This document shows, piece by piece, positions 1 through 64,000 of a stretch of DNA of 64,000 nucleotides (the first letter of the stretch is position 1; the number at the start of each line of letters is the position of its first letter). Under the pieces are notes generated by a model. It worked only from the letters and a program-made list of their open reading frames with translations. It did no database searches and had not been told where the DNA came from. This DNA comes from Acidobacteriota bacterium. GTDB taxonomy: Bacteria > Acidobacteriota > Blastocatellia > UBA7656. The DNA is taken from positions 124,001 through 188,000 of the forward strand of contig JBFMDH010000012.1 of NCBI GenBank assembly GCA_040754075.1. The letters run 5' to 3'. The translations under genes and the position numbers were made by a program.

Positions 1-767
1 CGTAAAACTTCTTCAGTGACCACACGCTTTTCCAATTCACCTTTTTCTGCAACTGAAACCGCGAGTTCCAAGGTATTCAAAGCGACACGCGCATCCCCCG
101 ATGCATAAACCGCAATGGAATGCAGCAACTCATCTGAAATTTCCACGCTTTCAACAATGCCGCGAGTTTTATCATTTAAGGCATTCTTTAAAATCGTCAC
201 CAAATCTTCAGCGCTCAGAGCTTCAAGCACGAAAACCTTTGAACGGGAAAGCAGCGCCGAGATAACTTCAAATGAAGGGTTTTCCGTGGTCGCGCCGATT
301 AAAATAATGGTGCCGTTTTCAACATAAGGCAGAAAGGCATCCTGTTGTGCTTTGTTGAAGCGATGAATCTCATCTACGAAAAGCACAGTACGGCGATTGA
401 GTTTTTTTCGATAAGTGGCAGCTTCCGCCATGACATCTTTGACTTCTTTGATGCCTGAAGTCACGCCGGAAAAGGGAATGAACCGTGCAGCGGTTTTTTC
501 TGCGATGATGCGCGCCAGCGTGGTTTTTCCAGCGCCCGGTGGTCCCCAGAGAATGATGGATTGTAAACGGTCTTCGTCGATTATGCGGCGAAGGGCGCGA
601 CCTTCACCGACGATTTTTCGTTGACCGGTGAATTCATCGAAGGATTTCGGACGCATACGGTCAGCGAGGGGTCGGGAAAAATCCAGGTCTGATGGTGATT
701 GATTTTTCTGCGGATCTTCAAAAAGATTGCCGGATTGCTCGCTAATTGGATTGTTTGTTTTCGCCAT
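1..767 (-). CDS. rarA: Replication-associated recombination protein A (AAA+ ATPase), 3' end outside window
   Basis: RarA/MgsA is a clamp-loader-like AAA+ ATPase that acts at stalled replication forks. I read the first 255 codons, starting with ATG at 767. Visible features are an N-terminal tail of about 45 residues leading to a FDEFTGQ segment, a Walker A motif WGPPGAGKT near residue 68, a Walker B/DEIHRF segment, sensor motif GATTENPSF, and ALLSRSKVF. All are typical of this family, which is usually about 440 residues, so the C-terminal tetramerisation part lies off the left edge. No disabling change is seen. Its promoter must lie in the divergent gap up to 1257, which contains a terminator-like hairpin. 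Confidence 0.93.
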
Positions 768-827
768 TTTCTTTTGCGCAAAAAATGATGGCAAAGGATT
801 TTAAAAAGCGCAAAGGATTTGTCTGGC

Positions 828-857
828 AAAAAAATGGGCAGCTTATCGAAGCTGCCC
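828..857 (-). terminator. Rho-independent terminator-like hairpin in the rarA leader region
   Basis: A perfect 9-bp stem (GGGCAGCTT at 836-844 with AAGCTGCCC at 849-857) encloses a 4-nt loop. Read on the minus strand it is followed by A and seven T. It therefore points towards rarA and sits about 70 nt before its start codon. It would end a minus-strand transcript arriving from upstream, or act as a leader attenuator. Confidence 0.6.
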
Positions 858-1257
858 TTGTGAATGTGTTGAGAGTGGATGGATAAAAGTTAGAAAGCCG
901 AAATCTTCACGTAAAAACCTAAAAAATTTCAAGCAACTCTTTCCGCCGGTTTGTATAACAAGCTTTGTGCCAAAGCTTAAAAGGCTTTAAATCTCCCTGA
1001 ACAGGGAATTCATGCCGGTAATTATTTACTTTTTTAATTCGCTGATATTTTCTCTGTTCGAGCAAGATGTTGAAATGACTGAATGGATAGGCAAATTGAC
1101 CGAATCTCACCAATTTATCGCAGAAAACCTGTGAAACCGGCAGTGAAAACCGTTTTTATGGCACTGATTGACAAGAGAGAATTTGGTTTGTTAGCCTGTC
1201 TGTTTAGAAAATGGGCTTCATTGGCTTCTGCGTGTGACCGAACCTCACGGAGTTAAT
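858..1257. other. Divergent intergenic gap, no convincing gene
   Basis: No supported coding sequence. A 64-codon minus-strand frame at 919-1113 starts with TTG, lacks a Shine-Dalgarno sequence and resembles nothing I know. It does lie just upstream of the minus-strand terminator-like hairpin, so a small transcript here cannot be excluded. A TTGACA hexamer at 1168-1173 has no good -10 partner. Confidence 0.4.
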
Positions 1258-2262
1258 GTGATACGACATCGAATCCTGGCATCGCTGATTCTATTCTTTC
1301 TTTTAATCGGCACCGCTTGTATTAAACGCATTACGGTTCCAGAGACTTTGCCGACCAATGAACCGGTAGAGGTCGCGGAATTGGTGAACCGCATTAATGC
1401 GTTTAATCAAATTGACACCCTCGCAGCGCAAGGTGGCATCAAAGTCACCAATTATTTCACCGATAAAGAAAACAAGGCAGATGAACTGCCGGGCGGCGAT
1501 CAACTCATCAGATTCAAAAAACCGGAAAATATTTTATTAAAAGTCAAAGCCCCGATTATCGGTAAGCAGGTTGCCGATATGGCAACTGATGGAAAAAAGT
1601 TTTCTCTGGCGATTTTTTATCCGGGCAGTAAACGGCAATTTATTTACGGAACCAATCCGAAACAATTTAAAAAAATGACGGCTAAAGATTTGACCGACCC
1701 GCGACTCAAAGAAGCCGGTGGTCTGGTCAATATGCGTCCGCAACATATCACCGACGCTTTTAAAATGTTGCCCTTCGATCAAGGCTTCGACCTGTTTCGT
1801 GAAGAAGTAACTCAGGAAGAACCCGATACCCGACCCGGCAGAAAAGGGAAAAGGGTTTATCGCAATTACTATGTGTTATATCTCATCGAACGAAAAAATG
1901 GTGGGACTACCAATATGGCGGTACTGCGGAGAAAATTCTGGTTTGATCGAACGATAAGCAATACGCCTTTAACCCGCGTTCAAGTATTTGAAAATGACGG
2001 CGAACTTGCCAGCGATATTTATTATCTCGAATGGTTCAAGGTAGAAAATTCCGATAAGATGTGTCCCGGTCGAATTGTTGTAGATCGCCGCGATGATGGC
2101 TATAAACTTGAATTGACCTTTGAAAAAGATTCCACCGAAATCAATGGCGAAATTCCCGATAAAGCGTTTGAGTTACAGAACCTTGAAAAATTACCCGAAA
2201 CCAATCTGGATGAACCACGTAAACCACAACCCGCTTCGCCAAAGAAAAACTCAAAACCTTAG
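1258..2262 (+). CDS. Outer-membrane-type lipoprotein (LolB/DUF4292-like) of a Lol-like gene set
   Basis: 334-residue lipoprotein. I prefer the GTG at 1258 over an in-frame GTG at 1234 because CACGGAG lies just before it and because the signal peptide then has normal length: a basic start, a hydrophobic core, and a lipobox LIGTAC with Cys-21 as the lipidated residue. The body has a beta-rich pattern (VRNxINAFNQIDTLAAQGG, LKVKAPIIGKQVADMATDGKKF) that recalls LolB/DUF4292 lipoproteins, which bind lipoproteins or lipids in the periplasm. The C-terminus is rich in Pro and Lys. The next gene starts 18 bp later and encodes an FtsX-type permease, so a role in lipoprotein or lipid trafficking is inferred from context. 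Confidence 0.75.
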   Translation: MIRHRILASLILFFLLIGTACIKRITVPETLPTNEPVEVAELVNRINAFNQIDTLAAQGGIKVTNYFTDKENKADELPGGDQLIRFKKPENILLKVKAPIIGKQVADMATDGKKFSLAIFYPGSKRQFIYGTNPKQFKKMTAKDLTDPRLKEAGGLVNMRPQHITDAFKMLPFDQGFDLFREEVTQEEPDTRPGRKGKRVYRNYYVLYLIERKNGGTTNMAVLRRKFWFDRTISNTPLTRVQVFENDGELASDIYYLEWFKVENSDKMCPGRIVVDRRDDGYKLELTFEKDSTEINGEIPDKAFELQNLEKLPETNLDEPRKPQPASPKKNSKP

Positions 2263-2280
2263 CGCCGGAGAGATGAAAAG

Positions 2281-3462
2281 ATGGACAATTTGATTGTTGA
2301 AAATATTAAACATCGTCCCCTGCGAACGGCTATCAGTATCATCGGGGTCGCGCTGGGAGTGATTTTAATTGTACTGATGGTCGGGTTGGCGCACGGAATG
2401 ACCGATGACAGCAATCAACGGCAGTCCAATGTCGATGCCGAAATCCGGTTTATGCCCGAAGAATTCGGCAGTTCGGCACAGGCAAATCCGTTGATTATGC
2501 CGGCGCGTTATGCCGAAGTGATTATGAAAGGGGTGCAGCCAACCACAGAAGACCCCGACATCCAACCGCGCCCGCCAATCGCAGGCGTGATTTCCAGCAC
2601 ACCCATCGGCGAATTGTTGCAATCAACCGAAGGCGGCATCGGTTACGGGTTGGTCGATGGAATTGATTATGCAAGTTTTGCCAAAACCACGACCATCAAT
2701 TTGCTCGCCGGTCGCCCGCTCGGTGATGGGAAAACGCCGGGCGCAGAATATGAAGCTATCGTTGACCGCTTTTATTCCGAGCACAATACGGATGTGAACG
2801 GTGAAGCCATTGGAGTCGGCAGTAAAATATCTGCGCTTGGTCATGAATTCACCGTTGTGGGGATTTACGAACCTTCGATGCTGGCAAGAATCAAAATTCC
2901 GCTCTACACCATGCAACAACTCACCGGCGGCGCGGAAAATTGCACCTTCGTTTTGGTACGCACTGAAAAACCCGAACTCGCAAAACAGGTGAAAGCCGAT
3001 TTGGAGAAAACCTATCCGGGGCACCGGGCGATTTTAACCAGCGAATTGCCTGCATTGTTCTCGCAGAATTTACGATTGATTCAAGCCTTTTTAAATGTCG
3101 TCATCTGGCTGGCAATCATCATCAGCACTCTGGTGATTTTGCTGGCGATGTACACGACCATCATCGAACGCACGCGAGAAATCGGCATACTGAAAAGTCT
3201 GGGAGCCTCCAAACCGTTCATTGTTTACACTATCGAAAAAGAGGCTGCATTAATCAGCGCGCTTGGTGTAGCATTAGGCTTTACAATTGCGCTCGTTGGA
3301 AAATATTTCATTGAAAAAAATACGACGTTGATTATCGAAATTGAATTTGTGTGGTTGGTCATTGCAGCAATCATTGGTTTAGCCTGCGGCATTGTTGGCG
3401 CGTTGTATCCGGCGATTCGCGCCGCCAATCTCGACCCCATTGATGCATTAAGTTTTGAATAA
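2281..3462 (+). CDS. FtsX/MacB/LolC-family ABC transporter permease
   Basis: 393 residues in the four-TM topology of the MacB/LolCE superfamily. There is one TM near residues 17-37 (IIGVALGVILIVLMVGLA), a large periplasmic domain of about 230 residues (MacB-PCD type), and then three C-terminal TMs within residues 270-380 around the conserved cytoplasmic IERTREIGILKSLGAS loop. It ends with the family hallmark LYPAIRAANLDPIDAL. These systems use ATP hydrolysis for mechanotransmission, extracting lipoproteins or expelling substrates from the outer leaflet of the inner membrane. The partner ATPase follows at 3547. Substrate is unknown, but the flanking lipoprotein and LolA-like genes favour lipoproteins. 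Confidence 0.9.
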   Translation: MDNLIVENIKHRPLRTAISIIGVALGVILIVLMVGLAHGMTDDSNQRQSNVDAEIRFMPEEFGSSAQANPLIMPARYAEVIMKGVQPTTEDPDIQPRPPIAGVISSTPIGELLQSTEGGIGYGLVDGIDYASFAKTTTINLLAGRPLGDGKTPGAEYEAIVDRFYSEHNTDVNGEAIGVGSKISALGHEFTVVGIYEPSMLARIKIPLYTMQQLTGGAENCTFVLVRTEKPELAKQVKADLEKTYPGHRAILTSELPALFSQNLRLIQAFLNVVIWLAIIISTLVILLAMYTTIIERTREIGILKSLGASKPFIVYTIEKEAALISALGVALGFTIALVGKYFIEKNTTLIIEIEFVWLVIAAIIGLACGIVGALYPAIRAANLDPIDALSFE

Positions 3463-3507
3463 ATGGAATTCAGTACGAGGATTTCGAGAGCATATTTATT
3501 TATGATT

Positions 3508-3542
3508 TCCTGAATCCTGAACCCTGAATCCTGAATCCTGAA
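3508..3542 (+). repeat. Five-fold heptanucleotide tandem repeat in the ATPase leader
   Basis: Five consecutive 7-bp units, TCCTGAA x2, CCCTGAA, TCCTGAA x2, end 4 nt before the ATG of the ABC ATPase. There is no other Shine-Dalgarno sequence in this leader, so the repeat occupies the ribosome-binding position. A change in copy number would alter the leader but not the reading frame of the gene. Confidence 0.85.
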
Positions 3543-3546
3543 AATC

Positions 3547-4215
3547 ATGAAACCAGTTCTTGAAACGACAGATTTGAAAATGGTCTATCACGTCGGCAAA
3601 GTGGATGTGCCGGCTTTGCGCGGCGTAAACATTACGGTAAATCCCGGCGAATATGTCGCCATTGTTGGTCCCTCGGGTTGTGGGAAGTCTACCCTGTTGC
3701 ATGTTATTGGCGGAATGTTGCAACCCACTTCGGGGCGTCTGATGATTGATGGCGAGGATGTAACCAAAATGACCGATGCCGAGCGCACCGATTTACGTCG
3801 AAGAAAAATCGGGTTTGTATTTCAACGGTTCAATCTCTTTCCAACGCTTTCAGCGGAAGGCAACTTAAAACTGGCTGAACGAATCTACGCTAAAAATGGT
3901 GGAAATCCTGAAAGACGACACGAAGTTTTAAAGTTGCTGGGACTTGAAAATAAAATGCATCACAAACCCTTGGAACTATCGGGCGGGGAACAACAGCGTG
4001 TAGCGATTGCCCGCGCCATTATTAACAATCCTGCAATCCTGCTTGCTGATGAACCGACGGGAAACCTCGATAGCGAGAACTCGCAGGTCGTTTTAAATAT
4101 GATGAAAAATCTCAATCAGGCAATGAAACAGACGATTGTGATGATTACACATAACCCGGAAGCTGCCGCCCAGGCGGATCGAATTATTGAAATGCGCGAT
4201 GGACATGTGGTGTAG
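3547..4215 (+). CDS. LolD/MacB-type ABC transporter ATP-binding protein
   Basis: 222 residues, the usual length for a stand-alone LolD-family nucleotide-binding domain. Walker A is GPSGCGKST near residue 40. The Q-loop region is [17 protein letters not shown], the signature is [14 protein letters not shown], Walker B with D-loop is [12 protein letters not shown], and the H-loop is MITHNPE. All catalytic elements are intact. It powers the permease encoded at 2281-3462. The ATG is preceded not by a recognisable ribosome-binding site but by a heptamer repeat, which is unusual for an operon gene. Confidence 0.93.
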
Positions 4216-4234
4216 TTGAGAAAAAACGGGGTGA

Positions 4235-4567
4235 ATGATGGGAATAATCGGGACAATTTTAAAAAAAACCTTTTTTTGGAATTATGACCGGGGCAGTTGG
4301 CAATATGACGTGTTGTGCGGGTTGATTCTGGCGTTTATCTTTTTTGGCCCCAACTATATTTTCCATAGCGCGGACGGGGCGAACTCCGCGCCGACTTTTA
4401 TCAAGCGTGAAGATGTCGGGGATATTGCCCCCGAAAATCTTGAAAAGGTGATTAGCGAACATATCTCGAAAAAATTCAATCGCAAAGTGGTTGCCTCACA
4501 GATTGAATTGATGAGAGATGAAACCGGAAATATCAAAGGGTATCTGGTTAAAGAGATTAAACAATAA
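4235..4567 (+). CDS. Small single-pass membrane protein in the Lol-like operon
   Basis: 110 residues of unrecognised family. A basic, aromatic N-terminus is followed by one hydrophobic segment near residues 27-43 (LCGLILAFIFFGPNYIF), then about 65 polar residues, giving an N-in single-pass topology. The C-terminal stretch EKVISEHISKKFNRKVVASQIELMRDETGNIKGYLV looks like a compact alpha/beta fold. It lies 19 bp after the ATPase gene and 59 bp before the LolA-like gene, so it is very probably part of the same transport unit. Two consecutive ATGs (4235, 4238) could serve as start. Confidence 0.65.
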   Translation: MMGIIGTILKKTFFWNYDRGSWQYDVLCGLILAFIFFGPNYIFHSADGANSAPTFIKREDVGDIAPENLEKVISEHISKKFNRKVVASQIELMRDETGNIKGYLVKEIKQ

Positions 4568-4626
4568 TATTCAGGTTGCCTATAGACCGATATGATTATT
4601 TAAATTTTGAGGAGAATTTTAAAAAA

Positions 4627-5295
4627 ATGAGAATGAAGTTCTTTTTATCAGTGGTTATTTTATTGGCGATGGTTTCCATATCCGCATCAGCCGTTCCTTC
4701 ATTTAATGGCGTCGAGCAAATTTTAGCCAATATGCAAAATGCCGCAAAAAACATTAAAACATTGCAAGCCAATATCAGTCAGGTGACACGCCATACACAA
4801 ATTGGCGGACCCGCTTCAAAATATAATGGCACAGTGATTTTTCAACGAGGGGCGTCGGCTGGTCGCGAAAAAGCGATTGTGAAATATACCAATGGGCAGC
4901 AGGTTGCGGTGGTCGGTGATTCTATCGTCGTTGCTCAGCCCAATATTAAACAGGAAATTCATGCTTCCAGAGCGAAACTCGCATCTGAAAATGACAGCTA
5001 CTCATTTATTGCCGTGCCTTTCGCATCGACCGACTCACTCAAAGCCAAGTTTGATATTAGCTATTCCAGAGATGAAGGCAATAGCGCGGTTTTGGAATTA
5101 ACCCCCAAAGTTCCTAATATTCAAAGAGCCACCATCTGGGTTGATAAAGGTTCGTGGATGCCTGTGAAATTTAAAACCTTTGAGAAGAATGGCGATGAAA
5201 CGCTTTTCACGTTGAGTGGAATTCAAACCGGAATCAGGGTTGATGGCAACACCTTCAAAGTCAGTTGCCCGGGGTGTAAAGTAACCGGGAAATAG
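4627..5295 (+). CDS. LolA-like periplasmic outer-membrane lipoprotein carrier
   Basis: 222 residues from ATG 4627, chosen because GAGGAGAA ends 12 nt upstream and the protein then begins with a clean signal peptide (MRMKFFLSVVILLAMVSISASA). An in-frame ATG at 4576 would add 17 residues with no such features. The mature part shows the LolA layout: ILANMQNAAKNIKTLQANISQVTR, then repeated beta strands, and WVDKGSWMPVKFKTFEKNGDETLFTLSGI near the end. LolA carries lipoproteins across the periplasm. With the FtsX-type permease, the LolD-like ATPase and the LolB/DUF4292-like lipoprotein it makes a complete Lol-like route in one locus. A hairpin follows. Confidence 0.8.
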   Translation: MRMKFFLSVVILLAMVSISASAVPSFNGVEQILANMQNAAKNIKTLQANISQVTRHTQIGGPASKYNGTVIFQRGASAGREKAIVKYTNGQQVAVVGDSIVVAQPNIKQEIHASRAKLASENDSYSFIAVPFASTDSLKAKFDISYSRDEGNSAVLELTPKVPNIQRATIWVDKGSWMPVKFKTFEKNGDETLFTLSGIQTGIRVDGNTFKVSCPGCKVTGK

Positions 5296-5315
5296 GTCAG
5301 CTATTTTTTAATCAA

Positions 5316-5346
5316 AAGCGGGCAAGTGTAGAAAGCTTGCCCGCTT
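5316..5346. terminator. Hairpin after the LolA-like gene
   Basis: Perfect 11-bp stem (AAGCGGGCAAG at 5316-5326 with CTTGCCCGCTT at 5336-5346) and a 9-nt loop, 20 bp after the stop codon. The plus-strand tail is not T-rich, so termination may be leaky and allow readthrough into the XdhC-like gene. On the minus strand the tail is weakly T-rich. Confidence 0.55.
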
Positions 5347-5364
5347 CGCGTTTGGAAAAAAGAC

Positions 5365-5730
5365 ATGGCTGAAACGTCTAAAAGTTTAATTCCAGACCGT
5401 CCGTTAAACAAAATTGAGATTTATCGGGAGATGAAACGACGGCTGGAGGCTGGCAATAAAGCGGTGATGGCGACCATCATCAAAACCAAAGGGTCTACCC
5501 CGCAAAAGGTTGGCGCAAAACTGGTGGTCTTCGATGACGGTTCATTTATCGGCACGGTTGGCGGCGGATGCGTCGAAGCCGATATTTATGCCGAAGCCAA
5601 AGAGGTTATGCGAACCGGGAAGTCCGGGGTTTTTCACTTCAATCTTGCAGGTGATGTTGCCGCCGACGAAGGCATGGTTTGCGGCGGTAATATGGATGTC
5701 ATGATAGAAGTCTGGACGCTTGACGATTAA
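5365..5730 (+). CDS. XdhC/CoxI-family N-terminal domain protein
   Basis: 121 residues matching only the N-terminal XdhC/CoxI domain: ATIIKTKGSTPQKVGAKLVV, then the glycine-rich GTVGGGCVEADIYAEA and CGGNMDVMIE at the end. Classical XdhC proteins have a further Rossmann-like C-terminal half and help insert sulfurated molybdenum cofactor into xanthine dehydrogenase-type enzymes. That half is absent, and no molybdoenzyme gene is in the window. Single-domain members do exist, so this is not clearly a truncation. Its TAA stop overlaps the stop of the convergent GGDEF-EAL gene by four bases. Confidence 0.8.
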   Translation: MAETSKSLIPDRPLNKIEIYREMKRRLEAGNKAVMATIIKTKGSTPQKVGAKLVVFDDGSFIGTVGGGCVEADIYAEAKEVMRTGKSGVFHFNLAGDVAADEGMVCGGNMDVMIEVWTLDD

Positions 5731-8282
5731 CTGATATTTTCTTCGGTCAACCCGATATGCGTTTGCCCGATGCCTTTGTGATAAGTTTCTTCAATCAATT
5801 TGGTCATATCTTCCCCGTTCATCGGTCTTGATAAGAGGTATCCTTGAACATAATCGCACTTCATCCCGGTCAGTTGTAAAATCTGCTCTTTGGTTTCAAC
5901 GCCTTCGGCGATCACGTCTAAACCGAGATTATTGGCAAGCGTTAGAATGGTGCTGACGATTTCACAATTCTTGGGCATGTTCATACGGGTGACAAATGAG
6001 CGGTCAATCTTTAACGTGTCAATCGGGAATCTGTGCAAATAGCTGAGCGAAGAATAGCCGGTTCCGAAATCATCCAGCGATATTTTTACTCCCAGCTTTT
6101 TCAATTGATTGATGACTTCGGTTGCCAGGTCGATATTTTCGATAATCGCGCTCTCGGTAATTTCAATTTTCAAGGTGCTGGGGTCAATGGCGGATTCCAG
6201 AATGATTTGTTGGATGATGTTGATCAGGTTCACATCGGAAAATTGTTTGGCTGATAAATTGACGCTCATGCAAAGCGGCGTATCATTTTGAAACCGTTCC
6301 TGCCAGAATTTTAACTGTTTACAAGCCTCGCGAATAACCCATTGACCGATTTTTATCACCAAGCCGGTTTCTTCGGCGATAGGAATGAATTTAAGCGGCG
6401 AAATGAATCCGTGTCCCGGATGATTCCAGCGAATTAAGGCTTCAAATCCGGTAATCTTCCAGCAGTCGAGCGAGATAATCGGTTGGTAATGTAACTCGAA
6501 TTCGTTATGCGCCAACGCCCTGCGTAAATCCACTTCGAGCTGGACTTTTGCGGACTCTTTTTCCTGCATATCCAGGTCAAATAACTCGAAGCCGCCGCGA
6601 CCCCGTTCTTTGGCGCGATACATCGCAGTGTCGGCGTTGCGAAGAAAATCTTCGGGAGAGTTAATCGGTATCAGGCTATGCGAAATGCCGATGCTCGCCG
6701 AGATAAAGACCTCGCTGCCGCCGAGGTCAAAAGGCAAAGCCAGTTCCTGTTGAACGCGCATGGCTGTATGTGTGGCATCGGTGATGTTGTTGATATTTTC
6801 GAGAATGACCGCAAATTCATCACCGCCGAGGCGCGCCACAATATCGCCCGGACGGACGGATTTTTCCAATCGCCTGGCTAATTTGGACAGCAGCAGGTCT
6901 CCGAGTTGATGACCGAGGGAATCGTTGACGACTTTGAAACGATCCAAATCCAGAAATAAAATCGCAAAATGATAGTCTTCCTGTTGCTGAGTTCGAGTCA
7001 ACGAACGTTTCAATTTATTCATGAACAAGGTGCGGTTTGGAAGCCCGGTCAGCGCATCGTGAAATGCGTTATGCAAGAGTTGCTGTTCAATCTCTTTTTG
7101 TTCGGTGACATCGGTCATTGACCCCGCCATGCGATAAAGCCCTTTGGTGTTATCCCAAAGCGCCATCCCTCTGCAAATGACCCAACGGTAATTGCCATTG
7201 CTATGGCGTACGCGATGTTCACTTTGAAATTGCGGGGTCAAGCCAAGCAGATGTCCGGTTACGTCGGATTCGACCATCTCTATATCATCGGGATGGATGC
7301 GCCCGAACCACTCATCAGGTTTGGTGTCAATTTCATGAGGTTGAAAACCGAGAATCGCTTTCCAACGATTACAGAAAGAGATTTGATTGGAACCCAAATC
7401 CCAATCCCACAATCCATCATTGCTGCTGTTGACCACCAGGGAATAAATTTCTCCTTTGTCAGAAAGCGACTCAATCTGTTCTTCTTTTTGACTGCTTAAA
7501 TTTTCAAGCTGATTTTTCAGTACCTCAAGTTCCTCTTTTTCCCGCTCGACCTTTCTTAACAATTCAGAATTTCTATTCAAACGGAATTCCATTCTGGTAA
7601 TGGTCTCGGCGGCATTTTGCAACTCGTTCTCTTTACCATCTAATTCAATATGCGAAGCGATTGCCCCAACCAGAGCTTGCACTGTCACCCGACTGATTGT
7701 CGGCAGTTTCTTGGGAACCTTATCCAGTACGGTTACTCTACCGATAATCTGTCCATCGCGAGTGCGCATCGGCATTGAAATCAGGAAACGAATTCCTGAC
7801 TGGTTGAAGGGAACCTGAGTTGATAAAAAAGGGTCTATTAAAGTATCCGAAATTTCTAAGAACTGATCAGTTAAAATCGCTTGAGAAAATATGCTATCTT
7901 CGTGCTGATGCCAGAAATGCGCCTCTCCAATATAGTTTTGATGCACCAGTTTGCCGTCTTTTTTCAAACTGACGATGATATTTGAAGCGGCACAAATTTG
8001 AGAAATGATGAAAGCCGGTTGGTAAATTTGTTGATTAATAGCCACAGGATTGCCGGGATGAATAACTGGCACAGGCTCTGATGTTTCGTTGTTTAACGGA
8101 GCGATCACTCCCTGATTTGGAGGATCAACTGCCGATTTGCCAATCAGGTTTTTGGGGTCGTTGATGGTCATACTATCAATCGGTATATAGTTTGGATTCA
8201 CGTCGTAGGAATCACTGAAAAACCGTTGTGAGGATTCCTCACTGCAATCTACCTGCGATGTCGTAAAATTAACTCCGCCCAT
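5727..8282 (-). CDS. GAF-PAS-GGDEF-EAL cyclic-di-GMP synthase/phosphodiesterase
   Basis: 851 residues. Order: a disordered Pro/Asn-rich start, a GAF-like domain at about 85-235, a coiled coil at about 240-280, a PAS-3 domain at about 285-395 (DGLWDWDLGSNQISFCNRWK), a GGDEF domain at about 405-570 and an EAL domain at about 580-830. The cyclase site GGDEF is intact and is preceded by an RPGD inhibitory I-site. The phosphodiesterase site has FEALIRW, EITES, LDDFGTGYSSLSYL, LKIDRSF and AEGVE, so both activities look possible. No membrane segment is seen, so the protein is cytosolic. It is monocistronic, with AGGGGG shortly before the ATG. Confidence 0.95.
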   Translation of the reverse strand: MGGVNFTTSQVDCSEESSQRFFSDSYDVNPNYIPIDSMTINDPKNLIGKSAVDPPNQGVIAPLNNETSEPVPVIHPGNPVAINQQIYQPAFIISQICAASNIIVSLKKDGKLVHQNYIGEAHFWHQHEDSIFSQAILTDQFLEISDTLIDPFLSTQVPFNQSGIRFLISMPMRTRDGQIIGRVTVLDKVPKKLPTISRVTVQALVGAIASHIELDGKENELQNAAETITRMEFRLNRNSELLRKVEREKEELEVLKNQLENLSSQKEEQIESLSDKGEIYSLVVNSSNDGLWDWDLGSNQISFCNRWKAILGFQPHEIDTKPDEWFGRIHPDDIEMVESDVTGHLLGLTPQFQSEHRVRHSNGNYRWVICRGMALWDNTKGLYRMAGSMTDVTEQKEIEQQLLHNAFHDALTGLPNRTLFMNKLKRSLTRTQQQEDYHFAILFLDLDRFKVVNDSLGHQLGDLLLSKLARRLEKSVRPGDIVARLGGDEFAVILENINNITDATHTAMRVQQELALPFDLGGSEVFISASIGISHSLIPINSPEDFLRNADTAMYRAKERGRGGFELFDLDMQEKESAKVQLEVDLRRALAHNEFELHYQPIISLDCWKITGFEALIRWNHPGHGFISPLKFIPIAEETGLVIKIGQWVIREACKQLKFWQERFQNDTPLCMSVNLSAKQFSDVNLINIIQQIILESAIDPSTLKIEITESAIIENIDLATEVINQLKKLGVKISLDDFGTGYSSLSYLHRFPIDTLKIDRSFVTRMNMPKNCEIVSTILTLANNLGLDVIAEGVETKEQILQLTGMKCDYVQGYLLSRPMNGEDMTKLIEETYHKGIGQTHIGLTEENIS

Positions 8283-8698
8283 AACCCCCTGGTTCGTTTA
8301 AGCTTCAAATAGAACCGGCAAAATTCGCGATTAGCCGGGTAGAGATTGCGAGCCTAAACCTGCAACACGGTTATTCAAACTGCTGCCGGTTTAGCCATTC
8401 CCCTTTATACATTTAAAGCAACAGAATGATTATGTGAGCTTTCCCAAATTGAGGTGCTTGGTCAGCAATCGGGAAAGGAAAGATTTAATATTTATTAGAA
8501 TTGTTCGGATTAAACCGTTAATATTGTGGGGACAATATCTTACAGGTTGAAGTCTACTGAGGATATAATAGCCTGGTCAAGACATTTTTTCTTAGCGTGG
8601 AATGGTGTTTTATTCGGTGGGACAATAAGAACACATCCCAGACAACATACAAGTAGGTGCTAGCTCAAAAGCAACTTTAATGGAAATATGATAACGAT
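8283..8698. promoter_or_regulatory. Divergent regulatory gap with palindromic operator-like site
   Basis: This 416-bp gap separates two divergent signalling genes and holds no gene. It contains a perfect 7-bp inverted repeat ATATTGT-GGGG-ACAATAT at 8521-8538. The 9-mer GGGACAATA at 8529-8537 occurs again at 8619-8627, 90 bp downstream. Such an arrangement suits a dimeric repressor or activator, but the factor is unknown. No convincing -24/-12 promoter was found. Confidence 0.45.
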
Positions 8699-10078
8699 AT
8701 GATGAATCAACGTGTGCTAATCGTCGATGATGAAGAGTCGGCGCGACAGGGTTTAAAGGAATTGGTCAGCAGTTGGGGGTACGAAGCCGAAATGGCTGCA
8801 GATGGTCGAGAAGCCTTAGACCGGATGGAGGAATTTCTCCCTACGGTGGTTATCTCGGATGTGATTATGCCCAATCTTGATGGCTTTCAACTCTTACATC
8901 ATGTCAAAGAAACCTATCCCGAAACCTCGGTTATTTTACTCACCGGTCAGGCATCAATTGATGCGGCGATTCGTTCGGTAAAAGATGAAGGGGCATTTTA
9001 TTATTTTGAAAAACCCATTGATATGCGCCGCCTGCAACTGGTTTTAAAGAAAGCCGCAGAATATGGCGGAACGCGCCGCGAAAATGAAATTTTGCGGCGG
9101 CAACTCCGCGAATATGGCGCTTTCGGGGATTTGGTTGGCAATTCCGATGCGATGCGCGAAGTCTATTATTTGATTGAACAGGTCGCGCCCAGTTCGGTGT
9201 CGGTTTTAATCACCGGGGAATCCGGCACCGGCAAGGAGATGGTGGCGCGAACCATTCATAAATTGAGTCAGCGCGTCGGACAACCGTTCGTCGCCATCAA
9301 TTGCGCTGCGGTTCCCGAAACCTTGATGGAGTCGGAATTGTTCGGTCACGAACGCGGCGCGTTTACCGGAGCCGCAGAACGCCGCATCGGTTGTTTTGAA
9401 CTGGCAAATGGCGGCACCTTGTTGCTCGATGAAATTGCCGAGATGCCATTTCTCTTGCAGGCAAAATTATTGCGGGTTCTCGAAGACCGCAAGGTTCGCA
9501 GACTGGGCGGCGCAAAAGAAATCAGTGTCGATGTCAGGGTGATTGCGGCTACCAATAAAGACCCGTTCAAAGCGGTTCAATCCAACACCCTCAGAGAAGA
9601 TTTGCTTTACAGATTAAACGTCATCAACATTCACCTGCCGCCTTTGCGCGACCGTGTTGATGATGTGCCGATGCTCGCTCAACACATGGTTGATGAGATG
9701 AGCCGGCGACATAACAAATCGGCGCAGTTGATTAAACCCGAAGCGATGGATGTTCTAACCGGATATAAATGGCCCGGAAATGTTCGCGAACTGAGAAACG
9801 TCATTGAACGCGCGGTGATTATCTGTAAAGGGGATTACATTGAAAAAAGCCATTTGCCGCAACATATCGTCAGCCCCGATGCCGAACCGGTTACCGATTT
9901 TGTGATGATTCCTGTAGGGATGCCGCTTGATGATGTTGAACGCAAGGTGATTCTCAGTACCCTGGCGCGAACCGATTACAATAAAACGCGAACCGCCGAG
10001 ACCTTAAAAATCAGTTTGAAAACGTTGCACAACAAATTAAAAGCGTATAAAGTCGCAAATGAAGAACAATTAGATTAG
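8699..10078 (+). CDS. NtrC-family sigma-54-dependent response regulator
   Basis: 459 residues: REC domain (residues 1-120, phospho-acceptor Asp in [10 protein letters not shown]), sigma-54 AAA+ domain with Walker A GESGTGKE and the sigma-54-contacting GAFTGA loop, Walker [12 protein letters not shown], and a C-terminal Fis-type helix-turn-helix ([20 protein letters not shown]). It should activate RNA polymerase-sigma-54 at enhancer-dependent promoters once phosphorylated. The kinase gene starts 65 bp later on the same strand, so the two form a classical regulator-kinase pair. Two adjacent ATGs (8699, 8702) are possible starts. Confidence 0.95.
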
Positions 10079-10143
10079 CGTTACTAAAAAATGAAAACTT
10101 GACCTCACCGAGTTTTTACGATCTTTCAGATTAGCTGAGGCCC

Positions 10144-12654
10144 ATGATAGGACAATCGGTTGAGGAAACGGTGCCTGCACAAAGATCGAAAAAATTCGCC
10201 CCCCTTTCTTTGCAGGAATATAAACAGCTTTGCGCGTACATTGAAGAGCAACCTGCTACGGAAAGTGAATTGGTTGATGCGCTCAGCCAGTTGCAGGAAT
10301 TTCCAGCAATCACCTGGGTTGCCATTTATATTGGGATTCTCGACAGGTTTTTAGAGGAACCCTTTTGGGATGTACCGCAAATTCATCTGGTAAGAGATGC
10401 AATTGATGAATGGCTCTCTTGTCCATGTGATTTTCATTTACAACAGGCTGTTTGGGTTTGTCGTAATAACATAGAAATTTTCAATGATGATAAAATTTCG
10501 TATGTCGGGCAGGTCATTACCACCAATCTTGCAACCCTGTTCAATGACAAAGGACAGGTTAATCCGTTGATGGATGCAACCTCACTTTTTGAGGTTTTAT
10601 CTTTTATTGACACTCAATCGGTTTGGCAATCCATTGTTACTCGGTTGCGATGTTTAGAGTTTATGGATGTAGTTATCGAACAACCTTCACCGGAAGAGGC
10701 TGCTAAGGAAACCCCAAAAAGAGAAGGCAGTTCCTTCTCGGTTGCCGCTATGGTTGGCAGGTCCCGCCCCAATCAAATTTTGCCGAGATTCGGCGTGCGC
10801 GCCCGACAAATCGCCCTGCTCACCTTATTTGTCGCCGTTATCACCCTGATTATCACCGTGGCAAATATCGCCAGCATGACCAAGGTGATCATTAATCGCA
10901 ACTATAAAGAAGCCGAACAACTGGCGAATCAAATTAAAGCGGCGATTCAACAAGACCTGAATCGAAACTCCCTGAATGATTTCGGCGACCCTTATGCCAT
11001 GCTTGCCGGAGAAAACACCAGTACACGTGGCTTGATGGTTTCTACCTTAATCAACACCAGACCCATTGCCTACCTTTACCTGACGGATAATGAAGGGCGA
11101 TTTATCAATGATGTCGAAGGTCGAGATGCCCTGCTAATTAACGCCCATGCAATTGGCGACGCCAATGAAGTGCGACCGGATTTATCCGGTTTTGTGAAAG
11201 AAAATGCTTATCAGCAATTAATTCACGTTTTCGGCAAACAACCAATTTATCAATTCAACAAGCCGGTAACCGTGGACAACCCCAATACCGGTGAACCATT
11301 TGATTTGGGGCTATTGCATATCGGCGTTTCTTCGCTCCAGATTCGGAATGAATTATTTGAACCGATTAAAACCAATTTATTAATCGGACTGTTGGCGATT
11401 GTCGCCACCGGAATTATTGCGACGATTTCGGCAAACACCTTACTACGCCCGCTTGAAGTGATTTCCAGCAGTATCGAAAAACTCGGGTCACAGGAAAATC
11501 CCAGCGAGGATTTTCACGCGAAAAATATGCCGCACGATGATGTCGTTACAGGGGTGACCGCGCGGTTGAAACAATTGGGCGCAAGGCTTGCCGGAGAACG
11601 CGAAGAATTGGAAATCATGCGCGGGCGATTGCGCCAGGTGGTCAATCACCTGGAAGACCGCTTGATTTTGATTAATCGTGAAGGTCGGGTGATTTTGGCA
11701 AGCCCTGATGCCGAGCGTTTATTGGGCGTAAAAGATGTCGAACTCACGGGATTGCCGATTGATGAATCATTAGGCGCGCGTCACCCGTTGGTCGGTTTAG
11801 TTGAACGCTCTCTGAATGAACGGCGTTCGATTGCCCGAACTACCATTAAAGCCCCGGACGATCCGGCACAGCGACAGGTTCTGGCTTCCGTGCAATATAT
11901 CGAAGATGCGGGAAGTCCGGTTGGCGTGCTCGTGGGGCTTCGTGATTATGAGTCTTATCAGAAATTTGAATCGCAATGGGATTTATCGAAAAAGTTAGCC
12001 GATTTGGGGCGCATCACTTCGGGCATTGCCCACGAAGTGAAGAACCCGCTCAATGCGATGGTCATTCATTTAGAAATTCTGCGCTCCAAAATTGAAACCG
12101 GAACTCACGATACCAAACCGCAGTTGGAAATTCTCGATTCGGAAATCAAGCGGCTGGATAGGGTCGTGCAAACCTTTTTGAATTTCACCCGCCCGGTTGA
12201 AATCCGCCTCGAACCGCTCGATATTAATCTCATCATTAATCAGGTGGTGGCGCTTGCTTCAATGGAAGCCGCCGAAAGAGGCGTCACCATCAATAAACAA
12301 CTTTCACCGGGAAAATTAATGATCAAAGGCGATTCGGATTTACTGAAACAAGCGATGCTCAATGTAATTTTGAATGGCTGTCAGGCGATGCCCAAGGGCG
12401 GGCTGCTGGAAATTAAAACCCTGCCCTATGATGAAGAGAAGGTCTGCATTCTGGTAAAAGACCGTGGGATTGGCATACCGGTTGAAGCGCGTGAACGCAT
12501 CTTTAATCTCTACTACACCACCAAACAGGGCGGAACCGGCATCGGCTTGGCACAGGCTTTCCGGGCAATTCAGTTGCACAACGGCACCATCAGTTTCGAC
12601 AGTGAAGTCGGAAAAGGCACGACCTTTGAAATCATTCTCCCTTCATTGGAATAG
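10144..12654 (+). CDS. Membrane sensor histidine kinase paired with the 8699 regulator
   Basis: 836 residues. The first 190 residues form an unusual helical cytosolic domain that I do not recognise. TM1 lies at about 222-245 and is followed by a periplasmic sensor domain of about 160 residues and TM2 at about 415-440. Then come a HAMP segment, a PAS domain (LEDRLILINREGRVILASPDAERLLG), a HisKA with the phospho-His in GIAHEVKNPLNAM and a HATPase (NGCQAMPKGG, GIGIPVEARERIF, GGTGIGLA). All kinase boxes are intact. Its position directly after an NtrC gene makes that regulator the likely partner. The large N-terminal extension before the first TM is uncommon for this class. Confidence 0.93.
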   Translation: MIGQSVEETVPAQRSKKFAPLSLQEYKQLCAYIEEQPATESELVDALSQLQEFPAITWVAIYIGILDRFLEEPFWDVPQIHLVRDAIDEWLSCPCDFHLQQAVWVCRNNIEIFNDDKISYVGQVITTNLATLFNDKGQVNPLMDATSLFEVLSFIDTQSVWQSIVTRLRCLEFMDVVIEQPSPEEAAKETPKREGSSFSVAAMVGRSRPNQILPRFGVRARQIALLTLFVAVITLIITVANIASMTKVIINRNYKEAEQLANQIKAAIQQDLNRNSLNDFGDPYAMLAGENTSTRGLMVSTLINTRPIAYLYLTDNEGRFINDVEGRDALLINAHAIGDANEVRPDLSGFVKENAYQQLIHVFGKQPIYQFNKPVTVDNPNTGEPFDLGLLHIGVSSLQIRNELFEPIKTNLLIGLLAIVATGIIATISANTLLRPLEVISSSIEKLGSQENPSEDFHAKNMPHDDVVTGVTARLKQLGARLAGEREELEIMRGRLRQVVNHLEDRLILINREGRVILASPDAERLLGVKDVELTGLPIDESLGARHPLVGLVERSLNERRSIARTTIKAPDDPAQRQVLASVQYIEDAGSPVGVLVGLRDYESYQKFESQWDLSKKLADLGRITSGIAHEVKNPLNAMVIHLEILRSKIETGTHDTKPQLEILDSEIKRLDRVVQTFLNFTRPVEIRLEPLDINLIINQVVALASMEAAERGVTINKQLSPGKLMIKGDSDLLKQAMLNVILNGCQAMPKGGLLEIKTLPYDEEKVCILVKDRGIGIPVEARERIFNLYYTTKQGGTGIGLAQAFRAIQLHNGTISFDSEVGKGTTFEIILPSLE

Positions 12655-12660
12655 TTTACC

Positions 12661-12688
12661 GGTAAACCGTTAATCGGTTTGCAATTTT
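12661..12688. terminator. Weak hairpin between convergent genes
   Basis: A 6-bp stem AAACCG/CGGTTT (12664-12669 and 12675-12680) with a 5-nt loop lies between the stops of the kinase and the glycosyltransferase. The flanks are only slightly T-rich, so this is a tentative terminator. Confidence 0.3.
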
Positions 12689-12697
12689 GCGGGGTCA

Positions 12698-13744
12698 TCA
12701 AAAAACCGCAATATCATTTCGCCGCTGCAAATCTCTGAACAAGGCATATAGCTTCCGGTCGCTTCTTTGCGCCTGTTGTTTTTCCACCCTTCGACGCTCG
12801 TTTATCTCCGGCAATTTTTTTAACGCTTCAACGGTTGCAAAGAGAAAACCAGGTTTAAATCTTATTGGCGCAGTTACCGCTAATAACCAAACCCAGGCGA
12901 TGTGGGAAAGCAACATTTTAGGGTCATGCAAATGAATCCAATGATAAATGAGGCGATTTCTTTGTTCGATAAGCCGAACCTTTCGGCGATTGAGTTTGCT
13001 GATGGTTGAAGAAATCCGATGATAAACCTTTGAGTCGGGTTCGTATAAGATAATGAATCCACGTTTCCAGGCGCGATAGCTTAATTCGACATCCTCCCAA
13101 TAAAACGGCGATAGCAGATGTTCAAATCCGCCCAGTGATAAAAATTTATGGCGATCAAACATCGCCGCCCCGCCACCGGCAAACATTGAATAGTTGAATT
13201 TTGATGGAGCCGCCGCGTGGATTTCACCTTTCAATTCAACGACCGAATTTTCATTCTGAGGATTAACAACGCTGTAGCTTTGATGAACCCTGATGAAGCC
13301 ACGTTTGAAGTCGCCGATTTTTCCAACCCCACATTCCCTGCCGCTTTCAAGTTCGTAGGTTCGGCAATGAACGGCAAAAACTGAATCATCGGTAAAGTGT
13401 TCAACCAACGGTGCAATGGCATCAAGGTCAACTTTGACATCATTATTCAGTAAAAAGATTAATCGGTGTCTGGCTTGGGCTACGCCTTTGTTGCAAGTCA
13501 AACTGAACCCCAGATTCGTCTCATTGCGCACAAAATTGATTTCAACATCATGAGTATTTTTTTTCTGTTCGCTTAACCAGTCAATCGTTGCATCCTGACC
13601 GCCATCATCGACAACCAGAATTTCAACATTCGACTTTGTTTCTGCGATATAAAAACGCGCGGCTTCAATAACCGAAGGCAGGAAAGTTTGCAGAAGAGAG
13701 AGTCCATTCCAGGTTGGAATAACGAAACTGACGGCGGTGTTCAT
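12698..13744 (-). CDS. Family 2 glycosyltransferase
   Basis: 348 residues. The N-terminal GT-A fold is clear: VSFVIPTWNGLSLLQ, VEILVVDDGGQDATIDWL, TNLGFSLTCNKG and FLLNNDVKVD as the metal/nucleotide-sugar DxD-like segment, followed by MFDRHKFLSLGGF and FYWEDVELSYRAWKRG as the acceptor and catalytic region (ED motif). This matches rhamnosyl/WbbL-like GT2 enzymes that build cell-surface polysaccharide. A hydrophobic stretch near residue 290 and a basic C-terminus suggest membrane association. The K+ channel gene lies 11 bp upstream on the same strand, so they are probably cotranscribed, but no functional link is evident. Confidence 0.9.
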   Translation of the reverse strand: MNTAVSFVIPTWNGLSLLQTFLPSVIEAARFYIAETKSNVEILVVDDGGQDATIDWLSEQKKNTHDVEINFVRNETNLGFSLTCNKGVAQARHRLIFLLNNDVKVDLDAIAPLVEHFTDDSVFAVHCRTYELESGRECGVGKIGDFKRGFIRVHQSYSVVNPQNENSVVELKGEIHAAAPSKFNYSMFAGGGAAMFDRHKFLSLGGFEHLLSPFYWEDVELSYRAWKRGFIILYEPDSKVYHRISSTISKLNRRKVRLIEQRNRLIYHWIHLHDPKMLLSHIAWVWLLAVTAPIRFKPGFLFATVEALKKLPEINERRRVEKQQAQRSDRKLYALFRDLQRRNDIAVF

Positions 13745-13755
13745 AAGGATTCGCT

Positions 13756-14784
13756 TTAATGGCGGTGACGGGTTATATGTTTATGTTTGGGATTCGCCAT
13801 TTTCTCAAGCGTTTCCAGATTTTTGTGTCCGCCCATTGCGATTAGCGCGTCACCTTCTTTAATCAAGGTATCTGCCGAAGGATTAAAAAGCATCTGTCCA
13901 TTTTGGCGTTTGATGGCAATGACGATAACGTTAGCATCTGCGCGAATGCCTGTATCTTTTAAAAGACAATTGATGAACGGCGAGCCAACCCGTATCTCGA
14001 TTTGTTCAATTTCCAAATCCAGTTGTTCGGTCATGGTTGCCAGTTCAATGAAATCGGCAACTGCCGGACGCAATAACATTTGGGACATTTGATGCGCGCC
14101 GGTTATCGAAGGTGAAACCACTTTGTTGGCTCCAGCCTTGATTAAGCGATTGATGGCATCTTCGGCATTGGCGCGAGCCACGATATAGACATCTTTATTG
14201 ATGTCACGGGCGGTCAAGGTAATGTAGAGGTTGTCGGGGTCAGATGAAACCGCACACACCAACCCGCGTGCGCGGTCGATGCCGGCAGCGCGTAAAACCT
14301 CTTCCGTAGTCGAGTCGCCCATCAACACTAGATAACCTTGCGCCAGTAATCTATCAGCTAGAATTTCATTTTGTTCGATAACGACAAAATCTTCGCCCCG
14401 TCGGGCAATTTCACGAATAATGCCTGAGCCGATGCGCCCCGCGCCACACACGATAAAGTGGTCTTTCAGACTGTTGATGTCTTTATACATTTTTCTTTTT
14501 CCAAAGGTCGAGATTAATTCGAATTGAACAACGTATTGGGCAACCATGGTCAGCGCATAACCGATTGTGCTGACTCCCAAAATGATTAAACCGGAGTTGA
14601 AGTAACGGGCGGATTGGGTCATCTCAACCGGTTCACTGTATCCGATGCTGGTTAAGGTAATCAGGGTGAAATAGAAACATTGAAACCAGGAAATGCCAAG
14701 AATGATTTTGTAGCCAATCGTTCCGGTTGCGAGTAAAACGATGACTGCGCCCAGTGCAATGAGTAACCTTTGCCTTGATAACAT
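13756..14784 (-). CDS. Two-TM potassium channel with RCK (TrkA-N/TrkA-C) domains
   Basis: 342 residues: TM1 at about 7-27, pore loop at about 32-52, TM2 at about 62-85, RCK N-terminal Rossmann domain at about 105-230 (HFIVCGAGRIGSGIIREIARRG, with the nucleotide-binding GxGxxG) and RCK C-terminal domain at about 250-335. This is the MthK/Kch-type architecture, gated by cytosolic ligands. The filter reads TLTSIGYSE where most K+ channels have T-V/I-GYGD/E: the second glycine is Ser and the first Thr is Ser, so ion selectivity may differ. It precedes the glycosyltransferase gene by 11 bp. Confidence 0.9.
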   Translation of the reverse strand: MLSRQRLLIALGAVIVLLATGTIGYKIILGISWFQCFYFTLITLTSIGYSEPVEMTQSARYFNSGLIILGVSTIGYALTMVAQYVVQFELISTFGKRKMYKDINSLKDHFIVCGAGRIGSGIIREIARRGEDFVVIEQNEILADRLLAQGYLVLMGDSTTEEVLRAAGIDRARGLVCAVSSDPDNLYITLTARDINKDVYIVARANAEDAINRLIKAGANKVVSPSITGAHQMSQMLLRPAVADFIELATMTEQLDLEIEQIEIRVGSPFINCLLKDTGIRADANVIVIAIKRQNGQMLFNPSADTLIKEGDALIAMGGHKNLETLEKMANPKHKHITRHRH

Positions 14785-14880
14785 AAATGAAAAATTGATG
14801 AAGCTTTATGTTAAAAGAAAAAGGTTAAAAAGCAAAATTCTTCATTTACTCGTCAGCAAATCGGTTGCGGTGAAAAAAAG

Positions 14881-14916
14881 AAAGCCTCTCACCGAACGTT
14901 AAAGTGAGAGGCTTTT
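14881..14916 (-). terminator. Strong terminator after the PDZ gene
   Basis: Perfect 12-bp stem AAAGCCTCTCAC (14881-14892) with GTGAGAGGCTTT (14904-14915) and an 11-nt loop, 26 bp beyond the stop at 14942. On the minus strand it is followed by a C/T-rich run with seven consecutive T. The plus-strand side has only four T. Confidence 0.85.
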
Positions 14917-14941
14917 GAAGAGCGGTTGTGAAGAGAACTGA

Positions 14942-15961
14942 TTAAATGATGTCGGTTATTTGTGAAAAGACGGCAGCCCGGCGTTTCTGTATCGGACGAA
15001 ATTCGCGTTTTTCCAGGGTTACGGAAACTTTCTTTTCTTCGCCTTTGCGAATCACTTTCATTTCAATCTGCCCTTCGCTTTTTTGCGAAAGGGAACCGAA
15101 GAGGTCGTCCAACCCGTCTACCTTTTTGTTATCAATTTCAATGATTACATCCCCGGCTTTTAATCCGGCTTTTGCCGCCGGGCTGTTTTCCGTGACTTCG
15201 GTTACTAAAATCCCTTTGCCACCTTTTACGCCGAAATATTCAGCCAATTGGTCGGTCATGGTTTCAACGGCAATTCCTAAACGGGAACCGCCGAAAAAGG
15301 CGCGACCGTTAAAATCGAAATTTAATTTGCCGAACTCACGCGGGGCAACAAATGGTCGCCCTTGAAATTCTTTGGAACGTTTCGCCATTTCCTCACTCTG
15401 CTGTTTGAATTTTTCCGTGAGTTCCTGAGTTAACTGACGATTGCTTTCCAGACCTTTAAGATTGTCGAGTTTGCCTTCAAATAAACCAAAATTTGCCGAG
15501 CGTTTTCCGAGAGTCGCTGCGATATTTTCGGTCGAGCCATCGCGAATAATTTCAAAGGTGACAGTGCGCCCGGCGGGTATGTCGCCCAGCAATCGTTGCA
15601 ATTCCCGAACCGAGTCGACGCGACGAGAGTTGAAAGAAATGATTACGTCTTTGGCTTTGAGTCCGGCTTTTTCAGCAGGACTGCCTTCGATAACCTTTGA
15701 AATAACCGCCCCACGTTCCTCTTTAAGATTCAACTCTTTCATCTTTTCGGCAGTCACCTCTTCCAGATAAACCCCCAAATAGGCATCGTTACCCAGATTC
15801 AAGGTAAAGGGGACGGAATCAATCGGCGCAACCCATTCCGATTTTTTGTCTTTATTTTGAGAATTTTCTTTATTACCCGAAGCATCCTGAGCGAATGCAC
15901 TGTTGGCAAAAAGCAATACGAGAACTGAGAAAATAAGGTAATGCCTTTTTTCCATTTTCAT
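14942..15961 (-). CDS. Secreted protein with two PDZ domains and no protease domain
   Basis: 339 residues with a signal peptide ending near ANSAFA-Q. PDZ 1 lies at about 50-145 (YLGVYLEEVTAE, VIEGSPAEKAGLKAKDVI) and PDZ 2 at about 225-315 (RLGIAVETMTDQLAEYFG, VTENSPAAKAGLKAGDVI), joined by a charged linker. They resemble the PDZ domains of DegQ/HtrA, but no trypsin-like domain or catalytic triad is present. It is probably a periplasmic scaffold or adaptor that binds exposed C-termini of envelope proteins. It is monocistronic, with its own terminator. The last residues are not hydrophobic. Confidence 0.9.
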   Translation of the reverse strand: MKMEKRHYLIFSVLVLLFANSAFAQDASGNKENSQNKDKKSEWVAPIDSVPFTLNLGNDAYLGVYLEEVTAEKMKELNLKEERGAVISKVIEGSPAEKAGLKAKDVIISFNSRRVDSVRELQRLLGDIPAGRTVTFEIIRDGSTENIAATLGKRSANFGLFEGKLDNLKGLESNRQLTQELTEKFKQQSEEMAKRSKEFQGRPFVAPREFGKLNFDFNGRAFFGGSRLGIAVETMTDQLAEYFGVKGGKGILVTEVTENSPAAKAGLKAGDVIIEIDNKKVDGLDDLFGSLSQKSEGQIEMKVIRKGEEKKVSVTLEKREFRPIQKRRAAVFSQITDII

Positions 15962-16213
15962 CCTCCGATAAGAGATTGGGTTTCAGGTTTATTTCAACTT
16001 AGGGCACGCCTGAATCAACAAAAAGTTCCAAAAGTATATAAAGAAAAGTCTGATCGCGCGAATCGCAGTTGCCAATTTCAGAGGGATAAAGAAATGCCTG
16101 GTATGTGCAGCCGATGGGATTCATAAATCATCACGGTCAAAGGCTGTTTTCTCGATTGGGGTTGACCGTTTTGCCGTCACTCCCAAGGCGACAGCGGTTT
16201 CGGCATAAGGCGC

Positions 16214-17506
16214 TCAGTTTATGCTGGTTTTCTCTGCCAAAGGTTTTGTTTGAGCGGTTATTTTTTTCCAAGGGCATTCCAGTTGGGGTTGCTCCTGCCT
16301 TAACCTCTCGACCAACCATCTGGCGCTGGCAATTAACCAGACAATGACTGAAAGCGCAGCAAAGAGAAAGACTCCGCGATAGCCTCGCAATGGGTCTTCG
16401 GCGGTTCGCAAAACCACAGAGAGAATGCCAGCCATCATCGGACCCAACAACATCCCCAAACATCCTGCGGAATTCACCAGCGCCATCACCTGAGTGCGCT
16501 CTTCCGGCACTGCCAGTTCTGAAGCATACGCCAGTGTCGGCGCATAAATCATCGAAGAGGCTGCACCGGCGGCAATCATAACTATGGGTAGCAGTGCGGG
16601 CGATACATGACCGAGTAAAGCGAGCGCCACAGCGTAAATTGCTCCACCGGTCACCAGGATGAGCGAACGGGCGAGGCGATCAGACCAATGTCCGATGGGA
16701 TACATCGATAAAGCGAACGTGAAGGTGAGAAGCGCAAATAATAAACCAATATTGCGGTCACTCATTTCGTAAGCGCGATGGGCAAACAGCGAGAAGGTGA
16801 CGATGATACAACCCACGGTAAATCGTTCGATAAACGCTGCACAAATCGGCACGATAAGCGCCCGGCGTTTTTTTAATACCGAGAATGGCGAAGTTTTGAA
16901 CGAGTGCTGTGATGCACCGAATCGCTTGTTCGACATCATCGAAGCGACGCCAATCGAAGCAAGGATGACGCTGCCGAGCCAGAAGGGAACTCGCGGGTCG
17001 ATGGTTGTTGTGAGTCCGCCGATAGCGTTGCCCAAAGCAACGGCTGAGATAATTGCGGCACCGGCAATTCCCATGATGCGTCCACCACTGTGCCGGTGGC
17101 TGACCGTCGATGCTTGTGCCAGTAGTATGGTTGCTGCACCAACGTGCGTTGCACCTTCAAGAAATCTCAGGAATAGAACTACAGTTGTCGAAATCGGACA
17201 AGCCACAGCCAGTAATAAAAGGGCATCGCTCAATGTAAGAACCGCCAGGATTTTACGAGGGCTACCCCCTTTGATAAACCACATACTCATCAATGGAGCA
17301 GCGATGGCAGCGCCGAGCATATTGATTCCCATAAATGCATGCATTGCGCCTTCGTTGCTTGCATGATACTGAGCAAATAATGGGCGAATAGCCGGAGCCA
17401 CCAGCGTAGCCGGAAGCATCTGGAAGAAAATCGTGATTGCCAGTGGCATCAGGTTTTGCGCAGATGAGGGTTTGGGGTCTGAGAGATTTTCAAAATGCGC
17501 TTTCAC
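16214..17506 (-). CDS. MFS transporter, last gene of the GTPase/phosphatase operon
   Basis: 430 residues with about twelve hydrophobic segments and MFS features: MWFIKGGSPRKILAVLTLSDA around the loop 2-3 motif, RFLEGATHVGAA in TM4, and PIGHWSDRLARSLIL as the second-half equivalent. It is most like drug or small-solute exporters, and the substrate cannot be read from sequence. It starts with GTG, overlapping the TGA of the ABC-phosphatase gene by four bases (GTGA), so translation is coupled. An exporter fixed to a signalling cassette could release or take up the signal or product of the cassette, but this is speculative. Confidence 0.88.
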   Translation of the reverse strand: MKAHFENLSDPKPSSAQNLMPLAITIFFQMLPATLVAPAIRPLFAQYHASNEGAMHAFMGINMLGAAIAAPLMSMWFIKGGSPRKILAVLTLSDALLLLAVACPISTTVVLFLRFLEGATHVGAATILLAQASTVSHRHSGGRIMGIAGAAIISAVALGNAIGGLTTTIDPRVPFWLGSVILASIGVASMMSNKRFGASQHSFKTSPFSVLKKRRALIVPICAAFIERFTVGCIIVTFSLFAHRAYEMSDRNIGLLFALLTFTFALSMYPIGHWSDRLARSLILVTGGAIYAVALALLGHVSPALLPIVMIAAGAASSMIYAPTLAYASELAVPEERTQVMALVNSAGCLGMLLGPMMAGILSVVLRTAEDPLRGYRGVFLFAALSVIVWLIASARWLVERLRQEQPQLECPWKKITAQTKPLAEKTSIN

Positions 17507-18621
17507 AATTGCTTCCTTCCCTGGGTTGAGGTTTGTTCAGCAAAACGTCTAATGAATGCTTCCTGGGAGCGATTCTGTATATATCCACGAGCCACTGAGC
17601 GAACCTGCTCAATAGCCTTTTCAGGTGCATAGCCAATCCATACCAGATAGGCGGCTAGCATCGTCCCGGTGCGCCCCATGCCGGCTTGGCAATGCAACGC
17701 GACGCCTTCTCCATTAGCGATGACCTTTTCAATATCCCGGCAAAGCCTAGCCGCCGGACTGATGGCTGGAATTCCCATGTCTTTGATGGGGAAATGTCTT
17801 CCCCTCATCCCAAATGATTTGAGCTGGGGAAGTGGAAATGGCTCTTCGGTAAGCGATACCACGAGTTTGATGCCGGACTGTGCAATCGCTGTCAGGTCTT
17901 CATCCGCATCACCAAGCAATCCGGGGCGACCCATCCCGGCAAGCTGGTGACGAATGAGCCAATTGAAATGCGACGGCAATGGCGGATTTGGTGGGGGATA
18001 TGAACAGTTGCCCTGTTCGAGAAATCGCGCGATTAGCTCATTAGGTGGATGATTGAAAAAGGTGTCAGCATCAGCACTAATGAGCAAATGTTTACCATAT
18101 AGAAATGCTACATCATCGGCTATTGAGCGGGCGAAATCGAGATGATGCGTGACCACAACAGCAGCGCCCTGGGTTTTATGATGGTTTATGCGATTAACCA
18201 ATTCTGCAATGCTTTCCGCCGTCTCTCCAACCGTCGGTTCATCCAACAGTAGAGTTTTCGCCCCGGATTGAAATACGCTGTCCCAATTTCTTTGGAATTG
18301 CCCGGTAAGTGAGGGAGTGGCAACGAAATTGGCTGACTTTAATTGGCGGAGCCGGAAGATGTCACAGGTTAGGAGATGATTAAGTGGCATTTGCTGAAAA
18401 TCGATTGATTTATAATACCAATCTCCCCAAAGCTTCCACCTCAGCTTGACGGTTTCGCCGCTCAAGGCTTTCAACAAAGAGCTTTTGCCAGTTCCTCCCG
18501 GACCGAGAATGACTGTCGTAGCCCGGTTTTGCACCTGCCAATTTATCGCACCACAGATCAAGCCCTCCGGTCCTTCAATTTCACCATTACAAATCTCATA
18601 CAATTTTGTGTGCTGAAACAT
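17503..18621 (-). CDS. Fusion of an ABC-type ATPase domain and a dual-specificity protein phosphatase
   Basis: 372 residues. Residues 1-205 are an ABC-type nucleotide-binding domain: Walker A GPGGTGKS near residue 39, Walker B TLLLDEPT near 150 and an H-loop VVVTHHLDF. The LSGGQ signature expected before Walker B is missing; that position reads DSVFQSGAK. Residues 225-365 are a DSP/PTP-type phosphatase: NWLIRHQLAGMGRPG, LVVSLTEEPFP, a general-acid Asp candidate in IKDMGIPA, and the P-loop HCQAGMGRTG with catalytic Cys and Arg (CX5R). Start and stop are fused to both neighbours (TAATG and GTGA overlaps). I know of no described family with this pairing, and the gene product is unnamed. Confidence 0.85.
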   Translation of the reverse strand: MFQHTKLYEICNGEIEGPEGLICGAINWQVQNRATTVILGPGGTGKSSLLKALSGETVKLRWKLWGDWYYKSIDFQQMPLNHLLTCDIFRLRQLKSANFVATPSLTGQFQRNWDSVFQSGAKTLLLDEPTVGETAESIAELVNRINHHKTQGAAVVVTHHLDFARSIADDVAFLYGKHLLISADADTFFNHPPNELIARFLEQGNCSYPPPNPPLPSHFNWLIRHQLAGMGRPGLLGDADEDLTAIAQSGIKLVVSLTEEPFPLPQLKSFGMRGRHFPIKDMGIPAISPAARLCRDIEKVIANGEGVALHCQAGMGRTGTMLAAYLVWIGYAPEKAIEQVRSVARGYIQNRSQEAFIRRFAEQTSTQGRKQL

Positions 18622-19370
18622 TATCGTCCCTCTCTCAATCGCTCAGCCAGCGTACCGGGCAAACAGGCATTTGCGATAGATTTTGCGGTAGCTTCGATGT
18701 CATAGGCGACTCGATGAATTTCCACCTGGCGGGCGGCAATATCAATAATTGCAAATGCCGCGCGCGAGTCGCCGTCGCGCGGTTGTCCAACCGAACCGGG
18801 ATTGATGAGCACAGCCCGTGCCGATGCAGGCCAATTCAGCGTTTTGTCAGGTTTGCATTCGACAATTTTTCCCTGATCCAACCACCCGACCATCGGCGTA
18901 TGAGTGTGACCGCATAACCCGATATGCGGCCAGCCTTCTCTTGCAAGAATGGCGTTGAGATTAGCTTCCAACATGGTTCCGGTTACATAACCGGTTATAT
19001 GCGTGTCATTGAGATAACATCCATGCACAGCAACGAACCCTTCAGGGTCAATGATGCGGTTGGGCAGATTCGCCAAATAAGCACGGTCATCGGATGAGAG
19101 TTGGCTGCGTGTCCAGGCTTGGATTAAGTGGGCTGTGGAATGAGTGCCAGGGGCTTGGGAAATCCCCGCAACGTCATGGTCATGATTTCCGGCGACGACG
19201 ATCTGACATCGAGTCCGAATCAGGTGAATGCATTGCGCAGGTTCCGCATTATAACCAACCAAATCACCAAGACAGACCATTCGGTCGATGCCCAAATGAC
19301 TGATGGCGTCAAACACCGTTTCAAGCGCGCTTAGGTTTGCGTGAACGTCAGCTAAGATGGCGATTCTCAT
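18621..19370 (-). CDS. Metallophosphoesterase (YfcE/MPP-like)
   Basis: 249 residues from ATG 19370. The frame is open for another 414 bp upstream, but that part lies inside the GTPase gene and has no protein-like pattern. The two-metal phosphoesterase motifs are complete: LADVHANLSALE (D-x-H), CLGDLVGYNAEP (GD), VVAGNHDHD (GNH), VHGCYLND and LCGHTHTP (GHxH), then INPGSVGQPRDGD. Such enzymes hydrolyse phosphomono- or phosphodiesters, some acting on phosphoproteins or cyclic nucleotides. The start codon lies 1 bp after the GTPase-kinase stop and the TAA overlaps the next ATG, so it is translationally coupled on both sides. Confidence 0.92.
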   Translation of the reverse strand: MRIAILADVHANLSALETVFDAISHLGIDRMVCLGDLVGYNAEPAQCIHLIRTRCQIVVAGNHDHDVAGISQAPGTHSTAHLIQAWTRSQLSSDDRAYLANLPNRIIDPEGFVAVHGCYLNDTHITGYVTGTMLEANLNAILAREGWPHIGLCGHTHTPMVGWLDQGKIVECKPDKTLNWPASARAVLINPGSVGQPRDGDSRAAFAIIDIAARQVEIHRVAYDIEATAKSIANACLPGTLAERLREGR

Positions 19371-19371
19371 C

Positions 19372-21222
19372 TCACGAATTCCCTTGGTACTGACCGTGTG
19401 AAATCGTTTTTGCCAGCCGACGGCGGGCAAGTTTTGCCGTGTCGGTTCGCACCAGTACCTGTTCAATGGCGCGCTCCAAATCAAGGGCTTCAACGTCCTG
19501 CCCTGATATACGAGATTGGAGCAGCCCGCCGAGGGCTTCGACATAGGCATAAATGGCTCTATCGTATTGGGCGTATTCCTCAACGCGATGCAGCATGGCG
19601 TAACCAATCGAAGGAAGATAATTTCCTTCAACGATGTCATCGTCGAGATAAACAACTTGTCCATCAATGATGGCGAAGTTACTAGGATGAACATCAAGGG
19701 CGATATTTCTGCGTGCAGCCAGAAGCAGCGAATCGACAATCGCATCGGCATATTTAACCAGCGCCGCAGCCAGCGCGTCTTCATCGTTTTCTTCGCAGGC
19801 TTCGTTCATCTCGGCTCTCAGAGTGACCACCCAGGGAGCCACCGTCCACAGCCAATAGGTTTGGTTATTATCCGGTTGAATGGAGACCACAGTATCGCCA
19901 AGCGCAAAGTGATGGAGAGAGAGTTTCGCTCTGGCGAGATGCAGTAAAGCGCTGCGAGCTGCATCGCTCGATTTGAAACCTCTTCTTGATGAGGTCTTCA
20001 AACACCATTGACCGGCTTGAAAAATAAAAACATCCGATTTGCCGCTGCCATCAAGATGCCCGCGTTGAGAGATAAGGTCGTCCCTCAATGACGGTATTTC
20101 CGTCGCCAACTCTCGCAAAATTTCCCGACCGGATGCGGGCCAGATGAACCCGCTCGGCACTTCACCGGTTGGCAACGGGGGCCAGTGAACGGTGGGATAA
20201 GATGTGAATTGCGGATGAAATTCGGGCGTCAGGTTTTCCAGATTTTCCCTGATGATAGTCGGGTCTAAAAGTGTTGCAGACCATTCGCTGGCTTGAACAA
20301 AACTGCTGGTTTCGACTACCGGCAAAACAGATTGAGAGTCGATTATTTCTACCGGCTCGCTTTCTTGCGCAGTATTCTCGCAACCTTCGTCGCTTTCTTG
20401 CGCAGTATTCTCGCAACCCTCGGCGCTTTCTTGCTCATGGTTCAATTGGTCAGGCGTTTCGCACTCCGTTGCGAGTGTTACGCTTGATTCAATCTCGTGT
20501 TCATCGTTTAGCGAAATTGGTTGAGCGGGCGTTTGTTCTTCTATCACCGGTTGCTTAAACCCATTGTATAAAACATCGCATTCGACCATCTGGCTATAAA
20601 GTTGATCTTTGGTTTCGGAAATCCCCACAATGCTTTCCAATCCGTGTTCAAGGATGGTTTGCTGCGTCAGGGTAGCTGCCGCTCTGATGGCAAGCACCAC
20701 GGTCTCACGCACCCCGATGCCTTCTTGGGCGCAAGCTGACACGATTGATGTGGTTTCTTCAAGCCCCAATTGGTTTAGCAATTCATTGGCTGGAAGTGAA
20801 TCGACTAAATCCTGTTTATTAGCCTGGACAACCAGTGGTATATCGCTGCCGATAATGGTGAGCAGGTTGTGAATCGCTTGTTGATTGTTTTCAAGTTCGC
20901 TCGGAGTTGAATCGCAGACGAAGACCACGACATCGGCAGTCTGCAAAAGATATTTGCGTCGTTCGTTGAAGATTTGCTGACCGGGAACCGTCAACAGTTG
21001 ACAACGCAACCCGTATCCGCCAACAACCCCGCCTTCCACCTGAAGCCAATCAAAGAAAAGCGTTCTTCCGCCCATCTCTTCCGGGACGTACAATTCACTG
21101 CGACGCATCTTGGTAAAAAATTTGCAGAGTTGCTGAAGGTTCGTGGTTTTCCCAGCTTTTCCCGGGCCATCATAAACCACTCTGACAATAACCTTCTGTT
21201 GGTCGCGATCAAAAATTGCCAT
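19372..21222 (-). CDS. MglA-like small GTPase fused to a kinase-like domain
   Basis: 616 residues. Residues 1-195 are a Ras-like GTPase of the MglA type: P-loop GPGKAGKTTNL, TVPGQQIFNERRKYLL in place of DxxG, and NKQD. Residues 215-340 are an acidic low-complexity linker that contains an 11-residue repeat. Residues 345-616 look like a distant protein/aminoglycoside kinase-type fold: a possible beta-3 Lys in WCLKTS, ALDVHPSNFAI as the D-x4-N catalytic loop, and VVYLDDD as the metal-binding Asp. The kinase assignment rests on these motifs only. Roadblock proteins, the usual regulators of MglA GTPases, are encoded just upstream, and phosphatase-type genes follow 1 bp after the stop. GGGAG precedes the ATG. 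Confidence 0.85.
   Translation of the reverse strand: MAIFDRDQQKVIVRVVYDGPGKAGKTTNLQQLCKFFTKMRRSELYVPEEMGGRTLFFDWLQVEGGVVGGYGLRCQLLTVPGQQIFNERRKYLLQTADVVVFVCDSTPSELENNQQAIHNLLTIIGSDIPLVVQANKQDLVDSLPANELLNQLGLEETTSIVSACAQEGIGVRETVVLAIRAAATLTQQTILEHGLESIVGISETKDQLYSQMVECDVLYNGFKQPVIEEQTPAQPISLNDEHEIESSVTLATECETPDQLNHEQESAEGCENTAQESDEGCENTAQESEPVEIIDSQSVLPVVETSSFVQASEWSATLLDPTIIRENLENLTPEFHPQFTSYPTVHWPPLPTGEVPSGFIWPASGREILRELATEIPSLRDDLISQRGHLDGSGKSDVFIFQAGQWCLKTSSRRGFKSSDAARSALLHLARAKLSLHHFALGDTVVSIQPDNNQTYWLWTVAPWVVTLRAEMNEACEENDEDALAAALVKYADAIVDSLLLAARRNIALDVHPSNFAIIDGQVVYLDDDIVEGNYLPSIGYAMLHRVEEYAQYDRAIYAYVEALGGLLQSRISGQDVEALDLERAIEQVLVRTDTAKLARRRLAKTISHGQYQGNS
20358..20434 (-). repeat. 33-bp in-frame tandem repeat in the GTPase-kinase linker
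   Basis: Two almost identical 33-bp copies (20358-20390, 20391-20423) and the first 11 bp of a third encode an 11-residue unit rich in Glu, Ser and Cys (ESDEGCENTAQ). The length is a multiple of three, so copy changes would shorten or lengthen the linker without a frameshift. Confidence 0.9.
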
Positions 21223-21370
21223 GCAAAGTGCTCCCGCTTATTTGAAATCATTGAGACAAAAGTAAAGGGGCTGATAAACATTAGCGGTCGGTAGTGACTC
21301 ACTCCACGAAGGACACTTGAACGAGCAGGAATTTTGCAGTGCCCCTCGTGAAGGGTGAGGCTGTCGAGGT

Positions 21371-21775
21371 TCAGGCTGCAGCTTCAACTGCTGCCATGCT
21401 GCCGCGAGCTTTGGTTATCACCATCCCGAGATTGGCGCTCGCGCGGCAGACCGTCACCAAAACCATATCCTCATTGCGTTTGGCTCGTTGAAAGACATGA
21501 ATCAGGTTGTCAGATAGGACAATGATTTCCTGAAAATAATGGTGCCCATCATCGCGAATTCCGCGCTGTTGTTTAAACAACCGTTCAACGGTGGTGACGT
21601 TGTTGCCCTGAAAGAGATCGCCGGTTGCTGCGGCAACCAGATCAAGGACTTCCTGCGGATGACTATCTACGGTTTTGATTCCCAGCAGCATCCCGGTTTT
21701 CATATCAACAAAACCGGCGGCAACACACTCCGGAACGTTTTTCTGCAAATTTGCAAGTTCAGCATCTAAACTCAT
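21371..21775 (-). CDS. Roadblock/LC7-like protein (third of three)
   Basis: 134 residues with the roadblock pattern: an N-terminal helix, VAAGFVDMKTGMLLGIKT (beta hairpin), a helix with VLDLVAAATGDLFQG, then HYFQEIIVLSDNLIHVFQRAKRNEDMVLVTVCRASANLGM. Roadblock (MglB-like) proteins dimerise and regulate Ras-like GTPases, commonly as GAPs. It is more divergent from the two upstream roadblock modules than they are from each other and ends in an Ala/Val tail. A GGAG sits 6 nt before the ATG. The GTPase-kinase gene starts 148 bp downstream. Confidence 0.85.
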   Translation of the reverse strand: MSLDAELANLQKNVPECVAAGFVDMKTGMLLGIKTVDSHPQEVLDLVAAATGDLFQGNNVTTVERLFKQQRGIRDDGHHYFQEIIVLSDNLIHVFQRAKRNEDMVLVTVCRASANLGMVITKARGSMAAVEAAA

Positions 21776-21833
21776 GTTGTCTCCTTTATCAGATTGAACA
21801 AATGGCTGTGGGGCAAGATATTCCCCTTATCAA

Positions 21834-22241
21834 TTAAGGAACCAGCGGTTCAATATCCGGCATAACTGATTTCAGTTGTGCCCAACCCATCCCGATATTG
21901 GTGGTCTTTTTGGTCACCAGCATGATTACCGCTTTGCCACCTTTTAGCGTCTTGGCAAAATGATAATTATGGATGGAGGTGATATGGACTTCTTCAAAAT
22001 AATGCTGGCCGTTTTCCGAAATCCCACGATGCGCCCGCACCATTTGTTCAATGCGCCCGATATTGGAACCGCGAAACATATCCATCGTTGCGGCTGCCAC
22101 AACTTCATTTAGCGTTTGAGTGTATTGCGAAGAATTATGGATTCCGAGCAACATCCCGGTATCGAGGTCAACCACTCCACAAGCCACCGCGCCGTCAACT
22201 TTATCTACGACACTTTTACATGCGTCATCAATCTTACCCAT
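21834..22241 (-). CDS. Roadblock/LC7-like protein (second of three)
   Basis: 135 residues, a single roadblock domain: VDGAVACGVVDLDTGMLLGIHN, VVAAATMDMFRG, RIEQMVRAHRG, HYFEEVHITS and a C-terminal IMLVTKKTTNIGMGWAQLKSVMPDIEPL. The last 30 residues closely match the C-terminus of the REC-DUF4388-roadblock protein encoded immediately upstream, which indicates recent duplication within the locus. It probably forms homo- or heterodimers with its neighbours to control the MglA-like GTPase. An AAGGAAA motif precedes the ATG. Confidence 0.88.
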   Translation of the reverse strand: MGKIDDACKSVVDKVDGAVACGVVDLDTGMLLGIHNSSQYTQTLNEVVAAATMDMFRGSNIGRIEQMVRAHRGISENGQHYFEEVHITSIHNYHFAKTLKGGKAVIMLVTKKTTNIGMGWAQLKSVMPDIEPLVP

Positions 22242-22331
22242 ATTGAGTTTCCTTCCTTTTTTTACTTTGTTTTGAAAAGCGATTGCTTATCTGAGGGGCA
22301 GACTAAAAACCAAAATAAATGCGCCAATGAA

Positions 22332-23519
22332 TTAAATGATTAGCGGCTCAAGAAGCGGCAACACCGATTTCAATTGCGCCCAACCTCTGCCGATATAGGT
22401 GGTTTTTTTGGTCACCAGAATAATGACTGCACGCCCGTTGCAGATGGTTTTGGCGAAGTGGAAATGATGTTTGGAGATGATATGAATCTCCTCAAAATAA
22501 TGTTTTCCATCTTCTTTCACGCCTCGATGCGCACGGGTCATCTGTTCAATTTGGCTGATCCGTGTGCCTCTGAATAAATCAACAGCGGCTACAGCAAAGA
22601 GTTGATTGAGGTTTTCGGTGAACGGCAGGGTGTTATGAATTCCCATCAACTGACCGGTTTCGAGATTGACAATCCCACAGATCACCGACCCATCAACGCG
22701 AGTGAGAATCTCTTTACAGGCTGTGCTTACCGTTTCTTGATTGACCCCGCTATTCGGATGATTTGCCGCCGGTTCATCTTCATTTTCGGATTCCCAATCC
22801 TCTTCAAGTTTTTCATCCAGTAACCGACACCCTTCCATGAGGAGTTCCTGCCAACCCAGGGTAATGCTTCGTTCCGTCGATACCTCGCCAGCATTCATTT
22901 TGAATTGACCGCCTTCCCAGGTGAGCAGATTGTAAAAGGCTTCTTCGCCGCATCGGTTTTGACACTCAGCATGGACAACGTTGCCACGCTCAAACCAAAT
23001 CATGCCGGATTCAGAACCTCTGGTGATCTCAAGCGCCCCGGTGGCATTTGCCAGCGCGTAGATTTGTACCAGGTCGGGAAGCATTGGCAACGAAATTGAG
23101 CCTGAAAATCCTTGATGTTTTGCCAGCGCCCGATTAATCGCCGCGAGAAACACTTCAAAGTCAAATGGTTTTTCCAAATACTCTATGGCGCCGCGCCGCA
23201 TCACCTCTTGTCGCACTTCCGGGGTGTTGTAAGCGGTGATGATGATGATCGGCAGATTGGCAACCACTTCACGCGCTTTTAAAGCGAGTTCCAAGCCGTT
23301 CATCCGTGGCATCCGAACGTCTGTGACCAAGAGATTGGGTGGCGACTGTCGGATTCGAGCGAGCGCCTCAACCGGGTCAACGAACCCCTCGAATTCGATA
23401 TCCGGACTTTCACGGACGAATTGCCTGGATATTGTCCAAACCAAGTGTTCCTCATCATCTACCATGACCACTCGACCTTTCATAGGTTTGCCTTGAATGC
23501 ATTCGATATGCCGAACCAT
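22332..23519 (-). CDS. REC-DUF4388(PATAN)-roadblock signalling adaptor
   Basis: 395 residues. A receiver domain at about 13-130 has its phospho-acceptor Asp in LLVTDVRMPRM and Lys in YLEKPFDF. A DUF4388/PATAN domain at about 145-245 reads LPDLVQIYALANATGALEI and MIWFERGNVVHAEC. A roadblock domain at about 265-395 reads VDGSVICGIVNLETGQLMGIHN. It would link phosphorelay input to GTPase control. An alternative ATG at 23483 would start directly at the receiver (MKGRVVMVDDEE); GAGAG precedes 23519 and AAGG precedes 23483, so the start is open. It lies 112 bp after the NtrC gene at 23632. Confidence 0.9.
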   Translation of the reverse strand: MVRHIECIQGKPMKGRVVMVDDEEHLVWTISRQFVRESPDIEFEGFVDPVEALARIRQSPPNLLVTDVRMPRMNGLELALKAREVVANLPIIIITAYNTPEVRQEVMRRGAIEYLEKPFDFEVFLAAINRALAKHQGFSGSISLPMLPDLVQIYALANATGALEITRGSESGMIWFERGNVVHAECQNRCGEEAFYNLLTWEGGQFKMNAGEVSTERSITLGWQELLMEGCRLLDEKLEEDWESENEDEPAANHPNSGVNQETVSTACKEILTRVDGSVICGIVNLETGQLMGIHNTLPFTENLNQLFAVAAVDLFRGTRISQIEQMTRAHRGVKEDGKHYFEEIHIISKHHFHFAKTICNGRAVIILVTKKTTYIGRGWAQLKSVLPLLEPLII

Positions 23520-23609
23520 TTCTCTCAGACAAAACCCATCGGCTTATTCTAAGGTGTTACTTTTTAGTGGTTTGAGGTTGTTGCAAGGAAGGCGATTGAA
23601 ATTTTAAAG

Positions 23610-23628
23610 GTGGTTCGTTTCTAACCAC
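23610..23628 (-). terminator. Weak hairpin after the 23632 regulator
   Basis: A short stem GTGGTT/AACCAC (23610-23615 with 23623-23628) sits just past the regulator stop. On the minus strand it is followed by a T/A-rich run. It would separate the kinase-regulator pair from the roadblock genes only partly. Confidence 0.3.
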
Positions 23629-23631
23629 TGG

Positions 23632-24990
23632 TCAGGATGTGACCGGTTTAATTCCATACTCTCTCAGGTGTCGCCGCAAAGCGACTCTCGACATTGCCAG
23701 GATTGAAGCGGCGCGCGTGAGATTTTCACCGGTGCTTTTATAAGTTGCCAGGATATGCTGCTTGATGACCGCTTCAAGTGGAGAAGGGGTTGCGCAAGGG
23801 GATGGGAAGTTCGGTTTAAATTTCACCGCCCCGGATATTTCTATCGGCAGGTCGCACACCTTTATTTCCGCACCGCGAGCCAGCACCAGCGCGCGTTCGA
23901 TGACGTTTCTTAACTCACGAACATTACCGGGCCACGCATACTGTTCCAGTTTCTCAAGCGCATCTCGGGAAATTGACAGATGCGGCTTGCCGACCTCGCC
24001 GCGAAGTTTAGCGACGAAATGCAGCGCCAGACGCGAGATGTCACCCGTCCGCTTTCTCAAAGCAGGGAGATGGATTTCGATGACTTTAAGGCGATGGTAG
24101 AGGTCTTCTCTGAACCGCCCCAGTTTGACCTCTTCGGATAAATCGCGGTTGGTGGCTGAGATGATGCGCACATCGGAATGAATTTCTCTTTCACCCCCCA
24201 CTCTACGGAACGGATGACCTTCGAGCACTCTTAACAGTTTGGCTTGGATTTCACGCGGCAGTTCGGCTACTTCATCAAGAAATAATATTCCGCCGGAAGC
24301 GAGTTCAAATAATCCTCGACGGCTGTTCCGGGCATCCGTAAAAGCCCCGGCTTCGTGTCCGAATAACTCTGACTCAAGAAGTGTCGGCGGAAAGCAGGCG
24401 GCATTGACGGTGACAAATGATCCTGAAGCGCGTTTGCTTAAACCGTGAAGCAAACGCGAACAAACCTCTTTGCCGGTTCCGGTTTCGCCTGTAAGTAACA
24501 CCGGTGTGCGTGGCGCAGTTGCCGCCGCTTCAATCTCATTCACTGCCTGTCGCCATATGGGTGATTCGCCAATCGTTGCTGCCCGTTCAGTCTCCATGCG
24601 CTGCATAGCTTCAAGCAATCGCCGCAATGATGAATTCTCAATCGCCCGCGATACCACGTTAATCAGGACTTCGGAAGTAATCGGCTTGGTAAGATAATCG
24701 GTTGCCCCTAATCGCAAAGCTTTAACTGCGCTGGTGGCATTGTCACGACCGGTCAATACGACGACCGGACAAACCGCGTCCTCTTCCTTCAAAGTGGCGA
24801 GCACTTCCATGCCGTCAGCATCGGGCAATCCCAAATCCAGAAGCACTAAATCGAAAGTGGATTGAGAAACCGCTTCAAGAGCAGATGTGGCATCAGCGAC
24901 TACGCGAACCTCATAATGATAGCGCGATAGAATCGCGTTAAAGGCAAAGGCGAGGTCTTCGTCGTCCTCAATCAATAAAACAGATTTCAT
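23632..24990 (-). CDS. NtrC-family response regulator with variant GAFTDA loop
   Basis: 452 residues from ATG 24990, which begins directly with the receiver (MKSVLLIEDDEDLAFAF). The open frame reaches 25200 but that extra part overlaps the kinase gene and is not protein-like. Domains: REC (Asp in LVLLDLGLPD), AAA+ (GETGTGKE, GGILFLDEVAELP) and Fis-type HTH (LTRAASILAMSRVALRRHL). The sigma-54-contacting loop reads GAFTDA instead of GAFTGA, with ESELFGHEA before it intact. Its first 23 bases overlap the end of the kinase gene, so the two are coupled and form a cognate pair. Confidence 0.93.
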   Translation of the reverse strand: MKSVLLIEDDEDLAFAFNAILSRYHYEVRVVADATSALEAVSQSTFDLVLLDLGLPDADGMEVLATLKEEDAVCPVVVLTGRDNATSAVKALRLGATDYLTKPITSEVLINVVSRAIENSSLRRLLEAMQRMETERAATIGESPIWRQAVNEIEAAATAPRTPVLLTGETGTGKEVCSRLLHGLSKRASGSFVTVNAACFPPTLLESELFGHEAGAFTDARNSRRGLFELASGGILFLDEVAELPREIQAKLLRVLEGHPFRRVGGEREIHSDVRIISATNRDLSEEVKLGRFREDLYHRLKVIEIHLPALRKRTGDISRLALHFVAKLRGEVGKPHLSISRDALEKLEQYAWPGNVRELRNVIERALVLARGAEIKVCDLPIEISGAVKFKPNFPSPCATPSPLEAVIKQHILATYKSTGENLTRAASILAMSRVALRRHLREYGIKPVTS

Positions 24991-26953
24991 CTTCCTTTTC
25001 CCAGACCGGCAAAAATAAACTAAAAATGGTTTCAACCCCTGGAGTAGATGAGAGCAGCAAATGCCCGTGATTGCTCTCAACCAGACGTTGGGCGATTGAA
25101 AGCCCAAGACCTGTCCCCTTGGGTTTGGTTGTAAAAAACGGGTCGAAAACGTAGGGGATGAGGTCTTCGGCAATCCCCGTGCCGTCATCCTGGATGTCAA
25201 TGCGAATCATTTTGGCTCCGTGTTTCTTCAGGTTGAAAGCGACGGGTTCGCTGGAACCCGCGATGCGAATACGTGACGGCTCGCCGACTGAATCCAGGGC
25301 GTTTTCAATGAGCGTCAGCAGCACCTCGACAATCTGTCCTTCATCGACATAAGCCGATGGCAGATCGTCATTCATCTCGACAACCGGAGTAGTTGAATAA
25401 TCTTTAAATCGTGGGGCGAGAATATCGAGGGTGTTTTCGATTAGCGAAGCCGGATTGCAAATTTGTAATCGCGGAAGCTTAGGCTTGCCGAAATGCAGAG
25501 AGGTGGTGACCAGATGTTCGATTCGTTGAAGTAAAGAAAGCGACCGGCGAATATATTCCTGCCTGGGATCGGTCGGTTCGGTTTCAGCCATCAGGATTTC
25601 CGAAAGCGACCGCAGCGCGGCAAGCGGATTGCGAACTTCATGGGCAAACCCCGATGCCATGTGCCCTAGAGCGGTTAGCCGCTCAACTCTGCGCAATTCC
25701 ATTTCAATCTGGTGGCGACTGCTCAGGTCTCTGAATAAAAGCACGTAGCCGAATTCCGGCAGACGGGCATCTTTGGGCGCAATGATCGTCATACCGATAT
25801 CGAGTTTTCGCCTGCTCGAAGTCGTCAGTTCAAAATCAATGCGTTGCTCGCCGCTTTTTTCGGCTGCAAGCAACGCTTCCTGAAGCTTTTTATTTTTGCC
25901 AAAAACTTCGAGCACATCCTTTCCGAGTGACTGGGCAGAAGTCCCTTCGATGGTGCTTAGCGCCATGCGGTTGACGAATGAAATTAAGCCTTGCGGATTG
26001 GTGGTGATGATGCCTGCGGTAATCTCATCAAGGATGGTTTCGGTGAAGCGTCGGCGCTCTTTCATCGTATTAAATGCCAACTCCATTTCCTTTGTAAGAT
26101 TGGCAATATGTTGACGCTCGTTTTTTATTTCAGCCGCTTCTACCTGTGGCGTCACATCGGATATTAATACAGCTTGATGGGTGACGGGTTTTTTTGAATT
26201 CAAGACCGGGGTGATTTTTATATCTCCCCAAAAGGATGAACCATCTTTTCGATAAACTTTTGCCACCATCTGTTTATGGTTTTCGGTTAATCCTTTAAAA
26301 ACGGATTCATCTGCAAAGGCGCTGAAGAACCATTCATTGCGTCCAACCACATCCGCAGACGAATATCCGGTCAAGGTTTCAAATGCCTGATTTACTTCTA
26401 TAATTGGCAGGTTGCGAAAGCTGCGGTCAACGATAAGCATTGCTTCGCCCGCGTGAGTGAATAAGGTTTCCATTATCGACAACCGTAAAGCGGATTGCTT
26501 GCTTCGTAAAATGGTGTCGGCGCGATTTTGTAATAGAGCGGGAAATAAAGGGTAGGTTAGAAAATCATCCGCGCCTGCCTTCAAAAAATCATTGGGAGCG
26601 ATTTGCGTTTCAGTGCCGATAACCACAATGGCAGCCTTCTCACCAGAAGACAATAATCGAATCCTTTGACAAATGGATAAGGCATCAGCGGGCTTGATAA
26701 GCGAATCGACGATAACCAGATCAGGTTCAAGTCTACGAAAAAGTAATTCGACGTCATTGCCATCGGCAGCCTCAAACAGATGAAAAGTGTTTCCACTAAA
26801 AATGTGCCGTACCAATTCGCGAATTGAGGCATCGGTTATCGCCAGCAAGACAACTGTCTTGCCGGTGTTGGCTATTCTTTTCTCAGTTTTTTTCCGCATC
26901 GTCGTGAGCAGCTTATTACCCGTTGTTTTATCTTTAACTGAGAGATTATTCAT
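24968..26953 (-). CDS. Hybrid REC-PAS-PAS histidine kinase
   Basis: 661 residues, cytosolic. A REC-like domain at about 30-150 (LEPDLVIVDSLIKP; acidic pocket less canonical) is followed by PAS 1 at about 160-285, a coiled coil, PAS 2 at about 305-420, HisKA with FAHEVRNPLAALRSL near residue 440, and a HATPase to the end (ENALDSVGEP, DDGTGIAEDLIPYVFDPFF, GTGLGLS). All ATP-binding boxes are present. An N-terminal receiver before the sensor domains suggests it receives phosphoryl input from another kinase as well as sensing directly. It overlaps the start of the NtrC gene. Confidence 0.93.
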   Translation of the reverse strand: MNNLSVKDKTTGNKLLTTMRKKTEKRIANTGKTVVLLAITDASIRELVRHIFSGNTFHLFEAADGNDVELLFRRLEPDLVIVDSLIKPADALSICQRIRLLSSGEKAAIVVIGTETQIAPNDFLKAGADDFLTYPLFPALLQNRADTILRSKQSALRLSIMETLFTHAGEAMLIVDRSFRNLPIIEVNQAFETLTGYSSADVVGRNEWFFSAFADESVFKGLTENHKQMVAKVYRKDGSSFWGDIKITPVLNSKKPVTHQAVLISDVTPQVEAAEIKNERQHIANLTKEMELAFNTMKERRRFTETILDEITAGIITTNPQGLISFVNRMALSTIEGTSAQSLGKDVLEVFGKNKKLQEALLAAEKSGEQRIDFELTTSSRRKLDIGMTIIAPKDARLPEFGYVLLFRDLSSRHQIEMELRRVERLTALGHMASGFAHEVRNPLAALRSLSEILMAETEPTDPRQEYIRRSLSLLQRIEHLVTTSLHFGKPKLPRLQICNPASLIENTLDILAPRFKDYSTTPVVEMNDDLPSAYVDEGQIVEVLLTLIENALDSVGEPSRIRIAGSSEPVAFNLKKHGAKMIRIDIQDDGTGIAEDLIPYVFDPFFTTKPKGTGLGLSIAQRLVESNHGHLLLSSTPGVETIFSLFLPVWEKEDEICFID

Positions 26954-27021
26954 CTATTAAATTGGTCAATAGTCTTATGGTCTAGATTGCGGAGATGCCT
27001 CAAGGAATTGGGGCACCGAGC

Positions 27022-27918
27022 TTACTTTAATAATGTACTGATCCATCGATAACTTTTTCCGTTCTCTGCTTTCCTGATTCTCAGATAGGTGTGCAGCTTT
27101 TTTAAATATGAACCGAGTTTGGGAAAAGGATGATTAAAATCAGATATAAATTCCTGATGAAGCAAGTCGCTTGCAATCAGTTCCGCGCCCCGCATCGGTG
27201 GGGAGAGCAGGAATCCTTGAAGCATATTGATTCCCAGTCCAAGAACCCTTTCCATATCTGCAAGATTTTCGATTCCCTCAGCGATTACTTCCGAATGAAA
27301 CTCTCGTGCAATGTAGGCGAGCGATTCAAGGATAACGCGGCGATGTCTATCCGTTGAGCAATTCTTGATCAGGTGTTTATCGGCTTTGATATAATCCGGT
27401 CTGCAATCAAGTATCATTTTGAAATTAGAATAGCCACTACCCACATCATCCAGGGCGAGGCTTACGCCGCTTTCTCTGAGCGCGTTTAAGGTTTGTAAAA
27501 ACTTGGAATAATCCCTGATGGTTCCTTGTTCGGTAATTTCCAATGTCACACGCGAAAGCGAGATGTTGAATTTTCTCGATAGCTCCACCAGAAAATAAGC
27601 AAAGTCGCTGTGGCGCTCAAGCGTGACCGCGTGCAAATTTAGAAACAGGTGTTGCCACGTAACCAATCCGGCAGCCGCGTTTAATGCTTCCGTTATACAG
27701 GCGCGATCCACAAGCGGCTCTTCTTTTTTTCTGCGCACATAATCAAAGAGAATATCCGCCCTTTCAAAACTGCTGCCTTTCGGTCCTCGGCTCAGGCATT
27801 CCAGTCCCTGAACGCATCCTCCGACTGGCGTGAAGCGGAAAATCGGTTGGAAAACCACGGATATTCCGCCGGGCTGGAGGATGGCATCAAGTTTTGAGGG
27901 GGTGCCGTTCGCGTTCAT
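27022..27918 (-). CDS. Stand-alone EAL-domain c-di-GMP phosphodiesterase
   Basis: 298 residues, an EAL domain alone. The E-x-L signature reads GLECLSRG, so the metal-binding Glu is kept. LNLH, EITEQG, LALDDVGSGYSN, YIKADKHL and AEGIEN provide the other metal and catalytic positions, so hydrolysis of c-di-GMP is plausible. The ATG overlaps the stop of the upstream REC gene by four bases (ATGA), making a two-gene REC/EAL unit comparable to PvrR-like regulators split into two proteins. The unit lies behind a sigma-54 promoter. Confidence 0.92.
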   Translation of the reverse strand: MNANGTPSKLDAILQPGGISVVFQPIFRFTPVGGCVQGLECLSRGPKGSSFERADILFDYVRRKKEEPLVDRACITEALNAAAGLVTWQHLFLNLHAVTLERHSDFAYFLVELSRKFNISLSRVTLEITEQGTIRDYSKFLQTLNALRESGVSLALDDVGSGYSNFKMILDCRPDYIKADKHLIKNCSTDRHRRVILESLAYIAREFHSEVIAEGIENLADMERVLGLGINMLQGFLLSPPMRGAELIASDLLHQEFISDFNHPFPKLGSYLKKLHTYLRIRKAENGKSYRWISTLLK

Positions 27919-28295
27919 AAAACCACATTCATCAACGAAGAGATTCGTCGGTCGATCTCTGAAAGCGGTTGCGGTTTATGAAGGAACATATCGGCACCCA
28001 AACTACGGGCTTCTTTTTCTACTTCTTCACTGCCATATGCCGTCAAAACGATGATGCCGATATCCAGACATTGCTTGCGAATGAATTTGATTAACGTCAG
28101 TCCGCTGGAAATGTCTAGGCGGGTCAGGCGTAAATCGAGGACCACGACCGAGTAACATTCATTGGCGAGGAGGGATTCGGCTTCTTCGAGTTCACTTGCA
28201 AAATTCACATCGAATCCTCTGGTTTCAAGATAAACGCGAAGGAAAAATAGAATGTCTTCTTCATCATCGACGAGTAAAACCTTTTTTGAACCCAT
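27915..28295 (-). CDS. Single-domain response regulator (CheY-like) coupled to the EAL protein
   Basis: 126 residues, one receiver: acidic pair VLLVDDEEDI, phospho-acceptor Asp in VVVLDLRLTRLD, Thr in IVLTAYG and Lys in FLHKPQPL. The loop after the Asp (RLTRLDISSGL) is longer than usual. It has no output domain and should act by protein contact, most likely on the EAL protein whose start overlaps its stop. AAGGTGA lies before the ATG. Confidence 0.92.
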   Translation of the reverse strand: MGSKKVLLVDDEEDILFFLRVYLETRGFDVNFASELEEAESLLANECYSVVVLDLRLTRLDISSGLTLIKFIRKQCLDIGIIVLTAYGSEEVEKEARSLGADMFLHKPQPLSEIDRRISSLMNVVL

Positions 28296-28627
28296 AGGTC
28301 ACCTTTAGTTTAAATTGAAAAAAGTTGATTTGTGCGGAACCGCTAGTTATTCAGTCTTTTGTCCGGCTGAAATTTCTTGAATATTTTGAAGACACAAGCT
28401 GTTTAGACTAATTCCTTGTAAACCTTGAAAGAAGCACCCATAACCAAAATCATAGCTAGAATCCACTGATGTTTTATTATGTGCCAAGCTCTAAGCGGAA
28501 AACCCCTGAATTTCCCCTGTGAAAATAAATAGCAAAAGCGGTGCCATTAAATAGCTGCCGAGGCGAATGGCTAAAGTCTCTGAGGGTTTGATTTAACTTC
28601 AAGGCAGATAAACGGGATGTAGAGCAA
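28296..28627. other. Intergenic leader of the REC-EAL unit
   Basis: No gene is visible in these 332 bases. The gap holds the sigma-54 promoter at 28531-28546 and a long leader. A TGGCAC on the minus strand near 28482 lacks a -12 partner. I did not recognise activator-binding palindromes with confidence. Confidence 0.6.
28531..28546 (-). promoter_or_regulatory. Sigma-54 (-24/-12) promoter for the REC-EAL unit
   Basis: On the minus strand the site reads TGGCAC-CGCTT-TTGCT, an exact fit to the TGGCAC-N5-TTGCW consensus with GG and GC ten bases apart. Transcription would begin near 28520, giving a leader of about 225 nt before the REC gene. The gene directly upstream encodes an NtrC-type activator with an intact GAFTGA loop, the obvious candidate to drive it. 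Confidence 0.8.
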
Positions 28628-30004
28628 TCAGGTTGATTGGAGACGGATGTCTACATTTCGAGACATGATAATGCCGTGCTTTTTTATCTTCTTATATAAG
28701 CCGCTTCTCGATAATCCCAAAACCACCGCCGCGCGATCCACGTTGCCGCCTTCGAGTTTGAGGGTTTCCTCAATATGAGAGCGTTCAACATCCTCAATGG
28801 TTCTTCCTTGAAAGACAGGTGCGCCAGCGGGCAAAGCGGTTGTGTCGAGTCGCAGGTCGGCTTTGGTTAGCATCTTGCCGGTACTGAGCAAGACGGCGCG
28901 TTCGAGAATGTTGCGCATCTCCCGAATATTGCCGGGCCACGGATAAGTCTTAATGGACTCAATCGCATCTCTAGACAAACTCATCTCACCGCGTCCCAAC
29001 ATGGTTGAACGATCCCTAAGCAGGTGTCGGGCAATAATCGGAATGTCATCTGGTCTTTTGCGAAGCGGCGGGATTCGCAAGGTCAGCGTATTAATCCGAA
29101 AATACAGGTCGCTCCGAAATTTCCCACTTTCCACCAGTTGATAGAGGTTTTCATGGGTGGCGGCAATCAGGCGAATATTGACTTGAAGATCGCGCACCCC
29201 GCCAAGGCGACGAAACCGTTGTTCCTCGATTGCTTTGAGCAATTTTGGTTGAACTCTTAAATCGATATCGCCAATTTCATCCAGAAAAACCGTTCCGTGA
29301 TTGGCGGTTTCAAACAGACCGGGCTTCCCGGTGATGGCTCCCGTAAAGGCTCCTTTTTCATGACCGAACAACTCAGACTCCAGCAAATCCGGGGATAACC
29401 CGGCACAATTTAAATCAACAAACGGCTCTTTGGCTCGGTGCCCATGGTCATGAATCCAGCGGGCTAATCTCGTCTTTCCCGTGCCGGTCTCTCCTTCAAT
29501 GAGAATCGGAGTATCGACATTGATAATCATCCTGACCTGTTCTGCCAGCAGTTGCATGGCGGGGCTAACCCCAAGAAATGGATTTTTATCCAGGCGATCT
29601 TTTTGAACTTCACTGATAATTTGTTTTCGGCGGTTTCGCAGGTTCTCCAAAATCCGCTCAATCACAATACAAAGGGTTGCCAATTCGATAGGCTTGGTGA
29701 GAAAGTGCTCGGCGCCTTCTTTGATCGCCTGTACCGCAAGATTAATTGAGCCGTGACCGGTTAATACGATCATCGAAATATTTTTATCAATGGCTCGCAA
29801 TTGCGGCAGTAACGTTAACGCCGTACCATCCGGCAAAGAATAATCACAAACTACAACATCAGGTTGAATCACCTGATACATATTAATCGCATCCTGGCAG
29901 TTGCCAGCCTCAGCAGTTTTATATCCTGCTTCTTTTAAATACTCACAAATTATTTGTCGCAGGTAAGATTCATCATCTACGACCAGTATCGTTCCTTTTA
30001 TCAT
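28628..30004 (-). CDS. NtrC-family sigma-54-dependent response regulator
   Basis: 458 residues: REC (Asp in VVVCDYSLPD), AAA+ with GETGTGKT as Walker A, HEKGAFTGAITGKPG, GTVFLDEIGDIDL and WPGNIREMRNILERA, and a Fis-type HTH (NVDRAAVVLGLSRSGLYKKIKK). All motifs for sigma-54 activation are canonical. It begins 15 bp after the six-PAS kinase gene and is its probable partner. The next transcription unit downstream has a textbook sigma-54 promoter. Confidence 0.95.
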   Translation of the reverse strand: MIKGTILVVDDESYLRQIICEYLKEAGYKTAEAGNCQDAINMYQVIQPDVVVCDYSLPDGTALTLLPQLRAIDKNISMIVLTGHGSINLAVQAIKEGAEHFLTKPIELATLCIVIERILENLRNRRKQIISEVQKDRLDKNPFLGVSPAMQLLAEQVRMIINVDTPILIEGETGTGKTRLARWIHDHGHRAKEPFVDLNCAGLSPDLLESELFGHEKGAFTGAITGKPGLFETANHGTVFLDEIGDIDLRVQPKLLKAIEEQRFRRLGGVRDLQVNIRLIAATHENLYQLVESGKFRSDLYFRINTLTLRIPPLRKRPDDIPIIARHLLRDRSTMLGRGEMSLSRDAIESIKTYPWPGNIREMRNILERAVLLSTGKMLTKADLRLDTTALPAGAPVFQGRTIEDVERSHIEETLKLEGGNVDRAAVVLGLSRSGLYKKIKKHGIIMSRNVDIRLQST

Positions 30005-30019
30005 ATCGAATACTTCCGC

Positions 30020-33000
30020 TTATCGCTTCAAGCAGGGTAAGCTGATGGAGACCTCAGCCCCCGGCTGTCCATCCAAACGGTTCCTGACCTGTATTTTTCC
30101 ACCGTAATCTTCGATGATTTTTTGCACCAGGGAAAGCCCAAGTCCAATTCCTCCTTTACGACGTGTAAAGAAAGGTTCAAACACTCTGGGCAGATCATTG
30201 GGATTAAATCCACAACCCTGATCGATGATGTTGCACTCTATCCAGGATTGTCCCTCTAAATCGATGCGGTTCACTTCTATGTTTATTAAACTTTTCGCGG
30301 GAGAATGTTGAAGGGCATTTTGCAGGACATTTTGAAATACCTGCGTCAGTCTATTTTGATCCATCAATATCGGTGGCGACTCGATTTTAAAATCATATTC
30401 AATCAAAACATCACGTTCGTTTTGCAGTTGTCGACACCAGTTGATTGCCTGGGCGATGACCTCTTCGATTTTTCCGTAAGCTTGCGGAGATTTATTCGGC
30501 TGACCATAATCAATCAGTTCTTCCATCAGGGAACTCAACCGCTTTACGTTTCTTGAAATGATATCGAAGTAGATCTGATATTCAGTCTTCGCATTTAAGA
30601 CTTGCTCGAAAGTTTCAACGGCTGCGGCGATACCAAAGAGGGGGTTACGAACTTCGTGTGCCACTCCGGCAATCAGTTGCCCCATCGCCGCCATTCTCTC
30701 ATTGCGCCGTAACGATTCCTGCAATTGAATGATGGGAGTAATTTCGCGGATGGTAATAATGATCAGGTTTTCTTCCGGTCGATGACCCAATAGCGGGTTG
30801 GCAGTTAAATCCCAAACCTGCCCTTGCGATTTTTCGATAGCCTGCCAGGAGATCGCCTCGCCGGATTCGATAGCAACTTTTAATAACTTACTGGCAGTTT
30901 TCCAGGGTTCAAAGGTTGCGAGGTCATTGATTGTCGCGCCAACCAGGTTTTTAAATTCGGTTATTTTAGAGGCTTCGAGAGTCGCCTGGTTTGCCCTCTT
31001 GATTCGACCAAATCTATCGGTGAGGACGATGGGGAATTCGATAGCATCAAAGGTTGTTGTCCACTCCCAGGCGGATTTTCTGAGGGCATCCTTCATCTGG
31101 TTCTGAATTTTCTCCCGCTCATTACGGTCGGTAATATCCCTGCTGGTGGTGAGCAAACATTTTCGGTCATTGATCAGAATGGTTTGCAGTGAAACCAGGA
31201 GGGTTTTCTGTTTTCCTGATTTTGATTTTACATCGATTTCCATCCCTTTGATGCTGCCGGTCGACCGGATAATTTCTTTCACACATTCAGCTTCTTCAGA
31301 GTTCGCCCAAATTTTTAGTTCCCAGGGGTCACGATTAAGCATCTCTTCACGTGCGTACCCCAGCAAGAGCAGGGCGGCTTCGTTGACGTCAATGAACTGT
31401 CCGTTTTTGGCATCATGGATACTCATTGCCGTCAGATTTTCATTGAATGCCTTTGAAAATCGCTCTTCAGAGGCGCGCAGGTCTAGCTCCATGTGCTCGC
31501 GTTCTTTCTCAGTTTTATAGGAAACGATGAGACTGCCGCAAACCGCTATGAGCGGTTGCAGAAATCTGATGATTTCCTGATGGTATCCGGCAGGGCGATT
31601 GGCAAGCCCGACCATTCCGACCAACTCTTTGTTGAAATGAATTGGCAGTCCGAGATATTTATTGATGGGCGGGTGACCCGCCGGCAATCTGCCGGTTCGC
31701 GGATCATTGGCAATCACCGGCTTATCGGTAGTAATGGTTTCACCCAAAATGGTTTGGAGATTATAAAACTCCAGATTAGGCGCGTTACTTTCATAAAGCG
31801 AGCGGGTTTCTTCATTCCAGGCAATATTGGTGATGGCATGGGTTCTGAGATAGGGAGTTCCTTCGTGGGTGTGAAGGATTTCGCCAATGAAGCCATATTC
31901 GCTTTTGGTCAGCGATAAGAAATATTCGAGGATTCTTCCAAACACCTTATTGGGTTCATCCTTGTCGATAAATTGCGATTGAATATCATTAATTGCTTCC
32001 AACAGACTTTCATTAAGGTTGCGTTCAGTGACATCCAGAATCGTCGTCAGCAGACAATCTTCACCATCTAATTCCAGGTATTCGGCTGATAGTAATCCTT
32101 CGCGAATTTCACCGGTTTTTCTCCGAAAACCGATTTCAATGTTGTTGATTGGCTTTCGCTCTTCGACCAGTTGTGCAAGTTCATTGCATACGTCTTCGTA
32201 CACCCAGAGATTCAATTGATCGGGGTTTTTGCCGATAAGTTCTTCTCGCGTATACCCGGTCGATTGCAGCGCTTTGTTATTAATGTCGAGATATTGATAA
32301 TCTTTGAGGCTGATGATGCTGTGCCAATAGGGGCTGGAATAAAAAGCCTTGGCAAAACGCTTTTGCGAAGCGCGTAAATTCCTTTCCATCGCTTTTTGTT
32401 GGCTAATATCAATCATCATTCCGCGCAGCAGGATGGATTGATCATCGGCAACAAAAAGATTGAGCTTATCCCTGAACCATACGATATGCCCGTCGGCAGC
32501 AACCATGCGATATTCAAGATTCAAATTTGGCAGTTTCTTAAATTCGTCGATGGAAAGCGTGTAATAGTTTACCATCCAAGCCTGATCAGCCGGGTGGATA
32601 TGATTGAACCAGAAATCCGCTTCCGAGAGCCATTGTTCAATCGGGTAACCCAACAACCGCTCGGCTTGTTTGCTGACAAAAGTAATCGAAAGGTTCGGCG
32701 AATGAATTTTTCCTGCCGGGTCAGGGCAGGTCGGCAGGGAGGTTAATTTTGCTTCCCAAATGATTCCGTCAATATCATTGATCAAGGATTTAACAGCCAT
32801 CTGCGATTGCTTTAATTCATCCTCCACTTTTATACGATCCGTAATATCATTGCCAATGAAGAGATTGAATCGTTCCCCCTCGAATTCTAAAATTTCTCCC
32901 GAAACCAGATAGGTTCGTATATTTCCGTCTTTTCTCCTTACCTGCATCTCGAAGTTTTTTACTGTTTTATGCTCTTTAAGGATTTCGTAGAGCTTGGATA

Positions 33001-34159
33001 ATTCATCGAGGTTTGTAACCATGCCGAGTTCTACCGCCGTATGCCCGATCAACTCTTCTCTGGAAAACCCCGTTAATTCAGCTAGCGAGTCATTGACCAC
33101 CAGGAACCTGCCATCAACTCCGATGCTGATAGGTTGAGTAAGGACATTGATAACTTTTGAAAAGGATTTCTTTAATTCTTTCAAGGGTTGTTTGGTTTTT
33201 TTCGACTTGGGTGAATCCATCACCGTGCCGATATAAGAAATTATTTCGCCACCTTCATCGCTGACCGCGCGCGCCATGACCGTAAGACGCATCGCCTGCC
33301 CTGGCGATGTTATAAAGCGGTATTCGTCAACATAGTCTTCGGCTTTTTCAATCGCCTGTTGCCAGGCTTTAAGCACTCGGGGTTGATCTTCAGGGTGAAT
33401 GCCGTCTGCCCATCCCATTCCTAACGCCCGGCGCATGGACATCCCGGTTATTTGACACCATTTCGCATTAACGCCGAGATAATTCCCCTGGGCATCGGTT
33501 TGAAAAATGCCGAATGAAGATTGAACCGCATCTGGTCGAAGCAAACTCTCTTCTTGACCCTCATCCGCAACCGCTATCGCTTTCTCCTGTTCTTCATCCT
33601 GCAACCATATTCCCATACCCAGCGCCACCCCTGCGGGAAATAGCAGCCCAATAATTCCGCCATAAATCAAATCAGTGTTTTCGACTAACTGTGTAAAGAG
33701 GATGAATAGGATGTAACCTCCTAAAACAGGTTGAGCGCGCGCAAATAAAATTAATGATGTCCCCTTCACCTTGCGTTCTGACTGCTTTTTGATTGTTCGT
33801 ACAATGCCGGTCACACAGGCTAAGCAGGCTGCGCAAATGAAAAGAGAAGTTAAATCGATTCGCAAGAAATCAGGTCGAGGAGAAGAATTGGCAGCATAGG
33901 CATCACTTAGGGTGAATGCCAATATGATAGGAACGGTAATCAGGTTCCCCCACCAGAAGAACTTGTTAGCGGTTATCCGACCGGTTGCCAATTCAGGCGC
34001 GTCAATTTGCCTACGCCCCATCGCTTTGCAACGCTTCGACCATATTTGAGGATGATTTTTATGATGGCGGCGAAGAAAAGAGCGCATGAAGACGACCATC
34101 AATACTGCTAAACTTCCCAGTAATATCAAATTTAGAATGATGCTTGTTCGAGTCGACAT
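30020..34159 (-). CDS. Large membrane histidine kinase with six PAS domains and a GAF
   Basis: 1379 residues from ATG 34159 (GGGA 8 nt before); an in-frame GTG at 34171 is possible. About five TM segments lie in residues 1-190. Next come PAS 1 (about 210-325), PAS 2 (340-455), PAS 3 (460-600), PAS 4 (605-720), GAF (725-900), PAS 5 (910-1025), PAS 6 (1035-1145), HisKA with GVAHEVRNPLFG, and a HATPase (LQNALQHSPAK, DQGCGFNPNDLPRVFEPFF, GIGLGLSLVQ). The kinase core is intact. There is no large periplasmic domain, so the sensing is membrane or cytosolic. The coupled NtrC gene at 28628 is the likely output. Confidence 0.94.
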   Translation of the reverse strand: MSTRTSIILNLILLGSLAVLMVVFMRSFLRRHHKNHPQIWSKRCKAMGRRQIDAPELATGRITANKFFWWGNLITVPIILAFTLSDAYAANSSPRPDFLRIDLTSLFICAACLACVTGIVRTIKKQSERKVKGTSLILFARAQPVLGGYILFILFTQLVENTDLIYGGIIGLLFPAGVALGMGIWLQDEEQEKAIAVADEGQEESLLRPDAVQSSFGIFQTDAQGNYLGVNAKWCQITGMSMRRALGMGWADGIHPEDQPRVLKAWQQAIEKAEDYVDEYRFITSPGQAMRLTVMARAVSDEGGEIISYIGTVMDSPKSKKTKQPLKELKKSFSKVINVLTQPISIGVDGRFLVVNDSLAELTGFSREELIGHTAVELGMVTNLDELSKLYEILKEHKTVKNFEMQVRRKDGNIRTYLVSGEILEFEGERFNLFIGNDITDRIKVEDELKQSQMAVKSLINDIDGIIWEAKLTSLPTCPDPAGKIHSPNLSITFVSKQAERLLGYPIEQWLSEADFWFNHIHPADQAWMVNYYTLSIDEFKKLPNLNLEYRMVAADGHIVWFRDKLNLFVADDQSILLRGMMIDISQQKAMERNLRASQKRFAKAFYSSPYWHSIISLKDYQYLDINNKALQSTGYTREELIGKNPDQLNLWVYEDVCNELAQLVEERKPINNIEIGFRRKTGEIREGLLSAEYLELDGEDCLLTTILDVTERNLNESLLEAINDIQSQFIDKDEPNKVFGRILEYFLSLTKSEYGFIGEILHTHEGTPYLRTHAITNIAWNEETRSLYESNAPNLEFYNLQTILGETITTDKPVIANDPRTGRLPAGHPPINKYLGLPIHFNKELVGMVGLANRPAGYHQEIIRFLQPLIAVCGSLIVSYKTEKEREHMELDLRASEERFSKAFNENLTAMSIHDAKNGQFIDVNEAALLLLGYAREEMLNRDPWELKIWANSEEAECVKEIIRSTGSIKGMEIDVKSKSGKQKTLLVSLQTILINDRKCLLTTSRDITDRNEREKIQNQMKDALRKSAWEWTTTFDAIEFPIVLTDRFGRIKRANQATLEASKITEFKNLVGATINDLATFEPWKTASKLLKVAIESGEAISWQAIEKSQGQVWDLTANPLLGHRPEENLIIITIREITPIIQLQESLRRNERMAAMGQLIAGVAHEVRNPLFGIAAAVETFEQVLNAKTEYQIYFDIISRNVKRLSSLMEELIDYGQPNKSPQAYGKIEEVIAQAINWCRQLQNERDVLIEYDFKIESPPILMDQNRLTQVFQNVLQNALQHSPAKSLINIEVNRIDLEGQSWIECNIIDQGCGFNPNDLPRVFEPFFTRRKGGIGLGLSLVQKIIEDYGGKIQVRNRLDGQPGAEVSISLPCLKR

Positions 34160-35254
34160 TATATTTCCCACTTATTCAATCTAAATTTTCAAAAAATATC
34201 ATTGACCAAAGTTATTGAGTGGTCGTTGCGTTTTTGGCTAAAAACTATGGTGATCATTTTTTCTAAAACAAATTTTCAAATCCTCTCATTGCACTCGCCC
34301 TGCAAACCACTGAGAAGCACTCGCAATGCACCGAAAATTAAAGCCTGCTTGATTCCTGCAAAATCCCTTCAATCTTCAACTGCAAAATATAAGCGATGGG
34401 TGGCAGGCAGCGCATGGTGAACCCCCTCCCCTTTAAATTTAAGAAAATATTTAAATACCGTCGTCATCAAGACGAACATCTATCCACAAATACTTTAAAA
34501 ATCGGTTTATTAAAGGAAGTAAGAAGGGAAACTACACCGAAAGAGTAATTGAAATTGTCTCATTACTCAATGCAAAAACTGATTATTTAATCCCTGCTTT
34601 CAAAGTAACGGGTCAGCCAAAGAGGCGCAAAGCGTTTTTGCGTACCTGGCGTTATTTCTCACAGCTATGGGGAATTTCGTAAACAAAATTGGAGACCTTC
34701 ACCGAGCTGGAATTAGCGAAGTCGTCATTTATCATTGGCATCGATATGCGCTTGTTTTTTTGGTTTTCGTGATTCTGGCAGTGCTTGAATAATAGCCATT
34801 GAATATGTGGTGGGGAGGGGTAGCCAGGGCGGCGTTGACCGATAATGCCCGAAGAGTTTTTTGAAAGTGGTTATCCGAGACGCCGTGCTGAAGACGAGAT
34901 GATTGAAACCCTTGCTCAACTTTTCGCGCGAGTTGCGCGGGCGCGACAAACGCTGAATTACCGTATAGCGACGGCATCAGCGTTGTTGAGTTGAATCGCC
35001 GGATTCATTGCCATTTTTGCCTCGTTTGCGCGCCTGATGTAAGGCGCAAATTTATAGACTTTTACAATCCACTTTCAAAGTGCAAAAGGCATATCAATTG
35101 TAACCCTACAGTTTTTTATCTGACTTACTTTGCAACCTGTGATGATGTGTAATCTCACACAACTATTTGGGTGAAAGTGCCCAACGTAAATTGCTGGTTT
35201 GAAGTTATGTACTGACAGCCTGAGATATATCATCAACCCGCCTGCGAAAAAGCC
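34160..35254. other. 1.1-kb gap without a convincing gene
   Basis: The region between the kinase and the stress island has a different, choppy texture with stops in all frames. The only frame with a protein-like look is 34845-34994 (plus), 49 codons beginning MPEEFFESGYPRRRAEDEM, rich in Arg, Glu and Ala and predicted helical; it lacks a well-placed ribosome-binding site. The minus-strand frames around 34725-34977 have no support. It may be a decayed gene region at an island border. Confidence 0.4.
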
Positions 35255-35270
35255 CGGCACAGACCTTGCT
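35255..35270 (+). promoter_or_regulatory. Sigma-54-like promoter before the stress island
   Basis: The site reads CGGCAC-AGACC-TTGCT. GG and GC are spaced by ten bases, and only the first base of TGGCAC differs. Transcription would start near 35281 and run into the genes from 35429, with a leader of about 150 nt. No competing -10/-35 pair stands out. Confidence 0.6.
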
Positions 35271-35428
35271 AATTATTTTCTATACCTGCAAACGCTTGTA
35301 GCCAAGTGTGCTGCATTCGCTTCAATGGAGTTGTTTGAAAAGTAAACAGCAGGGGAAAGCCCCAATCCAAGTAGAGCAGCACCACAGATGGCAGTTTAAC
35401 CTGAAAGACCAATTACAAAGGGGGACTT

Positions 35429-35650
35429 ATGCAAAACATAGAGAATCGTGAGCATCAACAAGACGGCAGGCAATCTCTGGCTGGCAAGAGTGAAGGTTTT
35501 GGCTGGGGCATATTTCTGCTGTTGACCGGGACTGCCTTGCTGGCAGAAAGAGTGGGATGGTTTCCTTCGGACATCAAGTGGTTTTTACCCATTGTGCTCA
35601 TTGCCTGGGGTGCCGCCAAAATCTTTGCGGTTTTCGCAAATCGAGATTAA
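35429..35650 (+). CDS. Small two-TM membrane protein (LiaI/DUF5668-like)
   Basis: 73 residues. After a polar start come two hydrophobic segments, GWGIFLLLTGTALLAERVGW and FLPIVLIAWGAAKIFAVFA. This spacing and the Gly-Trp pattern resemble the short LiaI/DUF5668 membrane module found near envelope-stress genes. A strong AAAGGGGG lies before the ATG. It is the first gene of the island on the plus strand and lies behind the sigma-54-like promoter. Confidence 0.7.
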   Translation: MQNIENREHQQDGRQSLAGKSEGFGWGIFLLLTGTALLAERVGWFPSDIKWFLPIVLIAWGAAKIFAVFANRD

Positions 35651-35840
35651 TCCCGATTATGCTGGTTTGTAGAGGTCGGCTCGACGCTGACAAAACAACT
35701 ATTGAACGGCGCGTAAGCATTGCTTGAATCAATCCTGCGAACCTTTTTCGCCGAACCTCTATGCCGTTTGAGTGTACCAACTACTTTATGGTCGGTGACG
35801 ATTGCCGGTGATGATGAGTTGGAAAACAAGGGAGGCGTCT

Positions 35841-36773
35841 ATGTATTCCTTCAAAATTTTTTCCGGGACTTCCGTTCCCGGCTTAGGTTCTTCAGTCGCG
35901 CGCACATTAGGCGTACATCTTAGCTCTTGCACCATTGAGAAGTTTCCCGATGGTGAAACCTGGGTCAGGCTTAATGAACCGGTACGCGGCTGTGATGTCT
36001 TTATCATTCAATCAACCTCGCCACCGGTGAATGAGCGTTTGATGGAACTGCTCGCTTTTGCTGATGCCTGTCGCCGCGCCGCGGCAGCAAGGATTATAGC
36101 CGTCATCCCATATTTCGGTTATGCGCGTCAGGACAAGCGCAGTGGTCGTCGTGAACCGATTACGGCGAGCATGGTAGCCGATTTGTTACAGGCAGTCGGC
36201 ATCAATCAGGTCATTACCTTCGACCTGCACACGCCGCAGGTCGAAGGATTCTTTCGCATCCCGGTTGATCGCCTGACCGCAGTGCCAATACTGGCAGGCG
36301 CGCTTGGTAGTCGGTTGCAGAAGGTAGCGGTCATCGTCTCGCCCGATGCCGGTCGCGTCAAGATGGCGACTGCCTACGCCCGGGAACTGGATTTGCCGGT
36401 CGCCGTTTTGCACAAGCAGCGCGAAAGCGGCAGCGAAACTAAAGTGACACACCTTGTGGGTGATGTGCGTGATCGCCCTTGTGTGATTATTGATGACATG
36501 ATTTCTACCGGCGGCACGATTGCTGAAAGCATCGAGGCATTGCTTGAAGCCGGTGCGCGCCCGGATATAACCATAGCCGCCACGCATGGCGTTTTCGTTG
36601 AAGGTTGCCGCGAGAAACTCAGCCCTGAAGCAGTGCGTGAAGTGCTGGTGACCGACACCATTCAGGTCACCCAACCCAGGTGGCAACAACTGAAAGTCGT
36701 ATCTGTTGCGCCCGTGCTGGCATCAGCAATACGGCGGTTTACCACCGACGCCTTAATCTATGATTTGCACTAG
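35841..36773 (+). CDS. prs: Ribose-phosphate pyrophosphokinase (PRPP synthetase)
   Basis: 310 residues from ATG 35841, chosen for GGGAGG seven bases upstream; the frame is open back to 35802 without such a signal. Family motifs: KFPDGETWVRL, IPYFGYARQDKR, FDLHTPQVEGFF and the PRPP loop VIIDDMISTGGTI. It makes PRPP from ribose-5-phosphate and ATP. The length and motifs are normal, but the position is not a nucleotide-biosynthesis operon: it is next to a phosphoribosyltransferase, PolX and Hsp20. It may be a second, stress-related copy, as the divergent N-terminus (MYSFKIFSGTSVPGLG) also suggests. Confidence 0.95.
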   Translation: MYSFKIFSGTSVPGLGSSVARTLGVHLSSCTIEKFPDGETWVRLNEPVRGCDVFIIQSTSPPVNERLMELLAFADACRRAAAARIIAVIPYFGYARQDKRSGRREPITASMVADLLQAVGINQVITFDLHTPQVEGFFRIPVDRLTAVPILAGALGSRLQKVAVIVSPDAGRVKMATAYARELDLPVAVLHKQRESGSETKVTHLVGDVRDRPCVIIDDMISTGGTIAESIEALLEAGARPDITIAATHGVFVEGCREKLSPEAVREVLVTDTIQVTQPRWQQLKVVSVAPVLASAIRRFTTDALIYDLH

Positions 36774-36835
36774 GCGGGAAGCTATCTCAGTGAGCCAATC
36801 CTGCAAGGATAACCTTTGAGTGGCAAGGAGGACTG

Positions 36836-37498
36836 ATGAACAAAAAATTAAAAGATCGCACGGAAGCCGGTCGTCTGCTTGCTGAAAAATTAATGGCTTA
36901 TGCCAATCGCCAGGATGTGGTCGTGCTTGCGCTTCCGCGTGGCGGTGTGCCGGTGGCTTATGAAATCGCCAGGAAACTGAATGCCCCATTGGATGTTTTT
37001 GTCGTGCGTAAGCTCGGATTGCCCGGTCAGGAAGAGTTGGCAATGGGAGCCATCGCCAGCGGCGGCGTTCGTGTACTTAACGAAGAAGTGGTCAAAGCTA
37101 GCGGCGTTTCTAACCAGGAGATTGCGGCGGTCGAGGCTGAAGAGCAAAAGGAATTGGCGCGTAGAGAACAACTCTATCGAAGCGGTCGTCCTGCGCCGGA
37201 TGTTAGCGGGCGCACAGTGATTTTAGTGGATAATGGAATTGCCACCGGCACCACGATTTTGGCAGCCCTGGCGGCGCTCAAAAAATTGCAACCCGCTCGG
37301 ATTGTCGTCGCCGCTGCCGTTGCTCCGCGATCTGCTTACGAAGCTTTACAGGCAGGAGCGGATGAAGTTATTTGCCTGCTGACGCCTGAAATCTTTTATG
37401 CCATTAGTCTGTGGTATGAAAACTTCGCGCAGACAACCGATGAAGAAGTCCGTCTTCTGCTTGATAAGGCAATTGCGCAAAAGGCAACTTCAACCTGA
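36836..37498 (+). CDS. Phosphoribosyltransferase
   Basis: 220 residues. ALPRGGVPVAYEIARKLNAPLDVFVVRKLGLPGQEELAMGA at the N-terminal side and VILVDNGIATGTTILAAL as the PRPP-binding loop define a type I phosphoribosyltransferase of the group often found with Hsp20 or dienelactone-hydrolase genes in stress islands. The second acidic residue of the loop (usually VDDG) is Asn here, which may alter PRPP/metal binding. Its base substrate is unknown. AAGGAGG precedes the ATG at good distance. It follows prs by 62 bp, so supply and use of PRPP may be linked. Confidence 0.9.
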   Translation: MNKKLKDRTEAGRLLAEKLMAYANRQDVVVLALPRGGVPVAYEIARKLNAPLDVFVVRKLGLPGQEELAMGAIASGGVRVLNEEVVKASGVSNQEIAAVEAEEQKELARREQLYRSGRPAPDVSGRTVILVDNGIATGTTILAALAALKKLQPARIVVAAAVAPRSAYEALQAGADEVICLLTPEIFYAISLWYENFAQTTDEEVRLLLDKAIAQKATST

Positions 37499-37514
37499 AA
37501 CACGGGCAATCGGT

Positions 37515-37667
37515 CATTTGGGGGCAAGGTTATTCGGGATCGTTTTGAAGGCGGAGATGAATGAATCTCTCAGGCGCATGAAGTCCTTTATTGAAACCGG
37601 ACAAGCGCCACGTGTTGCGGTAGACAGGCACACCGAAAAGACCGTTGCTCACTCGCCAGCGACGTGA
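37515..37667 (+). pseudogene. C-terminal remnant of an SRPBCC/cyclase-dehydrase protein
   Basis: The frame ends with GARLFGIVLKAEMNESLRRMKSFIETGQAPR and then about 18 residues. This resembles the C-terminal helix segment of SRPBCC polyketide-cyclase/dehydrase proteins (LRRLKxLIETGE...). No upstream SRPBCC fold exists in this frame, because the preceding part overlaps the phosphoribosyltransferase gene. It is therefore probably a deletion relic rather than a working gene. A free 36-codon reading from the internal ATG is the alternative. Confidence 0.4.
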
Positions 37668-37692
37668 ATTGAAAATTAGGCGGTGATTCATC

Positions 37693-40212
37693 ATGCGTGA
37701 AAATCTTTTAACTTTCCTTAGTGGTTACGAGGCGATGGGAGAGAAAACCGCCTTCGCGTATCGCCCGGATTTACGGATGGTGCGATGGTCAGGGCAGCGC
37801 ATCGCGACAACCGCTTATCAATTTGCCAGAGAATTGGAAGCGCGAAGCATTGGTAAAGGAGACCATGTGCTTTTCTGGGCGGAGAATCGTCCCGAACTGG
37901 TGGCTGCCTTTTTCGGTTGTCTGCTGCGCGGGGTTGTCGTTGTGCCGCTTGATAAATTGAGCGCCCCGGATTTTGTCGCCCGCGTAGCCCAGCAGACTCA
38001 GCCTAAGTTGATGCTTTACAGCGGCAATCGGGGAAATATTTTTGATGTGAATATTCCCGCCATAAAAGTGAACGCACTAGCGGCAATGGTTGCACTGCAT
38101 CACCCCTCGCCCTATCCCACAAGGGTTGTTAATGCCGATGAGATCGTCGAAATCATATACACATCGGGCACCACAGGTGAACCGAAAGGGGTGTGTCTCA
38201 CGCACCGCAACCTGCTTGCCAGCCTGATGCCTTTGGAGCAATGGGCTGACGAGCATCGGCGGTGGGTGCGGTGGGTTCAACCTTTACGTTTTCTGAATCT
38301 GCTTCCCCTCAGCCATATTTTCGGTCAATTGATGGGACTATTTGTGCCACAGATTCTTCAGGCAGAAGTCCACTTTCTGGAGTCATTGAACCCTTCAGAA
38401 ATTATCGAGACCATCAAGCACGAAAAAATATCCGCCCTCATCACGATTCCGCGCCTGCTGGAAACCCTGCGCGGTAAAATTGAGCGCGAGTGGGAAACGC
38501 AGGGTAAAACTGACAAATACAGAAAACTTTTATCAACAGCCGAAACCCGACACTTTCTCAGACGATGGTGGGCGTTTCGCAAAGTACGCGCGCTTTTCGG
38601 CTGGCGGTTCTGGGCAATCGTTTCCGGCGGCGCGACGTTAGACAAACAGACCGAGCGTTTCTGGCGCGGGCTGGGTTATCTGTTGGTTCAAGGTTATGGA
38701 ATGACCGAGACCGCATCGCTCATCAGCTATAACGACCCCTTTCAAACCACTCTCGGATCAATCGGCACGAAACTGCCGGGCGTAGAAATCAAACTCGATG
38801 ACAGCGGCGAAATTCTTGTGCGCGGCAACAACATCTCCCCCGGCTATTGGCGTCAAGGGGTAAGTTCGTTGACTGATAATGAAGGGTGGTTTCGCACGGG
38901 CGATCTTGGCGAGGTAGACGCATCGGGGAACCTCTATTTCAAAGGACGCAAGAAAGATGTTATTGCCACGGCTGCCGGATTGAAAATTTATCCCGAAGAC
39001 CTCGAAGCCGCCCTCAATACGCAACCGGGAGTGCGCGACAGCGTGGTCATTGGTATTGAAGGACCGCTGGGTCCCGAACCGCTTGCCGTACTGCTGATGC
39101 GCGACTCTGGAAGCGAGCCGGAGGCGGTGATCAAACGTGCCAATGAACAATTGAGCGACTATCAACAAATTCGTCGCTGGCAGGTTTGGCAAGGGATGGA
39201 TTTTCCGCGAACCGCGCTCCACAAGGTGCGCAAGCGGGAGGTTCTCGAAAATTTGCAAGCGCTGGCACCTGCGCTGCCTACGGTTCAACTGACGCCGCTT
39301 GTTGAAACCGTCGCCCGCGTGAGCGGCGAGGTTCCTGCTCGATTGGACGCATCGGCAAACCTCACGACAGACTTGAAACTTGATTCACTCGGTCGGGTGG
39401 AGTTGTTGAGCGCGCTTGAAGATCGTTATCAAGTGGAACTCGACGAAGCATCCTTTACCGCAGCCACCACATTGGGGGATGTCGAGAAACTGGTCAGTGA
39501 ACGCACCGCCGAATCCTCGCGCCCGTATCCTTACCCGGAGTGGCCGCGCTATCTTATCATCCGCTGGCTGCGGATAGGCTTTCTTTATGCGGTAATCTTG
39601 CCGCTGACGCGGTTGTTTGCCTGGCTGCGTGTACGCGGCAAGGCGCAGGTGCGTGAAGAACAAGTGCCCGTGCTCTTTATTGCCAATCACATCACTATGA
39701 TTGATCCCGTGCTGGTCATTTCCGCCTTGCCGGGACGTTTTAAAAGACACCTGGCAATTGCCATGATTGGCGAGATGCTGCGCAATTGGCGTTATCCTCC
39801 CGAAGGAACCCACTGGCTCAAACGCCTATTCTTGCGCCTGCCCTATGCTCTGGTGCTCTGTTTTTTCAATGCTTTTTCGCTCCCCCAGGAAAGCGGCTTT
39901 CGCAGAAGTTTTACGGTTGCCGGTCGCCTGATGGATGCGGGCTACAACCTGCTGGTATTTCCCGAAGGCCAGCGCACTCAGGATGGTCGCTTGAATCCCT
40001 TTATGAAGGGCATTGGATTATTAGCTTCAAAACTGAATGCTCAAATTATTCCCATAAAGATTAGTGGTCTCTTTGAATTGAAAAAGCGCAACCGCTATTT
40101 CGCCTTGCCCGGTGAGATTACTCTGACTATAGGAGAGCCGGTTCGCTACGAAGCAGGGAAGTCTCCCGACGAAATCACTGAAGATTTGCAGCAGCGTTTG
40201 GCGAAGCTTTAA
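37693..40212 (+). CDS. Fusion of AMP-forming acyl ligase, acyl carrier domain and PlsC acyltransferase
   Basis: 839 residues. An adenylate-forming domain at about 1-490 has IYTSGTTGEPKG, YGMTET, GWFRTGDLG and the Lys-containing C-lobe. An acyl carrier domain at about 520-600 has the phosphopantetheine Ser in LKLDSLGRVELL. A hydrophobic segment at about 622-640 leads to a PlsC-type acyltransferase with NHITMIDP (H-x4-D) and FPEGQRT. It would load a fatty acid onto its own carrier domain and pass it to a lysolipid or glycerol-phosphate acceptor at the membrane, like Aas but with an internal ACP. A GGCGG motif lies before the ATG. It sits between the remnant and polX. Confidence 0.93.
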   Translation: MRENLLTFLSGYEAMGEKTAFAYRPDLRMVRWSGQRIATTAYQFARELEARSIGKGDHVLFWAENRPELVAAFFGCLLRGVVVVPLDKLSAPDFVARVAQQTQPKLMLYSGNRGNIFDVNIPAIKVNALAAMVALHHPSPYPTRVVNADEIVEIIYTSGTTGEPKGVCLTHRNLLASLMPLEQWADEHRRWVRWVQPLRFLNLLPLSHIFGQLMGLFVPQILQAEVHFLESLNPSEIIETIKHEKISALITIPRLLETLRGKIEREWETQGKTDKYRKLLSTAETRHFLRRWWAFRKVRALFGWRFWAIVSGGATLDKQTERFWRGLGYLLVQGYGMTETASLISYNDPFQTTLGSIGTKLPGVEIKLDDSGEILVRGNNISPGYWRQGVSSLTDNEGWFRTGDLGEVDASGNLYFKGRKKDVIATAAGLKIYPEDLEAALNTQPGVRDSVVIGIEGPLGPEPLAVLLMRDSGSEPEAVIKRANEQLSDYQQIRRWQVWQGMDFPRTALHKVRKREVLENLQALAPALPTVQLTPLVETVARVSGEVPARLDASANLTTDLKLDSLGRVELLSALEDRYQVELDEASFTAATTLGDVEKLVSERTAESSRPYPYPEWPRYLIIRWLRIGFLYAVILPLTRLFAWLRVRGKAQVREEQVPVLFIANHITMIDPVLVISALPGRFKRHLAIAMIGEMLRNWRYPPEGTHWLKRLFLRLPYALVLCFFNAFSLPQESGFRRSFTVAGRLMDAGYNLLVFPEGQRTQDGRLNPFMKGIGLLASKLNAQIIPIKISGLFELKKRNRYFALPGEITLTIGEPVRYEAGKSPDEITEDLQQRLAKL

Positions 40213-40266
40213 TCCACTGCCGATGAAAAAATCTTCAATCGGTTTTCAAAGGAAACCGTAGCGGTC

Positions 40267-42003
40267 ATGATGAATGAAGAGATAGCCGATTTATTCGCCA
40301 GGATGGCGCGAGTGCTTGCCCTTAAAGGCGCGGATCGCTTCCGCATAATTGCTTACGAGCGTGCCGCGCGCTCGTTGCGCGATTTGAAAGAAGACATTAC
40401 TTCGATTGCGCGGGAAGGGAAGTTGGATGACATTCCGGGCATCGGGGAAGACCTCGCGGCAATGATTGAGGAATATATCTCCACACGCCACATCCGCCGC
40501 TATGAAAAAGAGCGCCGCAATGTGCCCGATGAGTTGCTTGAGTTGATGGACATTCCGGGGCTTGGACCAAAAACTCTGGCGCTGCTTCATCAAAAATTTC
40601 GCATCAACAATTTGGAAGATTTGAAGCGCGTTCTTGATACCCAGGCGTTGCTGCAACTCACGGGCTTTGGTGAAAAGAAAGTTGAAAATCTTAAGCGTGG
40701 TATCCGGCTGTGGCTCGCTGCCAAAGCGCGAATGCCCCTTGGCATCGCGCTTCCTCTCGCCGAAGAACTGCTAGCCGAGGTGCGCAAAATCAAGCTGGTT
40801 GAGCGGGCTGACTTAGCCGGTTCGCTGCGCCGTCGTTGCGAAACCATTGGTGATATAGATTTGCTGGTTCTCTCCGGCGATAGCTCGAAAGCGCTCCTTG
40901 CGTTTACCCAACTGCCTGTCATCAAACAGGTGATTGCGCTTGGTCCCACCAAAGCGACAGTGATCATTGAAGGCGGCATTCAAGTTGATATTCGCGCGGT
41001 GGCAAAAGCGTCTTATGGTGCGGCGCTGCAATATTTCACCGGCTCGAAAGCGCACAACATTCACCTGCGTCTGATCGCTCAAGAACGAGGGTTGAAAATT
41101 AACGAGTACGGCATCTACCGCCAAAAGCAAAAACTCGGAGGAAAAGATGAGGCAGATGTTTATCGCATACTCGACCTGGGGATGATGCCGCCGGAGTTGC
41201 GCGAAGATAGAGGCGAGATTGAAGCGGCGCTGGTCAAGCGACTTCCAACACTGATTGAGTTGAGTGATTTACGCGGCGACCTGCATGCGCATACCAATTA
41301 TTCCGATGGTCGCTCAACGATTGAAGAAATGGTTGACCGCGCATCAGAACTGGGGTTTGAATACCTGGCACTGACAGACCATTCACCTTCGGCGCGCATT
41401 GCCCACGGGCTTGATTTGAAGCGCCTGGAAAAAAAGATTCAAGAGGTTGAAACGGTGCGCAAGAAGAGAGGGCGGCGCAAGCCACACATTCTGCTTGGCG
41501 CTGAAGTGGATATTCTCGCCGATGGCAAACTTGATTACAGTGACGAAATTCTTTCTCGCTTTGATGTGGTCACGGCATCCATACACAGCGCCTTTCGACA
41601 GAGCCGGGAGCGCCTGACCGGACGATTGCTGGATGCAATTGCCAATCCCTATGTTCACATTATCGGTCATCCCACAACACGACTACTCGGCAGCCGCGAG
41701 CCTGTGGAGTTTGATTTCAAGCGCATTCTGCAAGCCGCAGTCGAAACTGGCACAGCTCTGGAGGTGAATGCTTCTCCCTTCCGTCTCGACCTGACCGATA
41801 TCATGGCAAGGGCGACACAGGAAGCGGGCGTGCTGCTGGCGATTAACTCTGACGCTCACAGTGCCGCTCAACTTGAACAGATATGCTTAGGCGTATTTCA
41901 AGCGCGGCGCGGCTGGGTTGAGGCGAAAACGGTTGTCAATACCTGGGAATTGAGCCGCTTGCGTCGCTGGCTGCAAACTCGCCGCAACACTAAATCACCC
42001 TGA
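40267..42003 (+). CDS. polX: Family X DNA polymerase with PHP 3'-5' exonuclease domain
   Basis: 578 residues, the usual length. Helix-hairpin-helix motifs IPGIGEDLAAMIEEY and IPGLGPKTLALLHQ come first, followed by FGEKKVENLKRGI. The polymerase aspartates lie in IGDIDLLV and QVDIRAV. The PHP domain begins at about residue 335 with DLHAHTNYSDG, TDHSPSARIAHG, GAEVDIL, HPTTRLLGSREP and NSDAH, so all metal ligands are present. It fills gaps and repairs bases or breaks. Its ATG lies 54 bp after the ligase fusion. Its presence with Hsp20 and PRPP enzymes fits a DNA-damage/stress island. Confidence 0.96.
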   Translation: MMNEEIADLFARMARVLALKGADRFRIIAYERAARSLRDLKEDITSIAREGKLDDIPGIGEDLAAMIEEYISTRHIRRYEKERRNVPDELLELMDIPGLGPKTLALLHQKFRINNLEDLKRVLDTQALLQLTGFGEKKVENLKRGIRLWLAAKARMPLGIALPLAEELLAEVRKIKLVERADLAGSLRRRCETIGDIDLLVLSGDSSKALLAFTQLPVIKQVIALGPTKATVIIEGGIQVDIRAVAKASYGAALQYFTGSKAHNIHLRLIAQERGLKINEYGIYRQKQKLGGKDEADVYRILDLGMMPPELREDRGEIEAALVKRLPTLIELSDLRGDLHAHTNYSDGRSTIEEMVDRASELGFEYLALTDHSPSARIAHGLDLKRLEKKIQEVETVRKKRGRRKPHILLGAEVDILADGKLDYSDEILSRFDVVTASIHSAFRQSRERLTGRLLDAIANPYVHIIGHPTTRLLGSREPVEFDFKRILQAAVETGTALEVNASPFRLDLTDIMARATQEAGVLLAINSDAHSAAQLEQICLGVFQARRGWVEAKTVVNTWELSRLRRWLQTRRNTKSP

Positions 42004-42017
42004 TGAAATTGCCTTGC

Positions 42018-43082
42018 CTAAGGGGTAGCGTTGACGGATGCGCCTTCAAGTTTTTCTTTTGCCAGTTGCAGGTTCTTTACCAGTTCATAGCGTATTTTGC
42101 GATTGGCGATATAACGTTTGAGCCAGTTCCAGCCGCCACGCAAGGCATCCATTCTGGAACGATTGAAATAGATTAAGTAGGAGCCTTTTTTCCCCGCTTC
42201 AATTTCTGCATCGACGACCCAGGTCAACGCCAGCGATGCTTCAAAGTAATGGTTGGCGTATATCTGCTTTGAAGCAATGAGGATTTGTGATGCGTCCGTT
42301 GGTTTATAGATCGTCACATGGGTAATACTCAAAACGACCTTGTATCCTTTGATTTTCTCCTTAGACCAATAGAGGATATTTTCCACAACAGGTGGTTTGC
42401 CGAGAGGGAATTCATCAAGGTATTTATGGAATGCGGGTGCGGTCTCCAGCAGATAAGGCGACTGCTCGAGCAGTGAGCGAACCTCATCGTTTAGTCGCTG
42501 CGGATATTGCTGATCACTGTATTCAACGAGGGCTTTGTTTCCCGCGCTCAAATAGGCGCGGACATAATCAAGTAGAAATTGCTTCATCAGGGTTGTCGCT
42601 TGTTGTTTGGAATTCGCCGCTGACCAGTTCATCTCTTTGCGGAAACGCTCAATCAGAGGCGCCGGGATTTTCACGCCGCAGTCGCCAACGATACATTTCC
42701 GTAGAGCAGCCAAATGCTCGGCTTCAAGGGTAAGCTCACGCATATCTTCCAAACGCGGCGGGTCGCTGAACCTGTGAAGTTGTAACAGCATCGCGTTTTT
42801 CTTAAAGGACTCGATGTCTATAAATCTTTCCAGAAAGTATTCCTTGGTTACATTCAGGCGCATAGCACCCAATGCCGCAACCTCTCTTTTGTCGCTGGTA
42901 TTCGGAAGTTTGGTGACGATTTTGCCCTGCTCTAAAGCTTTGATATTGGTTGCGGAGAATCCGAAATATTTGGGCAGGAAAGGAAGAGTTTGACGGGTAT
43001 TCTTCTGCCCTTTGAGGGGCATGGCGCACAGGAAAATCACCAGTACCAAAGACAAAACAGATAATCTGTGGTTGCTCGTCAT
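42018..43082 (-). CDS. Secreted protein of unknown function
   Basis: 354 residues from ATG 43082, selected because GGAGG lies nine bases upstream and a normal signal peptide follows (TSNHRLSVLSLVLVIFLCAM, cleavage near LKGQ). The open frame reaches 43157 without such support. The body is helix-rich with Leu and charged residues (LPFLPKYFGFSATNIKALEQG, RFSDPPRLEDMRELTLEAEHL). The final part has a beta-rich region ending in NRSRMDALRGGWNWLKRYI. I recognise no domain or catalytic pattern. It converges with polX, with only 14 bp between the stops. Confidence 0.75.
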   Translation of the reverse strand: MTSNHRLSVLSLVLVIFLCAMPLKGQKNTRQTLPFLPKYFGFSATNIKALEQGKIVTKLPNTSDKREVAALGAMRLNVTKEYFLERFIDIESFKKNAMLLQLHRFSDPPRLEDMRELTLEAEHLAALRKCIVGDCGVKIPAPLIERFRKEMNWSAANSKQQATTLMKQFLLDYVRAYLSAGNKALVEYSDQQYPQRLNDEVRSLLEQSPYLLETAPAFHKYLDEFPLGKPPVVENILYWSKEKIKGYKVVLSITHVTIYKPTDASQILIASKQIYANHYFEASLALTWVVDAEIEAGKKGSYLIYFNRSRMDALRGGWNWLKRYIANRKIRYELVKNLQLAKEKLEGASVNATP

Positions 43083-43212
43083 TCCCTTCACCCTCCGGCG
43101 TGATGTCGCCTTCATATGCCTTACCGACACCATAACCTTGAGCGCGACAACGCTCATAGAAGATATTGACTAAAACCGAAATTCTTCAGTGAATCGTCAG
43201 CTTGTTAGTGGC

Positions 43213-43521
43213 TTAATTGTGTTTGAGCCGGCGACCTGCCACCCGCTCTACTGACGTAATGTTTTCCGTAAGCTTGTTTGACGCACCTTCTTCATCTTCA
43301 ACACGAATGGATGTCATCACATGGCTGGAGTAAGAGCGTGCCTCTTCATGGCAGCGTTTGATAAGCATCATGACATCATCCCAGTTTCCTTCGATACAGG
43401 TGCCCGAAGGGGTGAGCAGATAGGGAAGCCCACTCTCATCCACAATCTTCAGGATTTTGCCGAGTTCACCGCTAAGGTGAGTGTCTCGCCCAAGCGGAAA
43501 AACACTAAGTTCGACTAACAT
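43213..43521 (-). CDS. MTH1187/YqgV-family thiamine-binding-type protein
   Basis: 102 residues. MLVELSVFPLGRDTHLSGELGKILKIVDESGLPYLLTPSGTCIEG followed by WDDVMMLIKRCHEEA is the ferredoxin-like DUF77/MTH1187 pattern. Characterised relatives form tetramers and bind thiamine or related small molecules. The C-terminus (VERVAGRRLKHN) is slightly longer than in minimal members. An AAGGAGAA precedes the ATG. It lies between the secreted unknown and Hsp20, all on the minus strand. Confidence 0.88.
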   Translation of the reverse strand: MLVELSVFPLGRDTHLSGELGKILKIVDESGLPYLLTPSGTCIEGNWDDVMMLIKRCHEEARSYSSHVMTSIRVEDEEGASNKLTENITSVERVAGRRLKHN

Positions 43522-43673
43522 AATATTTTCTCCTTAAAATTGTTGAACCGGGAGGAATGGGAGAGCGGGATAGCCTGGCTACTCGCACTTACTCCTCCAA
43601 ATAAGTGAAAGCCGTCGCTGGCATCCGCCCTTCCTCCACGGTTGATTGCTGCCCACAGACAGCAGTAGTCCGA

Positions 43674-44201
43674 TTATCCCACTTTCACATCAACGCGCGC
43701 CGTTTCAGGTTTAGCAGATTTTGGCATCCGCAGTTCGAGGGTGCCGTTCTTGAGTATTGCGCTCGCTTTTGTTGGGTCTACCTGGACGGGCAGATCGAGC
43801 GTGTGAAAAATTTCGTTAGAACGGCGCGAGGTGGTGAAGGTTTCTCCGGTCTTTTCTTCGGAAGATTCCTCAATTTTTCCGGTGATGACCAGACGACGCG
43901 GCTCCAGATTCACTTTAAGCTCTTTCTCGCTAAAACCGGGAACCTCGGCGCGCACGGTCAAGCGGTTATCACTCTCTGTAAGATCGAGAGAAACGGGGCG
44001 CAACAATTCGCGCTCGGCGTTTAGCCAGTCTTCCAAGTCAAAGCCATCCTGACGACCACGGATGTTAAACAACTCGTAGGCGCGTCGGGCGATTGATTCA
44101 TAAATTTCTTTTGCCCGGTTAAACAGGGTTTCAATTCCTACAGTATTTATTTTTACGGGTACAGCACTCGTCTGTACTTCGGGTGCAAGTTGAGTTGACA
44201 T
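43674..44201 (-). CDS. Small heat-shock protein (Hsp20) with N-terminal DUF2934 segment
   Basis: 175 residues from ATG 44201 (AAAGGA upstream); an in-frame GTG two codons earlier is less likely. Residues about 35-65 carry the DUF2934 pattern RAYELFNIRGRQDGFDLEDWLNAEREL. Residues 70-170 are an alpha-crystallin domain: LTVRAEVPGFSEKELKVNLEPRRLVITG and a late LKNGTLELRMPK strand. Hsp20 proteins hold unfolding proteins in oligomers. In most genomes DUF2934 proteins are separate, so the fusion ties the two. The C-terminal I-x-I motif is replaced by VDVKVG. Confidence 0.93.
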   Translation of the reverse strand: MSTQLAPEVQTSAVPVKINTVGIETLFNRAKEIYESIARRAYELFNIRGRQDGFDLEDWLNAERELLRPVSLDLTESDNRLTVRAEVPGFSEKELKVNLEPRRLVITGKIEESSEEKTGETFTTSRRSNEIFHTLDLPVQVDPTKASAILKNGTLELRMPKSAKPETARVDVKVG

Positions 44202-44397
44202 ATGCACTAATCCTTTCTTTCGGTTTTTGGGTTATTATCCAACACGCCCCGGTCTATGGAGACGCAACGAAAATTAAGAGCAGGTTTCGGCACGTAAATC
44301 GCCGAATTATTGAGTTTTGAAAAAAATACATCACACCAATAAAAGCCCGTTTACCGCACTTTTTTGCCTTGATTCAAAAGAACCAAAGCGAACTGCT

Positions 44398-44718
44398 TTA
44401 TAGACGCCGCCGCGCAATGGTGACCGAGCGAAAAGTTCCCGACGAAGCAAATGGCTCCTCGAAAGTGATGGCGTTGCTCATTTCGGACAACCGGATTCTC
44501 TCGAAGCCGAAAATGTCCAGCGTCGTCGTCAGGTAGTGATTTTTGTCCAGGATATGTGCGATAACCACTTGCCCTTCCGGTTCGAGTCTGACCTGACCGG
44601 CATGGGTTTGCGTCAATCCCTGGCTGAAACGAATCAGCACTTCAACGGCAGGCTGTTCCTCCTGCCAGTTGCGAATAATCTGTTCAGCATCTTGCGTACT
44701 GATGACTCTTTCCTGCAT
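44398..44718 (-). CDS. Conserved-looking small protein of unknown function
   Basis: 106 residues. Mixed alpha/beta composition: a helix with EQIIRNWQEE, a beta region with GQVRLEPEGQVVIAHILDKNHYLTTTLDIFGFERIRL, and a basic end (TIARRRL). No signal peptide, membrane segment or known motif. An AGAGG lies 7 nt before the ATG, and the gene starts 11 bp after the glycine-zipper protein gene, so the two are probably cotranscribed. Confidence 0.65.
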   Translation of the reverse strand: MQERVISTQDAEQIIRNWQEEQPAVEVLIRFSQGLTQTHAGQVRLEPEGQVVIAHILDKNHYLTTTLDIFGFERIRLSEMSNAITFEEPFASSGTFRSVTIARRRL

Positions 44719-44729
44719 GGCATACCTCT

Positions 44730-45359
44730 TTACGGTTGCAACACGTCGCGTGTCGTGTCGCCTCTAACGGTGCGGATGAGCATCTCGGTTCCGCGCTCCA
44801 GTTTTAATTCTTTGCTGCCGTCGATAATCAATGAACCGGCGCTGGCACCTGCACCGATAATCAGTCCGACGACAACTCCTTTGCGTCCACCGATCAGTCC
44901 GCCAACTACGCCACTGATGGCAGCCCAAATGCTGGTTCGCTTGATGGCTTGCTTGCCGCGACTGCCCGAATGTATATAGCCCTCTTCATCTATTACTTTC
45001 ACGGATTCACTCTGACGGACTTCAAGTAGTTCAGCTCTCAATCGGGCGTTGCGCCCGTCGCGCAGTTGAATGCGATCAAAGCTTAATCCTATTTCCGTCT
45101 TGCCTTTCAGCCGTCCGGATTTTTCAAGGTGTGAAAGGTGACCGAAAACGGTCGCGCCTTGGTAAACTCGCGGGGATACCACCGTTGCAGTGAACTGGTC
45201 GCCAACCCTGCTATGTTTACTGCTGATTGTTTCATTCAGGCGGACGACGAAGCGTGTCCCCTTAGGCACGGGCACTCGCTGTGCTGCTCCATTGACCATA
45301 GGCATGGTTAATCCCACAAGCGCGAGGCTCAAAATCACAGCTCTGAAATGGTTCTTCAT
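44730..45359 (-). CDS. Secreted glycine-zipper protein
   Basis: 209 residues with a signal peptide (LSLALVGLTMPMVNGAAQ). The mature part begins VPVPKGTRFVVRLNETISSKHSRVGDQFTATVV, a pattern seen in acidobacterial envelope proteins of unknown role. Near residue 150 is a glycine zipper, SGVVGGLIGGRKGVVVGLIIGAGASAG, able to insert in or associate with membranes, followed by a short beta-type tail. A very strong AAGGAGGG precedes the ATG. Confidence 0.8.
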   Translation of the reverse strand: MKNHFRAVILSLALVGLTMPMVNGAAQRVPVPKGTRFVVRLNETISSKHSRVGDQFTATVVSPRVYQGATVFGHLSHLEKSGRLKGKTEIGLSFDRIQLRDGRNARLRAELLEVRQSESVKVIDEEGYIHSGSRGKQAIKRTSIWAAISGVVGGLIGGRKGVVVGLIIGAGASAGSLIIDGSKELKLERGTEMLIRTVRGDTTRDVLQP

Positions 45360-45379
45360 GGTTTCCCTCCTTCATCTGC

Positions 45380-45577
45380 TTATGCGTGTTTGAGTGTCTC
45401 CATCCTGAGTACGACTATCGGCGGATTTACAGCGGTAGGCGGAGGGCGGAGTTCAACTTTAAGCTCGCGCTCCGCGCCACAGTCGTAGCAAGTTTGGATC
45501 AATCGTTTGTCCACTGAGCGTTCGTGTGGAACCCCCCAATAATGTATGTGGTTCGTCAGCAGAGATAATAAATTCAT
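45380..45577 (-). CDS. Small CxxC (zinc-ribbon-like) protein
   Basis: 65 residues. The central TCYDCGAERELKVEL has a single CxxC that could bind zinc as a dimer or with the upstream His residues (HIHYWG, PHER). GGGAGG lies 5 nt before the ATG, one of the best ribosome-binding sites of the region, which supports a true gene. It lies 20 bp upstream of the glycine-zipper gene on the same strand. Confidence 0.65.
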   Translation of the reverse strand: MNLLSLLTNHIHYWGVPHERSVDKRLIQTCYDCGAERELKVELRPPPTAVNPPIVVLRMETLKHA

Positions 45578-46008
45578 AACTGCCTCCCGGAATTAGTCGA
45601 TTGCTGCGTTTAGCCTGGGTTCGGGTTGCAGCGAGGAATTCGCAATTGCCAACCTCAAATCAACTCTTCGCTGTTCGCGTCTTTGGTACGGGGAAGCAAA
45701 AAGCGTGCCGAGCAAGGAAAGTAATTCTTACAACAGTTGCGAGATGGTTAACAGAAATTTCATGCAAATTTCCTCAAGCTTTTGTGGAAATTCACAATTT
45801 TCTGGCTCTTATTACCCAAGAAGAGGGAGTGAAAATCGACCAATAATATTCCCTGGCTTTATGAAGGAGATAATCATTACAAGTTGAATATGAATGGCGT
45901 CGATGATAGGGAACTGAGTTTGCGGCAACCCGGATGCTCCTACTGCCTCGGATAAAATTATCGGCTTTGATGGAAGCCTGGTCTTTCGATACTTGGGCAA
46001 TCGTTGGC
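45578..46008. other. Gap with no supported gene
   Basis: The frames at 45601-45846 (plus) and 45812-46000 (minus) lack ribosome-binding sites and family resemblance. The stretch is AT-rich in its right half. I see no hairpin, promoter or repeat that I would defend. It probably holds the promoter of the minus-strand small-protein operon. Confidence 0.4.
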
Positions 46009-47028
46009 TTACAAAGCCGGGTTCAACTGATCGCCAGGGTTCTTGGGTTCATACAGTCGCAACCGTTTACTGAGGGTTATGGTCACAAGAATTGAAAAAC
46101 CGCTTGATACTGACGCCTGCACAAATTTGAAAGCAGACTCAAAGGACATATCAAACGCTTTCCCAAGATAACCGATGATGATATGCGCGCCAAAACCGGT
46201 GAGTAACCCCAAAGCGATTCGCGCCAGGCGTTTCGACAGGCAGGCGCTATCGTCAGGCAAGCCTTTTACCCATACGATAAAGAACGCGACATTCAAACCG
46301 AACAGGGAACCGATGGCTTCTGCTTTTACAGCAGGAATCAAGAAAAACAGGGCAACAGGCAAACCCAGAATGTATATCAACAGGAAAAAGGTTTGCCGAC
46401 CGATGGGTTTGATTGAATCCGGCTTACTCAAAGATAAGCGAAAGATTGTGTCGCGCCTGAGAACCAGGCGAGCGCCATAGATTAGAATAACGCTAATCAT
46501 AACCCCGCCAATCACGTCACCGATAAAATGTTTTCCCAGATAAACTCTTGAGAACGCGATTAGCGGAATCAGGATAATTGCCAACCAGCGCGTGGTGGGT
46601 TTTCCAAACAGTGAATATAGTCCGCCCCACAACGCGGTTGCGGTACTCGCATGACCTGAAGGAAAACTCCGCATGGCGAGTTCAGAAGATTGAGAAAGGT
46701 TTTGGATAAATTGCCAAAGCCTGGTTGCTGCGCCGTCGCGCGACAAACGTTTAAACAACCAATCCTCTTGCAGATTAACAACCGTTGCATCTACTTCATA
46801 AGGGCGCGGCATGGCAAATAAATTTTTGAAGAAGTCAGTAAAGAGGGCTGCTAACCAGCACAGGTTTGCCAGCACGATACCCTTGCGAAAATTAATGCCG
46901 AACAGGGTGACACTGATGAACAAGTCACGGACAAACGCAGAACCACCAGATGTGACGATGAGCATGAACCACGTGAACCAGTCTGAAGCGTGGTTTTGCA
47001 AAAACCTGATTGGTTCGGTTTCAAACAT
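46009..47028 (-). CDS. PAP2-family membrane phosphatase
   Basis: 339 residues with about eight TM segments. The acid-phosphatase signature is complete: KNLFAMPRP (K-x6-RP), FPSGHAST (PSGH) and SRVYLGKHFIGDVIGG (SR-x5-H-x3-D). A C-terminal extension of about 110 residues adds further TMs (LLIYILGLPVALFFLIPA). Likely substrates are undecaprenyl-pyrophosphate or phosphatidic acid on the outer face of the inner membrane. Only a weak ribosome-binding site precedes the ATG. It lies 172 bp after the phosphorylase gene. Confidence 0.92.
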   Translation of the reverse strand: MFETEPIRFLQNHASDWFTWFMLIVTSGGSAFVRDLFISVTLFGINFRKGIVLANLCWLAALFTDFFKNLFAMPRPYEVDATVVNLQEDWLFKRLSRDGAATRLWQFIQNLSQSSELAMRSFPSGHASTATALWGGLYSLFGKPTTRWLAIILIPLIAFSRVYLGKHFIGDVIGGVMISVILIYGARLVLRRDTIFRLSLSKPDSIKPIGRQTFFLLIYILGLPVALFFLIPAVKAEAIGSLFGLNVAFFIVWVKGLPDDSACLSKRLARIALGLLTGFGAHIIIGYLGKAFDMSFESAFKFVQASVSSGFSILVTITLSKRLRLYEPKNPGDQLNPAL

Positions 47029-47200
47029 ACTCTAGAGGTCAGATAAAAGTTTTCGGCAAAACTGCTTGAAAATCCCCGACCAGCGAATGCGCGGTTGGCT
47101 TTTTTGCTGTGAACCCAGGTGATTGAGCTTTGCCTGATAACCCTGGATGTTGCTGCCTTCCGGTTAATTTCTCTCCCCGCAAATTTGAGCAACAGATGAT

Positions 47201-48892
47201 TCAACGGAAATAGGCGTTTAAGACATATTGTTCAATCATGCGATGGGCGTTAAAGAACGAACCATTGAGAGCAATGGCGTGCGCCATTATATCAAGGAAG
47301 CGCCGACGGTCTTGATAAAAAAGCGGCAAGACTACGCCTGCAAGCTTGTCATATAACGAACGCGCATCGTTTGAAGAGTCTTGCGCGGTTTTGCCGCTCA
47401 AAATTTTTTCCCCGATTGCCCACCCGGTTACGCCTTCTATATGCCCTTCAAGCCACCAACCATCCAGAACGCTCAGACTGGGAACGCCATTGAGGGCAGC
47501 CTTCATGCCGCTGGTGCCGGATGCTTCAAAAGGCGGCAGCGGGGTATTCAACCAGACATCCGCCCCTGCCACCAGAAACTTAGCGACTTCCATATCATAA
47601 TTTTCAAGAAAGACAATGGTCATCTCTTTTCTGAGAGTTTCTTTCAATTCGAGAATTCGTTTGATAGCCCGTTTGCCAGCCTGGTCTTGAGGGTGAGCTT
47701 TGCCGGAAAAGATAATTTGTAGTCCGCCAAATTGGGTTGCGATTGCCTTCAACTGCTCGACATCGGCAAAGAGCAACTCCCATCGTTTATATTCGGTGGC
47801 GCGTCTGGCAAAACCGAGGGTGAACACATCCATATCCAATCCCGCATTGGTCAGATGATTGGCATAATGAAACAACGCCTTTTTGGCTTCCTGGTGAGCC
47901 GCCCAGATTTCCTCTTTGGCGATACGCAAGGCGGAGCGCAAACTGAAATTATCTTGTCGCCAGCCTGGAATGTAACGGTCGAAAAGCGTTTGAAAGGGTT
48001 GGGCAGTCCAGGTCGCCGCGTGTACACCATTAGTAATCGCGTCAATTTCGTAGTGGGCAAACAATGACCGTGAGACCTCCATATGTTTTTTCGCGACGCC
48101 ATTGATGTGACGGCTGAGATTGAGCGCGAGATAAGTCAGATTCAATCGCCCTTCGCAACAAAACACCTCTTTCATTGCAAAAATATCACGGCGTCCTAAG
48201 ACCTGCTCTGCAAGTTCTAAGGGAAATTGATCGTGCCCGGCAGGCACCGGCGTGTGGGTGGTGAAAATACATTTATCTCTGACAGCTTCGATGTCTTGCG
48301 AAAGGAAAGTCTCATGCTGGGCTTGCTGTCGCTGTTCGTCGAGCAGTTCAAGAGTAAGTAAACTGGAATGCCCTTCGTTGAGGTGAAAGCGTTCGATATT
48401 TTGGTGCCCAAGGGCGCGCAGCAGGCGTATGCCACCGATGCCTAAAATGACTTCCTGACAGAGGCGATAACGGCGGTCGCCACCGTAGAGATAATGCGTC
48501 AATTCTCTGTCCCAGTCGGAATTTTGCGGCAAATCCGTGTCGAGAAAATAGACAGGGATTTTGAAACCGCTGATTCCTGTTACCTCATAGCGCCAACAAC
48601 CGAGTCGTACAGTTCGGGATTCGATAGAGACGCAAACCTCTACGGGCAACTTCTCTAGAAAATCATCTACAGCCCAGTGCGCAGGTTCTTCCGTCTGCCA
48701 GCCATCCGGGGTAATACGCTGATGAAAATAGCCCTTGCGGTGAAGAAGGGTAACCGCAACGAGCGGGACTTTCAAATCAGCGGCTGCGCGGATCGTATCG
48801 CCCGCGAGCACCCCCAGCCCACCGCTATAGGTCGGAATTTCCGCGTTGATACCAATCTCCATCGAAAAGTAGGCAATCACCTGATGATTCAT
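47201..48892 (-). CDS. glgP: Short-form alpha-glucan phosphorylase (GT35)
   Basis: 563 residues. [35 protein letters not shown] and the PLP-lysine region [25 protein letters not shown] identify the GT35 alpha-glucan phosphorylase of the short bacterial/archaeal type; long forms exceed 800 residues. [21 protein letters not shown] and [11 protein letters not shown] are also in place. It releases glucose-1-phosphate from storage glucan, feeding energy under starvation. GGAG lies nine bases before the ATG. It closes the stress and metabolism island. Confidence 0.95.
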
Positions 48893-49358
48893 GGTTCTTC
48901 ACTCCGTTCTTGCCCGGTCTCAATAACCTTAGCACCATGCGCAGTGCCCCAGATGATTAATATCCGGAAGAATCAACACGGCACTCGGTTTGTGAAACCA
49001 GGGTTAAGGAAATCAGCAACCTGGATGGATAAGCAATCAAGATGCCAGGAAAGCCGTCTTTAACTGGCAAGAGTAAAAGCGACTATCGGCCAATCCGCGC
49101 AAACTTTCCCACTGGATATGTGCGAAACTCCGCAGCCAAAGTGTTCCTTATGGCTTTTTCACAAGGATTCAAAAATTTCTTGAGTGGTACTACGATTGCT
49201 TTTCTGATTGAGGTATCAAAGAGATTGTGCGGTTTAATAAAGGTGATGTTGAAACGTCTAGAGTTAAATCTAAAACGGACTGCAAGGATAAAAAACTGAT
49301 ATGTGACCAAAAACAAAACCGCCAGTTAAGGCGGTTGTAAATAATTGAATTGGTTAAT
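48893..49358. other. Gap before the tRNA, no supported gene
   Basis: Two overlapping opposite frames (49042-49299 plus, 49083-49316 minus) cover the same bases. Neither has a good ribosome-binding site or a known motif, though the plus frame is Lys/Arg-rich. Near 49313-49336 a short repeat CCGCC...GGCGG could form a small hairpin just after the tRNA on the minus strand and may serve as its terminator. Confidence 0.4.
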
Positions 49359-49430
49359 GGGCGTTACTGGACTCGAACCAGTGACCCCTGCCGTGTGAAG
49401 ACAGTGCTCTACCGACTGAGCTAAACGCCC
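49359..49430 (-). tRNA. tRNA-Val (anticodon CAC)
   Basis: 72 nt folding into a perfect cloverleaf on the minus strand: 7-bp acceptor stem GGGCGTT/AACGCCC, D-arm GCTC/GAGC, anticodon stem CTGTC/GGCAG with one G-T pair, loop TTCACAC giving anticodon CAC, a 5-nt variable loop and T-arm ACTGG/CCAGT with loop TTCGAGT. The 3' CCA is not encoded. Confidence 0.96.
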
Positions 49431-49513
49431 GCGTTTGAGATTCAATAGGGTAGCAAATGAAATGCAGATTTGCCAATTCATTTGCTACCTCAAACCTCAT
49501 CAATGAAAAAATT

Positions 49514-51664
49514 TTAGAAGAAAAACAGGGATGAACGATTGGCTCCATTGATGACTTGAACCCAATTGGTTCCTTCGCTTCCTAAATTCAATTTACCCTT
49601 AAAGAATAAAATCCCCGTTTCGCCATCTACCTCGAATGAAAGTGGCGTCACGATTGCCCCATTTAGAACGATTAAGGAAGTGGCACTGAAATTTTTTCCG
49701 AAGATAAATAACTTCTTTATGCCTTTAACTTTTATTCGGGTAATCAGTGGAGCATCCGCGCCTGACCCGGCAGGATTAAAAATGTTCAGTGTATAGCGCT
49801 TGGTATCGCTGTTTTCGATTTTACCGGAAAAATCGTAAACCTGAATAATCACCGTGTAGGTTCCGGCACTCGTGGGCGTTCCTTCAAGTACCCCATTGGT
49901 CGAAAAACTCAAACCCGGCGGTATGTCGCCATTCACGAATTGCCAACGATAGGGTGCCAGTCCGCCTTTTGCGCTTAACGATTGTTTGTAGTGGCTTCCG
50001 ACAAAGCCATCAATCAGACTGAGATTGATAATCGTAACGGCTCCGCCTGAACCTCCGCCACCACTGCCTGCGCTGCCAACATTAATCGTCAGATTGGTGG
50101 TTGCTGCACCAAATACGCCAACGTTATCCTGGTTCATTATCCATTGAAAGTTATAAAGCCCCGGCTGGCTTGGTGCAGTGACATTAAAATTGAAGGTTGC
50201 ATCGCTACCTGGCGAAATATTATTTGGTAGGCGAACGTTTCTAATGCCCCAGTCGGTTGATGATTGCGAAGTCAGCTTATAACTGGAATCCCAGATGGCA
50301 GTCCCGCTGTTTCGCATGGTAATTGAAACCGCATAACTTTGACCGGGATTCATGGCAGAAGTTACCGTTTGATTAACGAATCTCGCGTCGTTCGGGTTGG
50401 AGCCACCACCGCCACCGCCGCCGCCGCCGCCACCTGACGACCCTTGAGGATAAATGGCAAGGACACCCGTAATGTCATCGGCAGCTAATGTGGCGTCGCG
50501 CCTGCCGCGCGCCAAAGCCCACATAATCGCGTTGCTATCACCGGAATGTCCCAGTCCGATTGAATGACCGATTTCATGGCAGGCGATTTCCGCAAGCGTC
50601 GAGGGTGTGCTTAAAAAGCAATCCATCCCACGGTTGAACACGATGTCGGCTTCGAGTAAACGGTTGTAACTTCTGCCGCCAATGACTGTGGTTTCCAGAC
50701 TCCAGTAAACCGTGGTTCGCGCCACCACTCCTGAACAGCCAATCGCCGGGTCTAATTGCCCTAAACAATCTCCAAATGAAATCACATTTGCGCCATCGCG
50801 GACGGCTCCGCAACTTGTCGTAGAGCCTGCTAGCTGTAATTGAATAGGTGCGCCGCTTTGTGCAGACCAGGCGGTCAACCCGCGAGTCACCTCGGCGCTT
50901 CCGCCACCGGCTACAGGGCTGCGGTCAGGGTTTAAATAATAGCTGACCGATTGTCCCGAATCGGCTTCAAACCAGCGCGTGCCGGTGACGACGAAGTCGG
51001 TTGAAAAGTTTATCCCTTCGCGCTTTTTGCGCTCATACTCGAGAGGTCTTATGGTCAGCGGCTGAGTTTGATGAATGGCATCATACTGCGCGATTAATGC
51101 GATTTCGGTATTCAGGGTTTGACGAATCTTTCCGAGGTATTCACGTAAGGGAGCGATGGAGGTCGTCGTTGACTCATCAACCGGCGCAAGCAACCGAACT
51201 TCATCATTCAAATTGCGCTTGGCGATGATTTCTCCTGATCCGATATCGGTTTCAATCGAAAAACTGCCGACAAATGAATGCGCCGTATGCAATGCCCCAT
51301 CTGCGGAGGTGTTCAAATATAAAAGCACACGCTGGCCCGCTTGATAGTATGGCGCGCCAACCACTTCATACCCGCCATCGGGAAAGTAACCGCCGAGTTC
51401 TTTTAAAACGATGGTGCGATTTTCAAGATTGCCTTTGAGCAAGCGGTCACAATCAACTTCAACATAGGTCCACGCAACCTGATGTGTATCGTCCCACGCG
51501 CAAACCACCGAACGCACTTCGCCGGTAACAATAAAACGCGAACTGACGATCAAATCTTTATCTGTAGGGATAATCGCGGTAGTGGCGTGAGTCGAAGTCG
51601 AGAACAAAATCGAAATAATGAATGCGAATAAGGAGAGAGCTAAGCTCCTGCGAATTAGGTTCAT
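49514..51664 (-). CDS. Secreted matrixin-like metalloprotease with poly-Gly linkers and TIG-like C-terminus
   Basis: 716 residues from ATG 51664 (an in-frame TTG at 51676 is less likely). A signal peptide is followed by about 190 residues of pro-region and then a metzincin domain with HEIGHSIGLGHS (HExxHxxGxxH) and NAIMWALA as Met-turn. An eleven-glycine linker leads to a CARDB/Ig-like domain (MNPGQSYAVSITMRNSGTAIW), a second Gly-rich linker, a putative-Ig domain (LPPYRW-like APYRWQFVNGDIPPGLSF), and a final TIG-like module (ITRIKVKGIKKLFIFGKNF). It is an exported, probably surface-bound peptidase. Confidence 0.92.
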   Translation of the reverse strand: MNLIRRSLALSLFAFIISILFSTSTHATTAIIPTDKDLIVSSRFIVTGEVRSVVCAWDDTHQVAWTYVEVDCDRLLKGNLENRTIVLKELGGYFPDGGYEVVGAPYYQAGQRVLLYLNTSADGALHTAHSFVGSFSIETDIGSGEIIAKRNLNDEVRLLAPVDESTTTSIAPLREYLGKIRQTLNTEIALIAQYDAIHQTQPLTIRPLEYERKKREGINFSTDFVVTGTRWFEADSGQSVSYYLNPDRSPVAGGGSAEVTRGLTAWSAQSGAPIQLQLAGSTTSCGAVRDGANVISFGDCLGQLDPAIGCSGVVARTTVYWSLETTVIGGRSYNRLLEADIVFNRGMDCFLSTPSTLAEIACHEIGHSIGLGHSGDSNAIMWALARGRRDATLAADDITGVLAIYPQGSSGGGGGGGGGGGSNPNDARFVNQTVTSAMNPGQSYAVSITMRNSGTAIWDSSYKLTSQSSTDWGIRNVRLPNNISPGSDATFNFNVTAPSQPGLYNFQWIMNQDNVGVFGAATTNLTINVGSAGSGGGGSGGAVTIINLSLIDGFVGSHYKQSLSAKGGLAPYRWQFVNGDIPPGLSFSTNGVLEGTPTSAGTYTVIIQVYDFSGKIENSDTKRYTLNIFNPAGSGADAPLITRIKVKGIKKLFIFGKNFSATSLIVLNGAIVTPLSFEVDGETGILFFKGKLNLGSEGTNWVQVINGANRSSLFFF

Positions 51665-51834
51665 GATACATCTCAAAATTGAAATTATCGGGGCAAGATA
51701 GACCGCAAAGGGTGCGATAGAATTTGTTGCTTTTTGAGCCTTCGTCGCACCCTTTGTGGATTCAATTTAGATTCAGCATTTAGTGACGTGAGCATTCAAT
51801 CACAGCATCAGGCGCACGTCAAGAAAATCAAGAA

Positions 51835-53121
51835 TTATTGCACAATTAACGGATTCGACCTGCGGTCATCAATTGAACTGCGAATCGTAACCACATCACC
51901 CGACCGCGCTTTAACCTTTGCCCGGATGATTCCTGTACCAATAAATGTTATCTTTCGACGGACACTGTTTACTTCGACGATGACATTGTTGGTAAAACCC
52001 GTACCCACGATTTCAATCACTTTTTTCGCCGCGCGCGTGACACTGAAAATGGTCGGTGCGCCGGTCTTTGCCACGGTTGAAATATTCAAGCGATAAAAGC
52101 CGGTTGAATTACTTTGAAAAGCGCCAATGCCGATGACATATCTTCCGGTGTAAGGCAACACAATGTTGAACCGCGAATCCGCCCCGTCATATTCATCGTT
52201 ATAAAAATACTCGACACCGGTTTGCGGGTCGCTGAGGTTGATTTCCGGGTCTAATCGCGAACCCAAAACCTCTGCATCAACATCAACAATTAAAGTCTCA
52301 CCGGCTTCCGCGATGAAGCTATAAAAATCAACATCATTTCTGACTTCGATATCACCGAAAATCGTGGTCGGGATACTTGAAACGGATTGCGCCTGCCGGT
52401 CGTTGGGTTCAACTTCATTGACATCTACGCCGCGCGTGATGTTCAGCAGATAGTTGTAAGATGCGCCGCCAAAATCATCAACATCGGCGATACCGATAAT
52501 AAAGACCGCATCCTCAGCCGGGGTGAAGCGAATCAACGGGTCATTGCTGACGTCGCCAATATCTCTTGCCAGCAGTTGCCCGCTGGAATTGAAAAGCAAT
52601 AAATCGGCAATCATATCCGAACGTTGCAATCGAGATGCAAAGGCTTCGATGACATGGGATTGCCCGGCTAAGCCTTCAAAAGCAAAAAAATCAATATCGC
52701 CGTCAACTGCCATCCTGCCGAAAATATTTACCGGTAACGAAACGCCTTGCGCGATGACATCATTGGGTTCGATTTCGTTTATATCCCCGCCGCCGGTGCC
52801 GAAACTCTGCGGGGTGATTTTATTGAGGTCAGGCACCCCGGCAGCTTTTCGGACTGGATTAAAAATCCGGGTTTTATTCATTTCTCTGCTTGGTGATGAC
52901 CCCGACTCCAGTTTACTTTCCGGTTGCGAATGGCGCTGCAATCGGCGAAACGCTGACGCTTTATCAAGGTCGATAACTGGTGAGGTTCTCGAAGAAATTT
53001 TTTCTTCATTTTGCGGGCGGCTGATTTTCAAAACCGCTTCCTGTGCTGCAACTGAAAACCAGCAAAAAAGTATTACTGTAAAAATGGCTATGATTTTTTG
53101 TTTTGGGGATTGCGAAAACAT
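51835..53121 (-). CDS. Secreted protein with two PPC-type domains and TIG-like C-terminus
   Basis: 428 residues from ATG 53121 (AGGAG upstream). The signal peptide ends near FSVAAQ. Two bacterial pre-peptidase C-terminal-like domains follow, each introduced by an EPND motif: INEIEPNDVIAQG and VNEVEPNDRQAQS, with DIDFFAFEG and DVDFYSFIA. No protease domain is present. The C-terminal APTIFSVTRAAKKVIEIVGTGFTNNV begins the same TIG-like module found in the neighbouring metalloproteases. It may be an accessory surface protein. Confidence 0.85.
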   Translation of the reverse strand: MFSQSPKQKIIAIFTVILFCWFSVAAQEAVLKISRPQNEEKISSRTSPVIDLDKASAFRRLQRHSQPESKLESGSSPSREMNKTRIFNPVRKAAGVPDLNKITPQSFGTGGGDINEIEPNDVIAQGVSLPVNIFGRMAVDGDIDFFAFEGLAGQSHVIEAFASRLQRSDMIADLLLFNSSGQLLARDIGDVSNDPLIRFTPAEDAVFIIGIADVDDFGGASYNYLLNITRGVDVNEVEPNDRQAQSVSSIPTTIFGDIEVRNDVDFYSFIAEAGETLIVDVDAEVLGSRLDPEINLSDPQTGVEYFYNDEYDGADSRFNIVLPYTGRYVIGIGAFQSNSTGFYRLNISTVAKTGAPTIFSVTRAAKKVIEIVGTGFTNNVIVEVNSVRRKITFIGTGIIRAKVKARSGDVVTIRSSIDDRRSNPLIVQ

Positions 53122-53308
53122 TTTGAACTCCTGTCGCAACCCCATCTGTCATCCTGTTTCGCTAGTTTATGATGCCATGACAATAGCGATAAGTTTGCAC
53201 CCCAAGGATTTTTTTCAAAATAAAGTGAAAGGAATTATTTGACTAAACCAGAAATCAAGACATTGGCACACTCGATGTTGAAAAAATGCCGATAAACCGG
53301 GCTTATTC

Positions 53309-54253
53309 TTAATCTGTCGTGTACCAAACTACTGCATTCCGGTTTAGGTGGGCAGCAATAGTCAGGGTTGCTCCTTTGCCATTTTTTGAGAAGTAAGCAT
53401 CCAACGGTTTAAGGAAGGGAATTGCCAGAAGAAAGAGCAGGCGTTTAAGTGGTGAATGCCAAAGCCGCGCTTTCAAACTTTGACGCAAGGCGTGAGGGTT
53501 ATGAACCTTTGATTGAAAACTCGAATGATAAATTTCAAAACCGGCACTCTCTAAAGCGCGATTCAAGGTCTCGTAATCAAAATGGTAGCGATGGCGCGGG
53601 GCATCCAAAGCAAACCAATCGCCTTTGAAAAGTTTTGCCTGATAGCTGGAAGCATTCGGCACTTGAATAATCAAACTGCCATCGGGTTTCAAAATTCTTC
53701 GAGCTTCCAAAAGCTGTTTCATCGGTTGGTTGGTATGTTCAAGCGCCGACCAGAAGGTCACGGTATCAAAAAATTGACTGTCGAAATTTGCATCAAGCAA
53801 AGTTCCGGTAATAATTTTTTCTTCGCCGAAAATTTTTGCGGCAGCGCGCGTAGCATTCGGACTGATTTCAACGCCATAACCATCCCAACCCTGATTACCG
53901 AGTGCCCTTAAAAAAAATCCTGCGCCGCAACCGACATCCAGAATTCTTCCACCTGGTAAATGGCATTCACCGACAAAGGTTGTTTTGTCGGATTGTGAAG
54001 ATTGAATCCACTGCGGGCTTGGTTCACCTCCCCAATAATCTTCCGGGTAATATTTCGAGAGTTCGGTTTCGGTCATTGCCGGCAAGGTGCGCAATACTTT
54101 ACAACCGCTGCATTCGGCGATGGTAAAAATTTCATTAGTAATTTTTAAGCGATCTTTCGTAGAAAATATTTTTTGCATTTGTGTTGAACCACACAAATCA
54201 CAAGGATTTTCGGGCGCTTCAAGCAACAGAGTTTGAGAAATCGGTTCAGACAT
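53309..54253 (-). CDS. SAM-dependent methyltransferase with N-terminal zinc ribbon
   Basis: 314 residues from ATG 54253; the earlier TTG-started extension has no support. A zinc ribbon (CDLCGS...ECSGCKV) precedes a class I methyltransferase: SAM motif ILDVGCGAGFFLRALG, acidic strand DGYGVEIS, and FWSALEHTNQP with LKPDGSLIIQVPN. The arrangement is common in sugar, antibiotic or protein methylases linked to cell-surface polysaccharide. A C-terminal hydrophobic segment (KRLLFLLAIPFLKPLDAYF) suggests membrane contact. The terminator at 54303 separates it from the upstream protease gene. Confidence 0.9.
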   Translation of the reverse strand: MSEPISQTLLLEAPENPCDLCGSTQMQKIFSTKDRLKITNEIFTIAECSGCKVLRTLPAMTETELSKYYPEDYWGGEPSPQWIQSSQSDKTTFVGECHLPGGRILDVGCGAGFFLRALGNQGWDGYGVEISPNATRAAAKIFGEEKIITGTLLDANFDSQFFDTVTFWSALEHTNQPMKQLLEARRILKPDGSLIIQVPNASSYQAKLFKGDWFALDAPRHRYHFDYETLNRALESAGFEIYHSSFQSKVHNPHALRQSLKARLWHSPLKRLLFLLAIPFLKPLDAYFSKNGKGATLTIAAHLNRNAVVWYTTD

Positions 54254-54302
54254 GGAGGGGAGATTGTAGAAGAGCGCAGGGCTTGAGAGAAAGACGAAAA
54301 CC

Positions 54303-54354
54303 AAACAGGCGGCTTTTTATTTTGATTGGTTATGAAATAAAAAGCCGCCTGTTT
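54303..54354. terminator. Long bidirectional-looking hairpin after a metalloprotease gene
   Basis: A perfect 20-bp stem (54303-54322 with 54335-54354; AAACAGGCGGC outermost) with a 12-nt loop, 15 bp past the stop at 54370 on the minus strand. The A/T-rich inner part of the stem supplies the U tract on either strand. It is the longest perfect stem seen in the window. Confidence 0.85.
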
Positions 54355-54369
54355 CGATGTGAGGTTTGA

Positions 54370-55815
54370 TTAGAAATTAAAGGTTCGCGGATTAGAATAC
54401 ACGCCAAATTTGCGAACCCTAAGGGTATTCGCCCCTGGCACGATATTCAAATTCGCGAGGGATGAGCCAATCACCACGAGTTTTGCGCCTGCGCCTTTTA
54501 CTTTGATTCGGGACGGAGTAACGATGACCCCGTTGATTTCAATCTCTATGGGTGTGCCAAAACCTGAACCTTTTATGGACAATGAGGGGTCTTCCGGGAA
54601 GAAGGTAGTTTTGTTTATGGTCGCACCAACGGTTTGCGCCACAGTATTGAGTGAATGTCCGATGGTTTCAAGCACGGCTTTGTCATTTTCGGAAATGTCG
54701 ATATGGCGTCCGCGAGCGATAGTCGGGTCCATAATGCCAACGGTGGTTCCGGTTATTTCATCAGCTTTCCAATGGCTGCTCTGGTTGCCATCGCCACCTT
54801 GTGAAGTTGTACCGGTTGATAAGGCTAATTCCGCTCCACCTGCATAAAAAACATGTTGACCACCGCTGTTTAATATTCTTGGCGAGGTGACGAAATTGCC
54901 TGAAGTGATGCCCGGTGCAAAGCGGAAAAAGTCCCAAATATTTACATCGGGAGTTCCGCTCTGAGTTTGTGAAGCCATAGTGGTAAATCCCAATGCATGT
55001 CCGATTTCATGGGTTGCCACGGTGTCGAAGTCAATCGAATTAGGGTCAACGCCATTGCTGGGGTCGAAATCAAATGCAAAAGCCGAGTTAAAACCGATAG
55101 AGGGCGGAGCGCCGAAATTCGGTTCTTCGGCTGCCGGGTCAGCAACCGCAGCAATGACTCCTATGGCTCTTAATACCGAAGAAGCCGCGACAATGTTTGC
55201 CGAGTTACCTTTGTCGGTAGGCAATTGGTTCAGTGGAAGCGCATTATAGAGAATTCTTTCCGAATCGTTAGAGGCTTCCTCAATCATCACTTCCCGTATA
55301 TCAGGGTATATTCCATCGGCACCAAGCAGTTGGGTACGGGTTGAGCCGAGGACATCAGGGTCATAGGGCGTACCAAATCGAGTGGTGCCAAAATCCACAT
55401 CAATTACCACAGTGATCGGCGATTTAATGAGCGCTTCCCAGTGGGCGGCGGCTCTGATGAAGGCGTCTTTCGCCTCCGGGTTGGCATCAAGTTGCGTAGT
55501 GCCACGCAGGGTGATGGTCAATCCATCAACAGCCTGAATGCGAACCCTTGGAGATATTTCTTGCAATTCACCTTCGGAAGGATTGCGGAAATATTGCGAC
55601 TCGGCGAAAGTCGCTTCCTGGCAGGTGGCTTCGCCATCCATACCGACTCGAATCATATAAAGATTATCGGGTGATTCGACAGCGTGAAAACTGTCTTTTA
55701 GATTCCGAGGCGTTGCCGCTCGGCTATGCGAAAGGTTTGATAGTGGTAATAAGCCAAAGATTAAAACCAAACTCAGGGTGACCACACACAAAACTCTCAA
55801 GCTAGGGTACTTCAT
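54370..55815 (-). CDS. Secreted metalloprotease (NF038122-like) with TIG-like C-terminus
   Basis: 481 residues. The signal peptide ends near LSHSRAA. ITVVIDVDFGTTRFGTPYDPDVLGST opens the catalytic region and VATHEIGHALGFTT gives the zinc-binding HExxHxxG; the third ligand lies further down, with IMDPTIARGR as Met-turn. The C-terminal module INKTTFFPEDPSLSIKGSGFGTPIEIEINGV with IKVKGAGAKLVV is TIG-like. It is a paralogue of the 56017 protein along the whole catalytic part. The natural substrate is unknown. Confidence 0.9.
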   Translation of the reverse strand: MKYPSLRVLCVVTLSLVLIFGLLPLSNLSHSRAATPRNLKDSFHAVESPDNLYMIRVGMDGEATCQEATFAESQYFRNPSEGELQEISPRVRIQAVDGLTITLRGTTQLDANPEAKDAFIRAAAHWEALIKSPITVVIDVDFGTTRFGTPYDPDVLGSTRTQLLGADGIYPDIREVMIEEASNDSERILYNALPLNQLPTDKGNSANIVAASSVLRAIGVIAAVADPAAEEPNFGAPPSIGFNSAFAFDFDPSNGVDPNSIDFDTVATHEIGHALGFTTMASQTQSGTPDVNIWDFFRFAPGITSGNFVTSPRILNSGGQHVFYAGGAELALSTGTTSQGGDGNQSSHWKADEITGTTVGIMDPTIARGRHIDISENDKAVLETIGHSLNTVAQTVGATINKTTFFPEDPSLSIKGSGFGTPIEIEINGVIVTPSRIKVKGAGAKLVVIGSSLANLNIVPGANTLRVRKFGVYSNPRTFNF

Positions 55816-55967
55816 ATTTTAACCTCACATTCTTATTTGGGAGATGTTACTTTCGGATAACCGTTCTTAGTGAGACACCTGTAAATGATAAGCTTTGATT
55901 ATTAGGGAATCAATAAAAGATGTTTGATGAGGAAAATTTTTTTTAATGGTTAAGCGGAAAGAAAAGT

Positions 55968-56002
55968 AAAGGAATGGACGAGTTGCTTATGTCCATTCCT
56001 TT
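55968..56002 (-). terminator. Terminator after the 56017 metalloprotease gene
   Basis: A perfect 12-bp stem AAAGGAATGGAC (55968-55979) with GTCCATTCCTTT (55991-56002) and an 11-nt loop, starting 15 bp past the stop codon. On the minus strand the stem runs into a T/C-rich tail (TTTACTTTTCTTTCC). Confidence 0.8.
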
Positions 56003-56016
56003 TCAGCATGCGGCTT

Positions 56017-57783
56017 TTATAAATTCAACAGCAGAATATTGGAGAATTTACCATTAGTTCGCGTGCGCACCCGATTGGCTCCGTTGCGTAAATTCAAAGT
56101 GCTCGACGAACCTGTGAAAACCGCTTTCACACCGCCGCCTTTAATTTTTATCTTGGCAACTGAAACCAAAACCCCATTGATTTCCAGTTCGGTTCCGCCT
56201 GTGACATAGCCGCTACCTTTTAAAACCAGCGCGGTGCCGTCAAATATCCCTTTGTTAATCGTTGCGCCACCGGTTTCGGCGCGACTGAAATCACCGGTCA
56301 CTGCCGTGCTTTGATTTCCGCGTGCATCCACGAAAACCAGTTTTGCCTGCATCGCCGTGGCGTATGAACCCATGTTGGTAACGCGCAAATCGAAGGCGCT
56401 TTGAGTTGAGGTTCCGAAACTGACATCAGCCACCAGTGGCAAACCAATCGCCGCGCTGTTTTTATCAAGCAAAGTAATTTGCGCCTGTCGAACATCGGCA
56501 TCCGGGTCAATAGCGGTGCCGGTCAAGGTCAAGGTTTCACCAATCAACGCCACCGAAAACTGTGAAGTCGAAGGCGGCGTATTGCCGGTTCCGCCACCGC
56601 CGGTTCCACCACCACCACCGCCGCCACCTGATGAAGCTTTCAAGGAATAACCCATTAAATCAATCGCCGTGAGGTCGTTTTGTAAAACTGTAAACCGGCG
56701 ACCCGTCGGCATGGTCGGGTCCATAATCCCTATGTGTTGACCCGTGAGTTGGTCGTCTTTCCAATGGCTGGTTTGATTGCCGTCTGTGGCGTTCGATAAA
56801 TTCAATTCGGCGCTTCCTGTAAAACAGACCTGGGTGCCGCCGGAAGTCAGCACTCTTTGAGATGTGGCAAACGTCGCAGTAGTGACGCCGGGATTGAAAC
56901 GGAAAAAATCCCAGAGCGTCGGATTGACGATGCCGCCGGATTGATTATTCGCATAGGAAATAAACCCTAAAACGTGACCGAGTTCATGGACGGCGACTGC
57001 ATCAAAATCCATCTTACCGCCATCGATACCATTTGATGGGTCGAAGTCAAAATTGAAATTTGAATTAAAGCCAATCGAAGGCGTTGCTCCATATGAGGTT
57101 TCCGTATTCGGGTTGGCATCCGCATTAATCAGTCGCAAGGCTCTAAAGAGTGCAGATGGCGCGGAGACATAGGTTGTCGTTCCCAGATTGGTCGGCAGAC
57201 TATCGGTTGGCAACAAATTGTATAATGTCCGTTCAGCATCGGTTGAAGAATAATTTAATAGCGCGGCGCGCACATCAGAATATCCCGATGTGACTCTTAA
57301 TGATTGCGGAAGCGTTGAACCGATAACCCCTGTCGGGTAAGTTTGTCCAAAACGTGTCGGCCCGAAATCAACATCGATGATGATGGAAATCGGTGAAGCG
57401 ATTAACCCTTCCCAGGTTTGTGCCGCGCGTATGAATGCGGCTTTGGCTTCGGGGTAGCCTTCCAATTGCCCGGTTGCCCTAAGCGTAATCGTTAAACCGC
57501 TTGCGCCAAGCACACGCGGCAGCGAAATAACATGAAGATCTTCACTGAGGTTGGGTGCAGTCAACAACCGTTCGTCATCGTTAGTTGCCTGACGACAATC
57601 GACACCATCGACGGGCGAACCAAATAAGATATAACCGTTGGCGTCTTGAACCGGCAGCATCTCCAATTCGTCTGTATGCGATGTGTTGGCGGTTGCTTTC
57701 CCGGAGTTGGGTATCAGGGTTACAGAAATAAAAATAGCGGTGATTAGAAAGCTGATAAACAATCGATTGGTAAAAACCTTCAT
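56017..57783 (-). CDS. Secreted metalloprotease (NF038122-like), longer paralogue
   Basis: 588 residues from ATG 57783, preceded by GAGG; an upstream in-frame start at 57834 lacks one. A signal peptide ending near GKATAN is followed by ISIIIDVDFGPTRFGQTYPTGVIGST, VAVHELGHVLGFIS (HExxHxxG) and GIMDPTMPTGRRF. A poly-Gly linker leads to an Ig-like segment absent from the 54370 paralogue, and then to the shared TIG-like module (LVLKGSGYVTGGTELEINGV, IKIKGGGVKAVF). Tandem duplication followed by domain gain is likely. Confidence 0.9.
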   Translation of the reverse strand: MKVFTNRLFISFLITAIFISVTLIPNSGKATANTSHTDELEMLPVQDANGYILFGSPVDGVDCRQATNDDERLLTAPNLSEDLHVISLPRVLGASGLTITLRATGQLEGYPEAKAAFIRAAQTWEGLIASPISIIIDVDFGPTRFGQTYPTGVIGSTLPQSLRVTSGYSDVRAALLNYSSTDAERTLYNLLPTDSLPTNLGTTTYVSAPSALFRALRLINADANPNTETSYGATPSIGFNSNFNFDFDPSNGIDGGKMDFDAVAVHELGHVLGFISYANNQSGGIVNPTLWDFFRFNPGVTTATFATSQRVLTSGGTQVCFTGSAELNLSNATDGNQTSHWKDDQLTGQHIGIMDPTMPTGRRFTVLQNDLTAIDLMGYSLKASSGGGGGGGGTGGGGTGNTPPSTSQFSVALIGETLTLTGTAIDPDADVRQAQITLLDKNSAAIGLPLVADVSFGTSTQSAFDLRVTNMGSYATAMQAKLVFVDARGNQSTAVTGDFSRAETGGATINKGIFDGTALVLKGSGYVTGGTELEINGVLVSVAKIKIKGGGVKAVFTGSSSTLNLRNGANRVRTRTNGKFSNILLLNL

Positions 57784-57921
57784 TTTGACCTCAAGGAAAT
57801 TTGTCGGGAGAGGGGTTAATTTCGGTAGGAGCACAACCAGACTAGCCGTATAATATGCCGACCGCTAAGGCGACTCAATACAAATTTTTGTTCAGGGATT
57901 TCAATTTTGAGAGGAAAAGCG

Positions 57922-58383
57922 ATGAAAAGATTATTTCTATTCACGACTTGGGTAATGCTTTGCTCGATTTGGGGATTTTCGCAGGGAAACGTAAAAAAAA
58001 CGACGCAGCCGAAAGCCCACAAAGAAATCCGCCATGTCCTTGATGAACAGGTGAAAGCCTGGAATCAAAAAGACCTTGAACGGTTCATGGCAGGATATTG
58101 GAACTCTGAGAAATTGTCGTTTTATTCGGGCGGCACACGCACCTTTAGCTGGCAAACCACCATTGAACGCTACCGCAAACGCTATCAAGGTGAAGGCAAT
58201 GAAATGGGCACCCTCGAATTTTCCGACATCATCATCGAAACGCTCGGCATTGATTCAGCCTTTGTTCGCGGGCATTGGCAGTTGAAGATGAAAACCGGCG
58301 AACCGGGCGGCTTATTTACCCTTATCTTTCGGAAATTTCCAAACGGCTGGAAAATTATTCACGACCACACATCCTCCAATTAA
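57922..58383 (+). CDS. Secreted NTF2-like (SnoaL/DUF4440) protein
   Basis: 153 residues from ATG 57922 (AGAGGA seven bases upstream). The signal peptide ends near WGFSQG. HVLDEQVKAWNQKDLERFMAGYWNSEKLSFYSGG and RYRKRYQGEGNEMG, FSDIIIETLGIDSAFVRGHWQLK and NGWKIIHDHTSS follow the cone-shaped NTF2 fold of DUF4440 proteins. These bind or turn over small ligands; no particular reaction can be assigned. The gene diverges from the metalloprotease gene at 57783. Confidence 0.88.
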   Translation: MKRLFLFTTWVMLCSIWGFSQGNVKKTTQPKAHKEIRHVLDEQVKAWNQKDLERFMAGYWNSEKLSFYSGGTRTFSWQTTIERYRKRYQGEGNEMGTLEFSDIIIETLGIDSAFVRGHWQLKMKTGEPGGLFTLIFRKFPNGWKIIHDHTSSN

Positions 58384-58442
58384 GATGGCTATCAAGATTA
58401 TCGGTTAAACAGAGGGCTACTAGAATTTATTGGTGTGGGCAA

Positions 58443-58733
58443 TTAAATTTCATAGTCAACCACAGCAATTTTTTCGCATAATCCTTGAAGCCGTAAGGCG
58501 ACTTCGACGTGATCATCATGCCGGGCATATTCTTGCAAGGCATCGAGATCATTGAAGGTTGACAGCAATACAACATCCCAACTACGTGGCGAACGCAACA
58601 CATCTTCACCGATTTCATACTCCCGAATAACGGCAACTTTTTCAGGCAATTTACTCAAGTCCTGAAAGGTTTTTTTTACCACGGACGGTTCGGCTTCAGG
58701 GTTCAATTTGAACATCACAATATGTTTAATCAT
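58443..58733 (-). CDS. Dabb-family (stress-responsive A/B barrel) protein
   Basis: 96 residues from ATG 58733, which begins the domain exactly: MIKHIVMFKLNPEAEPSVVKKT. SWDVVLLSTFNDLDALQEYARHDDHVEVA provides the second half with the typical Y-x-x-HxxH-like segment. Dabb proteins are small dimeric alpha/beta barrels, some with cyclase or heme-related roles. AAGGA lies about ten bases before the ATG. The open frame extends to 58763 without further features. Confidence 0.9.
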   Translation of the reverse strand: MIKHIVMFKLNPEAEPSVVKKTFQDLSKLPEKVAVIREYEIGEDVLRSPRSWDVVLLSTFNDLDALQEYARHDDHVEVALRLQGLCEKIAVVDYEI

Positions 58734-58975
58734 CAACTCAGTCCTTTCTTTTAAAACCTGCAAGACGGGAGATTAAATAATCATCGGTAAAGATGCAAAC
58801 CGATTATGGGTTTGTGGCAGTTTTGATTTTTTCCACAAAAAAGCCACAGGATTTAACATGGATTTAACCTTAAAAATTTATTCAGATTATTTTTAATCCT
58901 GATATTTCAACAGTTAAAAATATTTCAGGAAAACTCCCCTTGTGGCACGCAAATTACATTACATCAGGACGAACG
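58734..58975. other. Left part of the Dabb-mutL gap
   Basis: No gene. A plus-strand TGGCACG-CAAA-TTACA at 58943-58958 resembles a sigma-54 promoter, but the -12 GC is replaced by AC. If used, it would transcribe the inverted-repeat element that begins at 58976. The remainder is AT-rich without other signals. Confidence 0.35.
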
Positions 58976-59093
58976 CCAGCGCTAATAAGTTGGGAGTCGT
59001 TCTAGTTGACCTGAGGATTTTGACCGTAAAGGAAGAAGGGGGGGAGATTTCCTCAGTTCAAACGTTCTAGAGGCTCTAACTTCTTAGCGCTGG
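58976..59093. repeat. Large imperfect inverted repeat
   Basis: The outer arms CCAGCGCTAATAAGTT (58976-58991) and AACTTCTTAGCGCTGG (59078-59093) pair with one mismatch. Further in, CTGAGGA (59011-59017) pairs with TCCTCAG (59050-59056), and the segments between also share partial complementarity. The whole 118-bp element could fold into one long stem with a G-rich apical loop. No reading frame is seen. It could be a structured RNA or a small non-autonomous element. Confidence 0.55.
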
Positions 59094-59220
59094 GCGATGT
59101 TATTTGTAGGGAAAAGTTTTTAAAGTTTCACCCAGAATTTACAGATCAATAAATCTAAAGAAAGAGTCAGTAAGTTACGTAACTTGATTTTTTTAATTCC
59201 AGAAGTTTAAAGAGAATTAG

Positions 59221-59333
59221 GCTGCTGAGGAACGCGAATTATGCGGACAAAGCGGAGGGGAGGTTTCGCCTATTAGTAGGCCGATCCGCTGTACTCCGCC
59301 GTATTCGCGTTCTTCGGCAGTCTCCTGCTTTTT
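59221..59333 (+). ncRNA. Candidate structured RNA upstream of mutL
   Basis: An 18-bp outer stem (59222-59239 with 59303-59320) encloses a 6-bp stem AGCGGA/TCCGCT (59251-59256, 59285-59290) and an inner hairpin GCCTA-TTAG-TAGGC (59268-59281). The only two non-Watson-Crick pairs of the outer stem (59226:59316 and 59229:59313) are U-G and G-U if transcribed from the plus strand, and mismatches from the minus strand. GCAG-TCTC-CTGC and five T follow at 59317-59333, a possible terminator. A mobile or repetitive origin is the alternative. Confidence 0.45.
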
Positions 59334-59388
59334 CCATCCGCCACTTTTCACCCTGACGCCATCCACCCGACAAAAAAATATCTCCGCA

Positions 59389-59416
59389 ATGACCCTGAGC
59401 AAATACTTGGTATAAT
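59389..59416 (+). promoter_or_regulatory. Predicted sigma-70-type promoter of mutL
   Basis: A perfect TATAAT at 59411-59416 lies 33 bp before the mutL ATG. A partial -35, ATGACC (four of six matches to TTGACA), lies 16 bp upstream at 59389-59394. It is downstream of the candidate structured RNA, so mutL does not depend on that transcript. Confidence 0.6.
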
Positions 59417-59448
59417 ACCTTTCAGCGAAAAATAACGAGGGAAAACCA

Positions 59449-61548
59449 ATGTCAAAAATCAGGGTATTGCCGGATTCACTGGCAAACAAAATCGCTGCCG
59501 GAGAGGTCGTTGAACGCCCTGCATCGGTGGTCAAAGAGTTGCTGGAAAATGCGCTTGATGCCGGGGCGACGAAAATCAACATCGAAATTGAAACCGGCGG
59601 CAAACGCTTGATTCGCATCATTGACGATGGCGAAGGGATGACTCGCGATGATGCCATCATTGCTTTTGAACGCCATGCGACCTCGAAATTACGCACCGCC
59701 GAAGATTTGGAATCGATTGTTACTTTGGGCTTTCGCGGCGAGGCACTGCCTTCGATTGCCGCCGTCTCGAAACTTTTTTTACGCACCAAAACTGCAAATG
59801 AATTGGAAGGCACCGAAGTCGAATTTAACGGCGGCAAACTCATCAACGTTCGCGACATTGCCTGGCATCGCGGTACGGAAATCGAAGTCAAAGAGTTATT
59901 TTTCAATATGCCTGCGCGGCGCAAATTTCTAAAAAGCGATGCCACCGAAAGTTTTCACATCACCAACCTGGTTCAACATTATGCGTTATCCAATCCGCAG
60001 ATTGGTTTTTTACTGGTCAATAACGGACGCGATGCGATTCGCGTCAGCAGCACGCCAAATTTTAAAGACCGCGCCTATCAAATTTTAGGCAGCAGTTTGC
60101 TTACCAAGTTGCTTGAAGTGAATCAGGAGCGCGATGGCTTGAAAATAACCGGATATGTTTCAAACCCGCAGGAACAGCGTTCATCACGTGATGCGCAATA
60201 CCTGTTTATCAATCATCGTTTCGTCAAAGATCAACTCGTCGGGCGAGCCTTAACCGAAGCTTATCGCTCGATGATGCCATCGGGAACCTATCCGGCAGCC
60301 GTGTTATTTATCGAAGTGCCGCCGACCGAAGTTGATGTCAACGTTCATCCGGCAAAAACCGAAGTACGGTTTTTACACGAATCCATCATCTTCGCATTCG
60401 TTCGCGATGCTATCGCGCAGGCGATTAAAGCCACCGAACCGACAACGCGATTCCCGAATACTTTCTCAATACCGCGATCTGAGGAACGCCTGAAAACCGA
60501 TGCCCCGCGCTGGCAAACCCCTGTTCAAACCTGGGAACAAAAAATTCTCAGCACCCCGACCGAAAATGCGCCGTTCTCTAACAACCTGCCAAAGGAACGG
60601 GTAGAGGTTGCGGTTGATGTTCAGAGCGAAAAAATCAGGTCATCGGAGGGTGATAATTTTCAAGCACTACCCGATGTCGTTAATCACTTTGAGAGCGGTA
60701 AACTTCCTGAAGAAGCTGATAGTTTTGATTCGGCGAAAAACTTTTCTGATAAATTAAGAATCGCTTCGACGGTTGAAGAAAGCCCTGACTTTTCAATTCA
60801 AAAACCCATTAAAGCGCCTCAAGCTGATGAGGATCAGGTGAGCGTTAATTTAGTCATAGATGAAACGCTCTATCGACCGCCACAGATAGATACTCAACCA
60901 GTTGTTGAATCTGAGGTCACGGTTTCGGACAGCGAACCAATCGTTGAAACAGCCGCGCAAAATATGGGGCACGGCATCAAACCGATGGGGCAAATTCGCG
61001 ACAGCTACATTATTGCAACCGATGACGAAGGCTTATTGCTTTTCGATCAACACGTCGTTCATGAAAGAATTTTATTTGAACAAATCCGCGATAATAAATT
61101 ATCCCGGCTTGGCGATGTGCAACCGTTTTTAATTCCCGAAACCCTGGATTTGACCCCTTCTGAAGCCGAGGCTTTTCAGGTGGTTCAGGAAGAGTTGGAG
61201 CAGGCAGGGATTGAAACCATGCAGCTATCGGGAAGAACCATCGCCATCAAGACCGCCCCGGCGGGTATCAATGCGAAGGATGTGGTGGCATTGGTTCAAC
61301 AATTACTCACCGCCGTCGAACGTGAACGCCGGAGCTTTACCATTGAAACAGTTCGCGATGAAATTGCCGCATCGCTTGCCTGTAAAGCCGCCATTAAAGT
61401 CAATATGCCGCTCACTACAGAAAAGATGGAATGGTTGATTGATGAATTGATGAAGACGCAAAACCCGATGACCTGTCCGCACGGAAGACCAATCTTTATG
61501 CGTTTCAGTTTGCGAGACATTGAACGAGGGTTTAAGCGTCCGGTTTAG
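59449..61548 (+). CDS. mutL: DNA mismatch repair protein MutL
   Basis: 699 residues. The N-terminal GHKL ATPase has IAAGEVVERPASVVKELLENALDAG, IRIIDDGEGM, ATSKLRTAEDLE and LGFRGEALPSI. DVNVHPAKTEVRF ends the transducer domain. A poorly conserved acidic linker spans about 340-500. The C-terminal domain carries the endonuclease motif DQHVVHERILFE (DQHA variant with Val), plus ACKAAIKV and CPHGRPIFMRF, so it is a nicking MutL, as in bacteria without MutH. No mutS is present in the window. GAGGG lies before the ATG. Confidence 0.97.
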   Translation: MSKIRVLPDSLANKIAAGEVVERPASVVKELLENALDAGATKINIEIETGGKRLIRIIDDGEGMTRDDAIIAFERHATSKLRTAEDLESIVTLGFRGEALPSIAAVSKLFLRTKTANELEGTEVEFNGGKLINVRDIAWHRGTEIEVKELFFNMPARRKFLKSDATESFHITNLVQHYALSNPQIGFLLVNNGRDAIRVSSTPNFKDRAYQILGSSLLTKLLEVNQERDGLKITGYVSNPQEQRSSRDAQYLFINHRFVKDQLVGRALTEAYRSMMPSGTYPAAVLFIEVPPTEVDVNVHPAKTEVRFLHESIIFAFVRDAIAQAIKATEPTTRFPNTFSIPRSEERLKTDAPRWQTPVQTWEQKILSTPTENAPFSNNLPKERVEVAVDVQSEKIRSSEGDNFQALPDVVNHFESGKLPEEADSFDSAKNFSDKLRIASTVEESPDFSIQKPIKAPQADEDQVSVNLVIDETLYRPPQIDTQPVVESEVTVSDSEPIVETAAQNMGHGIKPMGQIRDSYIIATDDEGLLLFDQHVVHERILFEQIRDNKLSRLGDVQPFLIPETLDLTPSEAEAFQVVQEELEQAGIETMQLSGRTIAIKTAPAGINAKDVVALVQQLLTAVERERRSFTIETVRDEIAASLACKAAIKVNMPLTTEKMEWLIDELMKTQNPMTCPHGRPIFMRFSLRDIERGFKRPV

Positions 61549-61683
61549 CGCCGTTTGTAAAATCAACGATATTGTGAGTGGCTGATGAATTGCGCATGCG
61601 CGGTCAAAGACCGCTGCTTCAACTGCAATCCTCACCCGCTGAAAGAATCAAAGTTTCATAACAACTTGAGCAACGATCCGAAT

Positions 61684-61920
61684 TCAGGCTTGCCGGTATT
61701 TCTGATTGACTTCATCACAGCGATGGCAAATTACCCGTCGTTTCCCATTTATTCGATAAACCGCAGTAGGATCAATCAATCGCCCTTGGCATAAATAACA
61801 CCGATATTTCCGCCACCTTTTCCAGTAAACAACCAGCGAAACCAATAAACACGGAATGAGTATCAAAAGCCATTTGGCATTTAGAATAAATGAAACTTTC
61901 ACAGAATCGTCATCCTTCAT
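61684..61920 (-). CDS. Small membrane protein with zinc ribbon
   Basis: 78 residues: a single TM segment (WLLILIPCLLVSLVVYW) followed by a basic linker and a four-Cys ribbon CYLC...CHRC that can bind one zinc. The start overlaps the stop of the upstream gene by 11 bases, so it is translated with it. Function unknown. The gene converges with mutL. A 6-bp hairpin GCGGTC-AAA-GACCGC at 61600-61614 lies between them without a T-rich tail. Confidence 0.7.
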   Translation of the reverse strand: MKDDDSVKVSFILNAKWLLILIPCLLVSLVVYWKRWRKYRCYLCQGRLIDPTAVYRINGKRRVICHRCDEVNQKYRQA

Positions 61921-62407
61921 CTATGCCGCCGGAACTGCCGTACTTTTTCGCATGATAAATTTTCATTTTTTTGAAGCCATTGGATAAATCAATGACATTG
62001 CCTTCACCGGGATTTGAGATGCCATCGAGGTCGCCGAATAAATAAACTTTGCCGCCTTCGCACCATAAAGGCATGCTGCTCGCGTAATTCAGCTTTCCTA
62101 AAAATCTATGTCGCTGATTAAAAAACATGATGTAGTTGACGCCGTGTGGCGCGCTCATCCCCTTTAAAACCGAACGCATATTGACCACAAAAATTTTTCC
62201 CTCTGTAGTTTTTAGAGCGCCGAGATAGGCGAAATGGGTGAGTAATACATCTTTATCATCGGGAAAGGTTTTATCAGCTTTTTTAGCCGATGCGAGCAGC
62301 GATTCTCTAATATCTAAACCGGCTTTTTTGACCTGACTGAAACTGATGTTGGGAAAAATGCACAAGGTGAAGAGTAACAATAATATTTGCGGAGTCGGGT
62401 TTTTCAT
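61910..62407 (-). CDS. Secreted protein of unknown function
   Basis: 165 residues from ATG 62407, which starts a signal peptide (ILLLLFTLCIFPNISFSQ). The frame is open upstream to 62617 but that part is not protein-like. The mature part has no family I recognise: VLLTHFAYLGALKTTEGKIFVVNMRSVLKGM, then a beta-rich region with GGKVYLFGDLDGISNPGEGNVIDLSNGF. It may describe a periplasmic beta-sandwich. It overlaps the zinc-ribbon membrane gene by 11 bases. Confidence 0.65.
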   Translation of the reverse strand: MKNPTPQILLLLFTLCIFPNISFSQVKKAGLDIRESLLASAKKADKTFPDDKDVLLTHFAYLGALKTTEGKIFVVNMRSVLKGMSAPHGVNYIMFFNQRHRFLGKLNYASSMPLWCEGGKVYLFGDLDGISNPGEGNVIDLSNGFKKMKIYHAKKYGSSGGIDEG

Positions 62408-62574
62408 AACAATCTGATTTTTCAAAGTGATTCCTGTTGGTTTCAGCAGTTTTATATGATGGACAGGTAAATCCGTCAAGTTACAAGGCAATTGAGTCAG
62501 CAGGGTAGCGATTGAATGAAAATTTCGATGCTCAAAAATGCCTGACATAGGTGAAGACGCAATAAGGATTGGGT

Positions 62575-62580
62575 TATAAT
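62575..62580 (+). promoter_or_regulatory. -10 element suggesting a near-leaderless mRNA
   Basis: A perfect TATAAT ends 11 bp before the ATG of the FHA-cyclase gene. A start point six to eight bases downstream would leave a leader of about five nt. No Shine-Dalgarno sequence is present. No good -35 is visible. Confidence 0.5.
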
Positions 62581-62591
62581 CACGACTCTTT

Positions 62592-64000
62592 ATGTCAGCC
62601 AATCTGCGAATCCGCAATAAAAAAACCGGTCAACAATTTGAATATCCGCTTTCCGCCCCGGAAGTGCGCATCGGGCGAGCGATTGAATTCAATCAAATAG
62701 TTTTAAATGATGAAAAGGTTTCACGCTGGCACGCTTCGATTCGCCGGGTCGGTGGCAACTTCATTCTCAACGACCTCAACAGTGCCAACGGGACATTGAT
62801 TAATGGCAAACGCATAACCGAACTGCCGCTCAAGGATAACGACACGATTACCATCGGCACATATGAACTGTTTTTCGCGCAAGACCTCACGGCTTCAATG
62901 ACCATTCATTACGAGGAAAACCCGCAAAGCCATACCATTTTTTTGCGCGCCCCATCGGATATTTTATCCGCCCTGGCGAAACAACCCACTTCGCCGATAT
63001 CGCAATTTAGCACCATTGATGATTTGTTAAAGGAGATTGAACTTCTTAAACGCAAAGGTGAAACGCTATCGCACATTTATCATTTGAATCGCCTGCTCAA
63101 TTCGGTCTTTTCGCTTGACGATATTTTTAACAAACTGAGCGAAATGATTTTCAGTCTGACTCCGGCGGATCGCTTTTTCGTGTTGATAAAAGATGCGGAT
63201 AGTGGCGAATTTTCGCCGAGTTTTGCCAATTTTAAAAACCGCGAAACCAAAGGCGGTAATGAAAACCTCTACATCAGCAAAACCGTTCTGGAGCAGGTGT
63301 TGTCGGAAAAAATCTCTTTTCTATCGACCGACGCGCAAACCGATACCCGTTTGGCACAGACGCAATCACTCGTCGCGTTTAATATCCATTCGATTATCTG
63401 TGCGCCGCTACTCAGTCAAAGCAACCTTCTTGGGGTGATTTATATTGATTGCAACAACCCTTTGAAAATTCTCGGTGAAGATGAACTGGAATTATTAAAC
63501 GCGCTGGCAGCTACGGCTTCGATGGCGATTGATAATGCCGCATCGCATGAAAGGTTATTGAAAGAAACTCTGGCGCGCGCCGCTTATAGCCGGTTTATGC
63601 CTGAGCATGTGGTCAATGAAATCCTAGCGAGTCCCGATGCTTTCAGCCTTGGCGGTAAAAATCAAATTGCTACCATTCTGTTTTCCGATATTCGCGGCTT
63701 TACCACCATGTCGGAGAATCTGCCACCTGAATCCCTGATTAAAATGCTCAATCAATATTTTTCAGCAATGACGCCAATTGTCTTTCGCCATCAAGGGTTA
63801 CTCGATAAATACATCGGTGATGGCATTATGGCGCTTTTCGGGGTTCCCTATGAATTGGAAAACTCTGCCATCAGCGCAGTCCAAACGGCAATCGAAATGC
63901 AACAGGCGATGCGAGGATTGAATGAGGAATTCCGGCAATCGGGCTTTCCACCAATTGCCATTGGCATCGGCATCAATACCGGAAAAGTGACGGTTGGCTA
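62592..64000 (+). CDS. FHA-GAF-class III adenylate/guanylate cyclase, 3' end outside window
   Basis: First 469 codons, continuing off the right edge. An FHA domain at about 1-100 reads VRIGRAIEFNQIVLNDEKVSRWHA and LNDLNSANGTLINGK, with the phosphothreonine-binding Arg, Ser and Asn. A GAF domain at about 165-320 follows. A class III cyclase catalytic domain begins near 340: ATILFSDIRGFTTMSENL (first metal Asp) and DKYIGDGIMALFG (second metal Asp). FHA input suggests response to Ser/Thr phosphorylation. Start ATG 62592 has no ribosome-binding site but lies just after a TATAAT. Confidence 0.93.
   Translation, partial: MSANLRIRNKKTGQQFEYPLSAPEVRIGRAIEFNQIVLNDEKVSRWHASIRRVGGNFILNDLNSANGTLINGKRITELPLKDNDTITIGTYELFFAQDLTASMTIHYEENPQSHTIFLRAPSDILSALAKQPTSPISQFSTIDDLLKEIELLKRKGETLSHIYHLNRLLNSVFSLDDIFNKLSEMIFSLTPADRFFVLIKDADSGEFSPSFANFKNRETKGGNENLYISKTVLEQVLSEKISFLSTDAQTDTRLAQTQSLVAFNIHSIICAPLLSQSNLLGVIYIDCNNPLKILGEDELELLNALAATASMAIDNAASHERLLKETLARAAYSRFMPEHVVNEILASPDAFSLGGKNQIATILFSDIRGFTTMSENLPPESLIKMLNQYFSAMTPIVFRHQGLLDKYIGDGIMALFGVPYELENSAISAVQTAIEMQQAMRGLNEEFRQSGFPPIAIGIGINTGKVTVG

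Follow-up and report, generated by a model that had tools for sequence, protein, structure and literature searches.

A putative GTPase-kinase-phosphatase signalling cassette with roadblock proteins in an Acidobacteriota genome

MglA-type GTPases are switches of polarity and motility whose outputs are binding partners, and MglB is the GAP of MglA. Roco proteins, including LRRK2, unite a Ras-like G domain with a kinase domain in one polypeptide, and the Ragulator/LAMTOR complex (p14-MP1) brings GTPases and a kinase pathway together. Group 1 MglA proteins are recognised by the G1 motif GxxxxGK[TS], an Arg beside the G2 Thr, TVPGQ and NKxD (PMC4316618). The GTPases of the actinobacterial conservons are single-domain Group 2 proteins, and the source that describes them mentions neither a kinase-fold fusion nor phosphatases (PMC4316618). 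The principal published survey of small GTPases in prokaryotes excluded sequences of more than 240 residues, and the fused GTPase-kinase family considered here therefore lies outside it.

The locus described below is contained in a 64,000-nucleotide stretch of DNA from an Acidobacteriota bacterium (the window). It is very probably a real signalling system, because its gene order recurs in a different phylum, and it is apparently undescribed: no description of this cassette was found in the literature searched, the partial coverage of which makes this weak evidence of absence.

Layout and recurrence of the cassette

The seven same-strand genes reported in the initial annotation were all found on the minus strand (16214–23519), encoding in order a receiver protein (REC-DUF4388-roadblock), two free roadblock proteins (Rb2 and Rb3), a fusion of an MglA-type GTPase with a kinase-fold domain (GTPase::kinase), a metallophosphoesterase (MPE), an ABC-ATPase fused to a dual-specificity phosphatase (ABC::DSP) and an MFS transporter (Table 1). 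The tight joins described for the last four genes could be read directly. The stop TGA of the GTPase::kinase gene (21222–19372, minus strand; 616 aa) and the ATG of the MPE gene are 1 base apart (TGAgATG), MPE and ABC::DSP overlap at TAATG, and ABC::DSP and the MFS gene overlap at GTGA. The MPE gene starts with the ATG at 19370, whereas mechanical ORF calling gave 19784. The fixed stoichiometry that had been drawn from these junctions was overstated, since overlapping genes do not imply it.

Table 1 Features of the cassette and of the region upstream of it.
Feature	Position	Strand	Basis
MFS transporter, accessory	16214–17506	-	MFS_1 1.6e-37
ABC::DSP, dual-specificity/PTP phosphatase half	17503–17979	-	HCxAGxGRTG with general acid Asp
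ABC::DSP, ABC-ATPase half	17980–18621	-	ABC_tran; PstB-like; without LSGGQ
MPE, metallophosphoesterase (249 aa)	18621–19370	-	Metallophos_2; metal-ligand motifs; 3rqz
GTPase::kinase, kinase-fold domain	19390–20193	-	Motifs; AlphaFold model; Bud32/PRPK match
GTPase::kinase, acidic, repeat-containing linker from G domain to kinase domain	20194–20619	-	Between HMM-matched domains; sequence
GTPase::kinase, MglA-type (Group 1) G domain	20620–21222	-	MglA structure matches; G motifs
Rb3, second free roadblock protein (134 aa)	21371–21775	-	Likeness to Rb2
Rb2, free roadblock protein (135 aa)	21834–22241	-	AlphaFold fold, MglB as top PDB match
REC-DUF4388(PATAN)-roadblock (395 aa)	22332–23519	-	Pfam Response_reg, DUF4388; C-terminal domain Rb2-like
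NtrC-type sigma-54 regulator, immediately upstream	23632–24990	-	Sigma54_activat 3.4e-63
PAS histidine kinase with N-terminal REC	24968–26953	-	Pfam; 41% relative beside the L121 cassette
EAL-type (c-di-GMP phosphodiesterase-like) protein	27022–27918	-	Motif reading; 42% relative in L121
Stand-alone REC protein	27915–28295	-	Sequence; 40% relative in L121
Site resembling a sigma-54 promoter (TGGCACCGCTTTTGCT), upstream of the REC gene	28531–28546	-	Consensus match only
Second NtrC-type regulator	28628–30004	-	Relatives beside the cassette in L022, L037, L038 and L074

The proposal of a candidate signalling system withstood both checks set for it in the initial annotation: the order of the genes is shared by two phyla, and a kinase fold with its catalytic residues intact is predicted for the kinase-like domain. 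GTPase::kinase, MPE and ABC::DSP genes, tightly joined on one strand and in the same order, occur in four Myxococcota genomes as well as in the window, and two truncated loci retain kinase, MPE and ABC::DSP in this order. Identity per component across the two phyla ranges from 36 to 74% (Rb2, about 74%; Rb3, about 73%; the kinase, cassette versus Myxococcota loci, about 43%). The locus is modular, as Rb2 with the kinase and MPE, and Rb3 with ABC::DSP, each occur without the GTPase. The Blastocatellia loci L021–L024 contain an Rb2/kinase(/MPE) set with no adjacent GTPase gene, and the same absence characterises most Rb3/ABC::DSP pairs of Myxococcota, so that some uses of these parts do not require GTP gating. 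When phylum-to-phylum transfer was tested on the poorly resolved kinase and MPE tree, grouping of the Blastocatellia rows was not rejected (AU p 0.265).

With same-strand regulators included, some of which are conserved beside cassettes elsewhere, the locus reaches upstream to about 34 kb. As the sigma-54 consensus with one mismatch allowed showed no enrichment in the window (16 occurrences versus 11.65 expected), only the exact site that precedes the operon is listed. Defence-system models (PADLOC) gave generic ATPase matches only, and a plasmid origin was rejected, the sole match being one weak hit to the G domain.

Domains of the cassette proteins

The G domain of GTPase::kinase matches MglA structures at 9.1e-30 and 1.7e-24 and an Arf-type Pfam model at 5.4e-9. 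Alignment revealed GPGKAGKT, an Arg beside the G2 Thr, TVPGQ and NKQD, which together constitute the full Group 1 motif set, and Rb3 and Rb2, encoded by the two preceding genes, place MglB/roadblock homologues within the four-gene distance expected for MglA. Conservon GTPases differ in having GTPGQ and no G2 Arg, and no CvnC-type domain is among the Pfam matches of the cassette. MglA itself is a single-domain protein of 150–240 aa; because the present protein has 616 aa and a kinase domain, we speak of a fused MglA-type G domain and not of an MglA protein. In the GTPase tree, the kinase-fused G domains lie apart from single-domain MglA with moderate support only (90/72). A search for the COR domain that would follow the G domain in a Roco protein gave no Pfam match at E values up to 1.

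The kinase-like domain proposed earlier has a predicted kinase fold (AlphaFold, pLDDT 92.2) with two lobes, and the catalytic Lys, DxxxxN and Mg-binding Asp are all present (K69, D170, N175 and D188 in domain numbering). Searches of Pfam and PDB sequences, including a profile search, yielded no match, and the domain is therefore identified by motifs and fold only. Structurally it is closest to Bud32/PRPK (Z 10.6 over 190 residues, 11–14% identity), APH enzymes and methylthioribose kinase also match the model (Z 8.6–9.0), and protein kinases rank alongside APH. Judged by these motifs and the predicted fold, it is a putatively active, catalytically complete atypical kinase. At least a dozen relatives have a GTPase whose fused kinase domain is degenerate, so that this domain can also function non-catalytically.

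The MPE matches Metallophos_2 (Pfam, 2.3e-18) and 3rqz (1.7e-36) and contains the calcineurin-like metal-ligand motifs DxH, GDxxG, GNHD and GHTH, all of them invariant in aligned members. Weaker structural relatives include Ap4A hydrolases and phosphodiesterases, and the YfcE family model also matches. The kinase is intact in all 10 scorable loci with an adjacent MPE, and all 13 degenerate kinases are without one, although these co-loss statistics ignore shared ancestry. In one genome (L079), the MPE is fused to a very divergent kinase that keeps all four catalytic residues. The co-loss and this fusion support a functional coupling of kinase and phosphoesterase.

The ABC half of ABC::DSP (ABC_tran, 2.4e-6) retains Walker A and Walker B, with no LSGGQ signature between them in the aligned members; longer relatives have LSGGQ only in degenerate form. 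The DSP half matches the Pfam families Tc-R-P (3.8e-24) and PTP-SAK (2.8e-18) and exhibits the HCx5R motif and general-acid Asp of PTP/DSP enzymes. Its catalytic residues are invariant in aligned members and its closest relatives are protein phosphatases. The MFS transporter, weakly similar to multidrug and tetracycline efflux proteins, had been counted as part of the cassette; its gene is present in the window but is optional, being located near the cassette in L032, L038 and L114, not beside it in L034, L035, L037 and L074, and missing from most cassettes.

Pfam Robl_LC7, a model that misses some MglB relatives (PMC4316618), recognised none of the three cassette roadblocks, even in a whole-genome search, and the roadblock assignment thus relies on predicted fold. 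A profile-profile comparison with local canonical MglB fell short of significance, and structure prediction was therefore chosen instead; the Rb profile had no match among PDB sequences. The Rb2 model (pLDDT 89.7) has M. xanthus MglB and LAMTOR as its top PDB matches, which places Rb2 in the Roadblock/LC7 superfamily by predicted fold. Rb3 is 33% identical to Rb2 in one alignment, and the C-terminal domain of the receiver protein is 58% identical to Rb2. The remainder of the receiver protein matches Response_reg (7.5e-21) and DUF4388 (1.8e-22). REC-DUF4388 is also fused to Rb2 in L037, L074 and L114, and histidine kinases adjoin. The suggested control of the MglA-type GTPase by roadblocks is consistent with the MglB-like fold, but these proteins are not tied to the GTPase alone, since both Rb2 and Rb3 occur without it.

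A proposed mechanism and its alternatives

We consider it about an even chance (roughly 0.5) that the cassette is a module for reversible phosphorylation gated by a G protein. In this reading, a histidine kinase would phosphorylate the receiver domain of REC-DUF4388-roadblock, and roadblock dimerisation with Rb2 and Rb3 would set the nucleotide state or the partners of the GTPase, for which MglB and RomR offer a precedent. The GTPase could then gate the kinase to which it is covalently joined, a kinase that is catalytically complete by its motifs and predicted fold. The most likely kinase target would be a protein, and the co-conservation and the single fusion point to MPE as the enzyme that may remove the mark. 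ABC::DSP with Rb3 would form a second, separable phosphatase arm, the targets of which are probably phosphotyrosine or dual-specificity ones.

The degenerate relatives also fit a kinase domain that serves the GTPase chiefly for docking or as an effector, signalling by binding with weak or secondary phosphotransfer, and Bud32-like kinases can work chiefly as ATPases. We regard this as unlikely, however, as the four catalytic residues are kept in every MPE-bearing cassette, including the very divergent kinase of L079. Less likely again is a small-molecule kinase related to APH or Bud32, in a cassette whose enzymes modify and dephosphorylate a metabolite or antibiotic and whose transporter exports it, the GTPase and roadblocks serving only as control. 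The APH and methylthioribose kinase matches and the efflux-like transporter ending the operon would suit it, but the best structural match is Bud32/PRPK with protein kinases ranking with APH, most cassettes have no MFS gene, and the DSP half is nearest to protein phosphatases.

The relatives of MPE among Ap4A hydrolases and phosphodiesterases, its match to the YfcE model and the EAL protein encoded upstream could indicate that MPE and kinase act on a nucleotide second messenger (Ap4A or a cyclic nucleotide) instead of a protein mark. This is improbable, as Pfam reveals neither a cyclase nor a synthetase for nucleotides among the cassette proteins and no kinase fold is known to make such messengers. 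It is very improbable that PTP-SAK and Tc-R-P, families named for repair or toxin contexts, mark a defence or nucleic-acid-repair system with end-processing or toxin-like enzymes: PADLOC found nothing beyond generic ATPases, the kinase fold is protein-kinase-like and not that of a P-loop polynucleotide kinase, and the inputs are two-component proteins. A chance assembly of unrelated genes is scarcely credible; the MFS gene varies, as do portions of the region upstream, but the parts co-occur, and the same order at 36–74% identity per component is found in two phyla.

At somewhat less than even odds, the phosphorylation module may rest on direct gating, by a bacterial G protein, of the protein kinase covalently attached to it. 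This kinase would represent a new family, with two dedicated phosphatases opposing it and roadblock dimers organising the whole. The system would be a bacterial counterpart of eukaryotic GTPase-kinase logic (LRRK2; Ragulator/MP1) having arisen, within the small-GTPase tree, on the side of MglA. If true, bacterial small GTPases would gain an enzymatic arm in the form of a covalently joined kinase with its own phosphatases, and a kinase-fold family and roadblock proteins missed by Pfam would be defined. Related genomes with kinase-intact and kinase-degenerate versions make the role of catalysis directly testable.

Comparison with known systems

The likeness to Roco proteins and LRRK2 is one of architecture only, as the cassette has an MglA-type G domain without a COR match and a kinase of another family. 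With Ragulator/LAMTOR it has the roadblock fold in common but no homologous kinase or GTPase, and the comparison is an analogy. The likeness to Bud32/PRPK is structural, at 11–14% identity, with no sequence-profile match and no KEOPS partners in the cassette. Actinobacterial conservons (CvnA-D) resemble the cassette in encoding a histidine kinase, a roadblock protein and an MglA-family GTPase together (PMC4316618). The M. xanthus polarity module (MglA/MglB/MglC/RomR/RomX) likewise combines a Group 1 MglA G domain with MglB-fold roadblock partners and receiver-domain input (PMC9481161). Unlike that module, the cassette has its G domain fused to a kinase, its receiver protein bears DUF4388 and a roadblock domain, and MPE and ABC::DSP are encoded in the same operon.

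Organization and conservation of the cassette

The cassette consists of seven genes on the minus strand, and the sequence and domain calls bear out the placement given in the initial annotation. The junctions of the last four genes are a 1-base spacing, then a TAATG overlap and then a GTGA overlap. Their contig (201 kb) belongs to a 7.58-Mb genome (completeness 100, contamination 0.11). Because of its short near-identical repeats (SAEGCENTAQESDEGCENTAQES), the GTPase-kinase linker may vary in length.

Coordinates of the cassette genes and of other features in the window and in loci of other genomes (L-numbers)
Feature	Location	Coordinates	Strand	Transcription order
REC-DUF4388-roadblock	window	23519-22332	-	first
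Rb2 (free roadblock protein)	window	22241-21834	-	second
Rb3 (free roadblock protein)	window	21775-21371	-	third
GTPase::kinase	window	21222-19372	-	fourth
MPE (metallophosphoesterase)	window	19370-18621	-	fifth
ABC::DSP (ABC-ATPase/dual-specificity phosphatase)	window	18621-17503	-	sixth
MFS	window	17506-16214	-	seventh, last
Linker repeats	window	20271-20450	-	
Sigma-54-like promoter match	window	28531-28546	-	
NtrC-type regulator	window	28628-30004		
Sensor histidine kinase	window	30020-34171	-	
AMP-binding/acyl-carrier/acyltransferase fusion	window	37693-40212	+	
AMP-binding/acyl-carrier/acyltransferase fusion	L021	1132-3966	+	
Sigma-54-like promoter matches	L024	5639, 7216	+	
REC::kinase fusion	L025	9349-10920	-	
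Ferredoxin/flavin reductase-like protein	L034	14241-16172	-	
Ferredoxin/flavin reductase-like protein	L119	9859-11436	+	

A species-level genome collection scanned with six kinase domains yielded eight loci, every one from Acidobacteriota or Myxococcota; further loci were added, and the window proteins and small HMMs were mapped onto all of them. The gene order extends beyond close relatives: GTPase::kinase, MPE and ABC::DSP are consecutive on one strand in the Myxococcota loci L034, L035, L037 and L074 (the last from genome G612), with Rb2 and Rb3 upstream in each. REC-DUF4388 lies upstream and shares the cassette's strand in L035, L037 and L074; in L034 it is on the other strand. Two truncated loci, L032 (Polyangia) and L038 (Vicinamibacteria), also have the kinase/MPE/ABC::DSP set; their contigs end inside or before the kinase. 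Junctions in the mapped loci overlap or are a few bases apart. Averaged over the four Myxococcota loci, identity to the window is 74% for Rb2, 73% for Rb3, 54% for the GTPase, 43% for the kinase, 52% for MPE, 36% for ABC and 53% for DSP. The gene order has outlived large sequence divergence, with the roadblocks evolving most slowly. The cassette is a real, conserved signalling system, apparently without a description in the literature searched.

The cassette is rare. Strong kinase matches were found in 5 of 396 sampled Acidobacteriota, with distant GTPase fusions in three more; the close kinase form occurs in 3 of 379 Myxococcota, and seven others have distant relatives only. Strict-sense Rb2 is present in four Acidobacteriota genomes, all kinase-bearing (Fisher p 5e-9, which ignores shared ancestry). 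The three Myxococcota genomes with cassette-type full-length ABC::DSP are those with an intact GTPase::kinase (p 1e-7, likewise ignoring shared ancestry), and the Acidobacteriota genome G375 carries REC-DUF4388, Rb2, Rb3 and cassette-type ABC::DSP without the kinase.

Kinase domain and phosphoesterases

A Pfam search of ten kinase-domain members gave no convincing family match for any. Residues K69, D170, N175 and D188 (kinase-domain numbering) are invariant in the alignment of close members, and the D-x4-N motif, with the next Asp 18 residues further, is spaced as in protein kinases. The AlphaFold model has a mean pLDDT of 92.2; the Foldseek matches listed are almost all kinases, with modest E-values, and a second look with VIA-align gave Z scores of 5 or more for 974 of 999 chains. 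Human PRPK and yeast Bud32 head these matches, with Z 10.6 and rmsd 4.3 over 190 residues; next, at Z 8.5-9.4, come eukaryotic kinases, APH enzymes, RIO and AceK. The model and these matches uphold the kinase-like assignment and support a predicted kinase fold. A 523-aa REC::kinase fusion of the same family in L025 retains all catalytic residues, with the other cassette genes absent nearby.

MPE keeps every metal-ligand motif in the alignment; its closest solved relative is the uncharacterised MPE 3rqz, and weaker structural relatives include an annotated diadenosine tetraphosphatase. The DSP half, closest to a DSP family protein, DUSP23 and SsoPTP, retains the catalytic Cys, Arg and an Asp, and the ABC half, closest to PstB, shows no LSGGQ signature in the alignment.

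MPE adjacency was compared across 25 scorable kinase domains, leaving out the truncated L038. The four catalytic residues are intact in all 10 domains with an adjacent MPE, and an adjacent MPE is missing from all 13 degenerate domains (Fisher p 2e-5, uncorrected for ancestry). Two intact kinases (L022 and L025) have no adjacent MPE; the L022 genome has a second kinase copy with MPE. In L079 the GTPase carries a degenerate kinase domain, and a separate, very divergent kinase with the four catalytic residues is fused to MPE beside Rb2, Rb3 and ABC::DSP. This distribution suggests that kinase and MPE belong together.

Roadblock modules and neighbouring genes

Rb2, Rb3 and the REC-fused roadblock were unmatched by Pfam in the window and genome searches. 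Elements of the Rb2 model (pLDDT 89.7) are ordered as in roadblocks, and M. xanthus MglB ranks first among the PDB matches of the model, ahead of LAMTOR/MP1 proteins; the REC-fused domain is 58% and Rb3 33% identical to Rb2. Loci L021-L024, from three genomes of the window's class, contain Rb2/kinase and in most cases MPE, with no adjacent GTPase, Rb3 or ABC::DSP. Of 11 further Myxococcota loci, 10 have a longer ABC::DSP next to Rb3 and nine have no GTPase nearby; 37 of the 379 Myxococcota show a DSP match with an E-value of 1e-25 or lower. Since Rb2/kinase/MPE and Rb3/ABC::DSP each occur without the GTPase, the window cassette can be described as two roadblock-plus-phosphatase modules joined through GTPase::kinase. 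The initial expectation that roadblocks simply control the GTPase is thereby modified: at GTPase-less loci Rb2 accompanies kinase/MPE and Rb3 accompanies ABC::DSP.

The pair of long-form ABC::DSP and Rb3 is widespread in Myxococcota (L109, L111-L113, L116-L119), mostly without a nearby GTPase or kinase, and is preceded by a TPR protein in L109 and L119. Ferredoxin/flavin reductase-like proteins with similar C-terminal regions lie near the L034 cassette and beside the L119 pair.

Fusions of REC-DUF4388 to Rb2 occur in L037, L074 and L114, with histidine kinases adjoining. DUF4388 is the PATAN domain. PATAN proteins close to mglA genes were observed earlier (PMC4316618). Same-strand genes for a REC protein, an EAL protein, a PAS histidine kinase and an NtrC-type regulator lie ahead of the window cassette; in L121, proteins 40-42% identical to the first three are encoded ahead of REC-DUF4388. 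Farther upstream, at 28628-30004, the window has a second NtrC-type regulator, and a regulator resembling this second one is found close to the L022 kinase (52% identical) and to the cassettes of L037, L038 and L074. A 1383-aa multi-PAS/GAF-like sensor histidine kinase adjoins the second NtrC regulator in the window, and a similar pair adjoins the L022 kinase. Sigma-54-like promoter matches occur upstream of the window REC gene and, in L024, of the genes for NtrC and REC-DUF4388; none turned up in most other loci. The MFS gene, treated as accessory, sits close to the cassette in the window, in L038 and L114 and, on the opposite strand, in L032; genome G421 has it at a different place. Two genomes have AMP-binding/acyl-carrier/acyltransferase fusions no more than ~20 kb from the kinase, possibly by chance.

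Proposed mechanism and relation to MglA systems

Gene order, fusions, conserved residues and co-conservation were observed, and the folds were predicted. Most likely, two-component input would act through roadblock exchange on GTPase::kinase, MPE would reverse the phosphorylation by GTPase::kinase, and ABC::DSP/Rb3 would form a second phosphatase arm. Nucleotide gating, substrate, direction of control and output are what we infer for this scheme. The phosphorylation cycle proposed initially gains support as a hypothesis.

The closest solved structures to the G domain are MglA of Thermus (9.1e-30) and of M. xanthus (1.7e-24). Its aligned motifs (GPGKAGKT, an Arg beside the G2 Thr, TVPGQ and NKQD) match the signature that Wuichet and Sogaard-Andersen gave for Group 1 MglA (PMC4316618). 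Their survey left out sequences of >240 aa, and the GTPase::kinase family would therefore drop out. A tree built from 35 G domains separates, with moderate support, the kinase-fused domains from single-domain MglA. MglA-type GTPases joined to degenerate kinase domains form a wider family in Myxococcota and Acidobacteriota (L044, L046, L067-L069, L075-L078, L080-L084 and L110). They are often adjoined by weakly matching roadblock-like proteins and are possibly a family of GTPase::pseudokinase switches. The cassette is a variant of the MglA/roadblock kind that carries a new kinase-fold family.

Follow-up and report, generated by a model that had tools for sequence, protein, structure and literature searches.

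ATP hydrolysis by ABC ATPases takes place at the interface of two subunits, where each offers its LSGGQ signature motif to the ATP held by the other. Loss of the canonical signature is tolerated in ABC ATPases with degenerate sites, including heterodimeric exporters, MutS and OLD nucleases; in these cases one site of the two is lost, or the protein acts on DNA. Roadblock proteins such as MglB and Ragulator regulate Ras-like GTPases, and a wider role for them in NTPase regulation has long been predicted (Koonin and Aravind 2000, cited in PMC4316618).

The stretch of DNA analysed here (64,000 nucleotides, hereafter the window) encodes an ABC-type ATPase fused to a dual-specificity phosphatase (ABC-PTP fusion) in an operon with roadblock-like proteins (Table 1). 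The ABC half shares with PstB and related ABC-transporter ATPases (TIGR00972) the Walker A motif, the Walker B glutamate, the H-loop, a tryptophan preceding the signature and a C-terminal FF..P element. Unlike PstB, the family lacks LSGGQ, several members have a deleted or shrunken helical subdomain, a permease partner was not seen, the phosphatase is fused or adjacent, and the TIGR00972 score lies far under the cut-off. As in the MglA-MglB system and the actinobacterial conservons, a Ras-like GTPase and roadblock proteins share one operon in the window with a response regulator nearby, and the roadblock protein named here RLC_A has a predicted MglB-like fold. In contrast to those systems, the conserved partner of RLC_A is the ABC-type ATPase with its phosphatase and not a GTPase, and no CvnA- or CvnC-type gene was identified. 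The phosphatase half resembles DUSP23-like small dual-specificity phosphatases and PDB entry 25xa, with which it shares the CX5R loop and the acid aspartate and aligns over its full length, but those chains are stand-alone enzymes, whereas the family phosphatase is fused to or encoded beside an ABC-type ATPase. Unlike the degenerate-site ABC ATPases, the entire family described here is without the signature, and it is encoded with roadblock and phosphatase genes.

We conclude that the family is real and conserved, and we read it as a variant of roadblock/G-protein signalling in bacteria that has an ABC-type ATPase lacking the signature at its core. A previous reading of the window made from its letters and open reading frames (the sequence-only reading) knew of no described family with this pairing; we likewise found no paper on the fusion or on the module in the open-licence literature searched. 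A 2023 paper on the rhodanese-phosphatase superfamily may mention this phosphatase group.

Table 1. Features of the ABC-PTP locus in the window (window positions; residue numbers refer to the fusion protein)
Feature	Position	Strand	Remarks
ABC-PTP fusion gene	17503..18621	minus	one uninterrupted ORF, 372 aa, ATG start
Signature-less ABC-type ATPase half	18007..18621	minus	residues ~1-205
Walker A, GPGGTGKS	18481..18504	minus	residues 40-47
Shortened segment at the normal site of the helical subdomain and LSGGQ	18256..18351	minus	residues ~91-122; signature deleted
Walker B, TLLLDEP, with catalytic Glu (D127 E128)	18235..18255	minus	residues 123-129
H-loop, VVVTHH	18145..18162	minus	residues 154-159, the last being H159
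DSP-type phosphatase half	17527..17973	minus	residues 217-365
Phosphatase acid Asp, D281	17779..17781	minus	
Phosphatase P-loop, HCQAGMGRTG (C311, R317)	17665..17694	minus	residues 310-319
MFS transporter	16214..17506	minus	downstream; 4-base overlap with the fusion end (GTGA)
Calcineurin-like metallophosphoesterase	18621..19376	minus	upstream; one-base overlap with the fusion start (TAATG)
MglA-like GTPase (~residues 1-210) with C-terminal kinase-like D-x4-N...DD domain	19372..21222	minus	GTPase by profile
RLC_A, roadblock-fold protein (predicted), constant partner of the ABC-PTP pair	21371..21775	minus	
RLC_B, second roadblock-like protein	21834..22241	minus	
Response regulator with DUF4388 and C-terminal RLC_B-type domain	22332..23519	minus	

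The fused gene and its distribution

Profile searches placed the ABC half of the window protein at its N-terminus and the phosphatase half at its C-terminus. With Pfam, the ABC_tran match was confined to residues 25-57 (E 2.4e-6) and DSP/PTP families were found at residues 217-354 (best E 3.8e-24), the best phosphatase model being PF22785 (Tc-R-P, polymorphic toxin system); NCBIfam and PDB searches concurred with this arrangement. The nearest curated model for the ABC half was that of PstB (TIGR00972, E 1.3e-13), but the score of 50.9 bits against a cut-off of 343.2 leaves the protein outside PstB. Walker A, Walker B and the H-loop are present in the ABC half, as the sequence-only reading had claimed, and its report of HCQAGMGRTG with the CX5R pair was borne out; the acid aspartate D281 was also found, and the phosphatase half thus has a complete catalytic set. 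The fusion itself is genuine, being encoded in a single frame in the window and in-frame at all 23 loci where it was found.

A search for other fusions or neighbouring pairs of the two domains, which had been suggested as a check, yielded these 23 fused loci and 7 loci at which the ABC ATPase and the phosphatase are adjacent genes (split form), and hence a conserved family. The fusions occur in the window's own phylum and in Pseudomonadota: they comprise the window, L086, L087, L088 and L089, L011 and L012 (two MAGs labelled Lysobacterales), 14 loci of the order of L011, and L172 and L174, both of which came to light through RLC_A. In the order of L011, 15 of 200 genomes gave a match at E up to 1e-60, at 16 loci that include those of L011 and L012. 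The split form was found at L029, L090, L091, L092 (two loci), L093 and L170.

Among 396 genomes of the window's phylum, 12 matched the window protein at E up to 1e-10; three of these matches span both halves (window, G353 and G372) and the other nine are phosphatase-side. At the level of its class (162 genomes, E up to 1e-45), a match was obtained in 83 genomes, nearly always to the ABC half alone, and among the best 20 loci the phosphatase half was reached only in the window's genome and at one split locus (G668). No further fusion was detected by genome-wide search in the seven genomes of the window's family, its own included, nor was a second one seen among the matches listed for the 19 genomes of the order of G353. 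In the plasmid and phage collections, no record covered 80% of the fusion query, and the matches listed (20 of 96 plasmid records and all five phage records) were to the ABC half only. One genome of the phylum, G390 (94% complete), contains RLC_A and a family ABC gene, and no phosphatase match was found anywhere in it; regulation of the phosphatase by the ATPase, which the sequence-only reading had suggested, along with ATP sensing, as a possible role of the ABC half, can therefore explain the family only in part. In G390 (L164, 6374-7402), a 342-aa protein is encoded between RLC_A and the phosphatase-less ABC gene.

The signature motif and the residues kept by the family

The absence of the LSGGQ signature, claimed by the sequence-only reading, was confirmed, and alignment of the region before Walker B over homologues brought out no hidden motif. 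None of 31 family ABC domains (27 tabulated, plus L164, L170, L172 and L174 read by eye) has SGG in the signature, whereas 45 of 47 ordinary ABC ATPases from the same searches match the signature pattern, and the other two are near-matches on visual inspection, the first reading LSVGQ and the second being truncated just behind LSGG. As judged from these alignments, the signature loss is family-wide and specific. The segment is deleted in the window protein and in its nearest relative, L086, and the helical subdomain, the usual dock for a permease, is deleted or shrunk in both. Other members keep the segment before Walker B in a degenerate state, with forms that include LPIGT, LPIGA, LPLGH, QSMGI, LPLAD, LSLAD, LDLCE and LAAWY; the least degenerate, read by eye, are LSTVQ and LSPVQ in L172 and L174. 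The signature segment of the window protein is passed over by two profiles, one made from full-length relatives and the other from 23 PstB-like controls; their alignment to the protein stops near residue 73 and resumes near residue 119.

A faint look-alike within that segment, SLTGQFQR (residues 104-111), was rejected as a hidden signature. Its distance from Walker B differs by one residue from the usual one, the nearest relative does not share it, and it aligns N-terminal to the conserved W113, a tryptophan that in relatives precedes the signature.

Walker A and the Walker B Asp-Glu pair are present in 27/27 tabulated members, and G40, G45, K46, D127, E128 and H159 are invariant in an alignment of 28 sequences from two phyla. 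The phosphatase Cys, Arg and Asp (HCX5R loop and acid Asp) are likewise found in 30/30 aligned domains. The invariance of the Walker A lysine, the Walker B Asp-Glu and the H-loop histidine argues for selection on nucleotide chemistry. Because these cis residues (K46, D127, E128, H159) are invariant while the trans motif is lost throughout the family, the alignment suggests that nucleotide binding is still selected and that the partner is no longer another copy. In a tree of 72 ABC domains (28 family members and 44 controls), all controls fall beyond one branch (support 100/99), and the eight separate-gene forms (the seven split ones and L164) group together (support 99/95); the tree omits L012, which is near-identical to L011, and controls without a clear motif, its long branches drew a warning of false joins from the tool, and the controls were chosen by similarity to the query and do not span all ABC families.

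RLC_A and a proposed switch

RLC_A, a protein of 131-135 aa across loci, is in the locus at 26 of the 28 loci found through the pair (19/21 fused, 7/7 split), a count that leaves out L172 and L174 since these were found through RLC_A itself; it was found at 0/51 control ABC loci, whose flanks extend for only about 1.5 kb either way. The two loci without it are L011 and L012. Conversely, an ABC gene lies next door at 8/9 loci found through RLC_A alone. RLC_A and RLC_B types were told apart by separate profiles, and RLC-profile matches were obtained in 7 of the 396 genomes of the window's phylum. The family ABC gene is next door or in the same operon at all four RLC_A-type loci of that phylum (window, G353, G372, G390), and the phosphatase is at three of them. 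In Pseudomonadota, 34/398 genomes matched; of 30 loci inspected, five are of the RLC_A type, four of them beside an ABC-PTP fusion and the fifth an interrupted gene in the genome of L011, where the fusion is on another contig. RLC_A, which does not figure in the sequence-only reading, is at least as constant a partner of the ABC half as the phosphatase is.

RLC_A of the window matched no Pfam family, Robl_LC7 included, and Pfam and NCBIfam searches of the roadblock-like proteins gave nothing useful. In its AlphaFold model (pLDDT 74.7) the elements follow the roadblock order, alpha-beta-beta-alpha-beta-beta-beta-alpha, and the best Foldseek matches of the model are roadblock structures from Streptomyces and MglB from Thermus (E 1.7e-7, TM up to 0.73). 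Profile-profile comparison with true Robl_LC7 proteins gave a weak match in register (probability 40, E 2.9e-4). A roadblock/LC7 (MglB-like) fold is thus predicted for RLC_A from its model.

Genes of the RLC_A type were also seen away from the pair. A lone one, 60% identical in its best segment, is carried by the viral contig IMGVR_UViG_3300005330_000015 (119 kb; L204, 5001-5399), where it adjoins a gene that we read as portal-like and no ABC-PTP lies in the 10 kb read. On Ruegeria plasmids (L205 and L206, 5998-6399 in each), an RLC_A-like gene, scoring 111 bits against the RLC_A profile and 46 against that of RLC_B, has four genes of the dynamin family and a protein kinase as neighbours instead of the ABC pair.

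We propose, with about even confidence, that the family constitutes a non-transport, ATP-dependent switch that is regulated by a roadblock protein and gates a phosphatase within a bacterial G-protein module. The ABC half, kin of transporter ATPases, has kept the residues by which a single subunit holds ATP (Walker A, Walker B-Glu, H-loop) and given up LSGGQ, its loan to a partner subunit; it would bind ATP, and the usual two-subunit sandwich could not close on its own. RLC_A, probably dimeric like MglB, would dock on the ABC half and control its nucleotide state. We infer this regulation because no other additional neighbour is as constant as this protein with its predicted roadblock fold, and roadblock proteins are known to regulate Ras-like GTPases (PMC4316618); the linkage hints at a possible substitute for the signature that is no longer supplied in trans. 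The nucleotide state would in turn determine how active the attached phosphatase is or what it can reach, and the phosphatase would dephosphorylate a protein of the same module, be it the response regulator, the GTPase/kinase-like protein or the roadblock proteins. Several results speak against the proposal: G390 pairs RLC_A with the ABC gene and no phosphatase match, L011 and L012 have no RLC_A at the locus, the RLC_A-like gene of the Ruegeria plasmids stands apart from the ABC pair, and no GTPase was detected at the seven split loci. The AlphaFold model of the fusion is poor (pLDDT 52.7) and lends gating no structural support. More tentatively, and with somewhat less than even odds in our view, the family may form a new class of regulatory ABC-type ATPases that gave up LSGGQ, acquired a dedicated roadblock regulator instead and has a DSP phosphatase as output; the roadblock protein would then act on an ABC ATPase and not on a Ras-like GTPase. 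The linkage of one roadblock subfamily to an ABC-type ATPase, combined with the family-wide loss of an inter-subunit motif, makes the old prediction on NTPase regulation directly testable. If the proposal is true, a phosphatase output is added to the G-protein modules of bacteria, for which few outputs are known.

Other explanations were weighed against the roadblock-regulated switch. The ABC half could be a dead scaffold that no longer cycles ATP and merely holds the phosphatase by RLC_A and the GTPase; erosion of the signature, the D-loop and the helical subdomain and the long ABC branches fit such a role, which we nevertheless consider rather unlikely given that the Walker A lysine, Walker B Asp-Glu and H-loop histidine never vary in the aligned sequences of either phylum. 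Alternatively, the protein could be the degenerate one of two unlike subunits in an ABC heterodimer and take its signature in trans from an intact ATPase of the PstB type, as in some ABC exporters with unequal halves. PstB is indeed the nearest curated family, the family profile finds, through its ABC half, an ordinary ABC ATPase elsewhere in the genome (C28:31036-31782), and the Walker B glutamate and H-loop are kept, but a machine of this kind is unlikely where the permease-docking subdomain is deleted or shrunk (window and L086), the seven window genes scanned include no ABC permease, the gene constantly nearby encodes a roadblock protein instead of an ABC protein and the score stays so far under the PstB cut-off.

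A part in conflict, as a component of anti-phage defence or of a polymorphic toxin, would agree with the best phosphatase match (PF22785), with weak PADLOC matches to two ABC-type components, mad3 and mad8, and with the lone RLC_A gene of the viral contig. The neighbours of the fusion, however, read as signalling genes (response regulator, GTPase, roadblock). The seven window proteins scanned include no toxin, nuclease or immunity protein, and the PADLOC search for known anti-phage systems gave, besides mad3 and mad8, only a weak, motif-level match to AriA, with all matches confined to short ABC motifs; we regard this role as very improbable. That gene calling or assembly fused two neighbouring genes might be suspected from the split versions at seven loci, yet no stop breaks the single frame in the window or at any of 22 further loci, including two whose contigs measure 6.0 and 3.7 Mb. 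Such an artefact is next to impossible, and recurrence refutes it together with a chance fusion.

Operon neighbours and the RLC_B loci

A Ras-like GTPase was detected with our profiles near 16/21 fused loci and 0/7 split loci, and is therefore not an obligate part of the system. The MFS transporter gene is, by its position, probably co-transcribed with the fusion; it was not seen as a conserved part of the locus. A conserved kinase-like domain was read in the window (19372-20202, minus strand, fused there to the MglA-like GTPase), in L119 (1719-2510) and in L089 (9641-10618). The label is our own motif reading, from D-x4-N and DD spaced as in protein-kinase-like enzymes; Pfam gave no match to the domain, and no kinase was among 10 weak matches in a PDB profile search.

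The 25 other Pseudomonadota loci among the 30 inspected are of the RLC_B type, and all are without ABC-PTP; a metallophosphoesterase is present in 12/25 and a Robl_LC7 gene in 20/25. Each of the roadblock-like subfamilies is therefore linked to its own set of enzymes; RLC_A and RLC_B occur together in the window, L119 and L089.

A second module, composed of an RLC_B-type roadblock protein, a kinase-like protein and a metallophosphoesterase, was observed in the window (18621-22241), in L165, L166, L167 and L169, and in L176-L200; the last two components form one fused protein in several gammaproteobacterial loci. Genes that we read as ferredoxin/oxidoreductase-like directly follow the Robl_LC7 gene in the gammaproteobacterial loci L126 (9365-10903) and L175 (8-1015). 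In L011 (11063-12270), PAS-like and PhnD-like phosphonate-binding proteins are encoded after the GTPase and roadblock genes, and the order is alike in L012. In the window, genes read as histidine-kinase-like and sigma-54-type response-regulator-like flank the operon region (10144-12654 and 23632-25200).
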